DNA of 64,000 nt from Candidatus Eiseniibacteriota bacterium (lineage in GTDB: Bacteria; Orphanbacterota; Orphanbacteria; Orphanbacterales; Orphanbacteraceae). Location: the NCBI GenBank assembly GCA_024276995.1, contig JAJRWB010000009.1, positions 14,020-78,019 on the forward strand, in the 5' to 3' direction. Positions 1-64,000 of the stretch are shown here, piece after piece. Both the position numbers and the translations under genes were made by a program. Numbering within the stretch: position 1 is the first letter of the stretch; the number at the start of each line of letters is the position of its first letter. The notes below the pieces were generated by a model, which saw nothing but the letters and a program-made list of their open reading frames with translations, did not search any database and was not told where the DNA came from.

Positions 1-78
1 ATTATGTAAGTTCGCGCTTTATGCGCGGCACGCCCTTTTCGAGGGCGAATCTTCGGGTTAAGGAGGATCAGGAGCAGC

Positions 79-1989
79 ATGGAGGAATCGAACAGGGAAG
101 AGGTCCGCGAAGAGACGCCGGCCGTGACGGAAACGACGGGCGAAAGCGCCCCGGCCGGGGAGGCCCCTTCCGCGAAAGTGGAGACGGAAAAGCCGGTGAA
201 GAAACCGCGGATCCGTCTCGTCAACGTGGACGAGGACGAGGAGGAGAACAAGGAACAGATCCAGGACATGCTCGATCTCTACGAGGAATCGATGAAGGAG
301 ATCGAGGAGGGCCAGGTCGTTCCGGGAACGGTGCTCAGGGTCGGTGAGAACGAGGTTCTCGTCGACGTGGGATTCAAATCGGAAGGGGTGATCCCTCTCC
401 ATGAATTCCCCGAGCCGGTGAATATCCAGGTGGGCGAGAAGATCGACGTCTATCTCGAGCGGCTGGAGAACCAGGACGGCCTCGTGGTGCTTTCGAAGCA
501 GCGCGCCGACTTCCTGAAGGTGTGGGGCGAAATCAAGGACGCCTACGACAGCGGCAACGTGGTGAACGGATGCGTCACCCGCCGGATCAAGGGAGGCCTC
601 GTGGTCGACCTCTTCGGCGTGGAGGCGTTTCTTCCCGGGTCGCAGGTCGCTCTTCGCCAGGTTCCCAATCTCGACGATTTGATCGGGGAAACTTTCCCAT
701 TCAAAATTATCAAGCTGAACAAGCGGCGCAGGAACATCGTCGTCTCCCGCCGCGTGGTTCTCGAGGAAGAGCGGAACGAGAAGAAGCAGGCGCTTATCAA
801 GGAATTGGAGAAAGGCCAGATCCGCGAGGGTGTTGTGAAGAACATCACCGACTTCGGCGCTTTCGTCGATCTCGGAGGAATCGACGGGCTTCTTCATATC
901 ACCGATATGTCGTGGGGACGGATCGGACATCCTTCCGAGGTGGTCACCATCGGGAGCACGATCAAGATCAAGATTCTCGAGTTCGACCGGGAAAGGGAAA
1001 GGATCTCCCTCGGTCTCAAGCAGATGACACCCTACCCGTGGGAGGACGTGGAGGAACGCTACCCGGTAAACACCCGCGTCAAGGGACGGGTCGTCTCGAT
1101 CACCGATTACGGCGCCTTCGTGGAGCTGGAGAAGGGGATCGAAGGGCTGATCCATGTCTCGGAGATGTCGTGGACGAAACATATCCGCCATCCCTCGAAG
1201 CTCCTGTCGGTGAACGACGAGGTCGAGGCGATGGTGCTCAAGGTGGACCGGGAGAACGAGAAGATCTCCCTCGGCCTGAAACAGACCGAGCCCGATCCGT
1301 GGCTTTCCATCGATCAGCGTTACCCGGTCGGTTCCAAGTTCACCGGGAAGGTGAGAAACCTGACGAATTTCGGAGCCTTCGTCGAGCTCGAGGAGGGGAT
1401 CGACGGGCTCGTTCATATCTCCGACATGTCGTGGACGAAGAGGATCAAGCACGCCAACGAAGTGGTCAAGAAGGGCGACGACGTGGAAGTGATGGTGCTC
1501 AACATCGACAAGGAGAACCGCCGGATCTCTCTCGGCCTCAAGCAGGTGCAGAACGATCCGTGGGAAACCCTCGCCCATACGATCCCCGAGGGGACCGCAC
1601 TCGAAGGAGAGGTCATCAAGGTCGTCGACAGGGGTGTTGTGGTCGACGTGGGAGACGATCTGGAGGGGTTCGTTCCCCTCAACCAGGTGACCGACGAGCT
1701 GGCGCGGAATAACTATGCCGCCCTCCAGCCGGGAACGAAGCTCTCGCTGCGCGTCGTGAGGATCGATCCGCAGAATCGGCGGATCGTACTCTCGGTGAAG
1801 GCGTTCTACGAGCAGGAGGAGGAGGACGAGGTCGCCCAGTATCACCGCCGCACGTCGGACAGCGGCAAGATCGCCCTTTCGGACATGGTCGACCTTTCGA
1901 AGGCGGTTTCTTCCGCGGCGGGAGAGACGGCGGACGAGGCGGACGGGTCGGAAAAGGATGGCGACGACGGGGAGAGCGAATCGTCTTGA
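79..1989 (+). CDS. rpsA: 30S ribosomal protein S1
   Basis: This protein of 636 aa carries six S1 (OB-fold) RNA-binding repeats, at about residues 78-142, 158-225, 247-315, 330-402, 417-487 and 502-580. Repeats 3-5 are the canonical type (for example ITDFGAFVDL and MSWTKRIKH). S1 recruits mRNA to the 30S subunit and promotes initiation on structured or weak-SD mRNAs. The first 75 residues form an acidic, Glu-rich extension, and the C-terminus is also acidic. The ATG is preceded by AAGGAGG at 60-66. The gene stands alone; the promoter of the following tRNA overlaps its stop codon. The family call is secure; the acidic ends are longer than usual but not diagnostic. Confidence 0.97.
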   Translation: MEESNREEVREETPAVTETTGESAPAGEAPSAKVETEKPVKKPRIRLVNVDEDEEENKEQIQDMLDLYEESMKEIEEGQVVPGTVLRVGENEVLVDVGFKSEGVIPLHEFPEPVNIQVGEKIDVYLERLENQDGLVVLSKQRADFLKVWGEIKDAYDSGNVVNGCVTRRIKGGLVVDLFGVEAFLPGSQVALRQVPNLDDLIGETFPFKIIKLNKRRRNIVVSRRVVLEEERNEKKQALIKELEKGQIREGVVKNITDFGAFVDLGGIDGLLHITDMSWGRIGHPSEVVTIGSTIKIKILEFDRERERISLGLKQMTPYPWEDVEERYPVNTRVKGRVVSITDYGAFVELEKGIEGLIHVSEMSWTKHIRHPSKLLSVNDEVEAMVLKVDRENEKISLGLKQTEPDPWLSIDQRYPVGSKFTGKVRNLTNFGAFVELEEGIDGLVHISDMSWTKRIKHANEVVKKGDDVEVMVLNIDKENRRISLGLKQVQNDPWETLAHTIPEGTALEGEVIKVVDRGVVVDVGDDLEGFVPLNQVTDELARNNYAALQPGTKLSLRVVRIDPQNRRIVLSVKAFYEQEEEDEVAQYHRRTSDSGKIALSDMVDLSKAVSSAAGETADEADGSEKDGDDGESESS

Positions 1990-2013
1990 CCCGCGCCCGG
2001 CGATCGATATAAT
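1986..2013 (+). promoter_or_regulatory. sigma70-type promoter for tRNA-Val
   Basis: TTGACC at 1986-1991, a 16-nt spacer and a perfect TATAAT at 2008-2013 place the start near 2020, about 25 nt before the tRNA. The -35 box overlaps the rpsA stop codon. Confidence 0.65.
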
Positions 2014-2044
2014 GCCGGCGGCGCGCGAAGACCGCCGGGAGAAC

Positions 2045-2121
2045 GGGCGATTAGCTCAGCTGGTTAGAGTGCTTGCTCGACACGCAAGAAGTCACTGGTT
2101 CAAGTCCAGTATCGCCCACCA
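2045..2121 (+). tRNA. tRNA-Val(GAC)
   Basis: A 77-nt cloverleaf with a 7-bp acceptor stem (GGGCGAT/ATCGCCC), D arm, anticodon stem CTTGC/GCAAG, a 5-nt variable loop, T arm with TTCAAGT and an encoded CCA. The anticodon GAC lies at 2079-2081 and the discriminator is A, as expected for valine. The anticodon loop reads TCGACAC, so position 33 is C (nt 2078) rather than the near-universal U. Confidence 0.93.
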
Positions 2122-2126
2122 TATGA

Positions 2127-2189
2127 GGGGACAACTGTCGAAAGGGGGCCTCCGAGCCCGGAGGCCCCGCTGTCCCCGTTTCTTTTTTT
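2127..2189 (+). terminator. Rho-independent terminator after tRNA-Val
   Basis: An inner 10-bp stem GGGGCCTCCG/CGGAGGCCCC (2145-2154 with 2159-2168, AGCC loop) is extended by GGGGACA/TGTCCCC (2127-2133 with 2171-2177), followed by a T-rich tract at 2179-2189. Confidence 0.8.
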
Positions 2190-2235
2190 CAGGCGTGTCG
2201 GGAGAATGCGCTTTCCCGCAGCCCGGAGTGCGTTG

Positions 2236-4047
2236 ATGGTCCTTCCCGAGGAAACCGAAGAGAGCCGGTACGAGAGGTACCGCCATTCGGCGTCGCACCT
2301 GATGGCATCCGCCATCCAGGAGCTGTGGCCCGACACGATGTTCGCCATCGGACCTCCGACGCGGCTCGGGGAGAAGTACGGGGGCGTCGGTTTCTACTAC
2401 GATCTCGACATGGAGCACAAGCTCACCCCCGAAGATCTTCCCCGCATCGAAAAGGTGATGCGCCGTTTCGTGAAGGAGGCCCAGCCCTTCTCGATGGAGG
2501 AGATCGACAGGGAAGAAGCGATCCGCTTCTTCCGGAAAAAGGGACAGCCGTACAAGGTGGAGCTGATCGAATCGTTCCCTGAAGGGGAGAAACTCACTCT
2601 CTATAAGCATGGCGATTTCGTCGACCTTTGCCGCGGTCCCCACATGGAATCGACCGCCGCCATCCGGTCGTTCAAGCTTCTTTCCCTCGCCGGCGCCTAC
2701 TGGAGGGGGGACGAGAAGAAGAAGATGCTCCAGCGGATCTACGGTGTGGCGTTCTACTCCGACGACGAACTCGATGCGTATCTCGATCTTCTCGAGGAAG
2801 CGCGGAAGAGGGATCACCGCCGCCTCGGCCGCGAACTCGATCTGTTCTCCACCGACGAAGCGTACGGTCCGGGACTGATCTTCTGGCATCCGAAGGGAGC
2901 GCGCATCCGGAACGAGATGGAGCGGTTCTGGTACGACGAACACTTCGCCAATGGGTACGATGTCCTCTACACGCCCCACGTCGCCAAGGAACATCTCTGG
3001 GAGACGTCGGGCCACATGGAGTTCTACGGGGACCGTCTCTTCGCGCCGATGCAGATCGACGATCTGAACTACCGGTTGAAACCGATGAACTGTCCGTTTC
3101 ACATACATGTCTACAAGTCGAGGTTGAGGAGCTACCGCGATCTGCCGATCCGCTGGGCGGAACTCGGCACGGTCTACCGTTACGAGCAATCGGGAGAACT
3201 TCACGGGCTGAAGAGGGTGCGCGGCTTTACCCAGGATGACGCCCATCTCTTCTGTGCGCCCGAGGACCTGCGCGACGAGATCGAGGAGGTTCTGCGGTTC
3301 ACGCTTCACATGCTCCGGACCTTCGGGTTCATCGAGTTCGAGGTCTTCCTCTCGACGCGCCCGGAGAAATCGGTGGGCGGCGATGAAGCGTGGGAGCGTT
3401 CCACCGAAGCGCTCCGCGAGGCGCTCGAAAACTCGAGACTCCCGTACGAGATCGATCCGGGCGAAGGGGTGTTCTACGGTCCGAAAATCGACATCAAGAT
3501 CCGGGACAGTCTCGGCCGGGCATGGCAGTGTTCCACCATCCAGGTCGATTTCAACCTCCCCGACCGGTTCGGTATCGCCTACCGCGGATCGGACGGGAAG
3601 GATCACCAGCCGATCATGATCCATCGCGCGCTGCTCGGCAGTTTCGAGCGCTTCTTCGCCTGTCTGGTGGAACATTACGCCGGCGCCTTTCCCGTGTGGC
3701 TCGCGCCGGAGCAGGCGCGACTCCTCCCGGTGACGGAGAAGCAGAACGATTACGCGGCCGACGTGGCGGCGAAGATGAGGGGCAGGGGGATCCGTGCCGG
3801 CGTCGATCATTCGGGAGAGAAGCTCGGCTTCAAGATCCGCAAGGCCCGGGAGGAACGGATACCGTTTCTGCTCACCGTCGGCGGCAGAGAAGCGGAAGGG
3901 GGCACCCTCTCCGTCCGGAGCCGCGCGCGGGGCGACGAAGGGGTGATTTCCGTGGAGGAAACCATTGAAAGGATTCGGGGCGACATCGATCGGAAAGTGA
4001 CCGATCTCGTTCCGGAGGAGGTGAAGCAATCAAAGAGAAAGAAGTAA
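2236..4047 (+). CDS. thrS: threonyl-tRNA synthetase lacking the TGS domain
   Basis: Class II synthetase that charges tRNA-Thr. It begins directly with the editing domain: HSASH near residue 16 and DLCRGPH further on give the zinc-like editing-site motifs. The catalytic core follows (motif-1 region, MNCPFHIHVYK, motif 2 RYEQSGELHGLKRVRGFTQD, motif 3 near IHRALLGSFER), then a C-terminal anticodon-binding domain. The usual N-terminal TGS domain of about 60 residues is absent, so the protein is 603 aa. I chose ATG 2236 because GGAG lies 7 nt upstream; an in-frame ATG at 2206 has its purine run too close. The 3' end overlaps infC by 19 nt. Confidence 0.95.
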   Translation: MVLPEETEESRYERYRHSASHLMASAIQELWPDTMFAIGPPTRLGEKYGGVGFYYDLDMEHKLTPEDLPRIEKVMRRFVKEAQPFSMEEIDREEAIRFFRKKGQPYKVELIESFPEGEKLTLYKHGDFVDLCRGPHMESTAAIRSFKLLSLAGAYWRGDEKKKMLQRIYGVAFYSDDELDAYLDLLEEARKRDHRRLGRELDLFSTDEAYGPGLIFWHPKGARIRNEMERFWYDEHFANGYDVLYTPHVAKEHLWETSGHMEFYGDRLFAPMQIDDLNYRLKPMNCPFHIHVYKSRLRSYRDLPIRWAELGTVYRYEQSGELHGLKRVRGFTQDDAHLFCAPEDLRDEIEEVLRFTLHMLRTFGFIEFEVFLSTRPEKSVGGDEAWERSTEALREALENSRLPYEIDPGEGVFYGPKIDIKIRDSLGRAWQCSTIQVDFNLPDRFGIAYRGSDGKDHQPIMIHRALLGSFERFFACLVEHYAGAFPVWLAPEQARLLPVTEKQNDYAADVAAKMRGRGIRAGVDHSGEKLGFKIRKAREERIPFLLTVGGREAEGGTLSVRSRARGDEGVISVEETIERIRGDIDRKVTDLVPEEVKQSKRKK

Positions 4048-4628
4048 GGGTCAACCGGAAGATCCGGGTTCCCCAGGTGAGGGTGGTGGACGAGGATGGA
4101 GAGATGGTCGGTATTCTCGCCACCCACGAGGCGATGGCGCTCGCCGAGGAGAAGGGACTCGATCTTGTGGAGGTGGCGACCAACTCGAAGCCTCCGGTGT
4201 GCCGCATCATGGATTATGGAAAGTTCAAGTATGAGCAATCGAAGCGGGCAAAGAAAGCGAAGCAGAAGCAGCACGTCACCCATCTGAAGGAAGTCAAGCT
4301 GCGCCCGAAGATCGAAAAGCACGACTACCAGTTCAAGCTTCGCAACGCGATCCGGTTCCTCGAAGGGAGGGACAAGGTGAAGGTCACCGTGATCTTCCGG
4401 GGAAGGGAGCTGGCGCACATCGATCTCGGCCGGAAGATCCTCGACGGCTTTGTCGCCGACCTCACCGATGTGGCGAACGTGGAAGTGCCGCCGAAGATGG
4501 AAGGGCGCAACATGTCGCTCGTGCTTTCGCCGAAACCGGTGAAGGTGGAAAAGCAGCCGAAGGCGGCGGATGGAGAAAAAAAGGCCGATCCCGCCGGGCG
4601 GGAAGTGACGGCCGACGAGAGGGAATAA
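4029..4628 (+). CDS. infC: translation initiation factor IF-3 with AUC start codon
   Basis: IF-3 binds the 30S subunit, keeps it apart from 50S and rejects non-canonical initiation. N-domain motifs are visible (LDLVEVATNSKPPVCRIMDY), then a basic linker and the C-domain (KVTVIFRGRELAHIDLG). The first GTG in frame, at 4077, would remove the conserved N-terminal strand (VNRKIRVPQVRVVDEDG). No ATG/GTG/TTG lies further upstream at a sensible place. However, a strong GGAGGAGGTG (4013-4022) sits 6 nt before ATC at 4029, giving a 199-aa protein of normal size. infC in other bacteria begins with AUU or related codons for autoregulation by IF-3, so AUC fits. The ATC lies inside the 3' end of thrS. Confidence 0.93.
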   Translation: MKEKEVRVNRKIRVPQVRVVDEDGEMVGILATHEAMALAEEKGLDLVEVATNSKPPVCRIMDYGKFKYEQSKRAKKAKQKQHVTHLKEVKLRPKIEKHDYQFKLRNAIRFLEGRDKVKVTVIFRGRELAHIDLGRKILDGFVADLTDVANVEVPPKMEGRNMSLVLSPKPVKVEKQPKAADGEKKADPAGREVTADERE

Positions 4629-4667
4629 GCAGGACGGCCCACGGGCCGGGTCAGAGGAGATCGTACC

Positions 4668-5021
4668 ATGCCGAGAGCGAAAAGCGGGCCTCCCGGGTCG
4701 AGGAGGCACAGGAAAGTACTGAAGCGCGCCCGGGGATACCGGGGAAGCCGGGGGAAGCTCTTCCGCACGGCTTCCACGTCGGTGATCAAGGGTCTGCAGC
4801 ATGCCTATGTCGGGCGGAAGCTGAAGAAGCAGCAATACCGGGCGCTGTGGATCATCCGAATCGGTGCCGCGGCGCGGCTGAACGGCATGTCGTACAGCCG
4901 TTTCATGAACGGCCTGAAGAGGGCGAACGTCGAGTTGAACCGGAAAGTGCTCGCCCACATGGCGGTTCACGAAGAAGACGCCTTCCGGGAACTCGTCGAG
5001 GTGGCCCGGAACGCGGGGTAA
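4668..5021 (+). CDS. rplT: 50S ribosomal protein L20
   Basis: Basic 117-aa protein with the L20 signature (RHRKVLKRARGYRGSRGKLF and RALWIIRIGAAARLNGMSYS). It binds 23S rRNA and is needed early in 50S assembly. An AGAGGAG motif lies 8 nt before the ATG. Only 39 nt separate it from infC, so the rpmI (L35) gene normally between these two is not here. Confidence 0.97.
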   Translation: MPRAKSGPPGSRRHRKVLKRARGYRGSRGKLFRTASTSVIKGLQHAYVGRKLKKQQYRALWIIRIGAAARLNGMSYSRFMNGLKRANVELNRKVLAHMAVHEEDAFRELVEVARNAG

Positions 5022-5142
5022 GAAAACACTTCTGCCTCCGTCGCCACATATGCTAGTTTGACAAGAAATAAGGTCGCTTACCTCATGCGGTTTCCGAGGA
5101 GGGAAGCCGCCCGGCCCGGGACGGGCATGGGGGACCGCCGAA

Positions 5143-5421
5143 ATGTGCAACCTCGACTTCGAATCGCTCGACAGGCAGATCGCCTCGGTTCGCACCCGGA
5201 TGGAGCAGATAGGACGGGAGCGGGAGGAATGGAACGCCGAGAGGCGGCGCTTCGAGGAGAGGGTGCGTGCCTTGGAGGAGGAGATCGCCCGCCTCGCCGA
5301 ATCGGAAGAGCGGTATCGCGCCCTCCTCAACGAGAACGAGCAGTACAGGAAGAGCCAGAGGATCGTCCGCGAGCAGGTCGTCAAGATGCTGCAGAGGATC
5401 GATACGTTCGCGCGGCCGTGA
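5143..5421 (+). CDS. coiled-coil protein, ZapB-like, upstream of zapA
   Basis: A 92-aa protein made almost entirely of charged heptad-like sequence (residues about 5-85, for example RRFEERVRALEEEIARLAES) with no signal peptide or membrane segment. A short coiled coil encoded directly before zapA suggests a ZapB-like partner in division-ring assembly. That assignment rests on context and coiled-coil character, not a specific motif. A GGGGGA tract lies 8 nt before the ATG. Upstream, 5022-5142 holds promoter-like words (TATGCT at 5049, TTGACA at 5058) but no well-spaced pair. Confidence 0.7.
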   Translation: MCNLDFESLDRQIASVRTRMEQIGREREEWNAERRRFEERVRALEEEIARLAESEERYRALLNENEQYRKSQRIVREQVVKMLQRIDTFARP

Positions 5422-5534
5422 CGGTTCTTCCGTTTACATAGATCGGGACCGTGTATTCTCCCGGACCGGGCGTCGTCGGGAATCGAGTCGCCCGGGGGAC
5501 CGGCAGTCAGAGATCATTCGTTTGCGAGGACCAC

Positions 5535-5828
5535 TTGGATACACCCAGGGAAAGCGCAAAAGTCACTATATTCGGGAATGACTACCACATCCAGGCAAGC
5601 GAGAATCCCGAGTACATCGAAAAGATCGCCCGTTACGTGGACGGGAAGATGCGCGAACTTCAGGGGCGCAGCACCGTCTCGTCGTCCACGAAGATCGCCA
5701 TCCTGGTGGCCATGAACATTGCCGACGAACTCCACAGGGAGCGGCGCCACCGTACCGGATGGCAGGAACAACTGGACGAGAAGACGGCTGAGCTGGCCAG
5801 GATCCTCGAAGAGGCCGGCGGCGACTGA
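5535..5828 (+). CDS. zapA: cell division protein ZapA
   Basis: ZapA cross-links FtsZ filaments at midcell. The protein matches the family pattern: N-terminal strand (SAKVTIFGNDYHIQ), then YIEKIARYVDGKMREL, then the helix TKIAILVAMNIADELHRER and a C-terminal coiled coil. The frame is open further upstream, but the family fold starts at residue 6 or so after a TTG at 5535 that has GAGGA 5 nt before it, giving 97 aa, a normal ZapA length. The preceding 113 nt are G+C-rich and self-complementary, so a structured leader is possible. Confidence 0.85.
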   Translation: MDTPRESAKVTIFGNDYHIQASENPEYIEKIARYVDGKMRELQGRSTVSSSTKIAILVAMNIADELHRERRHRTGWQEQLDEKTAELARILEEAGGD

Positions 5829-5889
5829 TCCTCCCCGCGCGAGCGGGATTCGGACTGACATCGGATACCCCCCCTTCGCCCTGTCCGGG

Positions 5890-5928
5890 CGATAATCCGA
5901 CCCCCGCGTCGCGGATGCCGGATTATCG
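5890..5928 (+). repeat. perfect 10-bp inverted repeat upstream of rny
   Basis: CGATAATCCG (5890-5899) pairs perfectly with CGGATTATCG (5919-5928); the 19-nt interior contains a further CCGC/GCGG stem. No clean T-tract follows, so it may be a weak zapA terminator, a processing site or an operator. Confidence 0.4.
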
Positions 5929-6033
5929 GTATCGGCAGGGCTTCTTGCTTTGTTGCTGATTCGACCGCCCGGCCCCGGCCGCGGCGGCTCGGGATTCACA
6001 TAGAGGGGAGCGATCCCCACGGGAGGAATGCAG

Positions 6034-7599
6034 ATGGCTCTCTCTTGGACGGAATTGCTGATTCCGATCATCCTGGGCGTTTTCGTTCTCATCGTTCTGT
6101 GGCTTCTCCTGGCGCGCGCCGGGAGGGGACGCGTCCGTTCGGCGAAGAACGTGGCCACCCGGATCATAGAAGAAGCGAAGAAGGAAGCGGAGACACGCAA
6201 GAAGGAAGCGATCCTCGAGGCGAAGGAGGAATGGTACAAGGCGAAGGAGAAGTTCGACAGGGATACCGATTCGAAGCGGAAAGAACTCCAGAAGTTGGAG
6301 AAGCGGATCGCCGATAAGGAGGCAAGCCTGAACCGCCGGGTCGATCTTCTCGATAAGAAGGATTTGGAGGCGAAGAAGAAGGAGACGGAACTCGCCCGGC
6401 AGACGGAGCGGGTCCGCGCCGAGAGGGAGGAGCTGAAGCGCACGTTGGAGCGGGAGAACCAGCGGCTCGAGAGGATCGCCGGTATGTCCCAGGAGGAGGC
6501 GAAGCAGGTCCTCATCAGCAACCTGGAGGAAGAAGCGCGCCACGAGGCGTCGAAGCAGCTCCTCCTCATCCGGGATGAGACGAAGAGAAGGGCGGAGAAG
6601 GAGGCGCAGCGGATCGTCACCATGGCGATTCAGCGTTGCGCCGCCGACCATTCCGCCGAAACCACCGTGTCGGTGGTGACGCTCCAAAACGACGACATGA
6701 AGGGGAGGATCATCGGCAGGGAGGGGAGAAATATCCGCGCCTTCGAGGCGGCCACGGGGATCGACGTGATCATCGACGATACGCCGGGCGCCGTCGTCCT
6801 TTCCGGTTTCGACCCGGTGCGGCGGGAAGTAGCGCGCGCCAGCTTGGAGAGGCTCATTTCCGACGGGCGGATCCATCCCGGTCGGATCGAGGAACTCGTC
6901 GCGAAGTCGGCGAAGGAGAGGGACGAGAAGATCCAGGAGATCGGCGAACAGACCACCCTCGAAATGGGGATCGTCGGCCTCAACGCGCGGCTCGTCAAGC
7001 TCCTCGGGAGGCTCCACTACAGGACGTCGTACGGACAGAACGTGCTGCAGCATTCGAAGGAGGTCGGTTGGCTCTGTGGGATCATGGCGGCGGAGCTGCA
7101 CATCGACAACGTGGTGGCGAAGCGCGCCGGACTGCTGCACGACATCGGCAAGGCGCTCACCCACGAAGTCGAGGGGATTCACTCCCTCATCGGCGGCGAC
7201 GTTGCGGAGAAGTGCGGAGAGCACGCCGTGGTGGTGAATGCCATACGGGCGCATCACGAGGATGTGGAGGCGACCACCCTCATTGCGCCGCTCGTTCAGG
7301 CCGCGGACGCGATTTCCGGCGCCCGTCCCGGCGCACGTGGGGAGACGCTCGAGACGTACATCCAGCGGCTCGAGAGGCTCGAGAACATCGCCCGCTCCTT
7401 CAAGGGGGTGGAAAAGGTTTATGCCATCCAGGCGGGCCGGGAGATCCGGATCATGGTGGAGGGGGGGGCGGTGAACGACGCGCAGTCGGTGACGTTGTCG
7501 ACCGCCATCGCGAGGAAGATCGAGAAGGATCTCGAGTATCCCGGTCAGATCAAGGTGACCGTGATTCGCGAGACGCGGGCGGTGGAGTATGCCCGATAA
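6034..7599 (+). CDS. rny: ribonuclease Y
   Basis: Membrane-anchored endoribonuclease that initiates mRNA decay. In order: N-terminal transmembrane helix (residues about 6-26), long coiled coil (about 35-185), KH domain (about 200-275, with [17 protein letters not shown]) and an HD domain (about 330-430) with the metal-binding HD in [11 protein letters not shown]. The length, 521 aa, is normal. ATG 6034 is preferred over ATG 6028 because GGGAGGA at 6021-6027 would abut the latter. A GNRA-type hairpin (GGGGA-GCGA-TCCCC, 6005-6018) lies just before the SD. The 3' end overlaps folD by 11 nt, starting a long co-directional run. Confidence 0.95.
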
Positions 7600-8494
7600 A
7601 GAGACCGGACCGCGCGGTGTGAAAATCGACGGGAGAGGTATCGCCCGGGCGATGGAGGAGGAGGTCGCCGCGGAGGTGGGCCGTCTCGCTGAGCGGGGCG
7701 TCGTTCCCCGCCTCGTTTCGGTCGCCGTGGACGACGACGACCGGTCGTTCGAATCGTACAGCCGCTCCCGGGAGAGGGCGTGCGAACGTGTGGGCATCGA
7801 AACCGACTCGGTGAAAGTTCCTCTCATGGACGCGGAGCGTTCGCTCGGCCGGGAGCTGGCGAAACTCTCGGCGGACCCGGCGGTTCACGGCGTCCTGCTG
7901 AAACTCCCCCTCCCTTCCGGCGTGAGCGAGGCGGGCGTCTTCTCCCATCTCCATCCCGGAAAGGATGTGGAAGGGGTCCATCCGCGCAACGCCGGTCTTC
8001 TCGCCCTGGGGAGACCCCGCTTTGTCCCGTGTACCGCCGCGGCGGTGATGGCGATCCTCCGGCGCGAGGATCTCCCCCTCGAGGGGAGACACGTGGTGGT
8101 TCTCGGGCGAAGCCGTGTGGTCGGCGCGCCCCTTACGACGATGCTTCTCGACAAGCGCACCGGGGGGAACGGCACCGTCACGGTATGTCATTCCCGCACG
8201 AGAAACCTTCCCCAGATGGTGGCCCAGGCGGAAGTGCTCATCGCGGCGGTCGGCCGCCCGGAGTACGTGAAAGGGGAGTGGATTCGTCCGGGTGCGGTGG
8301 TGATCGACGTCGGAGTCCACTGGCTCGCCGACTCTTCCCTTCCGAAGGGGGGAAAACTCGTCGGAGACGTTCATTTCGAAAGCGCGTCTCGTGTGGCGTC
8401 GAGGATCACGCCGGTGCCCGGCGGCGTGGGGCCGGTCACCACGGCGATTCTCCTGCGGGCGACCGTGCGGGCCGCCGCACGGGCGGAGGACTGA
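7589..8494 (+). CDS. folD: FolD-like methylene-THF dehydrogenase with altered cyclohydrolase residues
   Basis: FolD normally oxidises methylene-THF to methenyl-THF with NADP and then hydrolyses it to 10-formyl-THF. The fold is clear: catalytic-domain motif KLPLP (105-109), nucleotide-site motif [15 protein letters not shown] and the PGGVGPVT signature near the C-terminus. Several family-defining residues differ. The YxxxK motif reads YSRSR (Tyr57, Arg61), the Gln of QLPLP is Lys105, and the DVDG motif is DVEG (126-129). In studied bifunctional enzymes the lysine is needed for cyclohydrolase activity, so this may be mainly a dehydrogenase. It sits between rny and xseA with overlap or abutment on both sides. 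Confidence 0.85.
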
Positions 8495-9739
8495 ATGGCT
8501 GCGCGGGTCCCTTCGGCGGGCCGCTTTGCCGGGAAGATCTGGACCGTCGCCGAACTCACTTCGCACGTGAAAGGGATTCTTGAGCGCTCGGTTCCCCCGC
8601 TGTGGGTGGAAGGGGAAATCTCGAATTTCGTTCACCATTCTTCAAAGCATATGTATTTCTCGCTGAAAGATGATCGTGCCCAGCTGAGGTGCGTCTTTTT
8701 CCGCGGAAGGAACCGCCTGCTCCGTTTCACCCCCGAGAACGGCATGAAGGTGCGCGCCAGGGGCGAGATGACGGTGTACGAGAGGAGCGGCCAGTACCAG
8801 CTCCTCGTGTCGCGTCTCGAGCCGGCGGGCGAGGGGGAACTGGAACTCGCCTTCCGCGCTCTCGTGGAGCGACTCGAAAAGGAAGGGCTCTTCCGGCTGG
8901 AGGGGAAGAAGGAACTTCCCCTTTTTCCCCGGACCGTCGGTATCGTCACCTCTCCCACGGGCGCGGCGATCCACGATATGATCCGAACGCTTTCCGCCCG
9001 GTTCCCCGTCGACGTGCTTCTCTATCCCGTGCGTGTTCAGGGGGAGGGCGCCGCCGGGGAAATCGCCTCGGCGGTCCGGCGTTTCAATGAACTCGACCTC
9101 GCCGACGTGCTGATCGTCGGTCGTGGTGGGGGCTCTCTCGAGGATCTGTGGGCGTTCAACGAGGAGGTGGTGGCGCGGGCGATTCACGACTCGGACATAC
9201 CGATCATCTCCGCCGTGGGTCACGAAGTGGACGTCACCGTTTCGGACATGGCGGCCGACTGGCGTGCGGCGACGCCGACGGCGGCGGCGGAAAGGGTCGT
9301 GCCCGCGAGAAACGAAGTCGTCGAGACGCTCGCGCTCCTGCACGGCAGGCTCTCCAGAAAGATGCTCGATCTGTTAAGATTCTGGAAGGAGAGGCTCCGC
9401 CGCCACGCCGAGGGGCGCGCCCTCGGCCGGCCGCTCGCCGGGCTTCGCGAAGAAGCGCAGCGTCTCGACGATCTTTCGCGCCGTCTCGAAAGGGCGCTCG
9501 CGCGAGTGGAGGAACGGATGACGGAGAAATTGCGCGCCGCCGCGGGAAAACTCGCCGCCCTTGATCCGATGGCGGTGCTCGAAAGGGGGTACAGCATCTG
9601 CCGCACCGTGGGGGGGGAAACGGTGACCGATGCGTCGGCTCTCTCGCCGGGAGACGGCGTGCGGATCATTTTCCGGCGGGGAAGCGCGGGTGCGCGCATC
9701 GAAGAGACGAAGCCCGGCGGTGAAGGAGAGATACGTTGA
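8495..9739 (+). CDS. xseA: exodeoxyribonuclease VII large subunit
   Basis: Catalytic subunit of ExoVII, which degrades single-stranded DNA from both ends. N-terminal OB-fold (residues about 15-110, with LWVEGEISNFVHHSSKHMYF), then the nuclease domain with VGIVTSPTGAAIHDM and GRGGGSLEDLWAFN, then a coiled-coil C-terminal region that binds small subunits. At 414 aa it has normal length. It starts one base after the folD stop and overlaps xseB by 4 nt. Confidence 0.95.
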   Translation: MAARVPSAGRFAGKIWTVAELTSHVKGILERSVPPLWVEGEISNFVHHSSKHMYFSLKDDRAQLRCVFFRGRNRLLRFTPENGMKVRARGEMTVYERSGQYQLLVSRLEPAGEGELELAFRALVERLEKEGLFRLEGKKELPLFPRTVGIVTSPTGAAIHDMIRTLSARFPVDVLLYPVRVQGEGAAGEIASAVRRFNELDLADVLIVGRGGGSLEDLWAFNEEVVARAIHDSDIPIISAVGHEVDVTVSDMAADWRAATPTAAAERVVPARNEVVETLALLHGRLSRKMLDLLRFWKERLRRHAEGRALGRPLAGLREEAQRLDDLSRRLERALARVEERMTEKLRAAAGKLAALDPMAVLERGYSICRTVGGETVTDASALSPGDGVRIIFRRGSAGARIEETKPGGEGEIR

Positions 9740-9984
9740 GCGCCAAGGAGAAGTTCGACTGGGCGAAGAGCATGGAACGGATCGAGGAGATCGTGAAGAA
9801 GCTGGAGGAGGGGAGCGGGGGGCTCGACGAATCGATCTCCCTTTTCGAAGAGGGAACGAAACTCGTTCGATCGTGCCAGGAGGAACTCGCCCGCGCGGAG
9901 GTGCGCGTCAAGAAGCTGATCGACGGCGGGGATCACGTGGAAGAAGACCTCTTCGGCGTCCCGGCGGAGGGAGAAGAAGGGTGA
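9736..9984 (+). CDS. xseB: exodeoxyribonuclease VII small subunit
   Basis: A short helical protein of 82 aa with the family pattern (MERIEEIVKKLEEGSGGLDE then SLFEEGTKLVRSCQEELARA). Several copies bind each XseA. TTG start within TTGA overlapping the xseA stop, and its own stop overlaps the next gene's GTG. Confidence 0.93.
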   Translation: MSAKEKFDWAKSMERIEEIVKKLEEGSGGLDESISLFEEGTKLVRSCQEELARAEVRVKKLIDGGDHVEEDLFGVPAEGEEG

Positions 9985-10874
9985 ACGACCGGCTGCCCCC
10001 TTCGTTGGCGTCGTACGGCGCGAGGGTGGAGGAGGCGCTTCGCAGGCGTTTTCCTCCCCGCGGGGACGACGACTCCGCCGTGGCGCGCGCGATGGCCTAT
10101 TCCCTTCACGCCGGTGGAAAGAGGATCCGCCCGATCCTCTGCCTGCTCGCCTGCGAGGCGACGGGGGGAGACGTCGAGGCGCTCGAACCGGTGGCCGTCT
10201 CCATCGAGATGATCCATACGTACTCGCTGATCCATGACGATCTCCCCTGCATGGACGATGACGATCTGAGGCGCGGCAGGCCTTCGTGCCATGTCGCTTT
10301 CGGGGAGGCGGTGGCGCTTCTCGCCGGCGATGGTCTTCTCACTCTCGGTTTTGCCGGAATCGCCGGCGCCGGGGCGCTTCACGCCGAGCGCCGCACCGCC
10401 ATCGCCGCCGAGCTGGCCGGCGCCGTCGGATGGGAGGGGATGGTCGGCGGCCAGGAACTCGATCTCGCCGCCCAGGACGGCGCCCCTTGCGGCGAAGCGG
10501 CCGTCGAAAAGATTCACCGGATGAAAACGGGCGTCTTTCTCACCGCCGCGGTGGTCTGCGGCGCCCTCGGCGCCGGCGCATCCGTCGAGACGGTCGACGC
10601 CTTTCGGAGGTACGGCGACGATCTCGGCCTCGCGTTCCAGATCGCCGACGACCTCCTCGACGTCGTGGGGAGCGAGGAGACCGCCGGGAAACGGGTGGGC
10701 AAGGATGCCGCCCGGGGAAAGACGACCTATCCGTCGCTCCTCGGCGTCGACGAATCCCGGAAAAGGGCACAATTGCTGGTGCGCCGGGCGGTCGATGCAT
10801 TACCATGCGATACGGAGGACCGCCGTCTCGCGGCGCTTGCGGAATTCGTGGTTCGCCGGATCGATAGTCCGTAA
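9981..10874 (+). CDS. ispA: short-chain polyprenyl diphosphate synthase (IspA-type)
   Basis: Trans-isoprenyl diphosphate synthase condensing IPP with allylic diphosphates, probably to FPP or GGPP. The first Asp-rich motif is DDLPCMDDDDLRRG and the second is DDLLDVVG, with the lysine-containing KTTYPSLLG after it; the GGKRIRP motif is also present. Length is 297 aa, typical of bacterial FPP synthases. GTG start (9981) overlaps the xseB stop, the usual xseB-ispA order. No dxs follows. Chain length cannot be fixed from sequence alone. Confidence 0.9.
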   Translation: MNDRLPPSLASYGARVEEALRRRFPPRGDDDSAVARAMAYSLHAGGKRIRPILCLLACEATGGDVEALEPVAVSIEMIHTYSLIHDDLPCMDDDDLRRGRPSCHVAFGEAVALLAGDGLLTLGFAGIAGAGALHAERRTAIAAELAGAVGWEGMVGGQELDLAAQDGAPCGEAAVEKIHRMKTGVFLTAAVVCGALGAGASVETVDAFRRYGDDLGLAFQIADDLLDVVGSEETAGKRVGKDAARGKTTYPSLLGVDESRKRAQLLVRRAVDALPCDTEDRRLAALAEFVVRRIDSP

Positions 10875-10891
10875 CACGGGGTGGGCGCTTC

Positions 10892-11728
10892 ATGAAGATC
10901 GGAGTGATCGCCAACTACACCAAGGCGGGAGTCCGCCACACGCTCGACTCCCTTCTGAAGTGGGCATCGGCGAGGGGAGCCGATCTGTTCGTCCTTCCCG
11001 GCGGGCAGGGCGTTCCGGCCGCCACCGACGAACTTCTCACGGCCGACCTCGTGGTCACCCTCGGAGGGGACGGCACCCTTCTCGGAGCCGCCCGCCTGAT
11101 CGGTTCGAGCGGCATCCCGATCCTCGGTGCGAATCTCGGCAAGTTCGGGTTCCTCACGGAGACTTCCGCCGGAGAGCTGGAAGGGAAGCTCGACAAGGTT
11201 CTCGACGGGGACTACACCGTCACCGAGCGGATGAATCTCGCCGGCCGTGTCGAATCGCCGGGAGAGGAAGCGATCGAGTTCACCGCGCTGAACGACGCCG
11301 TGGTGCATCGCGCGGCGGCCACGCGGATCGGCCACTTCGAAACATACGTCGGGGGAGAGCGGATCAACGCCTACACGGCGGACGGGCTGATTCTCTCGAC
11401 GCCCACCGGGTCGACGGCCTACAACCTCTCCGCGGGCGGGCCTCTCGTGTCGCCGAATATGAAGGCGATCTTGATCACCCCGATCTGCCCCCACACCCTC
11501 GGGATCCGACCTCTCCTCCTCCCGGAAGACGCCGAGGTCCAGCTGAAGTTTCCCGAGGCGAACGAGGAGCTTCGTCTCACCGTGGACGGCCAGGAAGGAT
11601 TCGCCGTCCATTCGGAGTCGGTGGTGCATGTCGGGGCCGCGTCGTTCACCACTCGGCTCATCCGTATCGGGGGACCGCGGTTCTACGAGGTGCTCCGGAA
11701 GAAACTTTACTGGGGAAGAAGGGAATAG
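10892..11728 (+). CDS. nadK: NAD kinase
   Basis: Phosphorylates NAD to NADP. The GGDGT motif (LGGDGTLLGAARL, near residue 58), the NLGKFGFLTE segment and the conserved LSTPTGSTAYNLSAGGPL motif identify the family. Length (278 aa) is normal. It follows the polyprenyl synthase by 17 nt and precedes recN by 11 nt, a common order in bacteria. The stop is TAG, one of several showing that TAG terminates normally in this genome. Confidence 0.95.
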   Translation: MKIGVIANYTKAGVRHTLDSLLKWASARGADLFVLPGGQGVPAATDELLTADLVVTLGGDGTLLGAARLIGSSGIPILGANLGKFGFLTETSAGELEGKLDKVLDGDYTVTERMNLAGRVESPGEEAIEFTALNDAVVHRAAATRIGHFETYVGGERINAYTADGLILSTPTGSTAYNLSAGGPLVSPNMKAILITPICPHTLGIRPLLLPEDAEVQLKFPEANEELRLTVDGQEGFAVHSESVVHVGAASFTTRLIRIGGPRFYEVLRKKLYWGRRE

Positions 11729-11739
11729 GGGGCGGGGAA

Positions 11740-13449
11740 TTGCTTCGTGAAATCCGGATTCGAAACTACGCGCTCATAGATGAACTCGCCCTGGAGTTCG
11801 GTCCGGGGTTGAACGTGATCACCGGCGAAACAGGTGCGGGGAAGACGATTCTCTTCGACGCTCTTGCGCTGGCGCTCGGGGGAAAGACATCGCGCCCCGC
11901 GGTGCGGGAGGGGGCGGAGTGCGCCTTCGTGCAGTGCCTCTTCGATATCGCTCCCGGGGAAGGCTTCCCCGGAGCGGACTACGTCGACGAGGAGGGCGTC
12001 CTCCTTTTGGAACGGAAGATTCCCCGCGCCGGCCGCGGCCGGGTGGAGGCGAACGGCCGGCTGATCCCCCTCGAGCGGTTGAGGGAGTGGGGCGGCCGGC
12101 TCGTCGATTTTCACGGCCAGCAGGAGAAGGAGAGCCTCGTGCGCCGTCCGTCGCAGAGGAACTATCTCGACGTGTACGGCGGTTGCACGCCGGCGGTGGA
12201 GGCGTTCCGTGTCGCCATCGACGCCGCGCGCGCGGCGAAGGCCGCCCTCGACGAGGAGGCGGCGCGTATCAATGCACTCCGGGAGAAGGAGGATTTTCTC
12301 CGCTGGCAGCTGTGCGAAATCGGCGGTGCCGGTCTCGTGTCGGGCGAAGAGGAGGAACTCGACGAGCGCCGCCGGATTCTGCAGGAGGCGGAGAAGCTCG
12401 CCGAGGCCGTCTTTCACGCCCGCGAATCGCTCCGTGAGGGAGAGAGAAGCGCCGTCGAGCTCATCGGAGAAGTGGCGGAAAAACTCGGCCGTTTCGACGG
12501 CCACGGAACGGAGGCGATCGATGCGGCGAAGGCGTGCGAACGGGCGCTCGCCGAGATCGAGGAGGCGCTCTCGGCGGTCGACCGGCTCGCCGGGAGGATC
12601 GACGCGCCTCCAGGGGAACTGGAGAGGATCGTCGAACGTCTCGAGGAGATCGCCGTTCTCAGGAGAAAGTATCGCCGCACCGTCGACGAGATCCTCGAGT
12701 ACCGGGCCGAGGCTGAGGCCGAACTCGAGCAGATCGAATCGGGCGACGAGGCGCTCCGCCTCCTCGCCGAGGAGGCGGAGAAAAGAAACGCCGCGGCGGC
12801 CCGCCTCGCGGTGAAACTCTCGGCGCTCCGAAAGAAGAAAGGGACGGAGCTTTCGAAGAAAGTGGAGAAGGGAATCGCCGCCCTCGCCTTCCGGGGCGCG
12901 CGGTTCGAGGTGCGCCTCGATCGCACCGCCGATCCCGATGGTGAACTGGAGATCGACGGAGTGCGCTGGCGCGCCGACCGGGGAGGAATCGATACGGTCG
13001 AATTCCTTCTCGCGGCAAACCGCGGCGAGCCGCTCCTCCCCCTGCGAAAGGTGGCGTCGGGAGGGGAGCTTTCCCGGGTGATGCTCGCACTGAAACGGGT
13101 GCTCGCCGACGAGGCGCAGCTCCCGACGGCGCTCTTCGACGAGATCGACGCCGGTGTGGGGGGGGACGTGGCGGAGAGGATCGGCGACGCCCTCCGCGAT
13201 GTCTCCCGCGGAAGGCAGGTCCTGTGCATCACCCACTTCCCGTCGATCGCCAGCCTCGCCGACCGGCATATCCGCGTAGAGAAGAGGATGCTCTCGCACC
13301 GGGTGGTGATCCGGGCGTCGATCCTCGACACCGAGGAGAGGGTGGAGGAACTGGTGCGTATGATGGGGGGCGATTCGAGGCGGGCGGTTTCGGTGCCCCA
13401 CGCCGAGGAGATCCTTCGTTCGGGTAAGGGTGGTCCCGGTGCTGCATAA
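11740..13449 (+). CDS. recN: DNA repair protein RecN
   Basis: SMC-like ATPase of double-strand-break repair. Walker A is GETGAGKT near residue 30, followed by a long coiled-coil middle (about 150-390). The C-terminal ABC signature is KVASGGELSRVMLALK and Walker B is LFDEIDAGVGGD. TTG at 11740 is chosen because it gives the expected RecN N-terminus (LREIRIRNYALIDELALEF) and is preceded by a G-rich SD-like run. The 569-aa length is normal. It abuts the downstream gene. Confidence 0.95.
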   Translation: MLREIRIRNYALIDELALEFGPGLNVITGETGAGKTILFDALALALGGKTSRPAVREGAECAFVQCLFDIAPGEGFPGADYVDEEGVLLLERKIPRAGRGRVEANGRLIPLERLREWGGRLVDFHGQQEKESLVRRPSQRNYLDVYGGCTPAVEAFRVAIDAARAAKAALDEEAARINALREKEDFLRWQLCEIGGAGLVSGEEEELDERRRILQEAEKLAEAVFHARESLREGERSAVELIGEVAEKLGRFDGHGTEAIDAAKACERALAEIEEALSAVDRLAGRIDAPPGELERIVERLEEIAVLRRKYRRTVDEILEYRAEAEAELEQIESGDEALRLLAEEAEKRNAAAARLAVKLSALRKKKGTELSKKVEKGIAALAFRGARFEVRLDRTADPDGELEIDGVRWRADRGGIDTVEFLLAANRGEPLLPLRKVASGGELSRVMLALKRVLADEAQLPTALFDEIDAGVGGDVAERIGDALRDVSRGRQVLCITHFPSIASLADRHIRVEKRMLSHRVVIRASILDTEERVEELVRMMGGDSRRAVSVPHAEEILRSGKGGPGAA

Positions 13450-14016
13450 GTGAAGCGTCATCTTCCCAACCTGATTTCCGTCGCCCGGCTTCTCCTGGCG
13501 GCGCCGGTGTTCTTCGCCATCCGTGCGGGGGAGAACGAAACCGCGCTTCTCCTTCTCGCCGCCTGTCTCGCCACCGACGGCGCGGACGGCTTTCTCGCCA
13601 GGAAGTGGAATGCCATCAGTGATCTGGGGCGGATGCTCGACCCGCTGGCGGACAAGACGGTGGCCGGCATGGTGGCGCTTTCCCTCTTCCTCTGGCGCGA
13701 GTTGCCCCTCTGGTTTCTTCTCGCCGTGGTCATCAGGGACGCGCTCATCCTCCTCGGGGGCGAGTGGATGCGGCGGCGCTCGGGCACCGTTCCGAGCGCC
13801 AACATGATCGGGAAGATCACCATCAACGTCATCGTGGCGGTTCTTCTCTCCTGGCTCTTCGATGTGAACCGCTTCAAACAGGTCGGATTGTATGTGGGCG
13901 CCTTTTTCCTCGTTGCCTCGTTCATCGCGTATGCAAGGGGCTGGCGGGACGTCTGGAAGGTGAAATCCCTTGACAGGAACGGAGTTGTCCTGCCAAACTC
14001 CAAGCCCCAGAGGTGA
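13450..14016 (+). CDS. pgsA: CDP-diacylglycerol-glycerol-3-phosphate phosphatidyltransferase
   Basis: Integral membrane enzyme of phosphatidylglycerol synthesis. The complete CDP-alcohol phosphotransferase motif D-x2-DG-x2-AR-x8-G-x3-D-x3-D is visible, from the aspartate in ATDGADGFLAR to MLDPLADK (residues about 43-68). Four to five hydrophobic segments follow. The 188-aa length suits PgsA, although related CDP-alcohol transferases cannot be excluded. GTG start directly after the recN stop. The 3' end contains a promoter-like palindrome ahead of trpE. Confidence 0.85.
   Translation: MKRHLPNLISVARLLLAAPVFFAIRAGENETALLLLAACLATDGADGFLARKWNAISDLGRMLDPLADKTVAGMVALSLFLWRELPLWFLLAVVIRDALILLGGEWMRRRSGTVPSANMIGKITINVIVAVLLSWLFDVNRFKQVGLYVGAFFLVASFIAYARGWRDVWKVKSLDRNGVVLPNSKPQR
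13970..13999 (+). promoter_or_regulatory. imperfect palindrome overlapping a possible trp promoter
   Basis: TTGACAGGA (13970-13978) and TCCTGCCAA (13988-13996) form an inverted repeat with one mismatch around a 9-nt centre. TTGACA could serve as a -35 box with CAAACT 18 nt downstream as a weak -10. It could be an operator and promoter for the trp genes, or a chance hairpin in the pgsA 3' end. Confidence 0.3.
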
Positions 14017-14064
14017 AGTGGCTTTTCCGTGAATCTTCCGGCGAAAGTGCCGGCAGGAGAGAAG

Positions 14065-15546
14065 ATGATCGTCCCTTCCTGGAAACGATTCCGGGAGATC
14101 GCCGGCAGGGGAAACCTCGTTCCCGTATATCGAGAGATCCTCGCCGACCTGGAAACGCCCGTGTCCGCCTTCCTGAAGCTCGGATCCCAGGGAATTTCAT
14201 ACCTTCTCGAGAGCGTCGAGGGATCGGAGAAGCTCGCGCGTTACTCGATCATCGGAATCGATCCGAAGATGGTCGTCCGTGCCTCGGGCGATGCCGTGGA
14301 AATCGAGAGGAGGAGCCGACCCCCGCGACGCAATAAGAGCACGGCGCCTCTGGGCGAGTTGGAAAAGCTCTTCCGCCAGATCCGTCCGGTCGAAGTTCCC
14401 GGGCTTCCCCCTTTCTACGGAGGTGCCGTCGGGTTTCTCGGTTATGACATGGTGCGCCGCTTCGAGAGGCTTCTCTCCATCGCGGAAGACGACCTGAAGA
14501 TCCCCGACCTCTTTTTCGTGTTCGCCGGAACGATTCTGGTATTCGACAACCTGACGCACAGCGTGAAGGTGGTCACCTACGCGAAAACGGACGGGCGGGC
14601 GAAGATCGACCGGGAGTATCGCGGGGCGATGGAGAGGATCGAGAAGGTGATCGCGCGGCTCCGGGAGCCGGTGGGAAGGCTAGTCTCCCCCGTGCCGGAC
14701 GGGGCGCCCATCCGGTACAAGAGCACCTTGAGCCGTGAAGCGTTCTGCCGCCAGGTCCGGCGAATCAAGAAGTATATCCGCGAGGGGGACGTGTTCCAGA
14801 CGGTGCTCGCCCAGCGGCTCGAGACGGTGCTCCGCTCGGAGCCGTTCGATGTCTACCGGGCGCTTCGCACGATCAACCCCTCGCCGTACATGTACTACCT
14901 GAACTACGGCGATCTGAAGGTGATCGGTTCGTCGCCCGAGGTTCTCGTGCGTGAATCGGCCGGACGACTCGAGCTGAGGCCGATCGCCGGGACACGGCCG
15001 CGGGGCAGGGATCCGATGGAAGATGAGGCGTTCGCCCGCGATCTTTTTTCGGACGAGAAGGAACTCGCCGAGCACGTGATGCTCGTCGATCTGGGGCGCA
15101 ACGATCTCGGCAGGGTGAGCGAGTTCGGAACGGTGGTGACCGACGAACTGAAGGTTCTCGAGAAGTACTCCCACGTGATGCATATCGTTTCGAATGTCAC
15201 CGGCCGGCTCCGGGAAGGCCTTTCCCCGTTCGACGTGGTGCGCGCCTGTTTTCCCGCCGGCACCGTGTCGGGGGCGCCGAAGATACGGGCGATGGAGATC
15301 ATCGAGGAACTCGAGCCGGTGCGGCGCGGCCTCTACGCCGGGGCGATCGGGTATTTCGGCTACGCGAAGAACATGGACATGTGCATCGGCATCCGGACGA
15401 TCCTCGTGTCGGGGAGGCGTGCCTACATCGGCGCCGGCGCCGGCATCGTGGCCGATTCGGTGCCGGAACTCGAGTACCAGGAGACGCTGAACAAGGCGGA
15501 CGCTCTGAAGCAGGCGATCGAAAAGGCGGCGCGGGGGCTGGTGTAG
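14065..15546 (+). CDS. trpE: anthranilate synthase component I
   Basis: Converts chorismate plus ammonia (from TrpG) to anthranilate. The N-terminal feedback-site motif is present (SYLLESVEG), as are the chorismate-binding motifs RPIAGTRPRGRDPMEDEAFA, LVDLGRNDLGRV and the C-terminal FPAGTVSGAPKIRAME. ATG 14065 has AGGAG at suitable distance, giving 493 aa; a GTG at 14029 would add 12 residues without a good SD. A CCGGC/GCCGG hairpin (14038-14053) lies just before the SD. It begins the trpEGDCFB cluster. Confidence 0.95.
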   Translation: MIVPSWKRFREIAGRGNLVPVYREILADLETPVSAFLKLGSQGISYLLESVEGSEKLARYSIIGIDPKMVVRASGDAVEIERRSRPPRRNKSTAPLGELEKLFRQIRPVEVPGLPPFYGGAVGFLGYDMVRRFERLLSIAEDDLKIPDLFFVFAGTILVFDNLTHSVKVVTYAKTDGRAKIDREYRGAMERIEKVIARLREPVGRLVSPVPDGAPIRYKSTLSREAFCRQVRRIKKYIREGDVFQTVLAQRLETVLRSEPFDVYRALRTINPSPYMYYLNYGDLKVIGSSPEVLVRESAGRLELRPIAGTRPRGRDPMEDEAFARDLFSDEKELAEHVMLVDLGRNDLGRVSEFGTVVTDELKVLEKYSHVMHIVSNVTGRLREGLSPFDVVRACFPAGTVSGAPKIRAMEIIEELEPVRRGLYAGAIGYFGYAKNMDMCIGIRTILVSGRRAYIGAGAGIVADSVPELEYQETLNKADALKQAIEKAARGLV

Positions 15547-15557
15547 GAAGGATTCCC

Positions 15558-16124
15558 ATGATCCTGATGATCGACAACTACGATTCATTCACCTACAACC
15601 TGGTACAGTATTTCGGCGAGATGGGTGAGAAGGTGGAAGTGGTCCGGAACGACGCCCTCTCCGTCACGGCGGTGGCGCGGCGGCGTCCCGACCATATCGT
15701 GATCTCGCCGGGACCGGGCTATCCGAAGGATGCGGGCATATCGGTCGACATCATTCGCCGCCTCGGCCGGAAGATCCCGATTCTCGGCGTATGTCTCGGT
15801 CACCAATGCATCGGCGCGGCGTACGGCGCGAAAATCGTCCACGCGAAAAACCTGATGCACGGCAAGACGTCGCGGGTGATCCATGACGGGCGCGGCGTCT
15901 TCCGGGGGATCGAGAATCCCTTTGAAGCGACGCGATACCACTCCCTCGTGGTGAGCCGCACGAAACTGCCCGCCGAACTCGAGGTGACCGCCTGGACGGC
16001 GGACAAGGAGATCATGGCGCTCAACCACCGAGAATACCCGGTGTGGGGCGTTCAGTTCCACCCCGAATCGATCCTCACTATCAGGGGGAAGAGAATCCTC
16101 CGGAACTTCCTCGAGGTTTCATGA
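15558..16124 (+). CDS. trpG: anthranilate synthase component II, glutamine amidotransferase
   Basis: Class I glutaminase that feeds ammonia to TrpE. It has the oxyanion segment SPGPGYP, the nucleophile elbow GVCLGHQCIG with the catalytic Cys, and the His-Glu pair in QFHPES near the C-terminus, so the triad is complete. Length 188 aa, with no fusion to TrpD. AAGGA lies upstream of ATG 15558. The stop overlaps the trpD start by 4 nt (ATGA). Confidence 0.95.
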   Translation: MILMIDNYDSFTYNLVQYFGEMGEKVEVVRNDALSVTAVARRRPDHIVISPGPGYPKDAGISVDIIRRLGRKIPILGVCLGHQCIGAAYGAKIVHAKNLMHGKTSRVIHDGRGVFRGIENPFEATRYHSLVVSRTKLPAELEVTAWTADKEIMALNHREYPVWGVQFHPESILTIRGKRILRNFLEVS

Positions 16125-17182
16125 ACGGCTCACCGCAGACCGACGCCGCCCTCGCCGCCGCGATTCGGAAAGTGATCGACGACGGCGCCGACCTGACGGT
16201 GTCGGAAATGCACGACTCGATGACCGCCATCATGGAGGGGCGTGCCACCGACGCCCAGATCGCCGCGTTCCTCATCGGTCTTCGGCAAAAGGGGGAGACG
16301 GTCGACGAGATCGTGGGCGCCGCGTCGGTGATGCGCGAGAAGGCGAAACGGATCCGCCCGGGCGGGAGCGTCGTGCTCGACACGTGCGGCACGGGGGGCG
16401 ACCGGAAGGGGACGTTCAACATCTCCACCGTCACCGCCATCGTCGCCGCCGGCGCGGGGATCACCGTGGCGAAGCACGGGAACTACTCCGTGTCGAGCCG
16501 GTGCGGCAGCGCCGATCTCCTCGAGGCGCTCGGCGTGAACATTCGCCTTTCCGTCCCCGATCTCGAGAGGAGTCTCGCCGGCGGACGGATCGCCTTCCTT
16601 TTCGCGCCCCTCCTTCACGGGGCGATGAAGTACGCCATCGGGCCGCGAAAGGAGATCGGCGTCCGAACGATCTTCAATGTGCTCGGCCCCCTCACGAATC
16701 CGGCGGGCGCCCGATTCCAGCTTCTGGGCGTGTACGACGCGGCGCTCACCGAGCCGATCGCCAACGTCCTTTCCCGTCTCGGTTCGGAACGGGCGTGGGT
16801 CGTCCACGGGGAGGACGGGACCGACTAGATCACCCTCACCGGAAAGACGCGCGTTTCCCGCCTCGAGGACGGAAAGGTGGAGACCGTCGAGATCGAGCCG
16901 CGTGACTTCGACCTCCCCGCAGCGCCTTTCGATTCGATCGTGGGTGGTGACATCCAGAGGAACGTCGACATCGCCCACGGTATCCTGAAAGGGGAAGGGG
17001 GACCGGCGAGGGACACGGTGCTCGCCAACGCCGCCGCCGCCCTTTTGGTCTGTCGGAAGGCGAACAGCCTCCCCGAGGGGGTCGCACTCGCCGCGGAGGC
17101 GATCGACTCGGGCGCAGCCATGGAGCAACTCCAGTATCTCCGCTCCTTCGGCAAGGGACCGGAAGACATCCTCCACGAGTGA
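16121..17182 (+). pseudogene. trpD: anthranilate phosphoribosyltransferase, interrupted by in-frame TAG
   Basis: Would transfer phosphoribose from PRPP to anthranilate. The N-part has all expected motifs (DTCGTGGD and GNYSVSSRCGSADLLEALG for PRPP binding; NVLGPLTNPA). At codon 236 (16826-16828) a TAG stops the frame. The same frame then continues intact for another 118 codons (ITLTGKTRVSRL through LRSFGKGPEDILHE), completing a normal 353-codon TrpD. The family motif here is DGxDE followed by I(T/S)LTG, so the TAG replaces the conserved metal-binding Glu, one base from GAG. This is either a nonsense mutation, a read-through site or a sequence error. The start overlaps trpG and the true end overlaps trpC. 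Confidence 0.9.
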
Positions 17183-17970
17183 GTGCGGCCGTGATTCTCG
17201 ACGAAATCGTTCAGGTTAAAAGGGAGGAACTCTCCCGGAGGAAGAACGCGTACTCTTTTGCTTCGCTCCGCTCAGAGGCTTCCCACCGCGACGATCACCG
17301 CTCCTTCTCCGCCGCGCTCCTGGAGGAGGGGATCTCCCTCATCGCCGAGATCAAGCGGGCGTCCCCCTCGGCCGGATTGATTCGGGAGGACTTCGACGCC
17401 CCGGCGATCGGCGCGGCATACGAGCGGGGCGGAGCGGCGGCGCTATCGGTTCTCACCGACGAGTCGTATTTCCGCGGATCCCTCGCCTTTCTCGGAACGG
17501 TCCGCCCGGCGACGACCCTCCCTCTTCTTCGGAAGGATTTCATTATCGACGAATACCAGGTCGCCGAGGCGGGGGCGTCGGGGGCGGACGCCTTCCTGCT
17601 GATCGCGGCGATTCTCTCGAAAAGCCAGGTCGAGGAATACATCGCTTTCGGTGCGGAACTTGGAATGGACGCCCTTGTGGAAGTGCACGACGGCGACGAC
17701 CTCGACAAGGCGGTGTATGCCGGCTCCGGTATCATAGGGATCAACAATCGGGATCTGAAGACGTTTGAAGTGAATATGAACACGTCGATCGAGCTGGGGA
17801 GGGTTCTGCCCGGCGGCGTGATCCGGGTGAGCGAGAGCGGAATCCGGACCGCCGAAGATGTGGAACGTCTCGCCGGTTTCGGCTTCGATGCCGTGCTTGT
17901 GGGGGAGAGCCTCATGCGGGAGGACGACCCGGGCGAGGCGGCCCGGCACCTGATGGGACGCGTTCCGTGA
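17179..17970 (+). CDS. trpC: indole-3-glycerol phosphate synthase
   Basis: TIM-barrel enzyme that closes the indole ring from CdRP. Signature ISLIAEIKRASPSAGLIRED near residue 55, catalytic lysine in LLRKDFIIDEYQ, and later barrel motifs IIGINNRDLKTFEVN and VSESGI. Length 263 aa, typical of a monofunctional TrpC. GTG start overlapping the trpD stop; its own stop overlaps trpF by 4 nt. Confidence 0.95.
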   Translation: MSAAVILDEIVQVKREELSRRKNAYSFASLRSEASHRDDHRSFSAALLEEGISLIAEIKRASPSAGLIREDFDAPAIGAAYERGGAAALSVLTDESYFRGSLAFLGTVRPATTLPLLRKDFIIDEYQVAEAGASGADAFLLIAAILSKSQVEEYIAFGAELGMDALVEVHDGDDLDKAVYAGSGIIGINNRDLKTFEVNMNTSIELGRVLPGGVIRVSESGIRTAEDVERLAGFGFDAVLVGESLMREDDPGEAARHLMGRVP

Positions 17971-18602
17971 GCCTCGTGAAGATCTGCGGCCTCACGCGGG
18001 AGGAGGATGTGGAACTCGTTCGCCGGGAGGGCGTCGACTTCGCGGGCTTCGTTTTCGCCGCCGGTCCGAGAAGGGTCGATCCGAAAAGGGCGCGGGAGCT
18101 GATCGCACTTCTCGAAGGTTCCTCCGTTCGCCCGGTGGGGGTCTTTGTGAACGAGGATCCCGCCAGGGTGGAGGAGATCGCCCGGATCACCGGGATCACC
18201 CACGTTCAACTCCACGGCGATGAGCCGGAAGGGTATCTCGCGTCGTGGCGGGGAAAGCGGATCCGCGCGATCGCGGTGCGCAACGGCGCGACACTCGCGC
18301 GGCTCGGCCGGTGCGACGGCGATTATCTTCTTCTCGACGCCTGGGACGGGACGGTCCGGGGAGGGACGGGGAAGACGTTCCGTTGGGAACTCGCCCGCGA
18401 TCTCGATATTCCCGTTCCGCTGTTTCTCGCCGGTGGGCTCGATCCCGACAATGTGACGGAAGCGATCCGCCTGGTCCGCCCCGCGGGGGTGGATGTTTCG
18501 AGCGGCGTGGAGAAGGAGCCGGGCATCAAGGACGCGAGAAAGGTACGAAGCTTCGTAGAAAGGGCGCGCCGGGCCTTTTCTGCGGAAGGGGGAGACTCTT
18601 GA
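17967..18602 (+). CDS. trpF: phosphoribosylanthranilate isomerase
   Basis: Amadori rearrangement step between TrpD and TrpC. Catalytic Cys in [11 protein letters not shown] at the N-terminus and general-acid Asp in [18 protein letters not shown], followed by [10 protein letters not shown] and the phosphate-binding segment GVDVSSGVE. Length 211 aa. GTG start overlapping trpC; the stop overlaps the TTG start of trpB. Confidence 0.95.
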
Positions 18603-19789
18603 AAACGGGACCGGACAAGGCTGGGTACTTCGGAGCGTATGGGGGGAGATTCGTGCCGGAAACGGTGATGCCCGCCCTTCTCGAACTCGAGGAGGCGTAC
18701 GGCGCGGCGAAGAAGGAGAAGGCTTTTCGTCGCTCCGTCGATCGATACCTCAAGGAGTACTGCGGGCGCCCGACGCCGCTTTATTTCGCCGAACGACTCA
18801 CCGCCGCGTTCGGCGGTCCGCGGGTCTATCTGAAACGGGAAGACCTGAACCATACCGGTGCTCATAAGATCAACAACTGCATCGGCCAGGCGCTTCTCGC
18901 GAAGCGGATGGGGAAGAACCGGATCATCGCCGAAACGGGGGCGGGCCAGCACGGTGTCGCCACCGCCACGGCGGCCGCCCTCTTCGGGATGAAGTGCGTG
19001 ATCTACATGGGCGTCGAGGATACGCGCCGGCAATCTCTCAACGTGTTCCGTATGAAAATGCTCGGCGCCGAAGTGGTGCCTGTCGACTCCGGTTCGAAAA
19101 CATTGAAGGACGCGATCAACGAGGCGATGCGCGACTGGGTGACCCACGTGAAAACCACCCATTACCTCCTCGGTTCGGTACTCGGTCCGCACCCGTATCC
19201 CGTCATGGTGCGGGACTTCCAGGCGGTGATCGGACGGGAGGCGCGCCGGCAGATCGTGCGCGCCGAGGGGCGTCTCCCCGATCTCCTCGTCGCATGCGTC
19301 GGCGGGGGCTCCAACTCGATCGGCCTGTTCCACCCTTTCCTCGGGGACGACGCCGTCCGGATGGTCGGCGTCGAGGCGGGTGGACGGGGAAAGAAGCTCG
19401 GCGATCATGCCGCCCGTTTCTCGGGAGGATCGATCGGCGTCCTCCAGGGGACGCTGAGCTATCTCCTCCATGACCGCCACGGACAGATCGCGCCCACCCA
19501 CTCGGTCTCGGCAGGGCTCGATTACCCGTCGGTCGGGCCGGAGCATAGTCACCTGAGAGAGACGGGGCGGGTGGAATACACGTCGGTCGGCGATCGCGCC
19601 GCCCTCGACGCGTTCCATTTCCTGAGCCGCACGGAGGGGATCGTCCCCGCCCTCGAATCGGCCCACGCCGTGGCGTGGCTTCGAAAGGCGGCGCGTTCGC
19701 TTCCGAAGGGCGATCTTGTCATCCTCAATCTCTCCGGACGGGGGGACAAGGACGTGGTCACCGTGGCATCCGGCGCTTCGCAGGTGTGA
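18599..19789 (+). CDS. trpB: tryptophan synthase beta chain
   Basis: PLP enzyme joining indole and serine. The internal-aldimine lysine is in [20 protein letters not shown], the phosphate-binding loop is in [10 protein letters not shown], and [13 protein letters not shown] is the TrpB1-type serine-binding loop. TTG at 18599 (TTGA overlap with trpF) gives a normal N-terminus ([20 protein letters not shown]) and 396 aa. This is the TrpB1 class that normally pairs with TrpA, yet trpA does not follow: the next feature is a tRNA. Confidence 0.95.
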
Positions 19790-19796
19790 GGGACGG

Positions 19797-19824
19797 CTCT
19801 TCCCGCCGCCACCCGCGGGGAGAG
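19797..19824 (+). terminator. hairpin after trpB
   Basis: CTCTTCCCGC (19797-19806) pairs with GCGGGGAGAG (19815-19824) with one G-T pair. Only a short GGCTTT follows, so termination may be weak. Confidence 0.4.
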
Positions 19825-19864
19825 GGCTTTCCCGAATCTCCGCGCCCGGGCCGGCGATTCGCCT

Positions 19865-19893
19865 TGGCGTCTTCGTCCGGTTGCGATACAATG
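19865..19893 (+). promoter_or_regulatory. sigma70-type promoter for tRNA-Arg
   Basis: TTGGCG (19865-19870), 17-nt spacer, TACAAT (19888-19893); predicted start about 19900, 14 nt before the tRNA. Confidence 0.55.
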
Positions 19894-19913
19894 CCGTCTC
19901 CGGTGCGATTCAG

Positions 19914-19986
19914 CGCCCGTAGCTCAGTGGATAGAGCACTGGCCTCCGGAGCCAGGTGTCGGAGGTTCGAATCCTCCCGGGCGTAT
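19914..19986 (+). tRNA. tRNA-Arg(CCG)
   Basis: A 73-nt cloverleaf: acceptor GCGCCCG/CGGGCGT, D loop with A20, anticodon stem CTGGC/GCCAG with loop CTCCGGA (anticodon CCG, U33 present), T arm GGAGG-TTCGAAT-CCTCC, discriminator A. CCA is not encoded; a T6 run follows directly and can act in termination or 3' processing. Confidence 0.94.
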
Positions 19987-20100
19987 TTTTTCCCCGGGGA
20001 TCCTTCCCCGGGGAGATCTTCCTCCTCCCCCGTCCGGCCTTTGTAACAATATGCTGTGAAAGGGGATGTAAATCTTCCATCCGGAGAGATCAATTTCTTG

Positions 20101-20129
20101 TTGACAGGAGGGAAAGGCGTTCCTAGAAT
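20101..20129 (+). promoter_or_regulatory. strong sigma70-type promoter upstream of the structured RNA
   Basis: Perfect TTGACA (20101-20106), 17-nt spacer, TAGAAT (20124-20129). Predicted start near 20136, almost 400 nt before the pilM start codon. Confidence 0.7.
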
Positions 20130-20135
20130 GGCGGT

Positions 20136-20370
20136 CCCTTTTCGGCGTGCGCCCGCGGCGCGATCTTTCGGGAAGGCCTCCTAGAGAGGATCCGGTTAAC
20201 CTGTTGAAGGAGAAGAGAATAGAGTATTGCGCTCATCGAGATCGGCCCTGAACGGGCGGGGAACGAACCGCCAGGGGGACAGCGGACTCGCACGGTTCAC
20301 CCCCTGCTCCCTGGTCGGTCCCGCCCTTCGGAAAAGGGTGTAGGGGGTTCCCCCGGGCGCACTTTCTGCG
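20136..20370 (+). ncRNA. candidate structured RNA (unassigned), rod-like with closed ends
   Basis: No gene is present between 20130 and 20527, yet the transcript from the promoter folds extensively. Outer stem: 20147-20155 with 20354-20362 (9 perfect pairs). Then 20170-20174 with 20348-20352, and 20177-20183 with 20341-20347 (7 pairs including one G-T). Inside, 20254-20260 pairs with 20320-20326 (7 perfect pairs), continuing through ACCG/CGGT and CCAGGG/CCCTGG. Alternative pairings GAACCG/CGGTTC and CAGGGGG/CCCCCTG compete in that arm. Size (about 230 nt) and rod shape recall 6S RNA, but the internal loop is large and asymmetric. No tmRNA, RNase P or SRP signature is present. It could also be the pilM leader. 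Confidence 0.5.
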
Positions 20371-20371
20371 T

Positions 20372-20527
20372 TATAATGTAGTAGAGGGCTTCAAGAAAGA
20401 GCCGCTTGACCGTTCGGCGCCAGCGTGAGGAGGTGGACGTCCGCACCTCCACCCCCATCAGGTGCACGGCGGGAAGGCGGCCTTTTTCTTTTTGCCCCCG
20501 TGAGGGTCGTGGAGTAGGGTATTCGGG
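20372..20527 (+). other. pilM leader with hairpins and a TATAAT element
   Basis: TATAAT at 20372-20377 could be a -10 box for pilM but has only TTCCCC as a poor -35. A 7-bp hairpin GGAGGTG/CACCTCC spans 20429-20450. A weak stem followed by TTTTTCTTTTT (20483-20493) may be a partial terminator for the upstream RNA. Confidence 0.35.
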
Positions 20528-21565
20528 ATGTGGGGTACCAATCGGCATGTCGCCGGCTTTGACGGGTCGGGCGACACGATAAAAGCGGTGAGGGTCCGGT
20601 GCGGAAGGGGACGGCGTCCGCTCCTCGTCGATTTCGCGCTGCGCGATCTCTCCGGACCGGGGTCCGACTCGGGACTCTTCCGCGAATCGGGGTGGGGATT
20701 CCGCCGAGGCGGGGCGTCGTGCTCTTATCCGGGCCGGGACATACACATCCGCCAGCTCGATCTTCCTCTCCAGGATGACTTCGAACTGATGGCGAGTCTC
20801 CCTTTCGAGGTAAGGCGTCACGTTCCCGTGTCGGAGTCGGCCGACCGCGTGGTGGCGCACCAGGTTCTTCGCAGGGAACGGGAACGCCGGCGGATGTCGG
20901 TGCTCGTGGTGGTTGCCCCGTCGGCGGAGATCGAATCGGTTCGCGACCGCTACCTGCGGGCGGGGGTGCAGCCGAAGAGAATCGAGCCGGCGCCTCTCGC
21001 CGCCGTGAACCAGGTGATCCACTCCTCCCTCGCTCCGGACGACGGTTGCTGGGGTGTTCTCGACGTGGGCGATACGGGAAGCTGGCTCGCTCTTTGCCGG
21101 AAGGGCGGTCCTCTTCATGTGCGGTCGATCCACATCGGCGGCGCGAGTTTCACCCAGGAACTCGTTCTTCGCTGTCGTCTCACCCGTAAAGAAGCGGACC
21201 GCGTGAAGCGGGCGGAAGTGGCGCTCGGGAAGATTCGTCCCGAGTGGCGTTCGCGGACCGCCACGCTGCCGACGCTTCTGAAGAATACGATCCAAGGACT
21301 CGCTTCCGAAGTATCCTTACAGTTGAATGGTTACAGGAAGAAGAACGGCCCGGTAAGGGCGCTCTTTCTCGCCGGCGGAGGCGCGCTCGTCCATGGTCTC
21401 GACGGCGTTCTCGGCGAGAAACTCGGCATGACGGTGCGTCTCGCGGATCCGTTTTCCGCGTTCGATCTCCCCTCGACATGGACCGCCCGAAAGAGGGATC
21501 TCCTCGCCGACCTGGCTCCCCGGTTTCTCGTCGCCGTGGGGTTGACACGCTGGTGGGAACACTGA
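20528..21565 (+). CDS. pilM: type IV pilus assembly protein PilM
   Basis: Actin/FtsA-like cytoplasmic ATP-binding protein that joins PilN to form the inner-membrane alignment complex of type IV pili. The actin-fold phosphate and nucleotide motifs are present: VAGFDGSGDTIKAV at the N-terminus, GVLDVGDTGSW in the middle and LFLAGGGALVHGLDGVLGEK near the end. At 345 aa it matches PilM. The downstream gene starts after 1 nt, giving the classic pilM-N-O order. Confidence 0.88.
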   Translation: MWGTNRHVAGFDGSGDTIKAVRVRCGRGRRPLLVDFALRDLSGPGSDSGLFRESGWGFRRGGASCSYPGRDIHIRQLDLPLQDDFELMASLPFEVRRHVPVSESADRVVAHQVLRRERERRRMSVLVVVAPSAEIESVRDRYLRAGVQPKRIEPAPLAAVNQVIHSSLAPDDGCWGVLDVGDTGSWLALCRKGGPLHVRSIHIGGASFTQELVLRCRLTRKEADRVKRAEVALGKIRPEWRSRTATLPTLLKNTIQGLASEVSLQLNGYRKKNGPVRALFLAGGGALVHGLDGVLGEKLGMTVRLADPFSAFDLPSTWTARKRDLLADLAPRFLVAVGLTRWWEH

Positions 21566-21566
21566 A

Positions 21567-22073
21567 ATGTATCGCATCGATCTTCTCGCCCGCCGTGATC
21601 GTGTCGTTTTCAGATGGTATTCGGTTCTTCTCACTCTCGCCCTCTCTGCGGGACTCGTGTCGTTCGGTATCCACGCGGGGGGGCTCGTGATGCTCCGCAA
21701 GAGCGATGTCGAAAGCCGCGGGGCGCTCCTCGCCGGGATCGATCGCGTGACCGCGGCGAAAACCGGGGTGGACCGGAGACTCGACGATCGGCTCGCCGTG
21801 ATCGGCGTCCACGCGGAGCGGATTCTCTGGGCGCCCCTTCTCGCCGCCGTTACGGCCGATCTCCCGCGGGGAGACATTCTCGAAGAGATCGAATGGCACG
21901 CCGACAAGAAGAGACTCGTCCTCCGGGTCGAGGGAGAGGACGCGGCCGCTTTTCGTGCATCCCTCGCGTCGGACGCCGCGCTGCGGGAACGTTTCCCATC
22001 GGTGGGCGAGGCGAGGCGGCTCGAGGAAGGGAGATACGAAATCGCCCTCCTTTCGAACGGAGGGGGGCGGTGA
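21567..22073 (+). CDS. pilN: type IV pilus assembly protein PilN
   Basis: Bitopic inner-membrane protein: a short cytoplasmic N-terminus (MYRIDLLARRDRVVF, corresponding to the INLLP-type PilM-binding motif), one transmembrane helix at about 19-40, a coiled coil and a periplasmic ferredoxin-like domain. Length 168 aa. Assignment uses topology plus position between PilM and PilO; sequence identity to the family is low. The stop overlaps the pilO start (GTGA). Confidence 0.8.
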   Translation: MYRIDLLARRDRVVFRWYSVLLTLALSAGLVSFGIHAGGLVMLRKSDVESRGALLAGIDRVTAAKTGVDRRLDDRLAVIGVHAERILWAPLLAAVTADLPRGDILEEIEWHADKKRLVLRVEGEDAAAFRASLASDAALRERFPSVGEARRLEEGRYEIALLSNGGGR

Positions 22074-22576
22074 GCCGGTACGGAAAATACCTCCCCCTCC
22101 TCGCCGGGCCGGTTCTCTTCCTCCTTTTCTCCGTCACGGAAGCGCTTATCGGTCCTCCACGCCCCGGGCCGGAGCGGGAGACGGTGTACGAACTCGTCCA
22201 TCGTCTTTCGCAGCGCACCGCCGCTCTCGCCGAGGCGAAGGAGGCGCTTGCCGCCGCGGAACGCTATCTCGCGGCCAGCCGTCCCGCGGGGGGGGAGGGC
22301 TCGTCTTTTCTGCCCGCCGATCCGGCCGTCGAGTGGGCGCCCATGATGGCCACTCTCCCGAGCGGGTCGTACCACTGGCAAAGGGCGGTGGACCGCGATT
22401 CGACCCGATACGAACTGACTCTTCGGGCGTCGTTCCCCGCGCTCTTCCGATGGCTCGGAGAGCTCGACCGGAGGAAGCCGGGTTTCGAGATCCGCCGGCT
22501 GCGCCTTTCCGGCGAAGGGGAAAATGTCGTGCTCGATCTTGTGGTGGTCCCCGTGGGTGGAGGAGAAAGAGGATGA
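22070..22576 (+). CDS. pilO: type IV pilus assembly protein PilO
   Basis: Bitopic protein with one transmembrane segment (LPLLAGPVLFLLFSVTEALI, about 8-27), a coiled coil (about 40-75) and a periplasmic domain ending in a beta-rich region (VLDLVVVPVGG). It would pair with PilN. GTG at 22070 overlaps the pilN stop; 168 aa. Its stop overlaps the next ATG. Called mainly from topology and gene order. Confidence 0.75.
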   Translation: MSRYGKYLPLLAGPVLFLLFSVTEALIGPPRPGPERETVYELVHRLSQRTAALAEAKEALAAAERYLAASRPAGGEGSSFLPADPAVEWAPMMATLPSGSYHWQRAVDRDSTRYELTLRASFPALFRWLGELDRRKPGFEIRRLRLSGEGENVVLDLVVVPVGGGERG

Positions 22577-23079
22577 GAGGCTGGCCTTCCTTGGCGGGAT
22601 TGATCCTTCTTCTTCCCGCGCTCCTCTTCGGTATTCGGCGGTCGTCGGAGACCCTCTCATCGGTGGCTGATATGGCCGATCGGGAAGTTCCGGGGATCGA
22701 GACCGTTGCGGTCGATCCCCCCGCCGTCGAACGGATCGCCGCCGCCACGCGGAGTGACAGCATCGCCGCCCGCCCGACGGCATTGCCGCGGCGCTCCCCG
22801 TTTCGCCGCGTTGCCTCTCCGCCGGTGAAGAGCGGCGGTGACGCCGCGCCGCCGGGAAAAACGGTTCCCGGAGATGGGATTCCCCGCGTGGAAGCGGTGC
22901 TCGCCGATCACGGGAGGATCGCGGCGGTGCTTCGTGTCGGATCGCGCCGTTCGGGGCCGCTCGGTCGGGGCGAATCGTTCGAAGGATGGGAGGTGGTCGA
23001 TGTGGGGTGGGAATCGGTGCTCGTCGGCAGGAAGGGGGTTCTCTACACGCTCGACACTCCGGACCCGCCGGCACGCTGA
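22573..23079 (+). CDS. PilP/GspC-like periplasmic protein
   Basis: N-terminal hydrophobic anchor (residues about 5-17), a Pro/Arg-rich linker, then a small beta domain (about 110-165) with the pattern of PilP or GspC homology regions (AAVLRVGSRRSGPLGRGESF, then WEVVDVGWESVLVGRKG). Such proteins link PilNO to the secretin. No PilP lipobox Cys is visible, so the anchor resembles GspC more than PilP. pilQ, the expected next gene, is absent. Its 3' end overlaps the convergent membrane-protein gene by 37 nt. Confidence 0.6.
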   Translation: MRGWPSLAGLILLLPALLFGIRRSSETLSSVADMADREVPGIETVAVDPPAVERIAAATRSDSIAARPTALPRRSPFRRVASPPVKSGGDAAPPGKTVPGDGIPRVEAVLADHGRIAAVLRVGSRRSGPLGRGESFEGWEVVDVGWESVLVGRKGVLYTLDTPDPPAR

Positions 23080-24524
23080 ACGAACCGTCTTCTCAGCTTC
23101 TCCGCGGAGAGGAAAAAAACCGCCAGCAGAGCCCCTTCCATCAGCATCGTCGTTTTCCGTGAGACGCCGAACCGCTCCCTCACCGTGGCGGGCCAGAAGT
23201 CGAAAGGAATCTCCGATCCTTTTCCGGACAGGAGGAGCGGGATCGATTCTTTCAGCGTGAGCAGGTGCGACACGAGGCGCGTGCGCAGGGGGTTGTGCCA
23301 CGTATCGTCCCGTGTGAGAACGCCGTCGGGCGGAAGGAAGCCCGCATCGATAAGCGGCTTCGCGAGGCGGGGGAGATCGCCGAGGTGGAACGACACGCCG
23401 AGAACCTGGACGGCCACCGACAGGACGATCAGCGTGCCGAGGAGCAGCCGCCCTGTCCGCCTCTTCGGCACGGCGAGGAGCGCCAGGGGAAGGAGGAGGA
23501 AGGGAACGGCGGGGATGAGGAAACGCGGTCCCCATGTGTAGGCGTGGAACCACCACGACGAGTAGAGAAGCACGAGCGCGGCGGGGATTCCGAAAGCGAA
23601 AAGGAACGCTCCGCGGTCCCGCCTCCAGAGCGCGGCGGCGGTGAAGAGCGCGGCGATCAGCACGGGAGAGTAGAGGAACACCGACTCCCCCGGGCTGACG
23701 AGCAGACCGAGAAACCCTTCGAGGAAAGGAGTGGTGAATCCCCCCGTCCGCCAGCGGTAGAGGCCGGTGACCGATCCGAATCGAACGGCGTTCGGCACCG
23801 CCACGAGGGGAATCACCGCGACCAGCGTTCCGGCAAGGAAGAGGACCGCCGTCCGGAGCGGACCGGTGCTTTTTCCCGGCCGGATCGCCGGAAAGAGAAG
23901 GAAGAGGGGGAGGAGAACGATCCCCGTGATCCTGAGGGCGACCACACTTCCGAATGCGAATCCGGCGAAGAGAGGGCGCATGCCGCCCGGGCGATCGCGC
24001 ATCGAAGCGAGAAGCCAGGCGGCGAGCAACAGGAGCGTGGTCTGCGGCATTTCGGTCCAACTCCTCTTGGCGTACGGCCAGATCATCGTGCCGAGCGCCA
24101 AGAGCGCCGCCAGGGCGATTCCCGAACGCGGAGAACCAAACAGTTCACATGTGAATAGATAGAGCAGGCCCGCCGCCAACGCAGCGCAGATCGGGCTGAG
24201 CAGGGAAGCGAACGTATCTTCCGCCGCCGGTCGCCGTTCGGGAGGGAGAACGCCTACGGCGACGAGACCTTTCGCCGCCACGCTTGCCGGGATGAACAGG
24301 AGGGAGTGAAGAAGGCCGAACTTGGCGTACGAGTATCCCGTCTTCGGGGAAACCACCGTCAGTTGGCCCTGCGACGGGATCGCCGGCGATCCCCTGTCGA
24401 CGATCGCCCGGGCGGTGAGCATCTTGACGTACGCGTCATTCACGTAGAGGCGCCCGCCGGACGTAGCGAGAAAAAGCGCCGCCGCGCAGACGAATATCAT
24501 CCAGAATGTGCTGCGGCACCCCAT
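23043..24524 (-). CDS. GT-C-type polytopic membrane glycosyltransferase-like protein
   Basis: A 493-aa integral membrane protein with about 11 hydrophobic segments. An N-terminal helix is followed by a loop with NDAYVKMLTARAIVDRG; acidic residues in the first extracytoplasmic loop are typical of GT-C glycosyltransferases (ArnT/PMT-like) that use polyprenyl-phosphate sugars. A conserved-looking SWWFHAYTWGPRFLIPAVPF segment occurs in the C-terminal half. Substrate cannot be inferred. ATG 24524 is used because a promoter-like pair sits directly before it. Its last 37 nt overlap the PilP-like gene on the other strand. Confidence 0.65.
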   Translation of the reverse strand: MGCRSTFWMIFVCAAALFLATSGGRLYVNDAYVKMLTARAIVDRGSPAIPSQGQLTVVSPKTGYSYAKFGLLHSLLFIPASVAAKGLVAVGVLPPERRPAAEDTFASLLSPICAALAAGLLYLFTCELFGSPRSGIALAALLALGTMIWPYAKRSWTEMPQTTLLLLAAWLLASMRDRPGGMRPLFAGFAFGSVVALRITGIVLLPLFLLFPAIRPGKSTGPLRTAVLFLAGTLVAVIPLVAVPNAVRFGSVTGLYRWRTGGFTTPFLEGFLGLLVSPGESVFLYSPVLIAALFTAAALWRRDRGAFLFAFGIPAALVLLYSSWWFHAYTWGPRFLIPAVPFLLLPLALLAVPKRRTGRLLLGTLIVLSVAVQVLGVSFHLGDLPRLAKPLIDAGFLPPDGVLTRDDTWHNPLRTRLVSHLLTLKESIPLLLSGKGSEIPFDFWPATVRERFGVSRKTTMLMEGALLAVFFLSAEKLRRRFVQRAGGSGVSSV

Positions 24525-24531
24525 GGCGACG

Positions 24532-24560
24532 ACCTTACCCGACCGTCCCCGGCGAGGCAA
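24532..24560 (-). promoter_or_regulatory. possible promoter giving a leaderless transcript
   Basis: On the minus strand TTGCCT (24555-24560), 17-nt spacer, TAAGGT (24532-24537). The predicted start (about 24525) coincides with the ATG of the membrane-protein gene. Confidence 0.4.
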
Positions 24561-24585
24561 GGCGGACGGCCCCGGCGGTCTTTCC

Positions 24586-24614
24586 TTGATCCGGCGGGGC
24601 CATTCCCTTATCCT
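24586..24614 (+). promoter_or_regulatory. sigma70-type promoter for the GAF/PAS regulator
   Basis: TTGATC (24586-24591), 17-nt spacer, TATCCT (24609-24614); predicted start about 24621, 28 nt before the start codon. Confidence 0.5.
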
Positions 24615-24648
24615 GAAAAGTGTCCCGCTTCTCCCAGGAGCCCGTCCC

Positions 24649-27108
24649 ATGCCAGAAACTCCCGGATTGTTCGAGGAGATTCACGAGATTCTCGCGCGGG
24701 GCGCCCCGGTGGACGAGTCGCTTCGATCGGTGCTCGAGAAGGTGCTCCGGCTTGCGGATGCGGAGAGGGGGGCGATCTTCCTGATGAACCGCGCGAAGAG
24801 CGCGCTCGTCCGGCGCGCTCACGTGGGGATGCCTCCCGAAATCATTGAATCGTATACGGAAGTGCCCGTGGGCGAACAGATCATCGGCACGGTGGGGAAA
24901 ACGGGCGAGAGGATCTTGGTTGAGGATGCCTCCTCCGACGACCGGGTTCGTTTCTCGAACCTGGGGGGGCTCGGCCTCGCTTCGTTCGCGTGCCTCCCGA
25001 TCGTCGCGCGGAGGAACGTGCTCGGCGTGCTCACCGCCGGCAATTCCCGCCCCGGGACGATCGACGCCCGCCGACTCTCCACGCTTGCCGCCGTGGGACA
25101 CCAGATCGGCATCGCCCTGGACAACGGCGATCTTTTGCGGCGGTCCCGCAGGAGCGAGCGTCTCTACAGGCACCTGGTCGACCACGCCCCCGATCTGACC
25201 TTCCTGTGCGATCCCTCGCTGCGCATGATCCGGATGAATCGGGGGGGGATCGAATTCTTCGGCCTGTCGGCCGAACATGTTTCGCGGGAGAATCTCGAAT
25301 CGCTCATCGACGCCGAGAGCGTCGCCCTCTTCCGCGAGGCGAGAGACTCGCTCGTTCGCGGGGACCGGCACGGTTCGGTGTTCGAAATCAAGCTCGGCGG
25401 CGGCGGCGGAAGGAAGAAATCGTACGAGTTCCGGACGAGCCTGATCCGCGAGGAAGGAGATCTCTTCTATATGCATTATGTTGGACGGAACATTACACGG
25501 AGAAAGGAACTTGAATCCCGGCTCCTGCAGTACGCCGATCAGCTCGAGGGGGAGGTTGAGAAGCGTGTGAGCGAGCTTCACCAGGCGAAAAACCAGATCG
25601 CGGTCCTCTTCCAGGTTTCGGAGAAGATCCGGGAGATGGAATCGGTGGATGAGAAACTCTCGCTCATCGTTCGCACCGTCGTGGATGCGAAGCTCTTCCG
25701 GAAGGTGATGATCCGCGTCCACGACGGCGCGGGCAAGAGAAGGAAGGTCGCTTCCTGGGGCTACGGCGATGAGGAACTCGTTTCTGTGGAAAGGGAATTT
25801 TTCGCGGACAAGGCGCTCGACAGCCCTTTCCTCAAGAAGGGGGTCGCCATGGGGAACTCGTACTTTCTTCCGGCGGACGGCGGCGGGGCCGACCGGGGCG
25901 CGATGCCCGGTTCCGCCCGCTGGAGGGAGGGGGACAGGTTGATCGTGCCGCTCTCCCGGGGGGCGGGACGGCCGATCGGTTTTCTCCTCGTGGAGGATCC
26001 GCCGGGGGAGAAGCGTCCCGGCGAGGATCTCGTCCAGGTTCTCGAACTCTTCGTCAACCAGGCGGCGCAGGCGATCGAGGAGGAACGTCTCTCCCGGCGC
26101 CTTCGAGAGGCGGACCGGATTCGCAGAGAGTATACGAGCCGACACTCGATGGAGAATCTGATCGGCTCGACACGGGAGATGCGGGACGTGATCGATTCGA
26201 TCCGGAAGCTTTCCGAAGTCCGTTCCTCGGTGCTGATCACGGGCGAGAGCGGTACGGGGAAGGAACTGGTGGCGAACGCGATTCACGGGAGCGGCAACAG
26301 GCGTGACGGCCCGTTCATCAAGATCAACTGCGCCGCCATACCGGACGCACTCCTCGAGAGCGAGCTGTTCGGAATCGAGAAGAATGTGGCGACCCAGGTC
26401 GATCGGAGGATCGGGAAGTTCGAACTCGCCGACGGCGGGACGCTCTTTCTCGATGAGGTGGCCGACATGAGCCTCGCCACGCAGGCGAAGGTTTTGCGCG
26501 CCCTTCAGGAGCGGGTGGCCGAGAGGGTGGGGGGGGAAAGGCCGATACCGATCGACGTGCGGATCCTGGCCGCAACGAATCGGGATCCTCTTGTCGAGGT
26601 GGAAGAGGGGAGACTCCGGCAGGATCTCTTCTACAGGCTTCACGTGGTCCGGATCGAACTGCCCCCCCTTCGCGACAGGCGCGAGGATATACCGGCCCTC
26701 GTCGATCACATGATCGAAAGAACGTGCCGGGAGCAGGAACTGGAACCGAAAAGGGTGGCGCCGGAGGTGCTCTCTCTTTTCCATCGATATCCGTGGCCCG
26801 GAAACGTGAGGCAGCTGCAGAACTGTATCGAGCGCGCCCTCGTGATGGGGAAGGCGAAGGAGGAGATCGTGGTGGACGACCTTCCCCCCGCCATCCGGAT
26901 GTGGGAGCCCGATCAGAGGGAGGCTCCTCCGGGTGAAGGAAACGGCGATCTGGAGAGTGCCCTGGAGGCATTCGAGAGGGAGCGCATCATCGAAGCGCTG
27001 GAGAAGAGCGATTGGGTCCAGTGCAGGGCCGCTCGACTCTTGGGGATCAGTGAGAGGGCGATGTGGTACCGCGTGAAAAAGCTCGCAATATCGATTCCCG
27101 ATGGGTAG
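24649..27108 (+). CDS. GAF-PAS-GAF AAA+ regulator, sigma54-activator-like with degenerate GAFTGA loop
   Basis: 819 aa. Domains: GAF (about 20-165), PAS (170-285), coiled coil, second GAF (320-480), AAA+ (500-740) and a Fis-type HTH (770-812, DWVQCRAARLLGISERAMWY). Walker A is GESGTGKE (532-539) and Walker B LFLDE (599-603), so ATP hydrolysis looks possible. The L1 loop that normally reads GAFTGA and touches sigma54 reads NVATQV (579-584). It may therefore activate by another route or act as a non-sigma54 regulator. AGGAG lies 8 nt before ATG 24649. No receiver domain and no partner kinase adjacent; the GAF domains probably sense ligands directly. Confidence 0.88.
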   Translation: MPETPGLFEEIHEILARGAPVDESLRSVLEKVLRLADAERGAIFLMNRAKSALVRRAHVGMPPEIIESYTEVPVGEQIIGTVGKTGERILVEDASSDDRVRFSNLGGLGLASFACLPIVARRNVLGVLTAGNSRPGTIDARRLSTLAAVGHQIGIALDNGDLLRRSRRSERLYRHLVDHAPDLTFLCDPSLRMIRMNRGGIEFFGLSAEHVSRENLESLIDAESVALFREARDSLVRGDRHGSVFEIKLGGGGGRKKSYEFRTSLIREEGDLFYMHYVGRNITRRKELESRLLQYADQLEGEVEKRVSELHQAKNQIAVLFQVSEKIREMESVDEKLSLIVRTVVDAKLFRKVMIRVHDGAGKRRKVASWGYGDEELVSVEREFFADKALDSPFLKKGVAMGNSYFLPADGGGADRGAMPGSARWREGDRLIVPLSRGAGRPIGFLLVEDPPGEKRPGEDLVQVLELFVNQAAQAIEEERLSRRLREADRIRREYTSRHSMENLIGSTREMRDVIDSIRKLSEVRSSVLITGESGTGKELVANAIHGSGNRRDGPFIKINCAAIPDALLESELFGIEKNVATQVDRRIGKFELADGGTLFLDEVADMSLATQAKVLRALQERVAERVGGERPIPIDVRILAATNRDPLVEVEEGRLRQDLFYRLHVVRIELPPLRDRREDIPALVDHMIERTCREQELEPKRVAPEVLSLFHRYPWPGNVRQLQNCIERALVMGKAKEEIVVDDLPPAIRMWEPDQREAPPGEGNGDLESALEAFERERIIEALEKSDWVQCRAARLLGISERAMWYRVKKLAISIPDG

Positions 27109-27617
27109 GCCGGAACGTCCACGGGTAGCAACATATTATGTAGATATCCCTATATGAATAGGGGTAGAATGATGAAGCACGGTTCATGGTTTTAAGGCTT
27201 TTGAAATAGACGGTTACGGTCGATTTCTCATGCAGATCCTTATGTGGATTCCTACAGTAGATGTAGATTTTTCCGGCGGCATCTGTGCACGAGGTTCATA
27301 GCCGATTCCAGGGGTGTAAGTTCCTGCTATTCCAAGAGATAGATTGGGGGTCCGGGAGGCGCTCTGGCACGGTACTTGTTAGTAAAACGGGGTACAACAA
27401 CAGGATTTTGCAGGATTGTCCCCTGCTAGCGCTCGTGTTCACGCAACATCATGAGCCAAATCGATGATAGGGATTCCATAGACTACCCTGGGTTTCCAAG
27501 TCGCGTGCACGGTATCCTGCGGGGGACATTTTTCAAGGGGGCCGGTGCTTGCGTTCCGGTCCCCTTCCGCTGAACATCCCTTTCCAAGGGCCTCACGATT
27601 CGTTACGATCTCTTCCC
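27109..27617 (+). other. A/T-richer gene-free gap
   Basis: About 500 nt visibly poorer in G+C than both flanks. It contains a short hairpin CCCTAT-ATGA-ATAGGG (27148-27163) and repeated GTAGAT words, but no convincing gene. The longest frame (27285-27467, 60 codons) has no ribosome site or family resemblance. It could be a relic of inserted DNA or an extended regulatory region. Confidence 0.5.
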
Positions 27618-28535
27618 ATGAACGTCGTCGTGCTGATCAATCCGAAAGCGGGCATGCCGGGAGACCGGAAGCGTCTCGGTGAGCGGGTGGCGGGGGCCTT
27701 TCCCGGTAGCGAAGTACGGGTGCTCACGCCCGGGAGCCGGTCCGCCATGGTCGCCCGGGCGGGCGCGGCGGTGGAGCGGGGTGTGGAGATGGTGGTGGTC
27801 GCCGGCGGTGACGGAACGATTCACGACGTCGCCTCGGTGGTCGCCGGATCGGACACGGTTCTCGGAATCGTCCCCCGCGGTTCGGGAAACGGTTTTGCCC
27901 GGGGACTCGGTATCGGCCCGTCGCTCCGGCAGGCGATCGGCGTGCTCCGGTCGGGCCACGATGTGAGGCTCGATACGGGCGTGGTGAACGACGAACCCTT
28001 CTTCTCCGTCTCCGGTCTCGGTTTCGACGCCCTTGTGGGGGAATCGTTCACCCGCAGCCGTCTGCGGGGCTTTCTCCCCTACCTCAGCATCGCGGCCCGG
28101 GAGTCGCTCCAGTACAAGCCGATCGAGGTGAACATCGTCTTTGATGACCGGGAGATCGTGGCGAAGGTATTCCTCGTCACGGTGGCCAACACGAGCCAGT
28201 TCGGTTCGGGCGCGATCATCGCCCCGGGGGCGGACCCCACCGACGGTCGGCTCGATGTGGTGGTGATCCGAAGCCTGACCGCACTCGAGATGCTCCTGCA
28301 CACGCCAAAGCTGTTCGACGGGTCGATCGGTACGTACTCCCGCGTGGAGATCTACCGGTGCCGCTCGGTGTGCATCCTCAGAGCCCATTGCGGCCCACTT
28401 CATGTCGATGGCGAGCCGATCGACTCGGGACCGTCGCTTCGCTACGGCGTGCGTCCCGGCGCGTTGCGCGTCCGCCTGCCGGCCGGGTTCGACCCCGCCG
28501 CGGAGGCGGCGAGGCAACGATCGTCCTCCTCCTGA
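27618..28535 (+). CDS. diacylglycerol kinase family lipid kinase (YegS/DgkB-like)
   Basis: 305 aa. The N-terminal catalytic domain has the NPKAG start (VVVLINPKAGMPGDRKRL) and nucleotide-binding GGDGT in VVVAGGDGTIHDVASVV. It is followed by the GSGNGFARGLGI segment and a beta-sandwich C-terminal domain with VSGLGFDALVGE. Such enzymes phosphorylate diacylglycerol, sphingoid bases or related lipids; the substrate cannot be read from sequence. ATG 27618 fits the family N-terminus. It converges on the ClpB-like gene. Confidence 0.88.
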   Translation: MNVVVLINPKAGMPGDRKRLGERVAGAFPGSEVRVLTPGSRSAMVARAGAAVERGVEMVVVAGGDGTIHDVASVVAGSDTVLGIVPRGSGNGFARGLGIGPSLRQAIGVLRSGHDVRLDTGVVNDEPFFSVSGLGFDALVGESFTRSRLRGFLPYLSIAARESLQYKPIEVNIVFDDREIVAKVFLVTVANTSQFGSGAIIAPGADPTDGRLDVVVIRSLTALEMLLHTPKLFDGSIGTYSRVEIYRCRSVCILRAHCGPLHVDGEPIDSGPSLRYGVRPGALRVRLPAGFDPAAEAARQRSSSS

Positions 28536-28582
28536 TCGGACCGGCCGGGATCTTCTTCGCCCCGGACGGTGCGTCGGAGCGA

Positions 28583-30403
28583 TTATCTCGCGGCGGTGAC
28601 GGCGATCCTCTTCGACCGCATGACGAGCCGGATCCGGCGCGTGTTCTGGTGGCGGAGGAGGTACTGGGATACCGGCTGAAGAACCATGCTCTCCACCGTG
28701 TGGGAGAGTTGTCTCGCCCCGGAAGAGCGGCTGCTTCCCTCGACCGACACGGCATCGATTACTTTCTGGGAAACGTCGAGGTGGATTCCCCGGGCTGTGA
28801 GTCTCGCCCGGATCTTTTCGATGGCGAGCGCGGCGATCTCCTGGACCGATTCGGGGGTGAGGGGGTCGAAATAGACGATCTCGTCGAAGGAAGCGAGGAA
28901 ATCGGGGCCGAAGTACGCCTTCGTCGCCGCCTCGAGGGCGCGGCGCTGATTGGAAATCTTGTTTTTTTCGGTCGACTCGGTGAACCCCACGGGACGTTCC
29001 GGTTCATCGGTGGTGATGTTGTCCGAGTTGGCGATGATCACGAGCGTGGTGCTCGCGAAGGAGAGACGTCGTCCTTCGTCATCCACCGTCTGTCCCTCGT
29101 TGAGAATCTGCATCAGAATCGGCCCTGCCTTGGGACTCGCCTTTTCGACACCGTTGATCACGAACACGGCGTTCGGCCTGTTTTCGAGAAGCCGCGACAA
29201 CACCCCTTTCACAGGCCCCGCCATGCCCCGGCCGCCGAGAAGCTTCGTCGCCGCGTCCTCGTCGGAGAACTGTGCCATGTCGATGCGAAGGAGGTGTTCT
29301 TCGCTTCCGAACAGTTCCACCGCCAGCGATCGTGCCAGTTCCGTCTTGCCAACGCCGTTCGGGCCGACGAAGAGAAACACGCCGTCGGGCCGCCTCGGGT
29401 TGGGCGAAAGCCCCAGCTTCGCCACGCGCACCACGTTCGCCACCTGGCGGATCGCGGTGTCCTGTCCTTTGATCGTGCCTTTCAGTTTTTCCTCGAGATT
29501 GAGCAGCTCGCTTCCGGCACGATCGTGGAGTTTCGTCACCGGAATGCCGAGTCTCTTGCTCACCGTCTCTTCCACCGCGCTGGCGTCCACCGTCCGGGCG
29601 CGCCGCTTCCGGCCGCGCATCGACCGAACCACTTCCTCGGCGCATGCCTCGTCGAGGATCTCGAGTGCCTTGCCCGGGAGGACCCTCGTTTTCAGGTAGT
29701 AATTCGATAGGTCGATCGCCTTGTCGACCGCTTTCTCGTCGATTTCGATCTGGTGGAAACTCTCCAGCTTCGCACGCACCACCCGCAGGATCTTCTTCGC
29801 CATTTCCCGTGAAGGCTCGTGAACCGGCACCGGCACCATGTTGAAGCGGAGCCACTGGTGCTCGCTCACCAGCTTGCGGTGGGCCCAGTCGGACATCGAG
29901 GCGATCACCTGGAGATCGGGCTGCCTCGTCGTCGCCTCGATGATGTATGAAGCATCGAGAAGGCTCCCCTCTCCCGACCCGAGGAAATTGTCGAGCTGGT
30001 TGAAATAGAGGATCACGTCTTTCCGGTCGATCGCCTCCTTCACGGCGAGGAAGATCACCTTCTCGAACTCGTCGGTGTCCTGGATGAGGGGGAGAACGGA
30101 GGGGAGGGAGATTTCGAGAATCCTCCTGTTCCTCAATCGGGGCGGGACGCGTCCCGCGGCGATCTGCTCCGCCAGGCGGAGCACCATCGTTCGCTTTCCC
30201 ACGCCTGTGGGGCCGAGGAGGAGGACGTTGTGGTTGCTCCGTTTCTGGAGCGTCTCGAGCAGCCGGCTCACTTCCTCCTTCCATGGAACGATCGAGCCGA
30301 AACGTCTTTCGAAGAGACTTTTGGACATATCAAGGGAGATCTGGTCGAGAATGGAGACTTCCTCCATCGGATGGTCTTCCGGCAGGCGGTTTGTGGAATC
30401 CAT
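28583..30403 (-). CDS. ClpB/ClpC-like double AAA+ protein with both Walker B motifs lost
   Basis: 606 aa, with two AAA+ modules in Hsp100 order but no N-domain and no M-domain coiled coil. Walker A motifs are intact: GPTGVGKRT (64-72) and GPNGVGKTE (347-355). Walker B1 reads VILYFNQLD (130-138), with Asn-Gln where Asp-Glu belong; Walker B2 reads FVINGVEKA (414-422), with Asn-Gly. The D1 pore motif (KYRG) and D2 pore motif (GYVG) are not recognisable, and the Arg-finger segment FLNRIDEI is FLASFDEI. The C-terminal GAR sensor-2 remains. It should bind nucleotide but not hydrolyse it or thread substrates, suggesting a scaffold. It is divergent from the TolQ/ExbD operon and has its own promoter. 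Confidence 0.85.
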   Translation of the reverse strand: MDSTNRLPEDHPMEEVSILDQISLDMSKSLFERRFGSIVPWKEEVSRLLETLQKRSNHNVLLLGPTGVGKRTMVLRLAEQIAAGRVPPRLRNRRILEISLPSVLPLIQDTDEFEKVIFLAVKEAIDRKDVILYFNQLDNFLGSGEGSLLDASYIIEATTRQPDLQVIASMSDWAHRKLVSEHQWLRFNMVPVPVHEPSREMAKKILRVVRAKLESFHQIEIDEKAVDKAIDLSNYYLKTRVLPGKALEILDEACAEEVVRSMRGRKRRARTVDASAVEETVSKRLGIPVTKLHDRAGSELLNLEEKLKGTIKGQDTAIRQVANVVRVAKLGLSPNPRRPDGVFLFVGPNGVGKTELARSLAVELFGSEEHLLRIDMAQFSDEDAATKLLGGRGMAGPVKGVLSRLLENRPNAVFVINGVEKASPKAGPILMQILNEGQTVDDEGRRLSFASTTLVIIANSDNITTDEPERPVGFTESTEKNKISNQRRALEAATKAYFGPDFLASFDEIVYFDPLTPESVQEIAALAIEKIRARLTARGIHLDVSQKVIDAVSVEGSSRSSGARQLSHTVESMVLQPVSQYLLRHQNTRRIRLVMRSKRIAVTAAR

Positions 30404-30447
30404 GACAAATTCCCGCTAATGATCTCGACAAATACACCGATCTTCTG

Positions 30448-30476
30448 AGGGTAGGCGGAGCGCGCAGTGGTGTCAA
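30448..30476 (-). promoter_or_regulatory. sigma70-type promoter for the ClpB-like gene
   Basis: Minus strand: perfect TTGACA (30471-30476), 17-nt spacer, TACCCT (30448-30453); predicted start about 30441, leader about 38 nt. Confidence 0.6.
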
Positions 30477-30728
30477 CGCAATACCTCGGGTGCTCCTTTT
30501 CCGGGCATCTGGGCAGATCTGCGCCACCCGGCCGCAGGGGCGCGACGACCGTCGTGTTCAACTTCGGTACACCGGTCGAACGGGGAACAGGCGCAAAGGG
30601 AAGGGTGGTATGCCTTTCCCCCGCCGGCGGGATGGAGGAGTGGTCATGGCACACCGATTGCCCCGGCTTCCCGTGGAGGGGGGAAATCTCTCTCCCCTCG
30701 GGGGCCGATCTTTTCGGGGAGTACGGGA
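30477..30728 (+). other. intergenic region between divergent genes
   Basis: With 30404-30476 this forms a 325-nt gap. It has several G+C hairpins (for example GAGGGG/CCCCTC within 30675-30702) ahead of the lipoprotein gene, but I found no convincing plus-strand promoter. No gene is seen. Confidence 0.4.
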
Positions 30729-32495
30729 ATGAAGGGTCGAATCCGCCGCGTCATCACCGTCGCCGCCGTTCTCGCGCCGGCGCTGCTCGCATCGTGCGCG
30801 TCCGATGTTCTCGTGCGGCGGCAGAGCGATCCTCTTGACCAGCCGGTGGAGAACGTGGCGGTTCTCCTCTTCTTCCAGGAGGCGGAGGGTGCCCCCGAGG
30901 GGCTCGACGAGCTCGCCACCGATGCCTTCACCGTGCAGGTGCAGAAATACTTTCCCGCGCTGGTGAGCCGGTACGAAGTGCGCGATTTCCTCCGGCGGAA
31001 CCGCTACACCCATGCCCTCTCTCCGGCGGTTCTGCGCGAGCTGGGCGAACAGCTTGGCGTCGACGGGCTCTTCGTCGGAAAGATCACCGGGTACAGCGAG
31101 AAGGAGAGCTTTCTCGGCTGGAACGGCAAGCCGCACTTCGAAATGGCGTGCCGTCTCCTTTCGACGAAAACGGGACGGGTTCTTCTCGCCGGCCAAGTGA
31201 ACGTCGAGGGTAGCTACGTGATTCCGGTGAACTCCCGCGCGGATAGGGTTGTTTTTGGCGTAAAACTTTTGACGAAGAAGATGGGCCTCTCCGAGCGGTT
31301 CGGCCTGAGGTACGTCACCCGCGACGATCCGATCTGGGCGCGGGCGATGCGTCACTACGAGAAGAAACAGTTCTGGGAGGCGGCGAGATACTTCGGGGCG
31401 ATCGTCCACGACTACGCACCGAGCGATCTTCGCGACGAGGCGCAGTTCTACATGGGCCGCTCTCTCGACGAACTCTCCCTCGCCTCGGCGGCGTTGGAAA
31501 TATACCGGTCGATCGAGAAAGGACCCTTCGCGGTACGCGCCCTGCTTCAGAGGATGGAGATCGCCTTCCGGGAGGAACGGGACGCCGATCTTCTCGCCCT
31601 CGATCGTCGGATGAACGGCCAGTGGGCCGATCGATCCGAGAGCGAGGCGGCCCGCTATCTCGCGGGACTCTCGCTCCTGCGAACGGGCCGGGCCGACGAG
31701 GCGATCGCCCGTCTCGCCTCGGTGGGCGAAACGAGCCGGTGGTACCCATTCGCCCGGTGGTCTCTCGCCGACCCGCTCCTGGCGAAGGGGGACAGCGCCT
31801 GGGCGCGGCGGTCGCTCGAAGCGGTGGCCGCCATCAAGGGGGTCACCGAGTCGGAAAGACGTCTCCGGGAGAGGGCGTTCGTCACTCTGGGCGACTATCA
31901 CTACGCCAGGGGCGACCGCGCCGAGGCGGAACGATGGTATGGCCTCGTGCGGGGGGAGTTCCTTCCCCGGGCGGCGCTCGGCTTGGCGTGGATCGCGGCG
32001 GAACGGGGCGATTACGAGGAGGCGATCGCCCATGCCGACGCCATGGGCGACGACGCCGATCCCCGCTGGGTCGGCGAGGCGCAACTCCTGGCGGGGACGT
32101 GCGAAGCGCGTCTCGCTCGGTTCGACCGTTCGGCGAAACGCCTCGAAACGGCGCTCGAGAAGTGTGAGCGATGGAAGGCGAGCGATGACGAGCAGGAGGC
32201 GGCAAGGCTCCGTGTCGCGTTGGCGCGACGTCGGATCGGCGTGGAGATCGGACCTATCGAAAGCGAGGTGATCGCCCTTCTCACGGGCGAACGGACGGAG
32301 GAGGAAGTCACCCGGCTCGACGAGCTGCACGACCGTTACGTCGAGATCGCCCGTCCCCTCGAGTCGCTCGAGCACCTCGCCGGCGCGGGACTCGACAGGG
32401 CGGAAGCGGAGAATCTGCGTGGTCGGATCCGGGAGAAGGCGGAGTTCTCCCTCGTCCAGGTACGATACGAACAAGAGAGGATGGAGGAAAAATGA
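30729..32495 (+). CDS. lipoprotein with CsgG-like N-terminus and TPR repeats
   Basis: 588 aa with a lipoprotein signal peptide (lipobox LLASC, lipidated Cys about residue 23). Residues about 40-160 resemble the alpha/beta fold of CsgG/GNA1162-type proteins (NVAVLLFFQEAEG; LGEQLGVDGLFVGKITGYSE). The rest is tandem TPR-like helices (about 200-480; for example ERAFVTLGDYHYARGDRAEA). Probably on the outer or inner membrane facing the periplasm as an assembly scaffold. First gene of an eight-gene coupled operon ending with a TonB-like protein; overlaps the next gene by 4 nt. Specific function unknown. Confidence 0.75.
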   Translation: MKGRIRRVITVAAVLAPALLASCASDVLVRRQSDPLDQPVENVAVLLFFQEAEGAPEGLDELATDAFTVQVQKYFPALVSRYEVRDFLRRNRYTHALSPAVLRELGEQLGVDGLFVGKITGYSEKESFLGWNGKPHFEMACRLLSTKTGRVLLAGQVNVEGSYVIPVNSRADRVVFGVKLLTKKMGLSERFGLRYVTRDDPIWARAMRHYEKKQFWEAARYFGAIVHDYAPSDLRDEAQFYMGRSLDELSLASAALEIYRSIEKGPFAVRALLQRMEIAFREERDADLLALDRRMNGQWADRSESEAARYLAGLSLLRTGRADEAIARLASVGETSRWYPFARWSLADPLLAKGDSAWARRSLEAVAAIKGVTESERRLRERAFVTLGDYHYARGDRAEAERWYGLVRGEFLPRAALGLAWIAAERGDYEEAIAHADAMGDDADPRWVGEAQLLAGTCEARLARFDRSAKRLETALEKCERWKASDDEQEAARLRVALARRRIGVEIGPIESEVIALLTGERTEEEVTRLDELHDRYVEIARPLESLEHLAGAGLDRAEAENLRGRIREKAEFSLVQVRYEQERMEEK

Positions 32496-33043
32496 TCGGC
32501 ACCTCGACTTCGACGACCGGCGGCGGGTCTTCCCTGACGCTTCATACGCGAAATGCCGCCTTCTCCGTCGTGGTGATCGCGCTCTTTGCGGCGGCGCCCC
32601 GATTTTCCCCCGCGGCGGCGAGGGAGCCGTACATTCCCGACACGCTGATCTTCGCCGACTCGAGCGAACGGGAGGGGAGGATCGTCTCGATCGACGGCGC
32701 CGACATCCAGTTTCAGGAGGATCCGAGGGGAAGGACGAAGTTGATCCCTCTCGCCGAGGTGAGAAGGATCGTGTGGGCCTCGGGGGGCGAGTCGCTTCAT
32801 CCGGTGGTTCAAGATCCCCTCTCGGGCGAGATCCCCGGTTTCCGCAGGGCGCGATCCTCGGCCCGTTTCCGGAGGGACGATCTCGAACTGAGCAGGGGGG
32901 AGGTGGCGTACAACGCCTTCGGCCGCGGGGTGATGGTCGGGGCGGTGGCGACGTTCTTCACCTCCGACGGGGACGAGAAGAAAGTCGCCTTCGCCGCGGG
33001 ATTTCTCCTGCAGTTCGGGATTTCATTTTTCGCGGGGTGGTAG
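32492..33043 (+). CDS. secreted protein of unknown function
   Basis: 183 aa with a hydrophobic segment at about 21-38 (signal peptide with long N-region). A small beta-rich domain follows (DTLIFADSSEREGRIVSIDG, KLIPLAEVRRIVW) resembling the short Sm-like segments of secreted proteins that modulate a surface, and a glycine-rich hydrophobic C-terminus (GVMVGAVATFF; FAAGFLLQFGISFFAGW) suggests membrane association. I do not recognise a family. Start overlaps the upstream lipoprotein stop (ATGA), so co-translation is likely. Confidence 0.65.
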   Translation: MIGTSTSTTGGGSSLTLHTRNAAFSVVVIALFAAAPRFSPAAAREPYIPDTLIFADSSEREGRIVSIDGADIQFQEDPRGRTKLIPLAEVRRIVWASGGESLHPVVQDPLSGEIPGFRRARSSARFRRDDLELSRGEVAYNAFGRGVMVGAVATFFTSDGDEKKVAFAAGFLLQFGISFFAGW

Positions 33044-33056
33044 GGAAGTGCCGATC

Positions 33057-33653
33057 ATGAGCAGGAGAATCGATTCTCATATAAATCGGATCGTTTCGTC
33101 GATCGTGGCGCCGGCCGTCATGATCATACTATCCGGCTGTACCGGGTCGACCGGCCATGTGCCCTTGCATGTCGATTCGCCCGGCGGTTTCGGCGTCCTT
33201 CCCTTCGAGGACCGTAGCGGGAGCACCGACGCGACGCTCGGCTCCCAGGTGGCGCACCAGTTCGCGTCCCGCCTCGCCGCCGGCGCGTTCGATGTCATCG
33301 ATCCGCGCCAGATCGATGCGCTCTTCGCCGAGGCGGGAATGGAGCTTCCCGATCGATTCGATGCGCGGGCACGCGAGATGATCCGAACCGTGACCGGGTG
33401 CGACATGGTCGTCACCGGGGTGATCACCGACGTGGTTCCGGGGGACGGTTTCAACGCTCCGAAGGCGGTGATCTCGATCCGACTCGTCGATCTCGAGAGT
33501 GGGTATACCGTCTACTCCCTCGGCAGGTCGTATCCCGGCGGAGTGGGAAACCGACTCGGCGGCGATACCGACCGGCTCGTTCTCGACTGCGCCGATTACC
33601 TGGCGGACCGGATGAGTCTCGACGTGGCGCGCCGGGAGGGGTCGGACGAATGA
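33057..33653 (+). CDS. small CsgG/GNA1162-like lipoprotein
   Basis: 198 aa, lipobox LSGC with the lipidated Cys near residue 28. The mature part matches the periplasmic alpha/beta domain seen in CsgG, TolB-N-like and GNA1162 proteins: FGVLPFEDRSGS, then QVAHQFASRLAAGAFDVIDP, CDMVVTGVITDVV and ISIRLVDLESGYTVYS. ATG 33057 has AGGGA about 9 nt upstream; a GTG at 33048 is too close to it. The stop overlaps the TPR gene by 4 nt. Likely an outer-membrane-anchored component of the same machine. Confidence 0.72.
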   Translation: MSRRIDSHINRIVSSIVAPAVMIILSGCTGSTGHVPLHVDSPGGFGVLPFEDRSGSTDATLGSQVAHQFASRLAAGAFDVIDPRQIDALFAEAGMELPDRFDARAREMIRTVTGCDMVVTGVITDVVPGDGFNAPKAVISIRLVDLESGYTVYSLGRSYPGGVGNRLGGDTDRLVLDCADYLADRMSLDVARREGSDE

Positions 33654-36600
33654 CGGGAATCCTATCCGCGGCGCTCCTCCTGGCGGCGGCGTGCTTCGCC
33701 GGGCCGGTGCGGGCTTCGAATGATTCGGGCGGGTTCGAAGACGAGTCGATTCGCCGCTTCGAAGCGCTCCTGGAGCGATATCCCCGGAGCGAAATGCGCG
33801 CCCCCGTTCTCGTGCTTCTCGGAAATCTCTATATGGAAACGGAAAAGGAGCGATACCTCTCCGGGGTGGTTCGCTACGAGGACGGCGAAAGCGACGTGGA
33901 GCCGGTTCTCGACTACTCAAAGGCGATCGGCGCCTTCCGCGAGGTGATTCGCGACTATCCCGCGTATGCCGGGAGGGCCGAGGCGATATTCGCGCTGGCG
34001 GTCTGCCTTGAGGAGTCGGGCGACGAGTCGGGCGCGGTGGATGCCTATCGGCAGGTGATCGAGGCGGTCCCGGCAAAGAGCCCGGTCGGCGGTGAGGCGG
34101 CCATGCGCGTTGCCGACATCGAGTTTCTCCACGAACGATGGGGAAGCGCGCTCGAAGCGTACGAGCGGGCCGTGGCCCTCGGTGTGGACGCCGAATCGGG
34201 AAAGCTCGACTACAAGATCGGCTGGTGTCACCTCAAGCGGAATGAACTGACGGAGGCGCGCGAGCGGTTCCAGGCATGCGCGGACCGGACATGGGCCGCC
34301 GATGCCCGCGGCGCCGGGCGGGAGGACCTGACCGAATTGCTCCGGTCGCTCGCCCTCGTTCAGGCGGAAACCGATCCCGCCGGAATCGATCGGTACGCCT
34401 CCCGTTTCGAGGACCGCCTCTATCGCCGGGCGGCGCTCGTGGAACTGGGGGAAGTCCTCCTCGATCAGGATCGGCCCGTCGAGGCGGAAGAGGCGTTCCG
34501 TTCGGCTCTTGGTATCGACGGTACGGCCGACGACGCGCCCGAGCTGCGCGACAGGGTGATCGAGTGCCTCGTGTCGCGCGACGAGAAGGAGGCGGCCGGC
34601 CGAGAGATGGAGCGTTTCTGCGCGTTGTTCGGACCGGGGAGCGAATGGCGGCTTTCGAGACGACTCGACGCCGACCGTTCCACCGCGCTGGCGCAGAGGC
34701 TGCGGCGAAACGCGTGGAACGGCGCCCTTCTCCGGTACCGGACGGGCGGCGAAAAGGACTGGCCGGTGGCGGCGGCGCTTTTCGAGTCGTACATCGACGA
34801 GCTGGGCGGCGACGTGCAACTGGAGCGGGCGAGACTTTTCGCCGCCGAATCGTGGTACAGAAGCGGCCGGTTCGACAGGAGTGCGGACGACTACGACGCC
34901 ATCGACCCGGCGGGGCTCGAAACCGATGAAGAGAGAACGATGGCGCTGCGCGGCTCGTTTCTCGCCCATCGAGACGGCGGAGCGGGGGGGGGATCTCGCC
35001 GCCGCGGCGCTGCGCTGGTTCGACGACCGCCCCGGCGACGACGAGAGTCGCAAGGCGGTTCTCCTGGCGGCGGAACGGCTCGAGTCGGAGGGCGATCTCG
35101 ACAGGGCGCTCGACCTCTGTTTCCGTGTCGGACAGTCGGAGGGGGGAACACTCCGGGGCGAGGCGGCGGTGCGCGCCGGAAAAATCGCTTCAGCAATGAA
35201 GGACTATTCCGCCGCCGAGGAGTGGTTCCTCCGGGCGGCGGACGCGACCGGCGATCCGGCGGAGCGAAAGGGGAGAATCGAACGGGCCGCCGCCGGATCG
35301 TTCCTGCATGCCCGGGAGGCGGAGGAACGCGAATCGTGGGACGAAGCGGCCGACCGTTATGCGAGGACCGCTTCGGAGTACGATTCGACATCCGTCGCTG
35401 TCGATGCGATCCGCGCCGAGCTTCGCTGCCGGACGGCGGGCGACGACGCGGAGAGGGCGATCGCCGTCGCCGCCGCGCTTTCCGCGCGGACGGCGGGCGA
35501 CACCCTTTCCGCCGATGCGGTCCGGTTCGCCGCCGCCCGGTTCGCCGAGAGGGGAAATCACGGGGAGGCGGGCGATCTTCTTCAGATCGCCTTTTCGATC
35601 GCCCAGCGTCCCGCCGATCTCCTCGCCGGTGCCGCCGAGTACGAAGCGGCCGGCGCCGTCCCCGAGGCGGACGGTCTTCTCACCGAGCTGACGGAGCGCT
35701 TCGCCCGCCATGAGGCGGCGGCGGAAGGGGCGTTCCGTCTCGCCATGATCCGGTTGAAGCAGGAGCGTTACGATGAGGCGGCCTCCTGGTTCGACCGTTC
35801 CCTAGCCTCCGGCGCTTCACCCGGCGTCTCGGCCGCACAGGTCCGTTTTCACGAGGGAGAAGCCCGCCTCGCCGCCGGTGATTCGGCCGCCGCCGCCGCC
35901 GTATTCCACAAGGCGGCCGCCGCCGGGGAAGGCGCGACCGGCCGAGCGGAGTGGTATGCCGCGCGCGCCCACTTCGCCGCGGCGGCGATCGCCCGCGGCG
36001 CCCTCGACCGCGCGATTGCCGCGTGGCGCCGTGGCGAGAGGCGTGAAGGTCCGGCCGATCTACTCGCGTCCTACGTCGAGGATCTCCGGAAGGGAATCGC
36101 GGCGCGCTTCGAGAACATCACCACCGGGCCGATGATCGAACTCGCCGGCGCGCTCGAGCTGTACGGCCGAACCGCCCACCTTCGCGAGTGGGAGAGGGGA
36201 AACATCCCTTCGGCCGGCCTCGTGGAGCCCTACTTCTCCGACGCCGCGGCACTTTACGCGTCGGCCGGGGCGACGGGCCGACCGGGCGCGAATCCGTACG
36301 CTTCCCTCGCCGACACGCTGGTCCGCTTCGGCGAGGAGGAATTGGAGCGCAACGCGCCGCCCGCCGCCGCCGACATCGACACATCCGTCGCCGGGTGGTT
36401 CGACGCCCACTCCGACGCGCTTTCACGCCGGCTGCTCGCCACCGAAAGAGCCGACGCGCTGTGGAGCACCGCCATGGAGCTGTACGAAATGCAAGAGAGC
36501 GGACCGGCCGTGACGGAGTGGAACGGCCGCGCCGGTGTTTCGGTCGCCCTTCGCGGGGCGGAAGCGAATCACGCCGCCGCGGCGCTCCTTCGCGAGGCCC

Positions 36601-36797
36601 CCCTTCCTCCGTCGGCGAGCGAGGAGGAACGGCGGCTGTACGGCGACCTTCTCCGGGAGAAGGCGGCGTCGTACGAAGAGCGCGCCGCCGCCTGGATAGA
36701 AAAAATCGAGGAGGCGACCGCCGGTGATGCCGTCCGGTCTCTCTCGCAGCGTCTTCTTTCCGTGGAGAACGGGAACGGCGAAGGAAGGGAACGATGA
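33650..36797 (+). CDS. large periplasmic TPR protein split by a frameshift at a G9 tract
   Basis: Signal peptide at the N-terminus, then TPR-type helical repeats throughout (IFALAVCLEESGDESGAVDA; RALDLCFRVGQSEGGTLRGE; GAFRLAMIRLKQERYDEAAS). As written, the first frame runs from 33650 but loses repeat character after the run of nine G at 34984-34992, reaching a stop at 35713. The TPR pattern resumes at the same point one frame away and continues to 36797. Removing one G joins them into about 1,048 residues. This is either a sequence error, a recent mutation or a slippage-controlled switch. Overlaps neighbours by 4 nt at both ends. Confidence 0.8.
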
Positions 36798-37072
36798 AAA
36801 GAATATCGGTTCTTCTTCTTCTCCTCGTCGTCGCGGCGGCCGGCGCCGCGGCCGGTGAGAAGCCGAAGAGGCAGATCGTGAATCTGAAGAAGATGAACAT
36901 CGAGGGGACCGTACCCGATCCCGCTACGATGTTTATACGTGAAAGACAACCGGGCGGTCTGCTCGAACTGTTTCCCTTGAAAAGAGAACTCCGGGAGGAG
37001 TGGCTTCTCCCGGTGATCAAGGGAAACTTCGATCGGGCGACCGTGGAACTCGTGGACGGAAGGAAGAGGTGA
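36794..37072 (+). CDS. small secreted protein of the TolQ/ExbD operon
   Basis: 92 aa with a clear signal peptide (residues 1-21, ending AAAG). The mature 70 residues are basic and contain KRQIVNLKKMNIEGTVPDPA and FIRERQPGGLLELFPLKREL. No cysteine or known motif. Gene coupling (4-nt overlap upstream, 4-nt gap to the TolQ-like gene) suggests a dedicated periplasmic linker. Similar small proteins accompany Exb/Tol clusters in gliding and TonB-type systems, but no family can be named with certainty. Confidence 0.65.
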   Translation: MKRISVLLLLLVVAAAGAAAGEKPKRQIVNLKKMNIEGTVPDPATMFIRERQPGGLLELFPLKRELREEWLLPVIKGNFDRATVELVDGRKR

Positions 37073-37076
37073 GGTC

Positions 37077-38042
37077 ATGACCAGGAATAGGCTGAATCGA
37101 TCGATCCCGCCGGTGGCGCTCTTGATACTGGCGCTCACGGCGATCTGCCCCCCGCCCACCGCCGCCCAGGCGGCGGACGACAACGGGGTCGCCCCGGGCG
37201 CGGCGAACGCAGCGGCCGTCGAATCGGGGCCTGTGGCCGGCGGCGTGTCCCCTTTCGCCGTGGTGGAGGCAGTTCCCGCTAAGGGCGCCGTGGCGATCAT
37301 GCCGTGGGATAGGCTTCTCCGGTTCGCCGCCGGCGCCTTCTCCGGGGCGGGCGCGCCCTTCATGTGGGCGATTCTGATGGTCAGCGCCTTCGCGACCACC
37401 GTGGGACTCGAAAAGATCCATTTCCTCACGGTCCGTACCGGACGGGGGGGGGGCGAGCGTTTCTTCGACGAGGTGTGCCGTCTCGTCCGGGACAGGAGGA
37501 TCGAAGAGGCGCGCAGCCTAGCCGCCGGCAGCGACACGCCGTTCGGCAGGATGGTGAACCGGATCCTCGGCATCCGGCACGGTCACAGGCGCGACGAGAT
37601 GCAAAGCCGCCTCGATGAGGCGTACTTGAAGGAGATTCCCGCGTATCACAGGAGACTTCCTCTCCTGGCGGTGTGCGCGAATCTCGCCACCCTTCTCGGT
37701 CTCCTCGGAACGATCGCCGGGCTGATCATCGCTTTCGAGGCGGTGGCGACCGTGGCGGCGGCGCAGCGGACCGCCGCCTTGGCAGGGGGAATCTCCGTTG
37801 CGATGGCCACCACCGGATTCGGCCTTCTCGTGGCGATTCCGACGCTCGCCCTCCACGGCATTCTCGGCGCGCGCGCCGACCGGGCGGTGGAGGAGATCGA
37901 GGCGAAGCTCGCGTCGCTCACCTCCCTGATGGAGGAGTGGAACCGGAAACTCCAGATCGATCCGTACGAGGGAGAGGAACGGAGAGGCCGCGGCGCGGAA
38001 GAGAAGATCGCCGAGTTCGCCACGGCGGGAGACGCCCAATGA
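37077..38042 (+). CDS. MotA/TolQ/ExbB-family proton channel subunit
   Basis: 321 aa. An N-terminal signal-like helix and an Ala/Gly-rich periplasmic stretch (about 1-80) precede the first channel helix (about 98-116). The conserved TolQ/ExbB core follows (LPLLAVCANLATLLGLLGTI, then ALAGGISVAMATTGFGLLVA), with the third helix containing Thr at the ion path. A G10 tract (37444-37453) remains in frame. Encoded immediately before two ExbD-like genes, with which it should form the 5:2 motor complex. Confidence 0.88.
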   Translation: MTRNRLNRSIPPVALLILALTAICPPPTAAQAADDNGVAPGAANAAAVESGPVAGGVSPFAVVEAVPAKGAVAIMPWDRLLRFAAGAFSGAGAPFMWAILMVSAFATTVGLEKIHFLTVRTGRGGGERFFDEVCRLVRDRRIEEARSLAAGSDTPFGRMVNRILGIRHGHRRDEMQSRLDEAYLKEIPAYHRRLPLLAVCANLATLLGLLGTIAGLIIAFEAVATVAAAQRTAALAGGISVAMATTGFGLLVAIPTLALHGILGARADRAVEEIEAKLASLTSLMEEWNRKLQIDPYEGEERRGRGAEEKIAEFATAGDAQ

Positions 38043-38536
38043 GACCGGGACGTTCTTCGACGTCGCGGCGCGGGATCGAGGGAAACGACCTCGACATGGT
38101 GCCCATGATGAACCTGTTCACCGTGCTCGTCCCCATTCTTCTCCTGGCGGCGGTCTTCGCCCGGGTGAGCGTTCTCGACCTCGCCCTTCCCCCGAAGGGA
38201 AGCGGCGAAACGGGCCGAAGCGTCCACGAGGAGAAATCGCCGCTCAACCTGGTGGTGGTGGTGTCCCGCGAGGGGATCACCGTGGGCGGAACGGGCGGTT
38301 TTCTTCCCTCGGTGACCGACCGGGACGAGAAACTCCGGTTCGACGCATTCGCGCTCCTTCTCGACAGGGTGCGCGGCGAATACCCGGATGAGAGCAGCGT
38401 CACCGTCGCCTCCGACGGCGGCGTAGCATACGAGGATGTTTTGAAAGTGATGGACATCTGCAGGGATCGCGGGTTCCGCGAGATCGCGTTGAGCGCTCTT
38501 CACGACGTCCGGTCGTCCGGCGGGGGGGAGGGATGA
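38039..38536 (+). CDS. ExbD/TolR-family protein, first copy
   Basis: 165 aa; one transmembrane helix after DLDMVPMMNLFTVLVPILL (about 17-40). The aspartate before the helix, DMVPMMN, matches the ExbD proton-path Asp region. The periplasmic domain (about 65-150) has the TolR fold pattern: VVVVSREGITVGG, then VTVASDGGVAYEDVLKVMD. Start overlaps the TolQ-like stop (ATGA). Confidence 0.85.
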   Translation: MRPGRSSTSRRGIEGNDLDMVPMMNLFTVLVPILLLAAVFARVSVLDLALPPKGSGETGRSVHEEKSPLNLVVVVSREGITVGGTGGFLPSVTDRDEKLRFDAFALLLDRVRGEYPDESSVTVASDGGVAYEDVLKVMDICRDRGFREIALSALHDVRSSGGGEG

Positions 38537-38537
38537 G

Positions 38538-39014
38538 ATGAAACCGACCCGACCGAGAAGAAGGGGGCGGAGTGGCGGCGCCGTCCTCACAGTGACTTCC
38601 CTTGTGGATATTCTTTCCATACTGCTCATATTCCTGCTCCTCTCGTTCTCACCGGAAGGGGCTCTTCTCCAGGCGGCGCAGGATCTCGAGCTTCCCGAAA
38701 CGACGTCGCGTGAAAGCGTCGATCGAAGCGATCGCGTCATCGCCGTCACCGGCCGCGCGATCACTGTGGGGGAGAAGGTGGCGGCCCGTCTCGACGGCTG
38801 GGATGGCTCCGTGCCGATCGCCGGTCTCGCCGCACTGCTCGGCGATGTCTCCTCGACGCCCGAGGCCGACCGGCGGGTGCTGATCGAAGGAGACCGGCGG
38901 ATACCGTTCGACCTTCTCTACGCCGTTCTTTTCACCAGCCACCAGGCGGGCTACAGGAACCTCGCTCTAGCGGCGTACGAACGGCCGGCGGGGGAGGAAG
39001 GAGGCGCACCATGA
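38538..39014 (+). CDS. ExbD/TolR-family protein, second copy
   Basis: 158 aa; basic N-terminus, then LTVTSLVDILSILLIFLLLS (17-36), with the conserved Asp (LVDIL) entering the single transmembrane helix. The periplasmic domain is a divergent TolR fold (RVLIEGDRRIPFDLLYAVLF). Two ExbD paralogues per TolQ occur in gliding and other specialised motors. One nt after the first copy; overlaps the next gene by 4 nt. Confidence 0.83.
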   Translation: MKPTRPRRRGRSGGAVLTVTSLVDILSILLIFLLLSFSPEGALLQAAQDLELPETTSRESVDRSDRVIAVTGRAITVGEKVAARLDGWDGSVPIAGLAALLGDVSSTPEADRRVLIEGDRRIPFDLLYAVLFTSHQAGYRNLALAAYERPAGEEGGAP

Positions 39015-39958
39015 AGAGCGCAAACGGGCCGGGAGAGACATCGATTCTCCGAAGAGTCGCCGCCGCGTCGATCGGCGCTCACCTCCTCTTCGGCCTCGGT
39101 ATCGCCACGGTCGAACTCCAACCCCTGGTCACCCCCGGTGTCTGGGCGGTGGAGGAAGCACCGCCGGTGGAGGTTATCCTCTCGATGGAAGCGCCCGTTT
39201 TCAGTAAGACGGCGCCTCCGCCGGTGCGCCAAGCATCTCCCGTTCCGGCGGGGATGAAGAAGGGGATGCGATCTGCGAAAGTCGAAGCGGGGAAGAAGTC
39301 GGGTGGGGGCGGGGGGGATCCCCTCCGGAGAGTAACCCGCCTCGGCGTTCTCGGCCGGCTCGCGACCGCCTCTTCCGGAAGTCGCGTGACCGCCGAGCGG
39401 AAGGGGACGCTCTACGCAAGCGACGGCATGACGCAGCTCCTACGCGGCGTGGGGGAAACGCGCCGCGTGACCGGTCCCGCGTCGAAAGGAGAATCGGGCA
39501 TCGGCTTCGGTTCGGGTGTGGGGAGCGGTTTCGGTGGGGGCACGGCGAAACAGGAGGCGGAAGAACTGGTCGCCTCCCTCGGGGACGGCAGCGGCGAAAA
39601 GCTCGTGCTCGAGCGGCGCGAAGGGGTGATCGACGGTACCGGGTTCTCCTTCGAAGGAGCCGACGGTTGTCGGGATGAAACGGAGATCGCCCGGATCGTC
39701 CTGAGTCACAAGGGGGGGATTCGCGGCTGCTACAACAGGACCCTCAGGCGCACCCCGGGTGGGAAGGGAGAGATCGCCGTGCGCTTCCTCATTTCCACCG
39801 GGGGGGACGTGACCGGCGCGGAGGTGATCTCCAGCACCGTCGGCGATCCCGGTCTCGAGGAGTGCGTCCTCGAGAGGATCGGGAAGTGGACGTTCCCGGC
39901 CGAACCCGATTGCGAAACGGTTGTGCGCTACTCGTTCCATTTCACATCCGACCTGTAG
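39011..39958 (+). CDS. TonB/AgmX-type energy transducer
   Basis: 315 aa: transmembrane helix near 20-37 (IGAHLLFGLGIATVELQ), a Pro/Gly/Lys-rich periplasmic linker, then a C-terminal domain (about 220-312) with the AgmX/PglI pattern: IVLSHKGGIRGCYNRTLRR, EIAVRFLISTGGDVTGAEV, and LEECVLERIGKWTFPAE, including the two conserved cysteines. It would carry motor energy across the periplasm. Last gene of the operon. Confidence 0.82.
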   Translation: MKSANGPGETSILRRVAAASIGAHLLFGLGIATVELQPLVTPGVWAVEEAPPVEVILSMEAPVFSKTAPPPVRQASPVPAGMKKGMRSAKVEAGKKSGGGGGDPLRRVTRLGVLGRLATASSGSRVTAERKGTLYASDGMTQLLRGVGETRRVTGPASKGESGIGFGSGVGSGFGGGTAKQEAEELVASLGDGSGEKLVLERREGVIDGTGFSFEGADGCRDETEIARIVLSHKGGIRGCYNRTLRRTPGGKGEIAVRFLISTGGDVTGAEVISSTVGDPGLEECVLERIGKWTFPAEPDCETVVRYSFHFTSDL

Positions 39959-39984
39959 CGTGGATTCTTGAGAAGCGGAGCCGT

Positions 39985-40025
39985 CCGGCCGGCACCCGGA
40001 AGCGTCCCGGCGCTTCCCCGGCCGG
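39985..40025. terminator. bidirectional hairpin between convergent genes
   Basis: CCGGCCGG (39985-39992) pairs with CCGGCCGG (40018-40025), enclosing GGAAGCG/CGCTTCC (39998-40004 with 40011-40017). Very stable but without a U-tract on either strand. Confidence 0.45.
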
Positions 40026-40068
40026 CACGGCGCGTTCTCCCGTCCTGTGCGAACGACCGGCCAAAGGG

Positions 40069-41646
40069 CTACGCCGGTCCGCTCCGATTCTTCCCGGTCA
40101 CGGGAAAGCGCATCAGAAAAGCGGCCCCCTTTCCGGGCTCGCTCTTCACATCGATCGATCCGCCGTGGGCTTCCACGATGCCGTGCGCGATGCTCAAGCC
40201 GAGCCCCGTTCCGCCGGTGTTCGTTTTCGTGGTGAAAAAGGGATCGAACAGCTTCTTGATTACGTCCGGCTCGATACCGGAGCCGTCGTCGGTTACGGTG
40301 ATGACGAGGTGATCGTCTTCCTGTTCGAGTCCCACCGCGACGTTCCCGCCCGGGCTGCACGCGTCGATCGAGTTCTGCAGCAGGTTGGTCACCGCCCGCT
40401 CGAGGCCGATCCCGTCGCCGTCGATGGAGGGGACCGGTCCGTTCACTTCGAGAGAGAGGGCGACGTCCTTCGCGGCGGCGCTCTCCCGGACGCTTCGCAG
40501 GGCGAGGCGAACGACCGGGTCGACGTCGAGCCGGCTTCTCACGGCGCCCGCACTATTCGAAAAGCGGAGAACACTCTGCACGATGCGCGTGCATCGGCTG
40601 CACTGCTCGATGATTTCTCCGAGCGCCGCCGTTCTCTTCTCGCGGCCGGCAGGGTCATCCTTCATCCGCAGCGCCGTCTGTGCGTACAGGAGGATCGCCC
40701 CGATCGGGTTGTTGATCTCGTGGGCGATTCCCGCGGCGAGCGTCCCGAGCGAGGCGAGCCGCTCGGCACGGTTCAGCTTCTCCTCCGACCGGAGGAGTGC
40801 GGATGTCCTCTCCCGCACCAGTTCCTCCAAGTGCGCCCTGTAGCTTTCCAATTCCGATTCCGCCTTCTTCCGCTGCGTGATGTTGCGGCAGTTGATCACC
40901 ATCCCCTCCACGCCCGGCGCGTCGGGCATGTGGACGAACAGTCCCTCGAGGAAGATGTAATGCCCCCGCCTGTGGCGCACGCGGAACGAGTCGAGACGGT
41001 TCGCCTTCCCCGGCTTCCCCCGGGTGGCGGCGAGGGAGCGGTTGACCTTGGCCAGATCGTCCGGGTGAACAAACGCCGCCGGTCTCCGCCCAAGTATTTC
41101 ATGTACGGCATAGCCGCCGATCCGCATGGCGGACGGACTGACGTAGCGGGCGACCCCGGAGGAATCGAGAATGAGCGTGATGTCGGTGGAGTTCTCCGTG
41201 ATGGCGCGGAATCTCTCCTCGCTTTCGCGAAGCGCCTCGAGAGCTTCGTTCTTCTGGCGAATCAACTCCCATTCGCGGAGCGCCGATTCCGCTGTGTAGG
41301 GCATGTGGATGAAGGTGGATTCCGACTTCACCACATAGTCGATGGCGCCCGCCTTGATCGCCTCCACCGCGACCTGCTCGTCACCGTGGCTCGTCATGAT
41401 CACCACCGGGATCGGCGGGGGAGCGGCGGTGTCTTCGAAAAGGTCGGTCCCCCGGCCGTCGGGGAGGACGAGATCGACGATCGCCATGTCCGGGAGTTCG
41501 GTGCCGAGCATGAAGCGCGCTTCCGCCAGTGTCGATGCCGTGCGGACGACGACCGGCATGCGCGCACCGTCGAAAGCCCGGCGGATCAGCCCCGCGTGGG
41601 CGCGGTCGTCCTCCACGAGGAGGATCGTCTTCTCGCCGGTGCTCAC
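40069..41646 (-). CDS. receiver-PAS-histidine kinase
   Basis: 525 aa soluble kinase: N-terminal receiver (about 5-125, phospho-acceptor Asp in AIVDLVLPDGRG), PAS (about 140-265), coiled coil, HisKA with the phospho-His in LAAGIAHEINNPIGAILLY and HATPase with NLLQNSIDAC, DDGSGIEPD and GGTGLGLSIAHGIVEAHGG. The HEINNP form is typical of PAS-linked kinases of NtrB-like type. Third gene of a phosphorelay operon; its start overlaps the single-domain regulator by 4 nt (ATGA). Confidence 0.88.
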   Translation of the reverse strand: MSTGEKTILLVEDDRAHAGLIRRAFDGARMPVVVRTASTLAEARFMLGTELPDMAIVDLVLPDGRGTDLFEDTAAPPPIPVVIMTSHGDEQVAVEAIKAGAIDYVVKSESTFIHMPYTAESALREWELIRQKNEALEALRESEERFRAITENSTDITLILDSSGVARYVSPSAMRIGGYAVHEILGRRPAAFVHPDDLAKVNRSLAATRGKPGKANRLDSFRVRHRRGHYIFLEGLFVHMPDAPGVEGMVINCRNITQRKKAESELESYRAHLEELVRERTSALLRSEEKLNRAERLASLGTLAAGIAHEINNPIGAILLYAQTALRMKDDPAGREKRTAALGEIIEQCSRCTRIVQSVLRFSNSAGAVRSRLDVDPVVRLALRSVRESAAAKDVALSLEVNGPVPSIDGDGIGLERAVTNLLQNSIDACSPGGNVAVGLEQEDDHLVITVTDDGSGIEPDVIKKLFDPFFTTKTNTGGTGLGLSIAHGIVEAHGGSIDVKSEPGKGAAFLMRFPVTGKNRSGPA

Positions 41647-42080
41647 AGCGTCTCCCCCTTCCGGTGCAACCGGATGCCGAGGCCGTCGAGGACCGCCGCC
41701 AGTCTCCCGATATCCACCGGCTTGACGAGGTAGCTGTCCGCCCGGCTCTGCGAGGCGCCGGCGAGATCGGACTCGGCGTCGGACGTGGTGAGGATCACGA
41801 CGGGGAGCGACGAGAGAGGCCCCGAGGCGCGAACCTTGGCGAGAACCTCGAGGCCGCCGATCTTCGGCAGGCGCAGATCGAGGAGGAGCGCATCGGGCGG
41901 CGGCGGCGGATCGTAGGTTTCGCCGAAAAGGATATCGAGCGCCTCCTCGCCGTCCCGGGCACGGCGGATCTGGGCGACCAAGCCTCTCCGCTCGAAACCG
42001 GCGAGCAGAAGGTTTGCGTGGGCGACGTTGTCCTCCACCAGGAGGATCCGCGGCGGCGCGCCGCTACCGTTTTCCTTCAT
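41643..42080 (-). CDS. single-domain response regulator
   Basis: 145 aa, only a receiver domain: acidic pair in ILLVEDNVAHANLLL, phospho-acceptor Asp in ALLLDLRLPKIGGLEV, Thr in VVILTTSDAESD and Lys in SYLVKPVDIGRL. The Rcp1-like spacing (LRLPKIGG) suggests partnership with phytochrome/PAS-type kinases. It overlaps the upstream sensor kinase by 17 nt and the next kinase by 4 nt, so it probably shuttles phosphate between them. Confidence 0.88.
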   Translation of the reverse strand: MKENGSGAPPRILLVEDNVAHANLLLAGFERRGLVAQIRRARDGEEALDILFGETYDPPPPPDALLLDLRLPKIGGLEVLAKVRASGPLSSLPVVILTTSDAESDLAGASQSRADSYLVKPVDIGRLAAVLDGLGIRLHRKGETL

Positions 42081-44211
42081 CGGGCAATTCCCTTCCGGGG
42101 AGGGCGAAGCAGAACGTCGAACCGTGTCCGGTGCCCTCCGATTCGACCCAGATCGTGCCGCCGTGGGCCTCGATGATCTTCTTCGTGAGGGCGAGGCCGA
42201 CGCCGGTTCCTCCGCGGGCGGGGTCGAGCTGCTCGAACAGGTCGAATATCTTTTCCCGGTATCGTGCCTCGATGCCGATGCCGTTGTCTTTCACGAAACA
42301 GACCGGCCCGTCGTCGCCCGCTCTCGCTCCGATGGTCACCACCCGTTCCGCCCCGAAGGCCGAAAACCGTATCGCGTTATCCACGAGATTCTGCAGCACT
42401 TCGAACATTCTCGTCTTGTCACAGCGGAATCGGGGGAGCGCCGGCTCGATGCGCAGCGAGACGCGCTCCTCGTGCAACCTCCCCTCGAGAAGACGGGCCA
42501 CATCGGAAGCGAGTCCGCCGAAGTCGACGTCCTCCTCCGGGTTGACCGTTCTGCCGATTCGGGAGAGTTCGAGCAGTTCGTCGAGGAGCCTCTTCATCCT
42601 TCCGGCGGCGCCGGCGATGAAATCGATGTCGGCGGCCACCTTTCCCCGGTCGTCCGACTCGATGTCCCGGGCGAGAAGATCGATATATCCTCTGATCGTG
42701 ATGAGCGGACTTTTCAGATCGTGGGAGACGGTGTAGGTGAACCGTTCCAGCTCCGCGTTCTTCGTTTCCAGTTCGGTGATGAGCGCCTCGCGCTCTTTCT
42801 CGATGTTTTTTCGATCGGTCACGTCGAAGGAGATTCCCGACATGCCGGTCACGTTCTCCCCCTCGTCGCGGATCGGTATGTAACTGCTGTCCCATACCCG
42901 ACCGGCCACCTCGGAGTCGCCCGACACTTCCTCTCCCCGAAGCGCACGCTTCACCATCTCGATCGTATCGTGATGCTCGCCGAAGAGATCCCAGATCGAA
43001 CGTCCCACGATCTCTCCCGGTTTGAGTCCAAAGTGTTTGAGGCCGTCTCCCTCGGAGAGGGTGAACACGCCGTCCCGGTCGAGAGCCCACAGGATCACGG
43101 GCGCTCTTTCGATCACCGACCGGAGGCGGCCTCGAATCTCTTCGAGTTTCCTTTCCGTTTCCTTTCGGTTCGTAATATCGCGGAACACTACCTGGACGGC
43201 CGGCCTCCCCTCGATTTCGATCGGAATGCCGGCCACCTCCACGTCGATAATCCGCCCGTCGGTGCGGACGAACTTCTCCTCGAGCAGGGGGGCCGGTTCG
43301 TTGGCGTCGTAGATCGCGTTCACCCGCTTGGCGACCACGTCCCTATAGGAGGGATGGAGGAAGCTCAGCGATGGGAGTCCGATCAGCTCGTCCGGATCGT
43401 TCGCGCCGATCAACCGTGCCGCCTCCCGGTTGGCGAAGACGATCTTCCCCGCGCTGTGGGCGATAATGCCGAGAGGAGAAGTCTCGACGAGAATGCCGTA
43501 TCGTCTGTCGATCTCCCCTCGCGCCCTCTCGAGTCTCTCTCTCTCCCGGACCCCTCTCGCGAACCGTCCGGCGCCGGCGAAAATACCGAGGAGCCCGACG
43601 AGACCGACGGCGGCGTGACTGACGTAAAACGAACGAATATGCCGGCGCACCAGGGCGCGGATCGGCGCGACGGGAACGCGGACCTCGAGCCCTCCGACGA
43701 CGGTGCCGGTTTCACCTGCGGCGGCGTGGCACCGCGCACATTTCGGAGAGCCCCGGACGGCGCCGGCGCAGATCACTTCCTCCTTTTCCCCGATACCGGA
43801 GAAACGACACACCGTTCCGCCGTTCGAACCCTCCGACTTGTTCACCGCCCGGAGGGCGCCGGGTGGGAGCTCCTCCGTTGGGAGGAGGCGTCCCGTCGCG
43901 CCTTCGCTCGCCAGCACGGCCGCAATGTGGGAGATCGGAAGGGTAGTGTCCTCTCTCCCTCCGGCGCGGATCACCAGGGCGGACCGTTTCGTTTCGAACC
44001 GGCGGCGCGCCTGCAGAACGGCGAAGTCGTGCACCTCCTTGCTCTGCTGGCGGATGTTCCAAACCAGGGAGAGGAGGACCACCGAGATCCAGCCGGCGGC
44101 GAGGAGCGAGGCATAGCGACGCACCCGGACCATGGCCGCCGCCGGCCGGAGTGGACCGGCTGCTTCGTTCTTCGCCCGCGGGGGCGCCCCGTTTTCTCTC
44201 GTTTCGGTCAA
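42064..44211 (-). CDS. membrane sensor histidine kinase with periplasmic CxxCH haem motif and two PAS domains
   Basis: 715 aa. Two transmembrane helices (about 33-52 and 195-215) flank a periplasmic domain containing CARCH (158-162), a c-type haem-binding motif, in a DUF3365/Tll0287-like context. PAS1 spans about 235-355 and PAS2 about 360-480. HisKA has FTYTVSHDLKSPLITIRGY and HATPase has NLVDNAIRFS, KDNGIGIEARY and GGTGVGLALTKKIIEAHGG. TTG 44211 is preferred: an AGGGAGAGG motif lies 6 nt upstream, whereas in-frame ATG 44133 has no SD. It heads an operon with the regulator and second kinase, so a redox or gas signal is plausible. Confidence 0.85.
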   Translation of the reverse strand: MTETRENGAPPRAKNEAAGPLRPAAAMVRVRRYASLLAAGWISVVLLSLVWNIRQQSKEVHDFAVLQARRRFETKRSALVIRAGGREDTTLPISHIAAVLASEGATGRLLPTEELPPGALRAVNKSEGSNGGTVCRFSGIGEKEEVICAGAVRGSPKCARCHAAAGETGTVVGGLEVRVPVAPIRALVRRHIRSFYVSHAAVGLVGLLGIFAGAGRFARGVRERERLERARGEIDRRYGILVETSPLGIIAHSAGKIVFANREAARLIGANDPDELIGLPSLSFLHPSYRDVVAKRVNAIYDANEPAPLLEEKFVRTDGRIIDVEVAGIPIEIEGRPAVQVVFRDITNRKETERKLEEIRGRLRSVIERAPVILWALDRDGVFTLSEGDGLKHFGLKPGEIVGRSIWDLFGEHHDTIEMVKRALRGEEVSGDSEVAGRVWDSSYIPIRDEGENVTGMSGISFDVTDRKNIEKEREALITELETKNAELERFTYTVSHDLKSPLITIRGYIDLLARDIESDDRGKVAADIDFIAGAAGRMKRLLDELLELSRIGRTVNPEEDVDFGGLASDVARLLEGRLHEERVSLRIEPALPRFRCDKTRMFEVLQNLVDNAIRFSAFGAERVVTIGARAGDDGPVCFVKDNGIGIEARYREKIFDLFEQLDPARGGTGVGLALTKKIIEAHGGTIWVESEGTGHGSTFCFALPGRELPDEGKR

Positions 44212-44259
44212 GGGCGGCCTCTCCCTCCGATTCGGAATGCCTCGGGAAGTGCCTCGTCT

Positions 44260-44288
44260 AAAATACCCGTCCCGCCGTGCGGTGTCAA
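44260..44288 (-). promoter_or_regulatory. sigma70-type promoter for the phosphorelay operon
   Basis: Minus strand: perfect TTGACA (44283-44288), 17-nt spacer, TATTTT (44260-44265); predicted start about 44253. Confidence 0.65.
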
Positions 44289-44363
44289 AGCGGCCCTTCG
44301 GCGCCGCCCGCTCCCAGCCCGCTGCGCATCGAACCACTTCCCCTCCCGGCGGGTCATCGCGGT

Positions 44364-44392
44364 TGCCACGGGGAATCCATACCATTATAATG
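44364..44392 (+). promoter_or_regulatory. sigma70-type promoter for the metallo-hydrolase gene
   Basis: TTGCCA (44364-44369), 17-nt spacer, perfect TATAAT (44387-44392); predicted start about 44399, leader about 40 nt. Confidence 0.65.
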
Positions 44393-44439
44393 GGCCCGCA
44401 CGAAGCGCTCTGCGGGCGCCGGCGAAGGAGGATATGCAA

Positions 44440-45093
44440 ATGAAGGTTACGTACCTGGGGCACTCCGCCGTTCTCCTCGAGGGAAGCCGGACGATCTATA
44501 TCGATCCGTTTCTCACCGGGAACGACAGGGCGTGCCTGTCGGTAGACGACGTGAACAAGGCCGATTTCGTCGCCGTCACCCACGATCATGACGATCATCT
44601 CGGCGACGCCTTCGAGATCTGCCGGAGAACGGGCGCGACCCTCGTGTCGATCTTCGAGATCACCTGCCGGGGAGAGGGGGAGGGACTCGCCGTCGAGCCG
44701 ATGAGCATCGGTGGAAGCATCGAGACGGAGGGGGTTCGTTTCAGCTTGGTCAACGCGGTGCACTCCTCGCCCGGATCCGACCCCACGGGGGTGATTGTCG
44801 AAATGGACGGTAAGACGGTCTATCACATGGGCGACACCGCACTCACGTCGGATATGGCGCTCCTGCCCGACTTCTTCCGGATCGATCTCGCCCTCGTCCC
44901 GGTGGGAGACCGGTTCACCATGGGGGGGGCGTCGGCCGCGCGCGCCGTGAAGATGTGCGGCGCGAAGATCGCCGTGCCGATCCATTACGGTACCTTCCCG
45001 ATCATCGATGCGACGCCCGACCGGTTCGTCGAGGCGGCGAAAGACGTGGCCGAGATCCGCGTCCTTGATCCGGGGGAATCGACCGAGTTGTAG
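44440..45093 (+). CDS. metal-dependent hydrolase, UPF0173/metallo-beta-lactamase fold
   Basis: 217 aa, metallo-beta-lactamase fold: GHSAVLLEGSRTIYIDPFLT at the N-terminus, metal motif THDHDDHLGDA (HxHxDH), then NAVHSS, YHMGDTALTSDMALL and a final His in IPIHYGTFP. This matches the UPF0173 group of compact hydrolases, substrate unknown. AAGGAGG at 44425-44431 puts the start at ATG 44440 rather than ATG 44434. Confidence 0.88.
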   Translation: MKVTYLGHSAVLLEGSRTIYIDPFLTGNDRACLSVDDVNKADFVAVTHDHDDHLGDAFEICRRTGATLVSIFEITCRGEGEGLAVEPMSIGGSIETEGVRFSLVNAVHSSPGSDPTGVIVEMDGKTVYHMGDTALTSDMALLPDFFRIDLALVPVGDRFTMGGASAARAVKMCGAKIAVPIHYGTFPIIDATPDRFVEAAKDVAEIRVLDPGESTEL

Positions 45094-45201
45094 GGACCGA
45101 TCGCCGGGGGGCGAGTGGCCCGTTTTCGGAAAATAGGGGATAGTCGCAGGTGCCACAGCTCCTGGCCTCCCACGGTGAGGATATGACCGGAGGTGCCCGC
45201 G

Positions 45202-45390
45202 ATGAACTGTTCGAAGTGCGGCCGGACGGATGCCGGCGAGAGATGTTATCGTTGCGAGTCATGGCTCTGTGAGAAGTGTGTCTGCGAATACGAGGGGTAT
45301 CTCGTCTGCGAAGGGTGTCTCGCCGAGTACTCGGGCATGGCGGCGTTCGGCGGGCACGCCGGATTCGAGGAGGACGATGTTTTTCTTTAG
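45202..45390 (+). CDS. small zinc-ribbon protein
   Basis: 62 aa with four CxxC pairs (CSKC, CYRC, CEKC, CEGC), probably binding two zinc ions in a cross-brace as in treble-clef or B-box-like modules, then a short acidic tail. SD CGGAGGTG lies 7 nt before ATG 45202. Function unknown; it sits between a hydrolase and a secreted DUF3857 protein. Confidence 0.72.
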   Translation: MNCSKCGRTDAGERCYRCESWLCEKCVCEYEGYLVCEGCLAEYSGMAAFGGHAGFEEDDVFL

Positions 45391-45408
45391 AACCGAGGCG
45401 GTGGGGAA

Positions 45409-47607
45409 ATGCGAATAAACGGTTGTGATTCCGGAACGAAAAAGCGTCTTCGCCTGCGAGCGGCGGCGTTCCTTCCCGCGGCGGCTCTCGCCGTACTCCT
45501 CTTTCCCGGCACCGGCCTTGCCGGAGAAAAAACGGAGAACTTCTGGAAAGACCTGCTCCGGAAATACCCGCACGAAAGTCTCGTCTGTCTCCTGGACAAG
45601 ACGCAGCTGAGCATGGAGTACACGGGCGAGACGGTGAAACGAGATGCCACGGAGATGGCCGATTTCGGCGCGGACGATCGCACCTCGACCCTTGCCCTCG
45701 GATCGACGTTTCTGACGAGCGCCCGGTGGGAAAAGACGTTCGCCGTGTTCGACGAGGTGGCGGCCGCTAGGTTTCGGGAGTGGGTCATTCCTCTCGCCGC
45801 CGGCGAAACCGCCGTGCGCACGCGCATCGAGGTGGTCGATAACATGGGAAAAATCGTCGACCTTCCACCCGAAGTGATTTCCGTGCGTCCGGCGCTCGAG
45901 GGGGCCCCCGAACTTTATTCTAACGTAAAAGAACTCGTTTTCTCGGTCCGCGATATTCCCGTACCGTGCATTATCCGTCTCTATTACACCATCGAGGGGG
46001 AGAAGGAATACGGACGGCTCGACAGACCGTTTTTCGCCACCGTTCCGACGTACCGGTCGGAACTGGTGTACAACCAGTCGCAGACACAGGCGTCGCAGTT
46101 TCCGTGGATCGCCTCGGGCACGTTGAGGATCCAGCGTATCGAGGGAGCGAAGGAGGAGACGAAACAGATCGCCACGCCCCAAGGGCAGGTTCAGCAGTTT
46201 TTCTGGGGCTTCAAGAACCTGAAGGTCGCGCCGGACGAGCCGTACGCCGTCCCGCCCGTGACGACGGCGCCCCGTGTTTCGATCGCGCCGAACTTCGAGG
46301 CGGACTGGACCGCTCTGCTCGCGTGGTACGCCGGAGGCGTGGAAGACGTGCTCAACCTCGGTGGAAACGAAGTGGTTCTCAAGCCGATCATCCGGGACCT
46401 GCCGGACGGACTCGAGACGGATACCGACAAGGCCCGCGCGATCTACCGTTATGTCCAGGAGAACTACGACATCATTCCCGTCGACCTGGGCAGGGACGGC
46501 TACATCCCCGACCGCCCGGTGGATATCGCCGGACTCGAGGAGGCGACGCCGCGCGATCTCGCCCTTCTCCTGGTGGCGCTCTTTCGGGAAGCGGGGCTGA
46601 GCGCCGACTACGGGATCACCTCGACCGCCGACCACGGTCAGATCAACAAGAACATCGTGGCGCTCCACCAGTTCAACCGGCCCGTGGCGCTGCTCGATCT
46701 GGACGACAAGACGCTCGTGATCGATCCCACCGATCGATTCGCGGGACTGCTCGACACGCCCGCTCCGATCGATAACAACCTCGCGCTTCGCGTATCCGCC
46801 GGAGAGCCGGACTGGGTCGAGATTCCCCCTTCCTCCGCCTCGGATAACGACTGCGATATCTCGGGAAGAATCGAGATCACCGACCAGGGGAAATACGTCG
46901 TTTCCCAGAGCGTGGAGTTCGGCGGGGAACAGAACCGGATCATGCGCAGGCGTTTCTATGGGGAGGGTGCGGCCGCCGGGGACGCGGCGAAGAACGAGTG
47001 GTTCGGCCGAAACTTCCCGGAAGGGACGGTGATTACCGGGTTCGACCAGGAACGGGGAGAATCGAACGACGACCGTTACCGTATCGTGTTCGACATGGAA
47101 GTGCCCGCAAACCTCGTCTCGGACAGCGGAGATACGATCACGATCTCGGGCGCGCTCTTCGGCAGAATGACGCCGGCGCAGATGTTCCCCGTGCCGAGGG
47201 AGGGGAGAGTTTCCGCCATCGAGTTCCCCTTCGCAGAATCGGGTTCCCAGGAGACGAGCATACGGATTCCGGAAGGGTATGAAGTGAGGGGAAGCAAGCT
47301 CCCTCCCGACGTGAACCAGGATTTCGATTTCGGCTACTTCTCATCGAGCTACTCGAAGCAGACCGAGTTCGAGGATATCTACGACACCCTCATGGTGGAC
47401 GACTCCCTCGTGATCGAGGAGACGGGCGACTTCAACAAGTACTCCGTGGTGACGTACAGCCTGACGTACAGCCTGAGGCCGGGAGAGAACGGCATCCCGG
47501 CATCGAGCGCGGCGTCGCTCGCCGAGTTCTTCGATCTGTTTTTCGCAAACGAGGATGCGAAGGTCACGTTTTTCAAGAGAGAAGAGGAGTTCGTCGGCGC
47601 GAGGTAG
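45409..47607 (+). CDS. DUF3857 / transglutaminase-like secreted protein with altered catalytic Cys
   Basis: 732 aa, signal peptide at residues 1-39 (cleavage near GLAG). The DUF3857-type beta domain (about 45-290) is followed by a transglutaminase-like core (about 335-460; KARAIYRYVQENYDI, ATPRDLALLLVALFREAGLS, HQFNRPVALLDLDDKTLVID) and a beta-rich C-terminal domain. In active members a Cys precedes the DxALLL helix (GDCKDKA); here the position reads ATPRDLA, so the protease/transferase site is probably dead. The His and Asp regions are partly kept. Likely an exported binding or processing protein. Confidence 0.8.
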   Translation: MRINGCDSGTKKRLRLRAAAFLPAAALAVLLFPGTGLAGEKTENFWKDLLRKYPHESLVCLLDKTQLSMEYTGETVKRDATEMADFGADDRTSTLALGSTFLTSARWEKTFAVFDEVAAARFREWVIPLAAGETAVRTRIEVVDNMGKIVDLPPEVISVRPALEGAPELYSNVKELVFSVRDIPVPCIIRLYYTIEGEKEYGRLDRPFFATVPTYRSELVYNQSQTQASQFPWIASGTLRIQRIEGAKEETKQIATPQGQVQQFFWGFKNLKVAPDEPYAVPPVTTAPRVSIAPNFEADWTALLAWYAGGVEDVLNLGGNEVVLKPIIRDLPDGLETDTDKARAIYRYVQENYDIIPVDLGRDGYIPDRPVDIAGLEEATPRDLALLLVALFREAGLSADYGITSTADHGQINKNIVALHQFNRPVALLDLDDKTLVIDPTDRFAGLLDTPAPIDNNLALRVSAGEPDWVEIPPSSASDNDCDISGRIEITDQGKYVVSQSVEFGGEQNRIMRRRFYGEGAAAGDAAKNEWFGRNFPEGTVITGFDQERGESNDDRYRIVFDMEVPANLVSDSGDTITISGALFGRMTPAQMFPVPREGRVSAIEFPFAESGSQETSIRIPEGYEVRGSKLPPDVNQDFDFGYFSSSYSKQTEFEDIYDTLMVDDSLVIEETGDFNKYSVVTYSLTYSLRPGENGIPASSAASLAEFFDLFFANEDAKVTFFKREEEFVGAR

Positions 47608-47611
47608 CGCG

Positions 47612-49087
47612 TCAACTCCCGGCGCCGGGGATGTGGGGGGCGATGGCGGCGCATGTGGCGTCGTCGAGAGCGCCGCGGCGGACGAGCCTGTCGAGGGCGG
47701 CGCGCAGCGAACCGTCCCCTGCTCCCTGTTCGAGGACCGAGCCCGCCTCGTCGTAGCCGCCTCCGTCGAGAGCCGCCGCGGCCCGGGCGGACCACGGCGC
47801 GACGCCCCCGAGGGGGAGCGGCCCGTCGCCGTTCCCCGGGGCGAAGATCAACGAGATCACGCCGGCGAGAAGGGGTGAAAGGGCGTTCCCGCCCGAGGGG
47901 GACGCGAACCAACCGGCGCTCCTGCGAAGGGCGTCGGCGCCGCCCACCCCGGGAAGGGACGCCAGCACCGGGCGGCCCGACCGGGCGAGATCGAGGAGAA
48001 GCGCCGCATCCTCCCCGTCGAGCAGTTCCGGCAGGATCACCCGCGAGGGACGAAGGTCGGCGAGATCGGCGACGAGTTGTGCACGCGTCTTCCCGCGAAA
48101 CGGACCGGCACGGTGGATCGCGATGCCGGGGCCGGCGAACGCCCGGCGCCGTTCGCCGAGGAAGGCCACCGTGTGTCCCCGTTCGACGAGGCGCGCCGCC
48201 GTCGCGTCTGCGAGGAGGCGCTCCTCGTCGGCCGACTCGGCGACGAGGAGCACGACGCCCCGCATCCGTTCGAGAAGGGCGTCCACCGACGGAACATGGA
48301 AGTTCGCCCCCTCGAACGAGAGCGCGGCGCGCGCATCCCGGAGGAGCACCGCCTCATCCCGGAACCGGTGAACGAGGCGGAATCGTTCCTCTCCCGAGAC
48401 GATCACTCCCCGCTCGCCGGCCGCGCGTCGCACCTCGTCGATCATTTCCTTCCGGACCACGCCGGGAAGCCTGTGGGAGACGCGCCCGCCGCGCGCCGCC
48501 ACCGGACTCTCCCCCTCCCGGAGCACCACCGTGTCCGCCCCGCGCGAGGCGGCGGCGGCGAGGATGCCGTCGACGGGAGCCGTCTCGGCGCCGCCGGTCA
48601 CCTCCTTTTCGAGCCGGGAGAAGAGGCTCTGGAACGACTCCCCTTCCGCCTGCTTCCTGAGAAGTTCTTCTTCCCGGGAGACCGCCGCACCTTCGCCGCC
48701 CCCCTCGCCGCCTGCGATCTCTTCCTCCTCGTCGAGTCGGCGCGCCGCCTCGAGAAGGAGATTCTGGGTCGGCTCCTCGATCAATCTGGGCGCGACGATC
48801 TCCTCCACACGAAACCGGAACCCCCCTTCCCGAAGCTGGAGGATGCGCATCGCAGCATCGCGGCCCTGCTTCCTTTCCGGTTCTTCCGCCGCGTTCACGA
48901 TCTTTCCGGCGTCGAAGAAAAGGCGCGATGTGCCCCCCCTGCGGAAGAGCGTCAACGTGCCGCTGCGCGCCCCGAGAAGGAGGAATTGGCAGATGTCGAA
49001 GATCGAAGCGACGCGCAAGGAGCCGACGAGATCGTTCCCGCCGAGAACATCGGCGGGCCGTTCCATCGTGTCCGTTCGATCCCTCAT
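47612..49087 (-). CDS. DUF4388 domain fused to a degenerate PilT-like domain
   Basis: 491 aa. Residues 18-118 form a DUF4388/PATAN domain (LVGSLRVASIFDICQFLLLG; RLFFDAGKIVNA), typical of type IV pilus and polarity regulators. From about 155 to the end the sequence aligns with PilT without gaps in key stretches: ILPELLDGEDAALLLDLARS (351-370) lines up with PilT ILVGEMRDLETISLALTAAE. Where PilT has Walker A this protein has VVLLVAESADEERLLADA (278-295), so no P-loop. It looks like a pseudo-ATPase paired with the adjacent PilT, whose stop it overlaps by 4 nt. A regulator or adaptor of retraction is inferred. Confidence 0.78.
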   Translation of the reverse strand: MRDRTDTMERPADVLGGNDLVGSLRVASIFDICQFLLLGARSGTLTLFRRGGTSRLFFDAGKIVNAAEEPERKQGRDAAMRILQLREGGFRFRVEEIVAPRLIEEPTQNLLLEAARRLDEEEEIAGGEGGGEGAAVSREEELLRKQAEGESFQSLFSRLEKEVTGGAETAPVDGILAAAASRGADTVVLREGESPVAARGGRVSHRLPGVVRKEMIDEVRRAAGERGVIVSGEERFRLVHRFRDEAVLLRDARAALSFEGANFHVPSVDALLERMRGVVLLVAESADEERLLADATAARLVERGHTVAFLGERRRAFAGPGIAIHRAGPFRGKTRAQLVADLADLRPSRVILPELLDGEDAALLLDLARSGRPVLASLPGVGGADALRRSAGWFASPSGGNALSPLLAGVISLIFAPGNGDGPLPLGGVAPWSARAAAALDGGGYDEAGSVLEQGAGDGSLRAALDRLVRRGALDDATCAAIAPHIPGAGS

Positions 49088-50202
49088 CCGCCCGCCGCCT
49101 TCACCGTTTCGACGTTTTTCGACGCGCCCCCGGAATCGCGCTTCTCTCTTTCGAGAAGCGGCGCGATCAGATTCTTCTGGCCGGCGACCCGGTAGCCGGC
49201 GGCGGCGGTGATCACCCCTTCGCGGATGAGCCGGACGATGTCGTCGTCCATGCGCCGCATGCCGTCCTTCTTTCCCACCTGCATCATCGATGGAATCTGG
49301 AACGTCTTCCCGTCACGGATGAGCGCCGAGATCGGCCGGGTGCAGACGAGAATCTCCACGGCGGGTACCCGCCCCTTCCCGGCGGCGCGGGGGATCAGCT
49401 TCTGGGCGACCACGGCGCGAAGCGATTCGCTCAGCGAGGTGCGCACCTGCTCTTGTTTCTCCGCCGGGAAGGAGTCGATGATCCTGTCCACCGTCTGATG
49501 GGCGCCCGGCGTGTGAAGCGTGGCGAACACGAGGTGTCCCGTCTCGGCGGCGGTCAGCGCAAGGCTGATCGTTTCGAGGTCGCGCATCTCACCGACGAGA
49601 ATGATGTCCGGGTCCTCGCGGAGCGCCCCCCTGAGAGCACGGGGGAACGATCGGGTGTTGCCCCCCACTTCCCTCTGGTTGATCAGCGACAGGCGGCTGC
49701 GGTGTACGTACTCGATCGGATCCTCGATCGTGAGGATGTGCATTCTTCGGGTCGTGTTAATCTCGTGGATCATCGCCGCGAGGGTGGACGACTTGCCGCT
49801 CCCCGTCGTGCCGGTGATCACCACGATTCCCTTCTCGAATTCGGTGAAGCGGAGAAGCTCCGGCGGCAGGCCGAGTTCGGCGAGGCTCGGTATGGTCGTC
49901 GGCAGGAGACGGAAACAAGCGGCGATCCCGTTCGACTGCCGGAAGATATTGCATCGGAGTCGGACGACGCCGGGCACTTCGTATGCGAAGTCGACGTCTC
50001 CTTCGCGCTCGAGTTCCGCCCGCTGCTCGGGGGACATGATCTCGTTCAAGAGCGCCCCGGCGAGTTCGGCGGTGAGTTCGTCGTACTCCACCGGCCGGAT
50101 CTCCCCTTGAACCCTCAGCATCGGCGGCGCGCCGGTGACCATGTGGAGGTCGGAAGCGCCCTCCTGGAGAACCATTTTGAAAATCCCGTCGATTCGTGCC
50201 AT
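49084..50202 (-). CDS. pilT: type IV pilus retraction ATPase PilT
   Basis: Hexameric cytoplasmic ATPase that depolymerises pili. 372 aa: N-terminal PAS-like domain (about 1-100), Walker A GTTGSGKSS (131-139), Asp box ILTIEDPIEYVH, Walker B IILVGEMRDLET and His box HLVFATLHTPGAHQTVDR. All catalytic residues appear intact. It is 27 kb from pilMNO. The downstream gene is its pseudo-ATPase paralogue. GlnA lies divergently upstream across 227 nt containing a CCGATTATCGG palindrome but no clear promoter pair. Confidence 0.95.
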   Translation of the reverse strand: MARIDGIFKMVLQEGASDLHMVTGAPPMLRVQGEIRPVEYDELTAELAGALLNEIMSPEQRAELEREGDVDFAYEVPGVVRLRCNIFRQSNGIAACFRLLPTTIPSLAELGLPPELLRFTEFEKGIVVITGTTGSGKSSTLAAMIHEINTTRRMHILTIEDPIEYVHRSRLSLINQREVGGNTRSFPRALRGALREDPDIILVGEMRDLETISLALTAAETGHLVFATLHTPGAHQTVDRIIDSFPAEKQEQVRTSLSESLRAVVAQKLIPRAAGKGRVPAVEILVCTRPISALIRDGKTFQIPSMMQVGKKDGMRRMDDDIVRLIREGVITAAAGYRVAGQKNLIAPLLEREKRDSGGASKNVETVKAAGG

Positions 50203-50429
50203 GGCGGCTCACCCCCCGTTATCCGATTATCGGCAGAATCGCCCCTTCGGATGAACCGGTGCCCGCCGTGCTTCACCGCCGGGTGACATCGATTCGGCGG
50301 TCACTTTGTCGATTTTTCTCTAGAAACCGATTGAATCGGACGATAATCTGACCGAATCGACCTCCGAAAACGGTACGATCCGCAAGCGGCCGCGCCGGCG
50401 GCCCGTCCTCTTTCGACGAAGGAGAAGGG

Positions 50430-51755
50430 ATGACGAAACGAGAAATCATGAAGTTGACGGAGAAATCGAACGTCCGTTTTCTCCGGCTCATGTTCACCGA
50501 CATCCACGGGATCAATAAGAACGTGGAGGTTCCCTACTCCCAGTTCGAGAAGGCGCTCGACGGGCAGATCCTCTTCGACGGTTCGTCGATCGAAGGATTT
50601 TCGCGCATCGAAGAATCGGACATGATCCTCCAGCCCGACCTGAGCACGTTCCGCGTCTTCTCCTGGCGGGCGAAAGAGACGTGGGCCACCGCCAGGCTGA
50701 TCTGCGACGTGGCGTACCCGGACGGGACCCCTTTCCCGGGATGCCCGCGGGGGGCGCTAAAGAGGGTGTGCGCCCTGGCCGCGAAGAAAGGTCTCCATAT
50801 GATGGCCGGCCCGGAGGCGGAGTTCTTCCTTCTGCCGAAGGACGGCGATGGACGGATTGTCGAGAAAACCCACGATTCGGGGGCCTACTTCGACCTCGCC
50901 CCCGTCGACCGTGGCGAGGAGGTGCGCCGGGATATCGTCCACCACCTCGAAACGATGGGCTTCGAGGTGGAGGCGGCCCATCACGAGGTCGCCCCGGGAC
51001 AACATGAAATCGACTTCAAATACGCCGACGCGGTAACCACGGCGGACAACCTGATGACGTTTCGTTTCATCGTCCGGAAGATCGCCAGCAAGCACGGCAT
51101 GCACGCCACGTTCATGCCGAAGCCGTTTTACGGGATGAACGGGTCGGGGATGCACACCCACCAGTCGCTCTTCCGCGGCGAGAAGAACGTATTCTACTCC
51201 GCCTCGTCCGAACACCGGCTCTCGAAGACGGCGCTCCATTATATCGGCGGTCTGCTGAAGCACGCCCGCGGATTCATTGCCATCACGAACCCGCTGGTAA
51301 ACTCGTATAAGCGTCTCGTGCCCGGCTTCGAGGCGCCCACCCACGTCGCGTGGTCGGAGCAGAACCGCTCCCCCCTCGTCCGCGTGCCGAATCGGAGGGG
51401 CGTCGGGACGCGGGTGGAGCTGAGGGTTCCCGATCCGAGCGCCAACCCGTATCTCGCCATGGCGGTGATGCTCCGCGCCGGCCTCGACGGCATTGAAAAG
51501 AAGATCGATCCGGGGCCGCCGGTGAACAAGAATATCTATCGCATGAGCGCCAGGGAACTGCGCCGATTCAAGGTGAGCGATCTGCCGATCGATCTTGGAG
51601 GCGCCGTCGTCGCGTTGCAGAAAGATCCGGTCATCATCGAGGCGCTCGGGACGCATATCGCCGAGCAGTATATCGAGGCGAAGCAGAAGGTGTGGATCGA
51701 GTATCTCTCTCAGGTGCACGACTGGGAGAGGGAGCGCTACCTGACGGCGTACTGA
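50430..51755 (+). CDS. glnA: type I glutamine synthetase
   Basis: ATP-dependent glutamate-ammonia ligase. 441 aa with N-terminal beta-grasp (RFLRLMFTDIHGINKNVEVP, DGSSIEGF) and catalytic core motifs: GPEAEFFLL, HHEVAPGQHEIDFKY (metal Glu residues), MNGSGMHTHQSL, and NRSPLVRVP. The length and lack of the 25-residue insertion fit the GSI-alpha type. A Tyr is present at the adenylylation region (KNIYRMS) but the motif is not canonical. SD GAAGGAGAAGG before the ATG. Stands alone ahead of a small transporter. Confidence 0.95.
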   Translation: MTKREIMKLTEKSNVRFLRLMFTDIHGINKNVEVPYSQFEKALDGQILFDGSSIEGFSRIEESDMILQPDLSTFRVFSWRAKETWATARLICDVAYPDGTPFPGCPRGALKRVCALAAKKGLHMMAGPEAEFFLLPKDGDGRIVEKTHDSGAYFDLAPVDRGEEVRRDIVHHLETMGFEVEAAHHEVAPGQHEIDFKYADAVTTADNLMTFRFIVRKIASKHGMHATFMPKPFYGMNGSGMHTHQSLFRGEKNVFYSASSEHRLSKTALHYIGGLLKHARGFIAITNPLVNSYKRLVPGFEAPTHVAWSEQNRSPLVRVPNRRGVGTRVELRVPDPSANPYLAMAVMLRAGLDGIEKKIDPGPPVNKNIYRMSARELRRFKVSDLPIDLGGAVVALQKDPVIIEALGTHIAEQYIEAKQKVWIEYLSQVHDWERERYLTAY

Positions 51756-51860
51756 TCGGCGCACCGGCCGGCGTCGGGCCGGGAGAAAGAGGGGCGACCG
51801 GAGGCGCCGTTCCTGGTAGGATGAATGGCGCGGCGATCCGCTGCGGAAAGGTCGGTTCCC

Positions 51861-52223
51861 ATGGTCTCGGATCTGTCGATGATCCTCCTGTGCGTATTCC
51901 TGCAGTCGGTCGGGCAGCTCAGTCTCAAGTACGGCATGGGCTCCACCGGGCCGATCACGTCGTCCCACACGACCCGGAAGGTGGCGGTGTCCTTCCTCAA
52001 CCCGTTCGTGCTTCTCGGATTTTTCCTCTTCGGCGCCACGTCGCTCCTGTGGATCGTCGTGCTCTCCCGGGTGGAAGTGAGCTGGGCGTTTCCCATGGTG
52101 AGCCTCGGTTACGTCGTCGTGCTCATTGCATCGCGTTTCCTCCTCGGCGAGGACGTCGGCCGCGTGCGCTTTCTCGGCACGCTGGTGATCTGTCTCGGCG
52201 TGGTCCTCGTCTCCCGGACATGA
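51861..52223 (+). CDS. small four-helix transporter of the SMR/EamA superfamily
   Basis: 120 aa with four predicted transmembrane helices (about 5-22, 45-65, 67-88, 98-118), the size and shape of small multidrug resistance or half-EamA proteins such as ArnE/ArnF and related flippases. Motif LQSVGQLSLKYGMG in helix 1 resembles the EamA repeat; no SMR Glu14 equivalent is evident, so a lipid-linked or metabolite substrate is more likely than cationic drugs. ATG 51861 begins the helix-1 reading; the stop overlaps the sulfatase start by 4 nt. Confidence 0.68.
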   Translation: MVSDLSMILLCVFLQSVGQLSLKYGMGSTGPITSSHTTRKVAVSFLNPFVLLGFFLFGATSLLWIVVLSRVEVSWAFPMVSLGYVVVLIASRFLLGEDVGRVRFLGTLVICLGVVLVSRT

Positions 52224-53635
52224 CCTTCTTCCCGGCGGCGGTTCGCGCGACGCTCGCCGGCGTCGCGGCGCTCTTTCTCCTCGGGTGCGGTAACGGCCGC
52301 CGGGGCGATCGCGCCGATGAACCACCGAACATGATCCTTTTTCTCGTCGATGATCTCGGCTGGAACGATGTCGGCTACCACGGTTCCGACATCAACACCC
52401 CCCGCATCGATGCTCTCGTGAGCGAGGGGATCGAACTCGATCATTTCTACACCGCACCGGTCTGTTCCCCCACCCGCGCCGGTGTTCTGACGGGACGCTA
52501 CCCGATTCGTTTCGGCCTGCAGCGGAACGTGATCCGTCCATGGGACGGGGCGGGGCTTCCCGCTTCGGAAACCACCCTTCCCGAAATACTCGCCTCCGCC
52601 GGGTATCGCCGCCGGGGGATCATCGGGAAATGGCATCTCGGCATGGCGAAGGGGGAGTACCATCCCCTTCGCAGCGGCTTCACCAGTTTCTACGGGCAGT
52701 ACAGCGGCGGGATCGATTATTTTACCCATAAGGTCATGAGGGAACTCGACTGGCATAGGGACTTCGAAACATCGAACGACACCGGCTATACCACCGATTT
52801 GCTCGCGGCCGAGGCGATCCGATTCATCGAGGACGCGAAAGGGAAGGGACCGTTCTTCCTCTATCTCCCGTTCAACGCTCCCCACATTCCGCTCGGCGCG
52901 AAGAAAGAAGATCTGGCGCGATACCCTTCGCTTCAAGGTTCGCGCCGCACCTACGCCGCCATGGTTTCCTCCCTCGACGATGCCGTCGGAAGGATCCTCG
53001 ACACCCTCGACCGCCTTGATCTCGCCCGGTCGACGGTGGTGGTCTTTGCGAGCGACAACGGCGGCCACCATAAGGTTGCGGCGAGCAACGCGCCGCTTCA
53101 GGGGGGGAAAGGATCGCTTCATGAAGGAGGGATCCGTGTTCCCGCCGCGATCCGTTGGACCGGGCGGATTCCCGCAGGGGAGAAAGTGGAGGCGGTCACC
53201 GCCTACATCGACCTCCTACCCACTCTTCTCGGTCTCGCCGGAATCGATGTGCCGGCCGGCGCGGCCCTCGACGGCGTCGATTTCTCGAAGGTCTTTACTG
53301 CCGCCGCGCCGCCGCCTCCGCGCGATTTCTATTCCTACTTCGTCGGTCTCGGCGGAAGGGAAAGCATGGCGATCCACTCCGGCGGCTGGAAATACCTTTA
53401 CATCCGTCCTTTCGCCGGTTCGCCGAACGGAAACGCGAAGGAGGAACGGTACCTCTACCGAATCGATGCCGACCCGCAGGAGAGGCACAACGTGATCGAC
53501 GAACATCCCGATCTGGCGGCAAAGCTCGAGAAGAAGGTTCTCGACTTCGTCGCGTCCCGCCCCGAGGGAGGAGTTTCACTCGAGGGGAGTCCCCCCCCCG
53601 GCTGGAAACCGCCGAAAGAGTGGCGCCATCCCTGA
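52220..53635 (+). CDS. sulfatase lipoprotein (arylsulfatase family)
   Basis: 471 aa with lipobox LLGC (Cys near residue 23), so probably periplasmic and membrane-anchored. Metal Asp pair in NMILFLVDDLGWNDVGYHG, and the C-x-P-x-R sulfatase motif CSPTRAGVLTGRYP with Cys82 as the formylglycine precursor. Downstream motifs GKWHLGM and FASDNGGHH are also canonical, so catalysis looks intact. Formylglycine formation needs an FGE or anSME maturase, not encoded here. Start overlaps the transporter (ATGA). Confidence 0.93.
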   Translation: MTFFPAAVRATLAGVAALFLLGCGNGRRGDRADEPPNMILFLVDDLGWNDVGYHGSDINTPRIDALVSEGIELDHFYTAPVCSPTRAGVLTGRYPIRFGLQRNVIRPWDGAGLPASETTLPEILASAGYRRRGIIGKWHLGMAKGEYHPLRSGFTSFYGQYSGGIDYFTHKVMRELDWHRDFETSNDTGYTTDLLAAEAIRFIEDAKGKGPFFLYLPFNAPHIPLGAKKEDLARYPSLQGSRRTYAAMVSSLDDAVGRILDTLDRLDLARSTVVVFASDNGGHHKVAASNAPLQGGKGSLHEGGIRVPAAIRWTGRIPAGEKVEAVTAYIDLLPTLLGLAGIDVPAGAALDGVDFSKVFTAAAPPPPRDFYSYFVGLGGRESMAIHSGGWKYLYIRPFAGSPNGNAKEERYLYRIDADPQERHNVIDEHPDLAAKLEKKVLDFVASRPEGGVSLEGSPPPGWKPPKEWRHP

Positions 53636-53721
53636 TCGCCGCTGCCGGCGGGACGGGTTCGTACCGGCCTTCGGCGAAGGCGCTTCGAACCGTTGTGACG
53701 AAGACCCATGAAGAGATCGCT

Positions 53722-55539
53722 TTACGTCTTTCGTTTCATCATCAGAATGCCGAAGCCGGGATGGAGGAGTGGGCGGTCGCCGAAGAGCGCCGCATCGACG
53801 TAATTTTCATTGACCCATTTCATGATGCGACTGCCGAAGCGGTAGTCGGTGCCGAAATAGCTCACTCCGAATTCCCCCGACTCGACGTGGACGACGGCGA
53901 TGAAATCGGGCGGCTTTCGCCGCATCGCCTCCAGGATCGTCTTTTCTCCGTACAGGAGAATCTCCGTCATGCTGATCTGGATGTACGGCGTCGGGTTCGC
54001 TCGCCGGACGAGGTAATTCAGGATCACCCCCTGGGGAAGCGCCATCAGCGTCGATCCCTCGGGGATGTTCTCCTCCATCCAGTCGAGGGCGTTCCTCACG
54101 ACCCACCCGGTGCCGGTGGTTTCCGGGCCGTAGTGGAGAATCGTGTCGGGAGCGCGTCCGACGGGATAGTCCTTCAGCCTGTAGATCGCGTTCGACGAAC
54201 GGAAGAGATTGAACGCCAGGGCGATCAGCACGATCGACGCCAGCGTGTGGAAGAGATCGCCGCCGTCGATGCGTCGCTGCAGATACCGGAGGAGAACGAC
54301 GACGAGCACCGACATCGCCGGCGAGGCGAGGTAGAAGCCGTAGTGGGCGAAGCGGACGTTGAGCACCACCTTTCCGAGAAGGCCGAGGGCGAACACGGTG
54401 AAGGCGGTGAGAACGATGAACCGGGCGTCCTCATTTCCGGCGGTGCGCCCGCGGAATGCCTTGACGAGGAAGAGAACCGCCGCTGCGGCGAGAAGGAGCG
54501 GAAGGCCGAAGGAGATCCTCTCCAGCCCGAGGCGTGGAGAGAGCGCGAGGATCGCCGTGCCGGCGAGAAGGACGAGGAGGGTGCGAAGCACCTTCCTTCC
54601 CCGGGTAAGCCGTACCGCCAGCACACCGGCGCCGATTGCCGTGATGGTGACGGCGGCGGAAAGAAACATGCGTACCGCGTGGGCGATGGGGGCATCGGTC
54701 CCCATGGTGGCGAGGTAGAAAGGACTCTTCGCCACGCTGCTCGCCGACAGCGTATGCCACGATCCGATCGTCCCGTGAAACGCTTCGAGAGGGGACATGC
54801 CCGCCGCGATGAATCGCAGCCAATAGAGAAGTGGGGGAAACGCGGCGCACGCGGCGAAGAGGAGTGTGCCCCGCGCGATTCTCATTCTCCGGCCGCGGTG
54901 AAGAACGAAGAGGAGACCGAAGAGTGTGGCCGCCGCGGCGAACGAGGCGAAGGCGATCTCCGCCCGCGTGAGAAACACGAGACCGAAGGCGATGCCGGCG
55001 CCCGCGGCGCTCCGTGTTCCGCCGAGCGTCGCGTACCGTTCGAGGAGGAGGAGCATCACGAGCGCGAGGAGCGTCCCGTGGGTGCACTCGTGCGTGAACG
55101 GGGCGACGAAGTTGTAGTTCGCCACGCCTTGGTACTGGGAAAAGGCGAACACGACGAGGAAGAAGAGCGCCGCGGCGAGGGCGGTGAAACGGTCGGAAAG
55201 CCGGTCGACGAGATTGTAAAGAAGAAGGACGATTCCCGCGAGGATCACGAGATTCGAAAAAACCAGCACCCGCAGCGACGGGCCGAAAACGCGGAAGAGA
55301 AGGGCGTTGAAATCGGGGGAGAGGGGACCGTAGATGTAGGCGATGTCTCTTTGGAGAACCTTGCCGAGGGAGAGCTGCCACGGGATGTACAGCTCGTGGC
55401 CGAAGTCGACGAGAAGGTCGGGCCACTTTCCCCAGCTCCACCGGGTGAGACCGGCGAAGAGCGCGCCGAGGAGAAGGGCGTCGAGAATCCTCGGCGGCCC
55501 GGACGGTTTTTCGGCGGCTCTTTCCGGTGGCGGCATCAT
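53722..55539 (-). CDS. polytopic membrane protein, glycosyltransferase-like
   Basis: 605 aa with about 10-12 transmembrane helices over residues 20-430 and a soluble periplasmic C-terminal domain (about 440-605) with alternating strands (IPEGSTLMALPQGVILNYLV; KPPDFIAVVHVESGEFGVSY). The layout resembles GT-C glycosyltransferases or oligosaccharide membrane enzymes; the first loop (GHELYIPWQLSLGKVLQRDI) carries acidic residues that could be catalytic. No specific family can be named. Isolated gene between a sulfatase (convergent) and a zinc-ribbon gene (divergent). Confidence 0.55.
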   Translation of the reverse strand: MMPPPERAAEKPSGPPRILDALLLGALFAGLTRWSWGKWPDLLVDFGHELYIPWQLSLGKVLQRDIAYIYGPLSPDFNALLFRVFGPSLRVLVFSNLVILAGIVLLLYNLVDRLSDRFTALAAALFFLVVFAFSQYQGVANYNFVAPFTHECTHGTLLALVMLLLLERYATLGGTRSAAGAGIAFGLVFLTRAEIAFASFAAAATLFGLLFVLHRGRRMRIARGTLLFAACAAFPPLLYWLRFIAAGMSPLEAFHGTIGSWHTLSASSVAKSPFYLATMGTDAPIAHAVRMFLSAAVTITAIGAGVLAVRLTRGRKVLRTLLVLLAGTAILALSPRLGLERISFGLPLLLAAAAVLFLVKAFRGRTAGNEDARFIVLTAFTVFALGLLGKVVLNVRFAHYGFYLASPAMSVLVVVLLRYLQRRIDGGDLFHTLASIVLIALAFNLFRSSNAIYRLKDYPVGRAPDTILHYGPETTGTGWVVRNALDWMEENIPEGSTLMALPQGVILNYLVRRANPTPYIQISMTEILLYGEKTILEAMRRKPPDFIAVVHVESGEFGVSYFGTDYRFGSRIMKWVNENYVDAALFGDRPLLHPGFGILMMKRKT

Positions 55540-55634
55540 CGCGCTCTCCCTTTCACGGCCCGATCATAGCCGATCGGCCGCGGTGAATGAAGGGAAGTGG
55601 GGCGTGAAAGAGGATGTCCCGTTGTTCGCGCCGG

Positions 55635-55663
55635 TTGCCAGCGCCTGGACAGAGCATTATAAT
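55635..55663 (+). promoter_or_regulatory. sigma70-type promoter for the zinc-ribbon gene
   Basis: TTGCCA (55635-55640), 17-nt spacer, perfect TATAAT (55658-55663), the same pair and spacing as at 44364-44392. Predicted start about 55670. Confidence 0.65.
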
Positions 55664-55709
55664 TGAGAAGTCGCGCGCCGATTCCGCAACCCGTGACATC
55701 GGGGGGACC

Positions 55710-56558
55710 ATGCCGGAGAAAAACTGTCCCGTCTGCAATCTCGTCCTTGGCGGCGAAGAGAACTACTGTTCCCGTTGCGGCAATTCGTTGAGAAACGGGC
55801 GGGGTCGGAGGGGGGAGCCCGCGCCGCCCCGGTGGCTCGAAATCGAGTTCCAGGAGAGCCGGTCGCCGAGCTACAACACGGCACTCGATCTTTGCATGGG
55901 CAATCCCCATTACCGTTCCTTCGAGAGGAACGGACTGAAGATTCATCGCGCCGGGTACCGCGCCGAGGAAGCGAAAGATTTCCTCCGCCTCGCCAACCTC
56001 GTGCGCGGCTGGAAATCGTTTCGGCTGTTCGTCGACGGCCGGGAGGAAACGTGGCGTTCCTTCTTCTACGGCGGCTACTACTGTTTCGAGGATCGAGACT
56101 CGAGTCCGAGCTGCAACCAGTACTGCTACGGCGAGAGCAGCGAGTGGTTCAACTGGTGGGGATGCCACCGCCTCGGTTTCGGCTTTTACAATGAGGAAGA
56201 CTGGCTTCGATCGGGGAAGATGACCGATGACGATATCTTCATTCCCGACAAGGATCGGATCAAGCGACTCCTCCTATCGAGGGCGCGGTCGCACCGCTTC
56301 TGTCCGATTATGAACACCGAGGCGATCCTGAAGAGGGTCGACGCGCTCCCCGACCGGATCGATCCGAGGGCGAACCCCGACTGGGAATTCTACTTCATCG
56401 ACTGGCGCGACGAGCCGGGGGCTCCGCCGGCGGCGGCGGTGCCGGTCTGCTCGCCCAGGTCGCTCCTCGTCTCCAGCCTCGTCCCGCCCGACGTGGTGGT
56501 GCCCAATCCCCCCGACCGGGGCGCCTGGAGTCCGGGGGGACCGCCGGGGTTCGAATAG
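55710..56558 (+). CDS. zinc-ribbon protein of unknown function
   Basis: 282 aa. An N-terminal zinc ribbon (CPVC...CSRC within residues 5-28) is followed by an unrecognised domain rich in aromatic residues and cysteines (YYCFEDRDSSPSCNQYCYGE, WFNWWGCHRLGFGFYNEEDW). A Pro-rich C-terminal tail (about 240-282) follows. No transmembrane helix or signal peptide. G-rich SD directly before ATG 55710. Strong promoter upstream but no partner genes, so no function can be assigned. Confidence 0.72.
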   Translation: MPEKNCPVCNLVLGGEENYCSRCGNSLRNGRGRRGEPAPPRWLEIEFQESRSPSYNTALDLCMGNPHYRSFERNGLKIHRAGYRAEEAKDFLRLANLVRGWKSFRLFVDGREETWRSFFYGGYYCFEDRDSSPSCNQYCYGESSEWFNWWGCHRLGFGFYNEEDWLRSGKMTDDDIFIPDKDRIKRLLLSRARSHRFCPIMNTEAILKRVDALPDRIDPRANPDWEFYFIDWRDEPGAPPAAAVPVCSPRSLLVSSLVPPDVVVPNPPDRGAWSPGGPPGFE

Positions 56559-56594
56559 GGGGGGGCGGGTCGATTCGGTCGAGCTTTGCGCCGA

Positions 56595-57878
56595 TCACTC
56601 GTGGCGAAGCGCCTCGATCGGATCCATCCTCGCCGCCCGGTTCGCCGGGTAGATACCGAACACGAGGCCGATCGCCGCGGAAAAGAGCACCGCCACCACG
56701 ATCCAGAACGGGGAGATCCGCCAGGGGAATCCGAACGAACGCGACACGCCCCACGCGGCCGACAGTCCCGTCGCCACGCCGAGAATACCGCCGATGCCCG
56801 TGAGCAGCACCGCCTCGGTGAGGAACTGCTGGAGCACGTCGCGCCGCCTGGCGCCGAGGGAGATCCTCAAGCCGACTTCGCGCGTCCTCTCGGTGACCGA
56901 AACGAGCATGATGTTCATCACGCCGATTCCTCCCACGAGAAGGCCGATCGACGAGATCACCACGAGGACGATGCCTACGGCGCCGGTTACCCGGCGCACC
57001 GTGCCAACGAATGCCTCCGAGCTGAGCACGGCGAAGTCGTTGTCGCTTCCGGGCGCGAGCCGGCGCGACCGGCGGAGCGCCTCCTCGATCTGCCGGGCGC
57101 ACTCGTCGATCGATCGGCCCTCGCGTATGGAAACGACGATCTGCCCTTCATCGTCGCGCTGCATCAGGTCTTTCCGGTACGTCGTGTACGGGATGAGCGC
57201 GAAGTTGTCCCCCATGCTTCCGACGATCGATTTCCTCCGCTCGATGGTGCCCACCACGGTGTATTCCCGGGGACCGATGCGCACCGACGCGCCCACCGGA
57301 TCGGTGTTGGGAAAGAGATCCTTCGCCGGACCCCAGGCGAGAACGACCACCGCCTTTCGATGGAGCACCTCCTCTTCGTTGAAGTAGCGGCCGTTGTCGA
57401 TTTCGAACGGATGGATGCGGGGAAACTTCTCGCTCGTTCCGGCGAGAGAGAGCGCCTGGGTCTTCTCCGATCCCCGGGTGAGCCGCCAGAGGCGCCCCTG
57501 CCGCGGGCTGTATCGGAAGTCGACATCCTTTGCCGCGTCGCACTGTTTCGCCACTTCTTCCGCATCCCGGGGAGTGATCGCCTTGCGGGCGAGCACGGCG
57601 GCGCTTCCGGGCGCCTCGCTCAGGACGTCGTAGCGGGTGACGCTGATATACGGCTGGTCCGCCGCGGTGAAATCGTCCTCGATCTTTTCGCCCAGCCCCA
57701 GAAGGATCGCCACCACGGCGAGGATCGCCGCCACACCGATCGCCACGCCGAGAATGAGAAGGCCGGAGCGGAGGCGCCGCCCGCGGATCACATCGATCGC
57801 CTGTCTCGCATTCTCCATCAGCAGCGCCGACCGTTCGAACCGGTTTTCCCGCCCCGCGATCGAGGGTCTCTCACTCAT
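56595..57878 (-). CDS. MacB-type ABC transporter permease, second copy
   Basis: 427 aa: N-terminal transmembrane helix (about 47-68), large MacB periplasmic domain (about 75-290), then three C-terminal helices with the FtsX core (SIGLLVGGIGVMNIMLVSVT; ERTREVGLRISLGARRRDVL). Ends with the MacB-type tail PANRAARMDPIEALRHE. ATG 57878 overlaps the preceding gene's stop. It lacks its own ATP-binding domain. Together with the membrane fusion protein it should form a MacAB-like exporter or LolCDE-like extractor. Confidence 0.9.
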   Translation of the reverse strand: MSERPSIAGRENRFERSALLMENARQAIDVIRGRRLRSGLLILGVAIGVAAILAVVAILLGLGEKIEDDFTAADQPYISVTRYDVLSEAPGSAAVLARKAITPRDAEEVAKQCDAAKDVDFRYSPRQGRLWRLTRGSEKTQALSLAGTSEKFPRIHPFEIDNGRYFNEEEVLHRKAVVVLAWGPAKDLFPNTDPVGASVRIGPREYTVVGTIERRKSIVGSMGDNFALIPYTTYRKDLMQRDDEGQIVVSIREGRSIDECARQIEEALRRSRRLAPGSDNDFAVLSSEAFVGTVRRVTGAVGIVLVVISSIGLLVGGIGVMNIMLVSVTERTREVGLRISLGARRRDVLQQFLTEAVLLTGIGGILGVATGLSAAWGVSRSFGFPWRISPFWIVVAVLFSAAIGLVFGIYPANRAARMDPIEALRHE

Positions 57879-59097
57879 GGCGAAGCGCCTCCACCGGGTC
57901 GAGAAGGGCCGCACGGTTCGCCGGGTAGGTGCCGAAGAGGACGCCCACCACGAGGGTCATCACGAGCCCGGCGACGATCGACCACGGTTCCACGGCGCTC
58001 GGCAACGGCGTGAAGAACGAGATCGTCGCCGCGACGGCGAAACCGAGGCTCACCCCCACGATGCCCCCGACGATCGAGAGGGTGACCGACTCGGCGAGGA
58101 ACTGCGCCAGGATGTCCGATCGCTTCGCCCCGAGCGCTTTACGAAGGCCCACTTCGCGGGTCCGCTCGGTCACCGCCACGAGCATGACGTTCATCAGCAC
58201 CACCCCGCCCACGAGGAGCGAGATCGACGCCAGCCCGACGAGGGCGCGAAAGATCGCCCTGGAAATCCCTTTCCAGAGGTTGAGGAACCGGTCGGATGTG
58301 ATCAGGGCGAAGTCGTCCTCGTCGGCCGGTTTCAGGCGATGGCGTACCCGCATGATATTTCGCAGTTCCTCCCGGAGGGCTTCCACGCCGGCGGGCGTTT
58401 CCGCGCGGAACTTGATCTGCAGGTCGTTCGACCTTCCGAATACCTTCTCGAAGGCGGTGAGGGGAACGATGACGAAGCGGTCGCGGCTCACGCCGAACCG
58501 GGCGGGCCGGGCCTCGCCGACGCCGATCACACGGAAGTGTTTCCCCCCGATCTTGATCATCCTGCCGATCGGATCGACGGCGGGGAAGAGCTTTGTCGCG
58601 ATCTCGTCGCCCAGGAGCGCCACCGACCGATTGCGCCGCACGTCGAGAGGGGAGATGTTTCTTCCCGCGCGCAGCGGGATATTCTCGATGACCACCGCCC
58701 CTTCGGTTCTTCCTTCCACGACGATCTCGCGCACCGCCCGGTTTCCGGACCGGATCTCCGCCGTCCGCCTCGCGATCACGTCGCGCTCCACGGCGGGCGG
58801 AAATCGCCGGGAAAGATCCTGGTAATCCTTCCAGCGAAGCCGTGGATTATGACGGTACGCCTGGATGAACCGGTCGAGGTCGGTCAGCATTTCGAAAGGG
58901 TCGAGCCTGCCGAGGGTGACCACATTCGATCCTTCATGAACGATCTCTTCGCGGGTAAACAGATCGATGCCGTCGAGAAGGGAGACCACCGCGATCACCG
59001 CCATGGTGCCCACGATGTTGCCCAGGAGGGTAAGGAAAGTGCGAAGCTTGTTCTCTCGAAGAGCACGCAGGGCGATGCGGACTCCCTCGAGGGTCAC
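57871..59097 (-). CDS. MacB-type ABC transporter permease, first copy
   Basis: 408 aa; same architecture: helix about 20-42, MacB periplasmic domain (45-280), then FtsX core (ISLLVGGVVLMNVMLVAVTE; RTREVGLRKALGAKRSDILA) and the PANRAALLDPVEALRHE tail. Closely similar to the second copy, suggesting a heterodimer formed by duplication. No ATPase gene lies next to it. Overlaps the fusion protein by 4 nt and the second permease by 8 nt. Confidence 0.9.
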   Translation of the reverse strand: MTLEGVRIALRALRENKLRTFLTLLGNIVGTMAVIAVVSLLDGIDLFTREEIVHEGSNVVTLGRLDPFEMLTDLDRFIQAYRHNPRLRWKDYQDLSRRFPPAVERDVIARRTAEIRSGNRAVREIVVEGRTEGAVVIENIPLRAGRNISPLDVRRNRSVALLGDEIATKLFPAVDPIGRMIKIGGKHFRVIGVGEARPARFGVSRDRFVIVPLTAFEKVFGRSNDLQIKFRAETPAGVEALREELRNIMRVRHRLKPADEDDFALITSDRFLNLWKGISRAIFRALVGLASISLLVGGVVLMNVMLVAVTERTREVGLRKALGAKRSDILAQFLAESVTLSIVGGIVGVSLGFAVAATISFFTPLPSAVEPWSIVAGLVMTLVVGVLFGTYPANRAALLDPVEALRHE

Positions 59098-60314
59098 TTC
59101 GCCGTCTTGACGGGGTCGCCGTCCTCGAGCGTTCGGATCGCCTTGAAATCGCCCGACACCACCACGTCGTTCTCATCGAGTCCGGAGAGAACCTCGAAGT
59201 AGCGGTCGCCGGCGATCCCCGTTTTCACCACGGTGAACGCCGCCTTGCCGTCGCGCACGACGAACACCCCCTCACGGTCGGTCTCTTTCCGCCGGACCGT
59301 CGGATCGTCGTCCTCGACCTTCTCTTCGTCATCCTCTTCCTCATCGCCGGAGCGGATGGTGAGCGACTGGATCGGCACGGAAAGCACCGAGGCGCGCTCC
59401 GCCACGATGATGTCCGCCGTGGCGGAGAGTCCCGGCCGGGCGCCTTCGATCGGATCGTCGAGGGCGATCACCACCTTGAAGTCGACCGACTCGGTCTGCC
59501 GGGCGGTACGGATCGCGCTGTTTCCCACCTCGGTGACCACGCCGTGGAACGTCGTGTCGGGGTACGAGTCGATGGTGATCACGGCGTCCTGCCCCGGCCG
59601 GATCCCGACGACATCGGTTTCGTCGACTTCCACTTCCACCTCGAGGCCGGTGAGATCGGAAAGGGTTAGGAGCACCGTGCCCGGCTGGTTCATCGTTCCG
59701 ACCACGGCGGTTTCCCCTTCCTCCACGTTGAGGCGGGTCACCACGCCGCTGATCGGCGCGAGGATGGTGGACAGTTCGAGGTCGTGTTCTCCACTGCGGA
59801 GGGACGCTTCTTGCTCGCGTATCCGGGCGAGGAGGGTTTTCCGTTTCCCACGGGCGACCTCGAACTCGGTCTCGGCCTTCAGCAGTTCGCTCGAGGATGC
59901 GAGATCCTGTTCGCGCAGGCCCTTGATCCTTTCGAGTTCCTGCTCCGCCTGCTTCAGCCTCACCGCCGCCTGCTCGAGGTCCGCCCTGGTGGCGGCGATC
60001 CCGGCGCGGAACTGTTCCACCGTCTGGGCGTACTGCACGGGATCGATCTGAAGAAGGAAGTCGCCCTCATCGACGCTTTCCCCTTCCTTGACGGCGATGT
60101 GGACGATCGTCCCCATCCGGTTCGCCGAAACGTCGACCTTCTGCTTCGGCGTAATCGAGCCGGACGCACTTACCACTTCGCGAATCCCGCGGCGGACGAC
60201 CTTCTCGGTTTCCACCTCGATCTTCTTCGCGCGGTCGTTTTTCAGGTTGGCCGCCACCAGAAGAGCTGTGAGGAGCACGATCCCGGCGGCGATCCAGATC
60301 GGTTTCTTATTCAT
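59094..60314 (-). CDS. MacA/HlyD-type membrane fusion protein
   Basis: 406 aa periplasmic adaptor: N-terminal membrane helix (about 4-20), biotinyl-lipoyl halves (GSITPKQKVDVSANRMGTIV; APISGVVTRLNVEEGETAVV) around a long alpha-hairpin (about 95-185), a beta-barrel and a C-terminal proximal domain with an unusual acidic insert (DEEEDDEEKVEDDDP). ATG 60314 fits the helix; a TTG at 60356 is possible. Links the inner-membrane permeases to an outer-membrane channel, not encoded here. Confidence 0.9.
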   Translation of the reverse strand: MNKKPIWIAAGIVLLTALLVAANLKNDRAKKIEVETEKVVRRGIREVVSASGSITPKQKVDVSANRMGTIVHIAVKEGESVDEGDFLLQIDPVQYAQTVEQFRAGIAATRADLEQAAVRLKQAEQELERIKGLREQDLASSSELLKAETEFEVARGKRKTLLARIREQEASLRSGEHDLELSTILAPISGVVTRLNVEEGETAVVGTMNQPGTVLLTLSDLTGLEVEVEVDETDVVGIRPGQDAVITIDSYPDTTFHGVVTEVGNSAIRTARQTESVDFKVVIALDDPIEGARPGLSATADIIVAERASVLSVPIQSLTIRSGDEEEDDEEKVEDDDPTVRRKETDREGVFVVRDGKAAFTVVKTGIAGDRYFEVLSGLDENDVVVSGDFKAIRTLEDGDPVKTAK

Positions 60315-60356
60315 GGCACCGGGAGCTATTGTATCGCCGCACGAGGAGATTGCCAA

Positions 60357-60842
60357 TTAAAACGGGGGGCGTTTCCCGCTGTCGCGGAGCGCCACATACG
60401 GCGTCTCTCCCGGATGGAACGTGTCGAGCACCTTGTAGAGCGCCTCGAGGCCCGCGGGGGTGACTCCCACGGAGCGGTAGCTCGCACCGTCACGCGATTC
60501 GATCCGGATGGCGTACGACGTGCGGGGGAAGGTCGTCTCGTCGAGGGAGACACGCGCCACCTCCTCACGGGCGAGTACCCGCGTGCGTGCGGTCGGAAGG
60601 GAGTAGTGAAGGGAGACGTTACCGTCGTCGAAGCGGATCGCGGCGAAACGGGAACCGGTGAGCCAGATGAGGGTGAGCACCGACGCCGCCGTCAGGAAGG
60701 CCACCCTAGGGAGCGCGCGGCCCGGTTCGATATCGAGGGAACGACTCAATCGCCGGACCGCCGCATGGGCCGCGAACGGCATGACCAGCGCGAGCGCCCA
60801 GAGGAGGGCGAGTTCGATATCGCTGAGAAGGGTGATTTCCAT
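60357..60842 (-). CDS. membrane protein with PH-like domain, unknown
   Basis: 161 aa; two hydrophobic helices at about 10-28 and 45-63, followed by a beta-rich cytosolic or periplasmic region with a bacterial PH-like strand pattern (RFDDGNVSLHYSLPTARTRV, EVARVSLDETTFPR, YAIRIES). No named family. Sits between a response regulator and the exporter genes, likely co-transcribed with the latter (its stop touches the fusion-protein reading frame). Confidence 0.55.
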   Translation of the reverse strand: MEITLLSDIELALLWALALVMPFAAHAAVRRLSRSLDIEPGRALPRVAFLTAASVLTLIWLTGSRFAAIRFDDGNVSLHYSLPTARTRVLAREEVARVSLDETTFPRTSYAIRIESRDGASYRSVGVTPAGLEALYKVLDTFHPGETPYVALRDSGKRPPF

Positions 60843-60861
60843 CGCGACGTCTCTGCCTCGT

Positions 60862-61254
60862 TTACAGGAGGGAGGGAGCGAGCCGTGCCTCGAGAGTCTG
60901 CCGGATCTTGACCACCAGCCGCGGGAGGTCGAAGGGCTTCGTCATGTAGTCGTCCCCTCCCATGCGGACCGCTTTCAGCTTGTTCTCGTCCGTGCTTCGG
61001 GCGGTGAGAAAGATGAACGGGATGCTCTTCGTTCTGTAGTACTCCCGGATCCGCCGGCAGAACTCGTATCCGTCCACTTCCGGCATGGTGATATCGGAGA
61101 TGATCAGGTCGGGCACGCTCTCCATCACCCTTTTTACGGCATCAAGGCCGTTTTCGGCCACGAGGACTTCGTAGCCTTCCTGGCGGAGACAGAAGGAGAG
61201 GGACGTGGTGATCGAGGGCTCGTCGTCTACGATCAAGATCGTTTCGCGGCTCAT
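60862..61254 (-). CDS. single-domain response regulator
   Basis: 130-aa receiver: ILIVDDEPSITTSLSFCLRQ, phospho-acceptor Asp in LIISDITMPEVDGYEFCRRI, Thr in FIFLTARSTDENK and Lys in DYMTKPFDLPRL. No output domain. GAGGA lies 5 nt before ATG 61254. It leads into the small membrane protein and exporter genes, so it may control them or act in chemotaxis-like signalling. Confidence 0.88.
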   Translation of the reverse strand: MSRETILIVDDEPSITTSLSFCLRQEGYEVLVAENGLDAVKRVMESVPDLIISDITMPEVDGYEFCRRIREYYRTKSIPFIFLTARSTDENKLKAVRMGGDDYMTKPFDLPRLVVKIRQTLEARLAPSLL

Positions 61255-61408
61255 CGTTTCCTCGTTTCGGGACGCTTCCGGTATCGCTTCTTCCTGTTTA
61301 TCGGCCGGGGATCGATTCGTCTTTAGGTGAAGAGGGGGGAAGGGCGTACCCGGATCGCGCGAAATTGATAAGATGTTCTCGCATTCTTTATCGAAAAGGA
61401 GGATCGAC

Positions 61409-62197
61409 ATGGATCTGGGTATCAAGGGGAAATCGGCGTTCGTGGCGGCGTCTTCCACAGGCCTCGGAAGGGCGGTGGCGATCGGGTTCGGTCGGGAAGG
61501 GGGAAGGGTCACCCTCTGTTCGCGGTCGAAGGAACGGCTCGATGCCGCGGCGAAGGCGGTAGAGGCGGTGGGAGGGGAGGCGCACGTCGTGGTGTGCGAT
61601 ATCCGCCGCGAGGAGGAGATCCGTACCGCCGTGGAGAGCGCCGTCGATCGTTTCGGCGGGGTCGATATCCTGGTGACGAACTGCGGCGGACCACCGCCCG
61701 GCCTCTTCGACGATCTCGACGAGGATCGGTGGGAGGATGCTTTCCGTTCGATTCTTCTTTCGGTAGTCCGTTTGGCGGACGCCGTCCTGCCTGGCATGCG
61801 CTCCCGCGGCTGGGGGAGGATCGTCCCAATCGTATCGGTGTCGGCGAAACAGCCGATCGAAAACCTTCTCCTCTCCAATACCCTCCGGCCCGCCGTGGTC
61901 GGTCTGGCGAAGAGCCTTTCCGCCGAGGTCGCCGGCGCGGGGATCACGGTGAACTGCGTTGCGCCCGGTTACACCCGAACCGAGCGTCTCGAGGAACTCG
62001 CCGCGTACCGTGCGGAAAAGATGCAGACCACCGTGGAGGAGGTCTATCGATCGTGGACCGCCACGATCCCGGCGAGGCGCCTGGGAAGGCCGGAGGAACT
62101 CGCCGACCTCGTCCTCTTCCTCGCATCGGAGAGGGCGGCGTATCTCACGGGAAACACGATCGCCTTCGACGGGGGATCGGTGCGCTCCCTCTTCTGA
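61409..62197 (+). CDS. short-chain dehydrogenase/reductase with altered catalytic Tyr and Lys
   Basis: 262 aa, Rossmann fold: nucleotide motif ASSTGLGRAVAIGFGREGGR, NCGGPPPG in place of NAG, and VNCVAPGYTRT after the helix. The catalytic Ser lies in PIVSVSAKQP, but the YxxxK motif is SNTLR in ENLLLSNTLRPAVVGLAKSL, so both proton-relay residues are changed. A subgroup of FabG-like SDRs shares such sequences. Function unknown. AAGGAGG is 7 nt before ATG 61409. Confidence 0.82.
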   Translation: MDLGIKGKSAFVAASSTGLGRAVAIGFGREGGRVTLCSRSKERLDAAAKAVEAVGGEAHVVVCDIRREEEIRTAVESAVDRFGGVDILVTNCGGPPPGLFDDLDEDRWEDAFRSILLSVVRLADAVLPGMRSRGWGRIVPIVSVSAKQPIENLLLSNTLRPAVVGLAKSLSAEVAGAGITVNCVAPGYTRTERLEELAAYRAEKMQTTVEEVYRSWTATIPARRLGRPEELADLVLFLASERAAYLTGNTIAFDGGSVRSLF

Positions 62198-62226
62198 ATC
62201 CGCGGGAAGAAAAAGGCAAAAAAGAT

Positions 62227-62256
62227 TTGACAGACTCCACATTTGTGTAGTACTTT
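62227..62256 (+). promoter_or_regulatory. sigma70-type promoter for the DnaE-like gene
   Basis: Perfect TTGACA (62227-62232), 18-nt spacer, TACTTT (62251-62256); predicted start about 62263, leader about 55 nt. Confidence 0.55.
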
Positions 62257-62317
62257 CTGTTCAGGTGTCGCGACGGTCGCAAGAAGTCGCGAATAACACC
62301 CGAACGGGGAGTTTGGC

Positions 62318-64000
62318 ATGTCGTTCGTCCCTCTCGGAATTCACACGAGGTATTCTCCTTTACTCTCTGTCATCGATCCGGTTGACCTTCCGGACGCCCT
62401 CGCTTCGAGGGGTTGGGATCGTGCGGTGGTGATCGATAGGGGGAATCTCTTCGGGTGGGCCTGTGCACGGCAGCGGGCGCGCAGCGGTGTCGGGATTCTC
62501 CCCGGCGCCGAGGTAAACGTCTCCTTCCCCGCCGCGGTGAAAGGCTTCCCCGCCAGGGTATACGCCCTCACTCTGCTGCCGGTATCCCCCCGCGGTCTCG
62601 ACGATCTCGGTACCCTTCTCCGAGATATCTGGAGCGGAGATCGTCCCGAGGGGATGAGGGGGATCGCCACGCTGGGGGAGATCGAGGAGAGAGCCGAGGG
62701 GTGGCTCGCGCTGAGCGGTGGCGCCGGAGGGCCGGTGACGGGAGCGCTGCTGCGAGGTCGTGCCGGTGAGGCGAACCGCACAGCGGCCCGCCTCGCCTCC
62801 CTTTTCACCAAGGAGCGATTCTACCTCGAAGTAGGCCGGACGGGAAGCGGGACCGGCGAGGGGGTCGACCCCTTCTTGCGGAGTCTTGAAAAGCGGTACG
62901 GCATCGCGCGGGTGGCGGCGGATCCCATCCTGTGCCTCGCGAAGGGAGAGGAGAGGGGTCTCGCGCGACTGCGTGCCCTCGTTCCGGGGGGAAGCCTCGA
63001 CGGCAATGGTCGAGCTTTCGGGCCGGACCGCGCCGCCCATCTTCCTTCCCCATCCGGTCTGCTTCGGCGGTACGCGAACGACCGACATCCCCTCGAGCGA
63101 ACGGAGGAGGTGGCGGAGAAATGCGCCGGCGCTCTGCGGGAAAGCGGCACGCGGTCACGACCGGCGGGAGACAGGCTGATCCGTTCCTGCCAGGCACGGA
63201 TCACCAGGCGGTTCGAATCCGATTCGGAAGAGAAGCGCCGGGAAATTCGCAACCGCTTCTGGGCCGAGTACTGGAAACTGGAGGAAGAAGGGGTGGTGGA
63301 GGCGGTATCGGCGCTTGTAGATGTTTTCCGTTCCCTTCGGGCTTCCGACGATGACGCGCAGTTCTTCACCCCTTTCCTTGCGGGAACGGTGATCGGTTTC
63401 CTGACCGGCCTCCAGGAGACGCTTCCCGGAAGGAGAGGCTTCGCTTTCGCCGAGCGGATCCGCCCGCGCGGTGGGGGGAGGATTTCCGTGCGTGTCTTCG
63501 GAGATGCAGGAAGCGCCGGGAGAATCCGGCGTCTTCTTCTCGGGCGATACGGAAGCGACGTATATCCGGCCATCGTGCCGGTTCCCCTGACCGGGGCGGA
63601 CAGGGCGAGGCTGGAAAAGATGGAACCGCCGCGGGGAGAGTGGTCCGGGCCACATTCGAATCGATCCACCCAATATCCCTTCGAATCCCGGACCCGAGAG
63701 AACCGGGACCCGGGCCCTCTCCCCGTCGGCGGCCATCCATCCCTGGCGGAAAGCGCGGTGATGACGTTTCGGGAAAAGGAAGACGTGCTCGTATGGGACG
63801 CTTCGCCAGCGCGCGGCTGGTCCCTCGAGAAGGGCGTGGAATTCGACCTTCTGAGAACACCGATGATGGATACTCTAAGGGCGACCGCACCGATTCCACC
63901 GGCCGAGGATCCGTACCGCCCGATCCTCAGGGGGGATTGGACCGGCCTTGTTCCGGGTCATCACTTCCTTTCGGCGCCGCTGGTGCGCGCCCTCTCGCCC
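62318..64000 (+). CDS. DnaE-like protein with degenerate PHP and palm motifs, partial
   Basis: The frame is open to the window end (561 codons; C-terminus missing). The start resembles the PHP domain of DNA polymerase III alpha, but metal ligands are changed: IHTRYS (8-13) for HxHSxYS and IDRGNLFG (39-46) for TDHGNLFG. Later blocks keep DnaE order: LRRYANDRHPLERTEEVAEK, then a helical stretch, then RISVRVFGDAG followed by RIRRLLLGRYGSDVYPAI. That last pair aligns with PDIDIDF and the following RxxVIRYVxxKYG. The three palm aspartates read I, V and V (389-394), so no polymerase activity is expected. It looks like an inactive DnaE paralogue; its C-terminus would show whether clamp-binding and OB domains remain. 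Confidence 0.75.
   Translation, partial: MSFVPLGIHTRYSPLLSVIDPVDLPDALASRGWDRAVVIDRGNLFGWACARQRARSGVGILPGAEVNVSFPAAVKGFPARVYALTLLPVSPRGLDDLGTLLRDIWSGDRPEGMRGIATLGEIEERAEGWLALSGGAGGPVTGALLRGRAGEANRTAARLASLFTKERFYLEVGRTGSGTGEGVDPFLRSLEKRYGIARVAADPILCLAKGEERGLARLRALVPGGSLDGNGRAFGPDRAAHLPSPSGLLRRYANDRHPLERTEEVAEKCAGALRESGTRSRPAGDRLIRSCQARITRRFESDSEEKRREIRNRFWAEYWKLEEEGVVEAVSALVDVFRSLRASDDDAQFFTPFLAGTVIGFLTGLQETLPGRRGFAFAERIRPRGGGRISVRVFGDAGSAGRIRRLLLGRYGSDVYPAIVPVPLTGADRARLEKMEPPRGEWSGPHSNRSTQYPFESRTRENRDPGPLPVGGHPSLAESAVMTFREKEDVLVWDASPARGWSLEKGVEFDLLRTPMMDTLRATAPIPPAEDPYRPILRGDWTGLVPGHHFLSAPLVRALSP

Follow-up and report, generated by a model that had tools for sequence, protein, structure and literature searches.

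A putative Agl-Glt/Nfs core-type envelope machine with lineage-specific parts and a divergent Clp-like neighbour in an uncultured bacterial lineage

The closest described systems are the Agl-Glt and Nfs machines of Myxococcus. A single locus encodes NfsA-H, which are homologues of GltA-H; the Agl-Nfs machine moves a polymer on the surface of the spore (PMC3858216). Among the Glt proteins, GltD (1191 aa), GltE (471), GltF (89 aa, with a signal peptide) and GltG are listed in Table 1 of PMC3169522, where gltF was placed among the later additions.

Here, a locus was analyzed that lies in a 64,000-nucleotide stretch (the window) of contig JAJRWB010000009.1 from a Candidatus Eiseniibacteriota bacterium. 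Nine genes (g1-g9, 30729-39958), all on the + strand and tightly packed or overlapping, were obtained from the ORF calls in the window (Table 1). A preliminary description had counted eight genes, although its own list amounts to nine. The gene families it had named were matched by family and profile searches, and its view that the set forms an energised machine across the envelope, equipped with lipoproteins of its own, is supported. It had further called the set possibly undescribed, which does not apply to the core: this is that of Agl-Glt/Nfs, described in Myxococcus (PMC3169522, PMC3858216), and core-like clusters were also found in at least 15 other families.

Table 1. Features of the operon and its upstream neighbourhood (positions in the window)
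Feature	Position	Strand	Description
Clp-like double-AAA+ protein, 606 aa	28583..30403	-	divergent; pseudo-ATPase as judged by residues
Divergent intergenic promoter region	30404..30728		between Clp-like gene and g1
Sigma-54 -24/-12 site TGGCACACCGATTGCC	30647..30662	+	66 nt before g1 start
g1	30729-32495	+	lipoprotein: N-terminal CsgG-superfamily-like domain and TPR superhelix, TPR part GltC-like
g2	32492-33043	+	secreted/membrane protein, predicted to have an Sm(Hfq)-like beta domain and a helical hairpin at the C-terminus
g3	33048-33653	+	GTG start; lipoprotein, CsgG/GNA1162/FlgO/LpoB superfamily
g4	33650-36797	+	GltD-like giant TPR protein of the periplasm, about 1050 aa, frameshifted in window
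G9 run in g4	34984..34992	+	point where the g4 frame shifts
g5	36794-37072	+	small secreted protein, 92 aa, GltF-like
g6	37077-38042	+	TolQ/ExbB/AglR-type proton-channel subunit, N-terminal periplasmic extension
g7	38039-38536	+	ExbD/TolR subunit, AglQ position, Asn (PMMN) replacing proton-binding Asp
g8	38538-39014	+	ExbD/TolR subunit, AglS position, Asp kept (SLVD)
g9	39011-39958	+	TonB-like transducer: TM with S-x3-H motif, AgmX/PglI (GltG/GltJ) C-terminal domain

Five of the six relatives from the family retain g1-g9, or whatever part of it their contigs cover, together with the divergent Clp-like gene. G003 is the relative without g3, and in the sixth relative (G002) only the Clp-like gene beside ExbB-ExbD remains of the set. 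Since order and strand of the cluster are kept among the relatives at roughly 30-74% protein identity, the arrangement is more than chance. Separation of the lipoproteins and the TPR gene from the motor genes had been named beforehand as the observation that would speak against the set; in the relatives with contigs spanning the locus they are found together, G002 excepted. The giant TPR protein of the preliminary description is present, but not as a single reading frame in the window, where a frameshift of one base, located at nine consecutive G, interrupts g4. Because g4 is an intact single ORF in relatives (1055-1065 aa in four of them), the frameshift stems from either a faulty assembly or a mutation of the strain, and a true gene fission was rejected. 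The G9 run is missing from the relatives' g4.

As judged from sequence comparisons, g4, g5, g6-g8 and g9 correspond to GltD, GltF, AglR/Q/S and GltG of Myxococcus Agl-Glt/Nfs, and the TPR half of g1 resembles GltC. With g4, the operon contains a giant secreted TPR protein of the GltD type, the profile of which matches the 1218-aa protein at the GltD position of G034 at 3.3e-24, a TPR similarity that is partly generic. The g1 profile matches a TPR ORF preceding GltD in the same genome at 3.1e-12, and the match of g1 to the GltC model NF033756 (1.7e-5) is far under the cut-off of this model; the similarities of g1 to GltC and of g4 to GltD are based in part on generic repeats and on gene order, which weakens the assignment to the Agl-Glt/Nfs core. 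The small secreted protein g5 lies beside the TPR and motor/transducer genes as expected for GltF, and in a genuine myxobacterium, where GltG scores 1033 bits and GltE 772 bits, each above its cut-off, the gene between these two is a relative of g5. In the other families the order of the core (giant TPR protein, small secreted protein, ExbB, ExbD-N, ExbD-D, AgmX protein) is the same as here, and the TPR lipoproteins of their clusters match the GltE and GltC models. These findings point to GltF-like proteins as members of the wide core, contrary to their placement in PMC3169522.

The genes g6-g8 encode a motor made up of an AglR/TolQ-type subunit and, after it, two ExbD/TolR subunits that differ from each other; g6 matches MotA_ExbB at 4.7e-25, and the ExbD- and TolQ-type subunits are homologous to solved structures. 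The tolQ and tolR models match g6-g8 as well, ybgF/CpoB matches were obtained on g1 and g4, and g3 is weakly similar to LpoB and FlgO, so that a lineage-specific system of the Tol-Pal/CpoB type was considered, which would stabilise the outer membrane or control peptidoglycan synthesis, with g3 and g1 in the role of LpoB-type activators and the TPR protein in that of CpoB. We regard this as quite unlikely: no gene for Pal, TolB or a TolA-type protein was revealed within the operon by profile searches, the ExbD subunits are paired, the GltF-like g5 and the giant TPR protein fit the Glt order, and the C-terminal domain of g9 is of the AgmX/GltG type and not TolA (NF033768: 83.6 bits, cut-off 40, 8.1e-24). 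A GltG/GltJ (AgmX/PglI) transducer is thereby present within the operon; the match of g9 to GltG itself (4.1e-17, 62 bits) does not reach the equivalog cut-off of 650. Zorya defence, for which a weak match of g6 to ZorA2 was the sole indication, was rejected, and so was a T9SS/GldLM system, as no GldL/M-type gene was present.

ExbD, TolR and AglQ need an Asp at the proton-binding position, and the exchange D28N in Myxococcus AglQ leads to paralysis. At this locus the Asp is found in only one of the two ExbD-type subunits, g7 carrying Asn, as read from the profile alignment (a regular-expression motif search was too strict). The Asn form of the first ExbD recurs in 17 of the best 25 relatives outside the family, whereas the myxobacterial-type ExbD pairs in loci L164-L166 are Asp/Asp. 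No mention of an ExbD partner lacking the Asp was found in the literature, which was searched mostly outside subscription journals. The recurrent Asn/Asp pair offers a natural experiment on the use of two proton sites in 5:2 rotary motors, and should a single site be enough, models with two alternating Asp residues would have to be revised. The missing Asp, like the sigma-54 promoter described below, was absent from the preliminary description.

The lineage-specific parts, as far as sequence comparisons tell, are the CsgG-type domain of g1, g3, the Sm-fold g2, the lack of GltE and a Clp paralogue without Walker B sites and Arg fingers. In g1 the CsgG-like domain spans about residues 40-190 and the TPR superhelix about 193-587. 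The former matches g3 in a profile comparison (probability 86, E 4.9e-6), and g3 in turn matches three CsgG sequences (hhalign, probability 95.9, E 5.5e-9). For g3, the cut-offs of Pfam were not reached and weak resemblance to PelC, GNA1162, LpoB and FlgO was seen, and it was therefore assigned at superfamily level only. For g1 no direct match was obtained: hhalign yielded no match of the N-terminal domain to CsgG, PF03783 (CsgG) stayed below threshold on both g1 and g3, and in the Foldseek and VIA-align lists of g1 the rows are filled by TPR proteins, with no CsgG match for the N-terminal domain among the matches listed. This domain is hence termed CsgG-like, its putative superfamily membership being reached through g3, and its behaviour in these tests counts against the Agl-Glt/Nfs-core reading. 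A single-sequence scan of the named genomes using g1 gave no matches. The gene g2 is restricted to the family; its profile obtained only chance matches against PDB sequences, and a membrane protein with an Sm fold is predicted.

The g3 superfamily assignment, the weak PelC and GNA1162 matches and a structural match of the g1 TPRs to the T9SS protein SprE would also fit a secretion or assembly device, in which a ring or pore in the outer membrane is made of the CsgG-type lipoproteins, and curli- or Pel-like export of a secreted polymer or protein draws its energy from the motor. This is rather unlikely, since the matches are to the superfamily and not to the pore-forming CsgG family, and no CsgA/B/E/F-like or polysaccharide synthase gene lies within the operon.

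The divergent neighbour had been described as a dead ClpB, and the inactivating exchanges are confirmed: the D1 Walker B motif has Asn in place of Asp, and D2 has Gly in place of the catalytic Glu, in each of the six family sequences. Both Walker A lysines are retained, while both Walker B sites, the pore loops and the Arg fingers are degenerate, so that the intact sites of ClpB/Hsp100 are not present, and the N-domain and M-domain are lacking. The protein scores 340 bits against the ClpB equivalog (cut-off 1232), and a canonical ClpB (1335 bits) is encoded by a separate gene elsewhere in the genome. Judged by its residues, it does not appear to be an ordinary disaggregase. The gene adjoins the motor or the operon in 7/7 family genomes; chance proximity was rejected, as in G002, where the rest has been lost, the gene is still next to ExbB-ExbD. 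The pseudo-Clp also occurs in another lineage without a motor alongside, which argues against its place in the machine. A dead Clp linked to a motor was not found in a literature search conducted mostly outside subscription journals; if true, a conserved dead Clp tied to a proton motor would be an unusual form of motor control.

The intergenic region upstream of g1 comprises 316-335 bp in the five relatives holding g1. The sigma-54 site is the best forward site in 6/6 operon-holding genomes. Its GG-N10-GC pattern does not vary among them, and shuffling gave P values of 0.002-0.07 for the individual genomes; no such site was detected in G002. Expression of g1-g9 is probably induced by sigma-54 together with a bacterial enhancer-binding protein, and a candidate activator is located at 24508-27108.

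The operon is best read as an Agl-Glt/Nfs core-type machine; the core is already known and the lineage-specific parts are additions. We consider it probable that it encodes a trans-envelope machine of this type driven by the proton motive force, working as follows. A g6 pentamer would surround the g7-g8 heterodimer, and protons passing the single Asp of g8 would turn the rotor. Bound at the motor edge, g9, which has the S-x3-H motor-contact motif, would pull across the periplasm on the TPR scaffold and thereby move or open an outer-membrane assembly of g1 and g3. This assembly would handle surface cargo, most likely polysaccharide or an adhesin as in Agl-Nfs, the cargo being a guess. The dead Clp paralogue may form a ring in the cytosol that binds nucleotide and serves the motor as regulator or scaffold. 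More tentatively, the motor could represent a class of the 5:2 type with an obligately heterodimeric axle that carries just one proton-binding Asp; in this lineage the motor would be coupled as well to the dead nucleotide-binding Clp ring as a cytosolic clutch or anchor. Against the core-type reading stands the lack of an OMP gene in the operon and of GltE at the locus, for which no match on the contig was found among the matches listed. Since GltE was not matched, the operon was not filed as a gliding machine itself; despite the homology to Agl-Glt, this is highly improbable, as no GltH/I/J/K-type set was seen at the locus and the core alone is insufficient for gliding in Myxococcus (PMC3169522).

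Compared with known systems, the Agl-Glt/Nfs core-type operon extends the family of the Myxococcus gliding and spore-coat machines to an uncultured MAG lineage that has outer-membrane parts of its own. It shares with Myxococcus Agl-Glt/Nfs the TolQ-like AglR with two ExbD-like subunits, the GltG-type TonB-like transducer, the GltD-sized secreted TPR protein followed by a secreted protein of approx. 90 aa (GltF) and, more tentatively, a TPR protein resembling GltC; it differs in the absence of GltE, in a g9 without the FHA domain of GltG, in the Asn at the AglQ position, in the CsgG-like domain of g1, in the additional g2, g3 and pseudo-Clp and in the sigma-54 site before g1. As in standalone core systems, the motor genes are located inside the cluster. 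The core-like clusters L089-L107 likewise have the giant TPR protein, small secreted protein, ExbB, N-type and D-type ExbD and AgmX-type transducer in a row, but carry GltE/GltC-type TPR lipoproteins and lack g2, g3 and the pseudo-Clp in the flanks fetched. With Tol-Pal the operon has in common a TolQ/TolR-type motor, a periplasm-spanning transducer and a TPR partner, whereas Pal, TolB and TolA are missing, the two ExbDs are different and the transducer end is of the AgmX type. The Clp-like protein resembles the ClpB/ClpA/ClpC chaperones in its two AAA+ modules in Clp order, the D2-small domain and both Walker A lysines, and is set apart from them by the lost N- and M-domains, pore loops and Arg fingers and by the Gly and Asn in its D2 and D1 sites.

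The nine operon genes g1 to g9 are present in the window at the positions claimed by the preliminary description, and neighbouring genes overlap or are separated by a few bases only. No family was assigned to g2 and g5 by domain scans. The g4 gene is split in the window, as one frame reaches a G9 tract and another continues onward. Since g4 of the relatives is one unbroken ORF of 1055-1065 aa, the break is treated as an assembly error or recent mutation.

Features of the operon and its surroundings in the window
Feature	Position	Strand	Assignment
Regulator gene	24508-27108		GAF-PAS-sigma54 activator-Fis HTH
Second sigma-54 site	27365-27380		TGGCACGGTACTTGTT, near-consensus
Lipid kinase gene	27549-28535		YegS-type
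Clp-like gene	28583-30403	-	divergent from g1
Sigma-54 -24/-12 site	30647-30662		TGGCACACCGATTGCC, near-consensus, facing g1, 66 nt upstream
g1-g9	30729-39958	+	operon
g1, g4			TPR (domain scan)
g4, first frame, start	33650	+
g4, G9 tract	34984-34992
g4, other frame, end	36797	+
g6			MotA_ExbB, 4.7e-25 (domain scan)
g7			ExbD, 1.3e-17 (domain scan)
g8			ExbD, 7.2e-12 (domain scan)
g9			AgmX/PglI C-terminal domain, 83.6 bits, cut-off 40 (domain scan)
Sensor kinase and response-regulator genes	40069-45156	-

The window's genome was compared with six relatives of the same family (G001-G006), and the set proposed earlier, including the ClpB-like gene, was found to be conserved. The order clpB-like, g1, g2, g3, g4, g5, g6, g7, g8, g9 is identical in G001, G004 and G005, although the contig of G005 truncates the Clp gene and also g9 at its end. 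In G003 the set is spread over two contig ends and g3 is missing; the contig of G006 ends after g1. G002 is reduced: g1-g5, g8 and g9 are lost, the Clp-like gene still diverges from an ExbB gene and a degenerate ExbD, and downstream the genes for the UPF0173 hydrolase and the transglutaminase are retained, as in G001 and the window. The hydrolase gene immediately follows g9 in G001; sensor kinase and response-regulator genes separate the two in the window. Among the relatives are three public MAGs, JALGYY01, JAJCZU01 (labelled Ca. Eisenbacteria) and JABDJQ01 (labelled Gemmatimonadetes). As every other genome proposed as a relative is related at the level of the same domain only, the family is an isolated lineage among the genomes compared.

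In each of the six genomes that carry the operon, the highest-scoring forward match was a sigma-54 site with the invariant GG-N10-GC, 65-86 nt upstream of g1 where the g1 start is clear (in G006 measured from a later start); in G002 the site is absent. An orthologue of the upstream regulator is encoded near the reduced G002 locus (L057 14488-16938). The second site, ahead of the lipid kinase gene, is the only further one in the window to deviate by a single mismatch.

The Clp-like protein retains both Walker A lysines. All six sequences of the family have Asn for the D1 Walker B Asp and Gly for the D2 catalytic Glu, which bears out its earlier designation as a dead ClpB; residues of the D2 pore loop and Arg finger are substituted, and N- and M-domains are absent. 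Elsewhere the genome encodes a canonical ClpB (1335 bits) as well as another full-length Clp protein. Within the window's family the dead Clp always accompanies the motor, and the dead Clp lineage is not restricted to it, because beyond the family close relatives were found only in two genomes of a single unrelated family, where they adjoin a CvpA-like gene without a motor (L149 9869-11743, L151 9899-11767). The catalytic motifs of these homologues are degenerate too.

The lipoprotein g3 and the N-terminal domain of the lipoprotein g1 are particular to the lineage, in line with the earlier proposal that the machine has its own lipoproteins. By hhalign against CsgG (probability 95.9, E 5.5e-9), g3 is a CsgG-superfamily lipoprotein, with weak matches to GNA1162, PelC and FlgO. 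The g1 N-terminal domain is similar to g3 (probability 86, E 4.9e-6) and gave no match to CsgG directly; in the structure model, a less certain alpha/beta domain is followed, from about residue 193, by a confidently predicted TPR superhelix. The g2 protein is family-restricted (4/386 genomes and one marginal match). Its model comprises a C-terminal helical hairpin and a beta domain (block pLDDT 82-85), for which a Foldseek E of about 0.006 is no more than suggestive of an Sm/Hfq-like fold.

A profile search with g7, the ExbD in AglQ position, detected relatives in 145/386 genomes, and in 20 fetched neighbourhoods the row giant TPR, small secreted protein, ExbB, ExbD, ExbD, AgmX-type transducer recurred in many families. 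TPR lipoproteins of these other-family clusters match the models of GltE (8.7e-27, 1.3e-20) and GltC (1.5e-9, 1.2e-8), and the TPR half of g1 appears weakly GltC-like. In M. xanthus the G1 cluster encodes GltD (1191 aa, TPR), GltE (471), GltF (89, signal peptide) and GltG (640), and the motor is AglRQS (PMC3169522). The g5 protein is GltF-like, because in one genome that encodes a true GltG (1033 bits) and a true GltE (772 bits), the gene between the two specifies a small secreted protein sharing the g5 pattern (IDF...IEG.L.KP), and another copy occurs within a C-D-E-F-G-like cluster. Thus, the core of the machine earlier called possibly undescribed is of the already described Agl-Glt/Nfs type, whose function outside myxobacteria was stated as unknown (PMC3169522). 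Another Glt-like cluster, of more canonical make-up, occurs in G004 and G001 (L106, L107); it includes genes similar to GltD, GltE and GltF, and its ExbD pair is N/D. The tree places the window's family in a clade of its own (100/100), which is not sister to this cluster.

In the proposed mechanism, proton passage through a g6 pentamer would rotate a g7-g8 axle, and g9, which carries the S-x3-H motor motif, would pass force to the TPR scaffold and the outer-membrane lipoproteins g1 and g3. The Clp ring would serve in the cytosol as regulator or scaffold. GltA-H has a homologous single locus in NfsA-H, and polymer is carried around the spore surface by Agl-Nfs (PMC3858216); by analogy with the latter, the cargo here would most likely be a surface polymer or adhesin.

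A further feature particular to the lineage is that GltE, present in Myxococcus, is not among the matches listed for the window's contig. In the ExbD pair, g7 carries Asn in place of the proton-binding Asp of ExbD, TolR and AglQ, and g8 carries Asp. Of the 25 ExbD loci that scored highest outside the family (L064-L088), 17 have Asn at this place, six Asp and two Ser, and wherever the partner of an Asn or Ser form was recovered it has Asp, indicating that the Asn form is tolerated and conserved across a large class of related motors. Myxobacterial-type AglQ/AglS-like pairs (L164-L166) are Asp/Asp. In M. xanthus itself, AglQ D28N abolished proton conductance and function (PMC3858216) and the AglQ/AglS pair is Asp/Asp according to a review (PMC9389320), whereas g7/g8 form an Asn/Asp pair.
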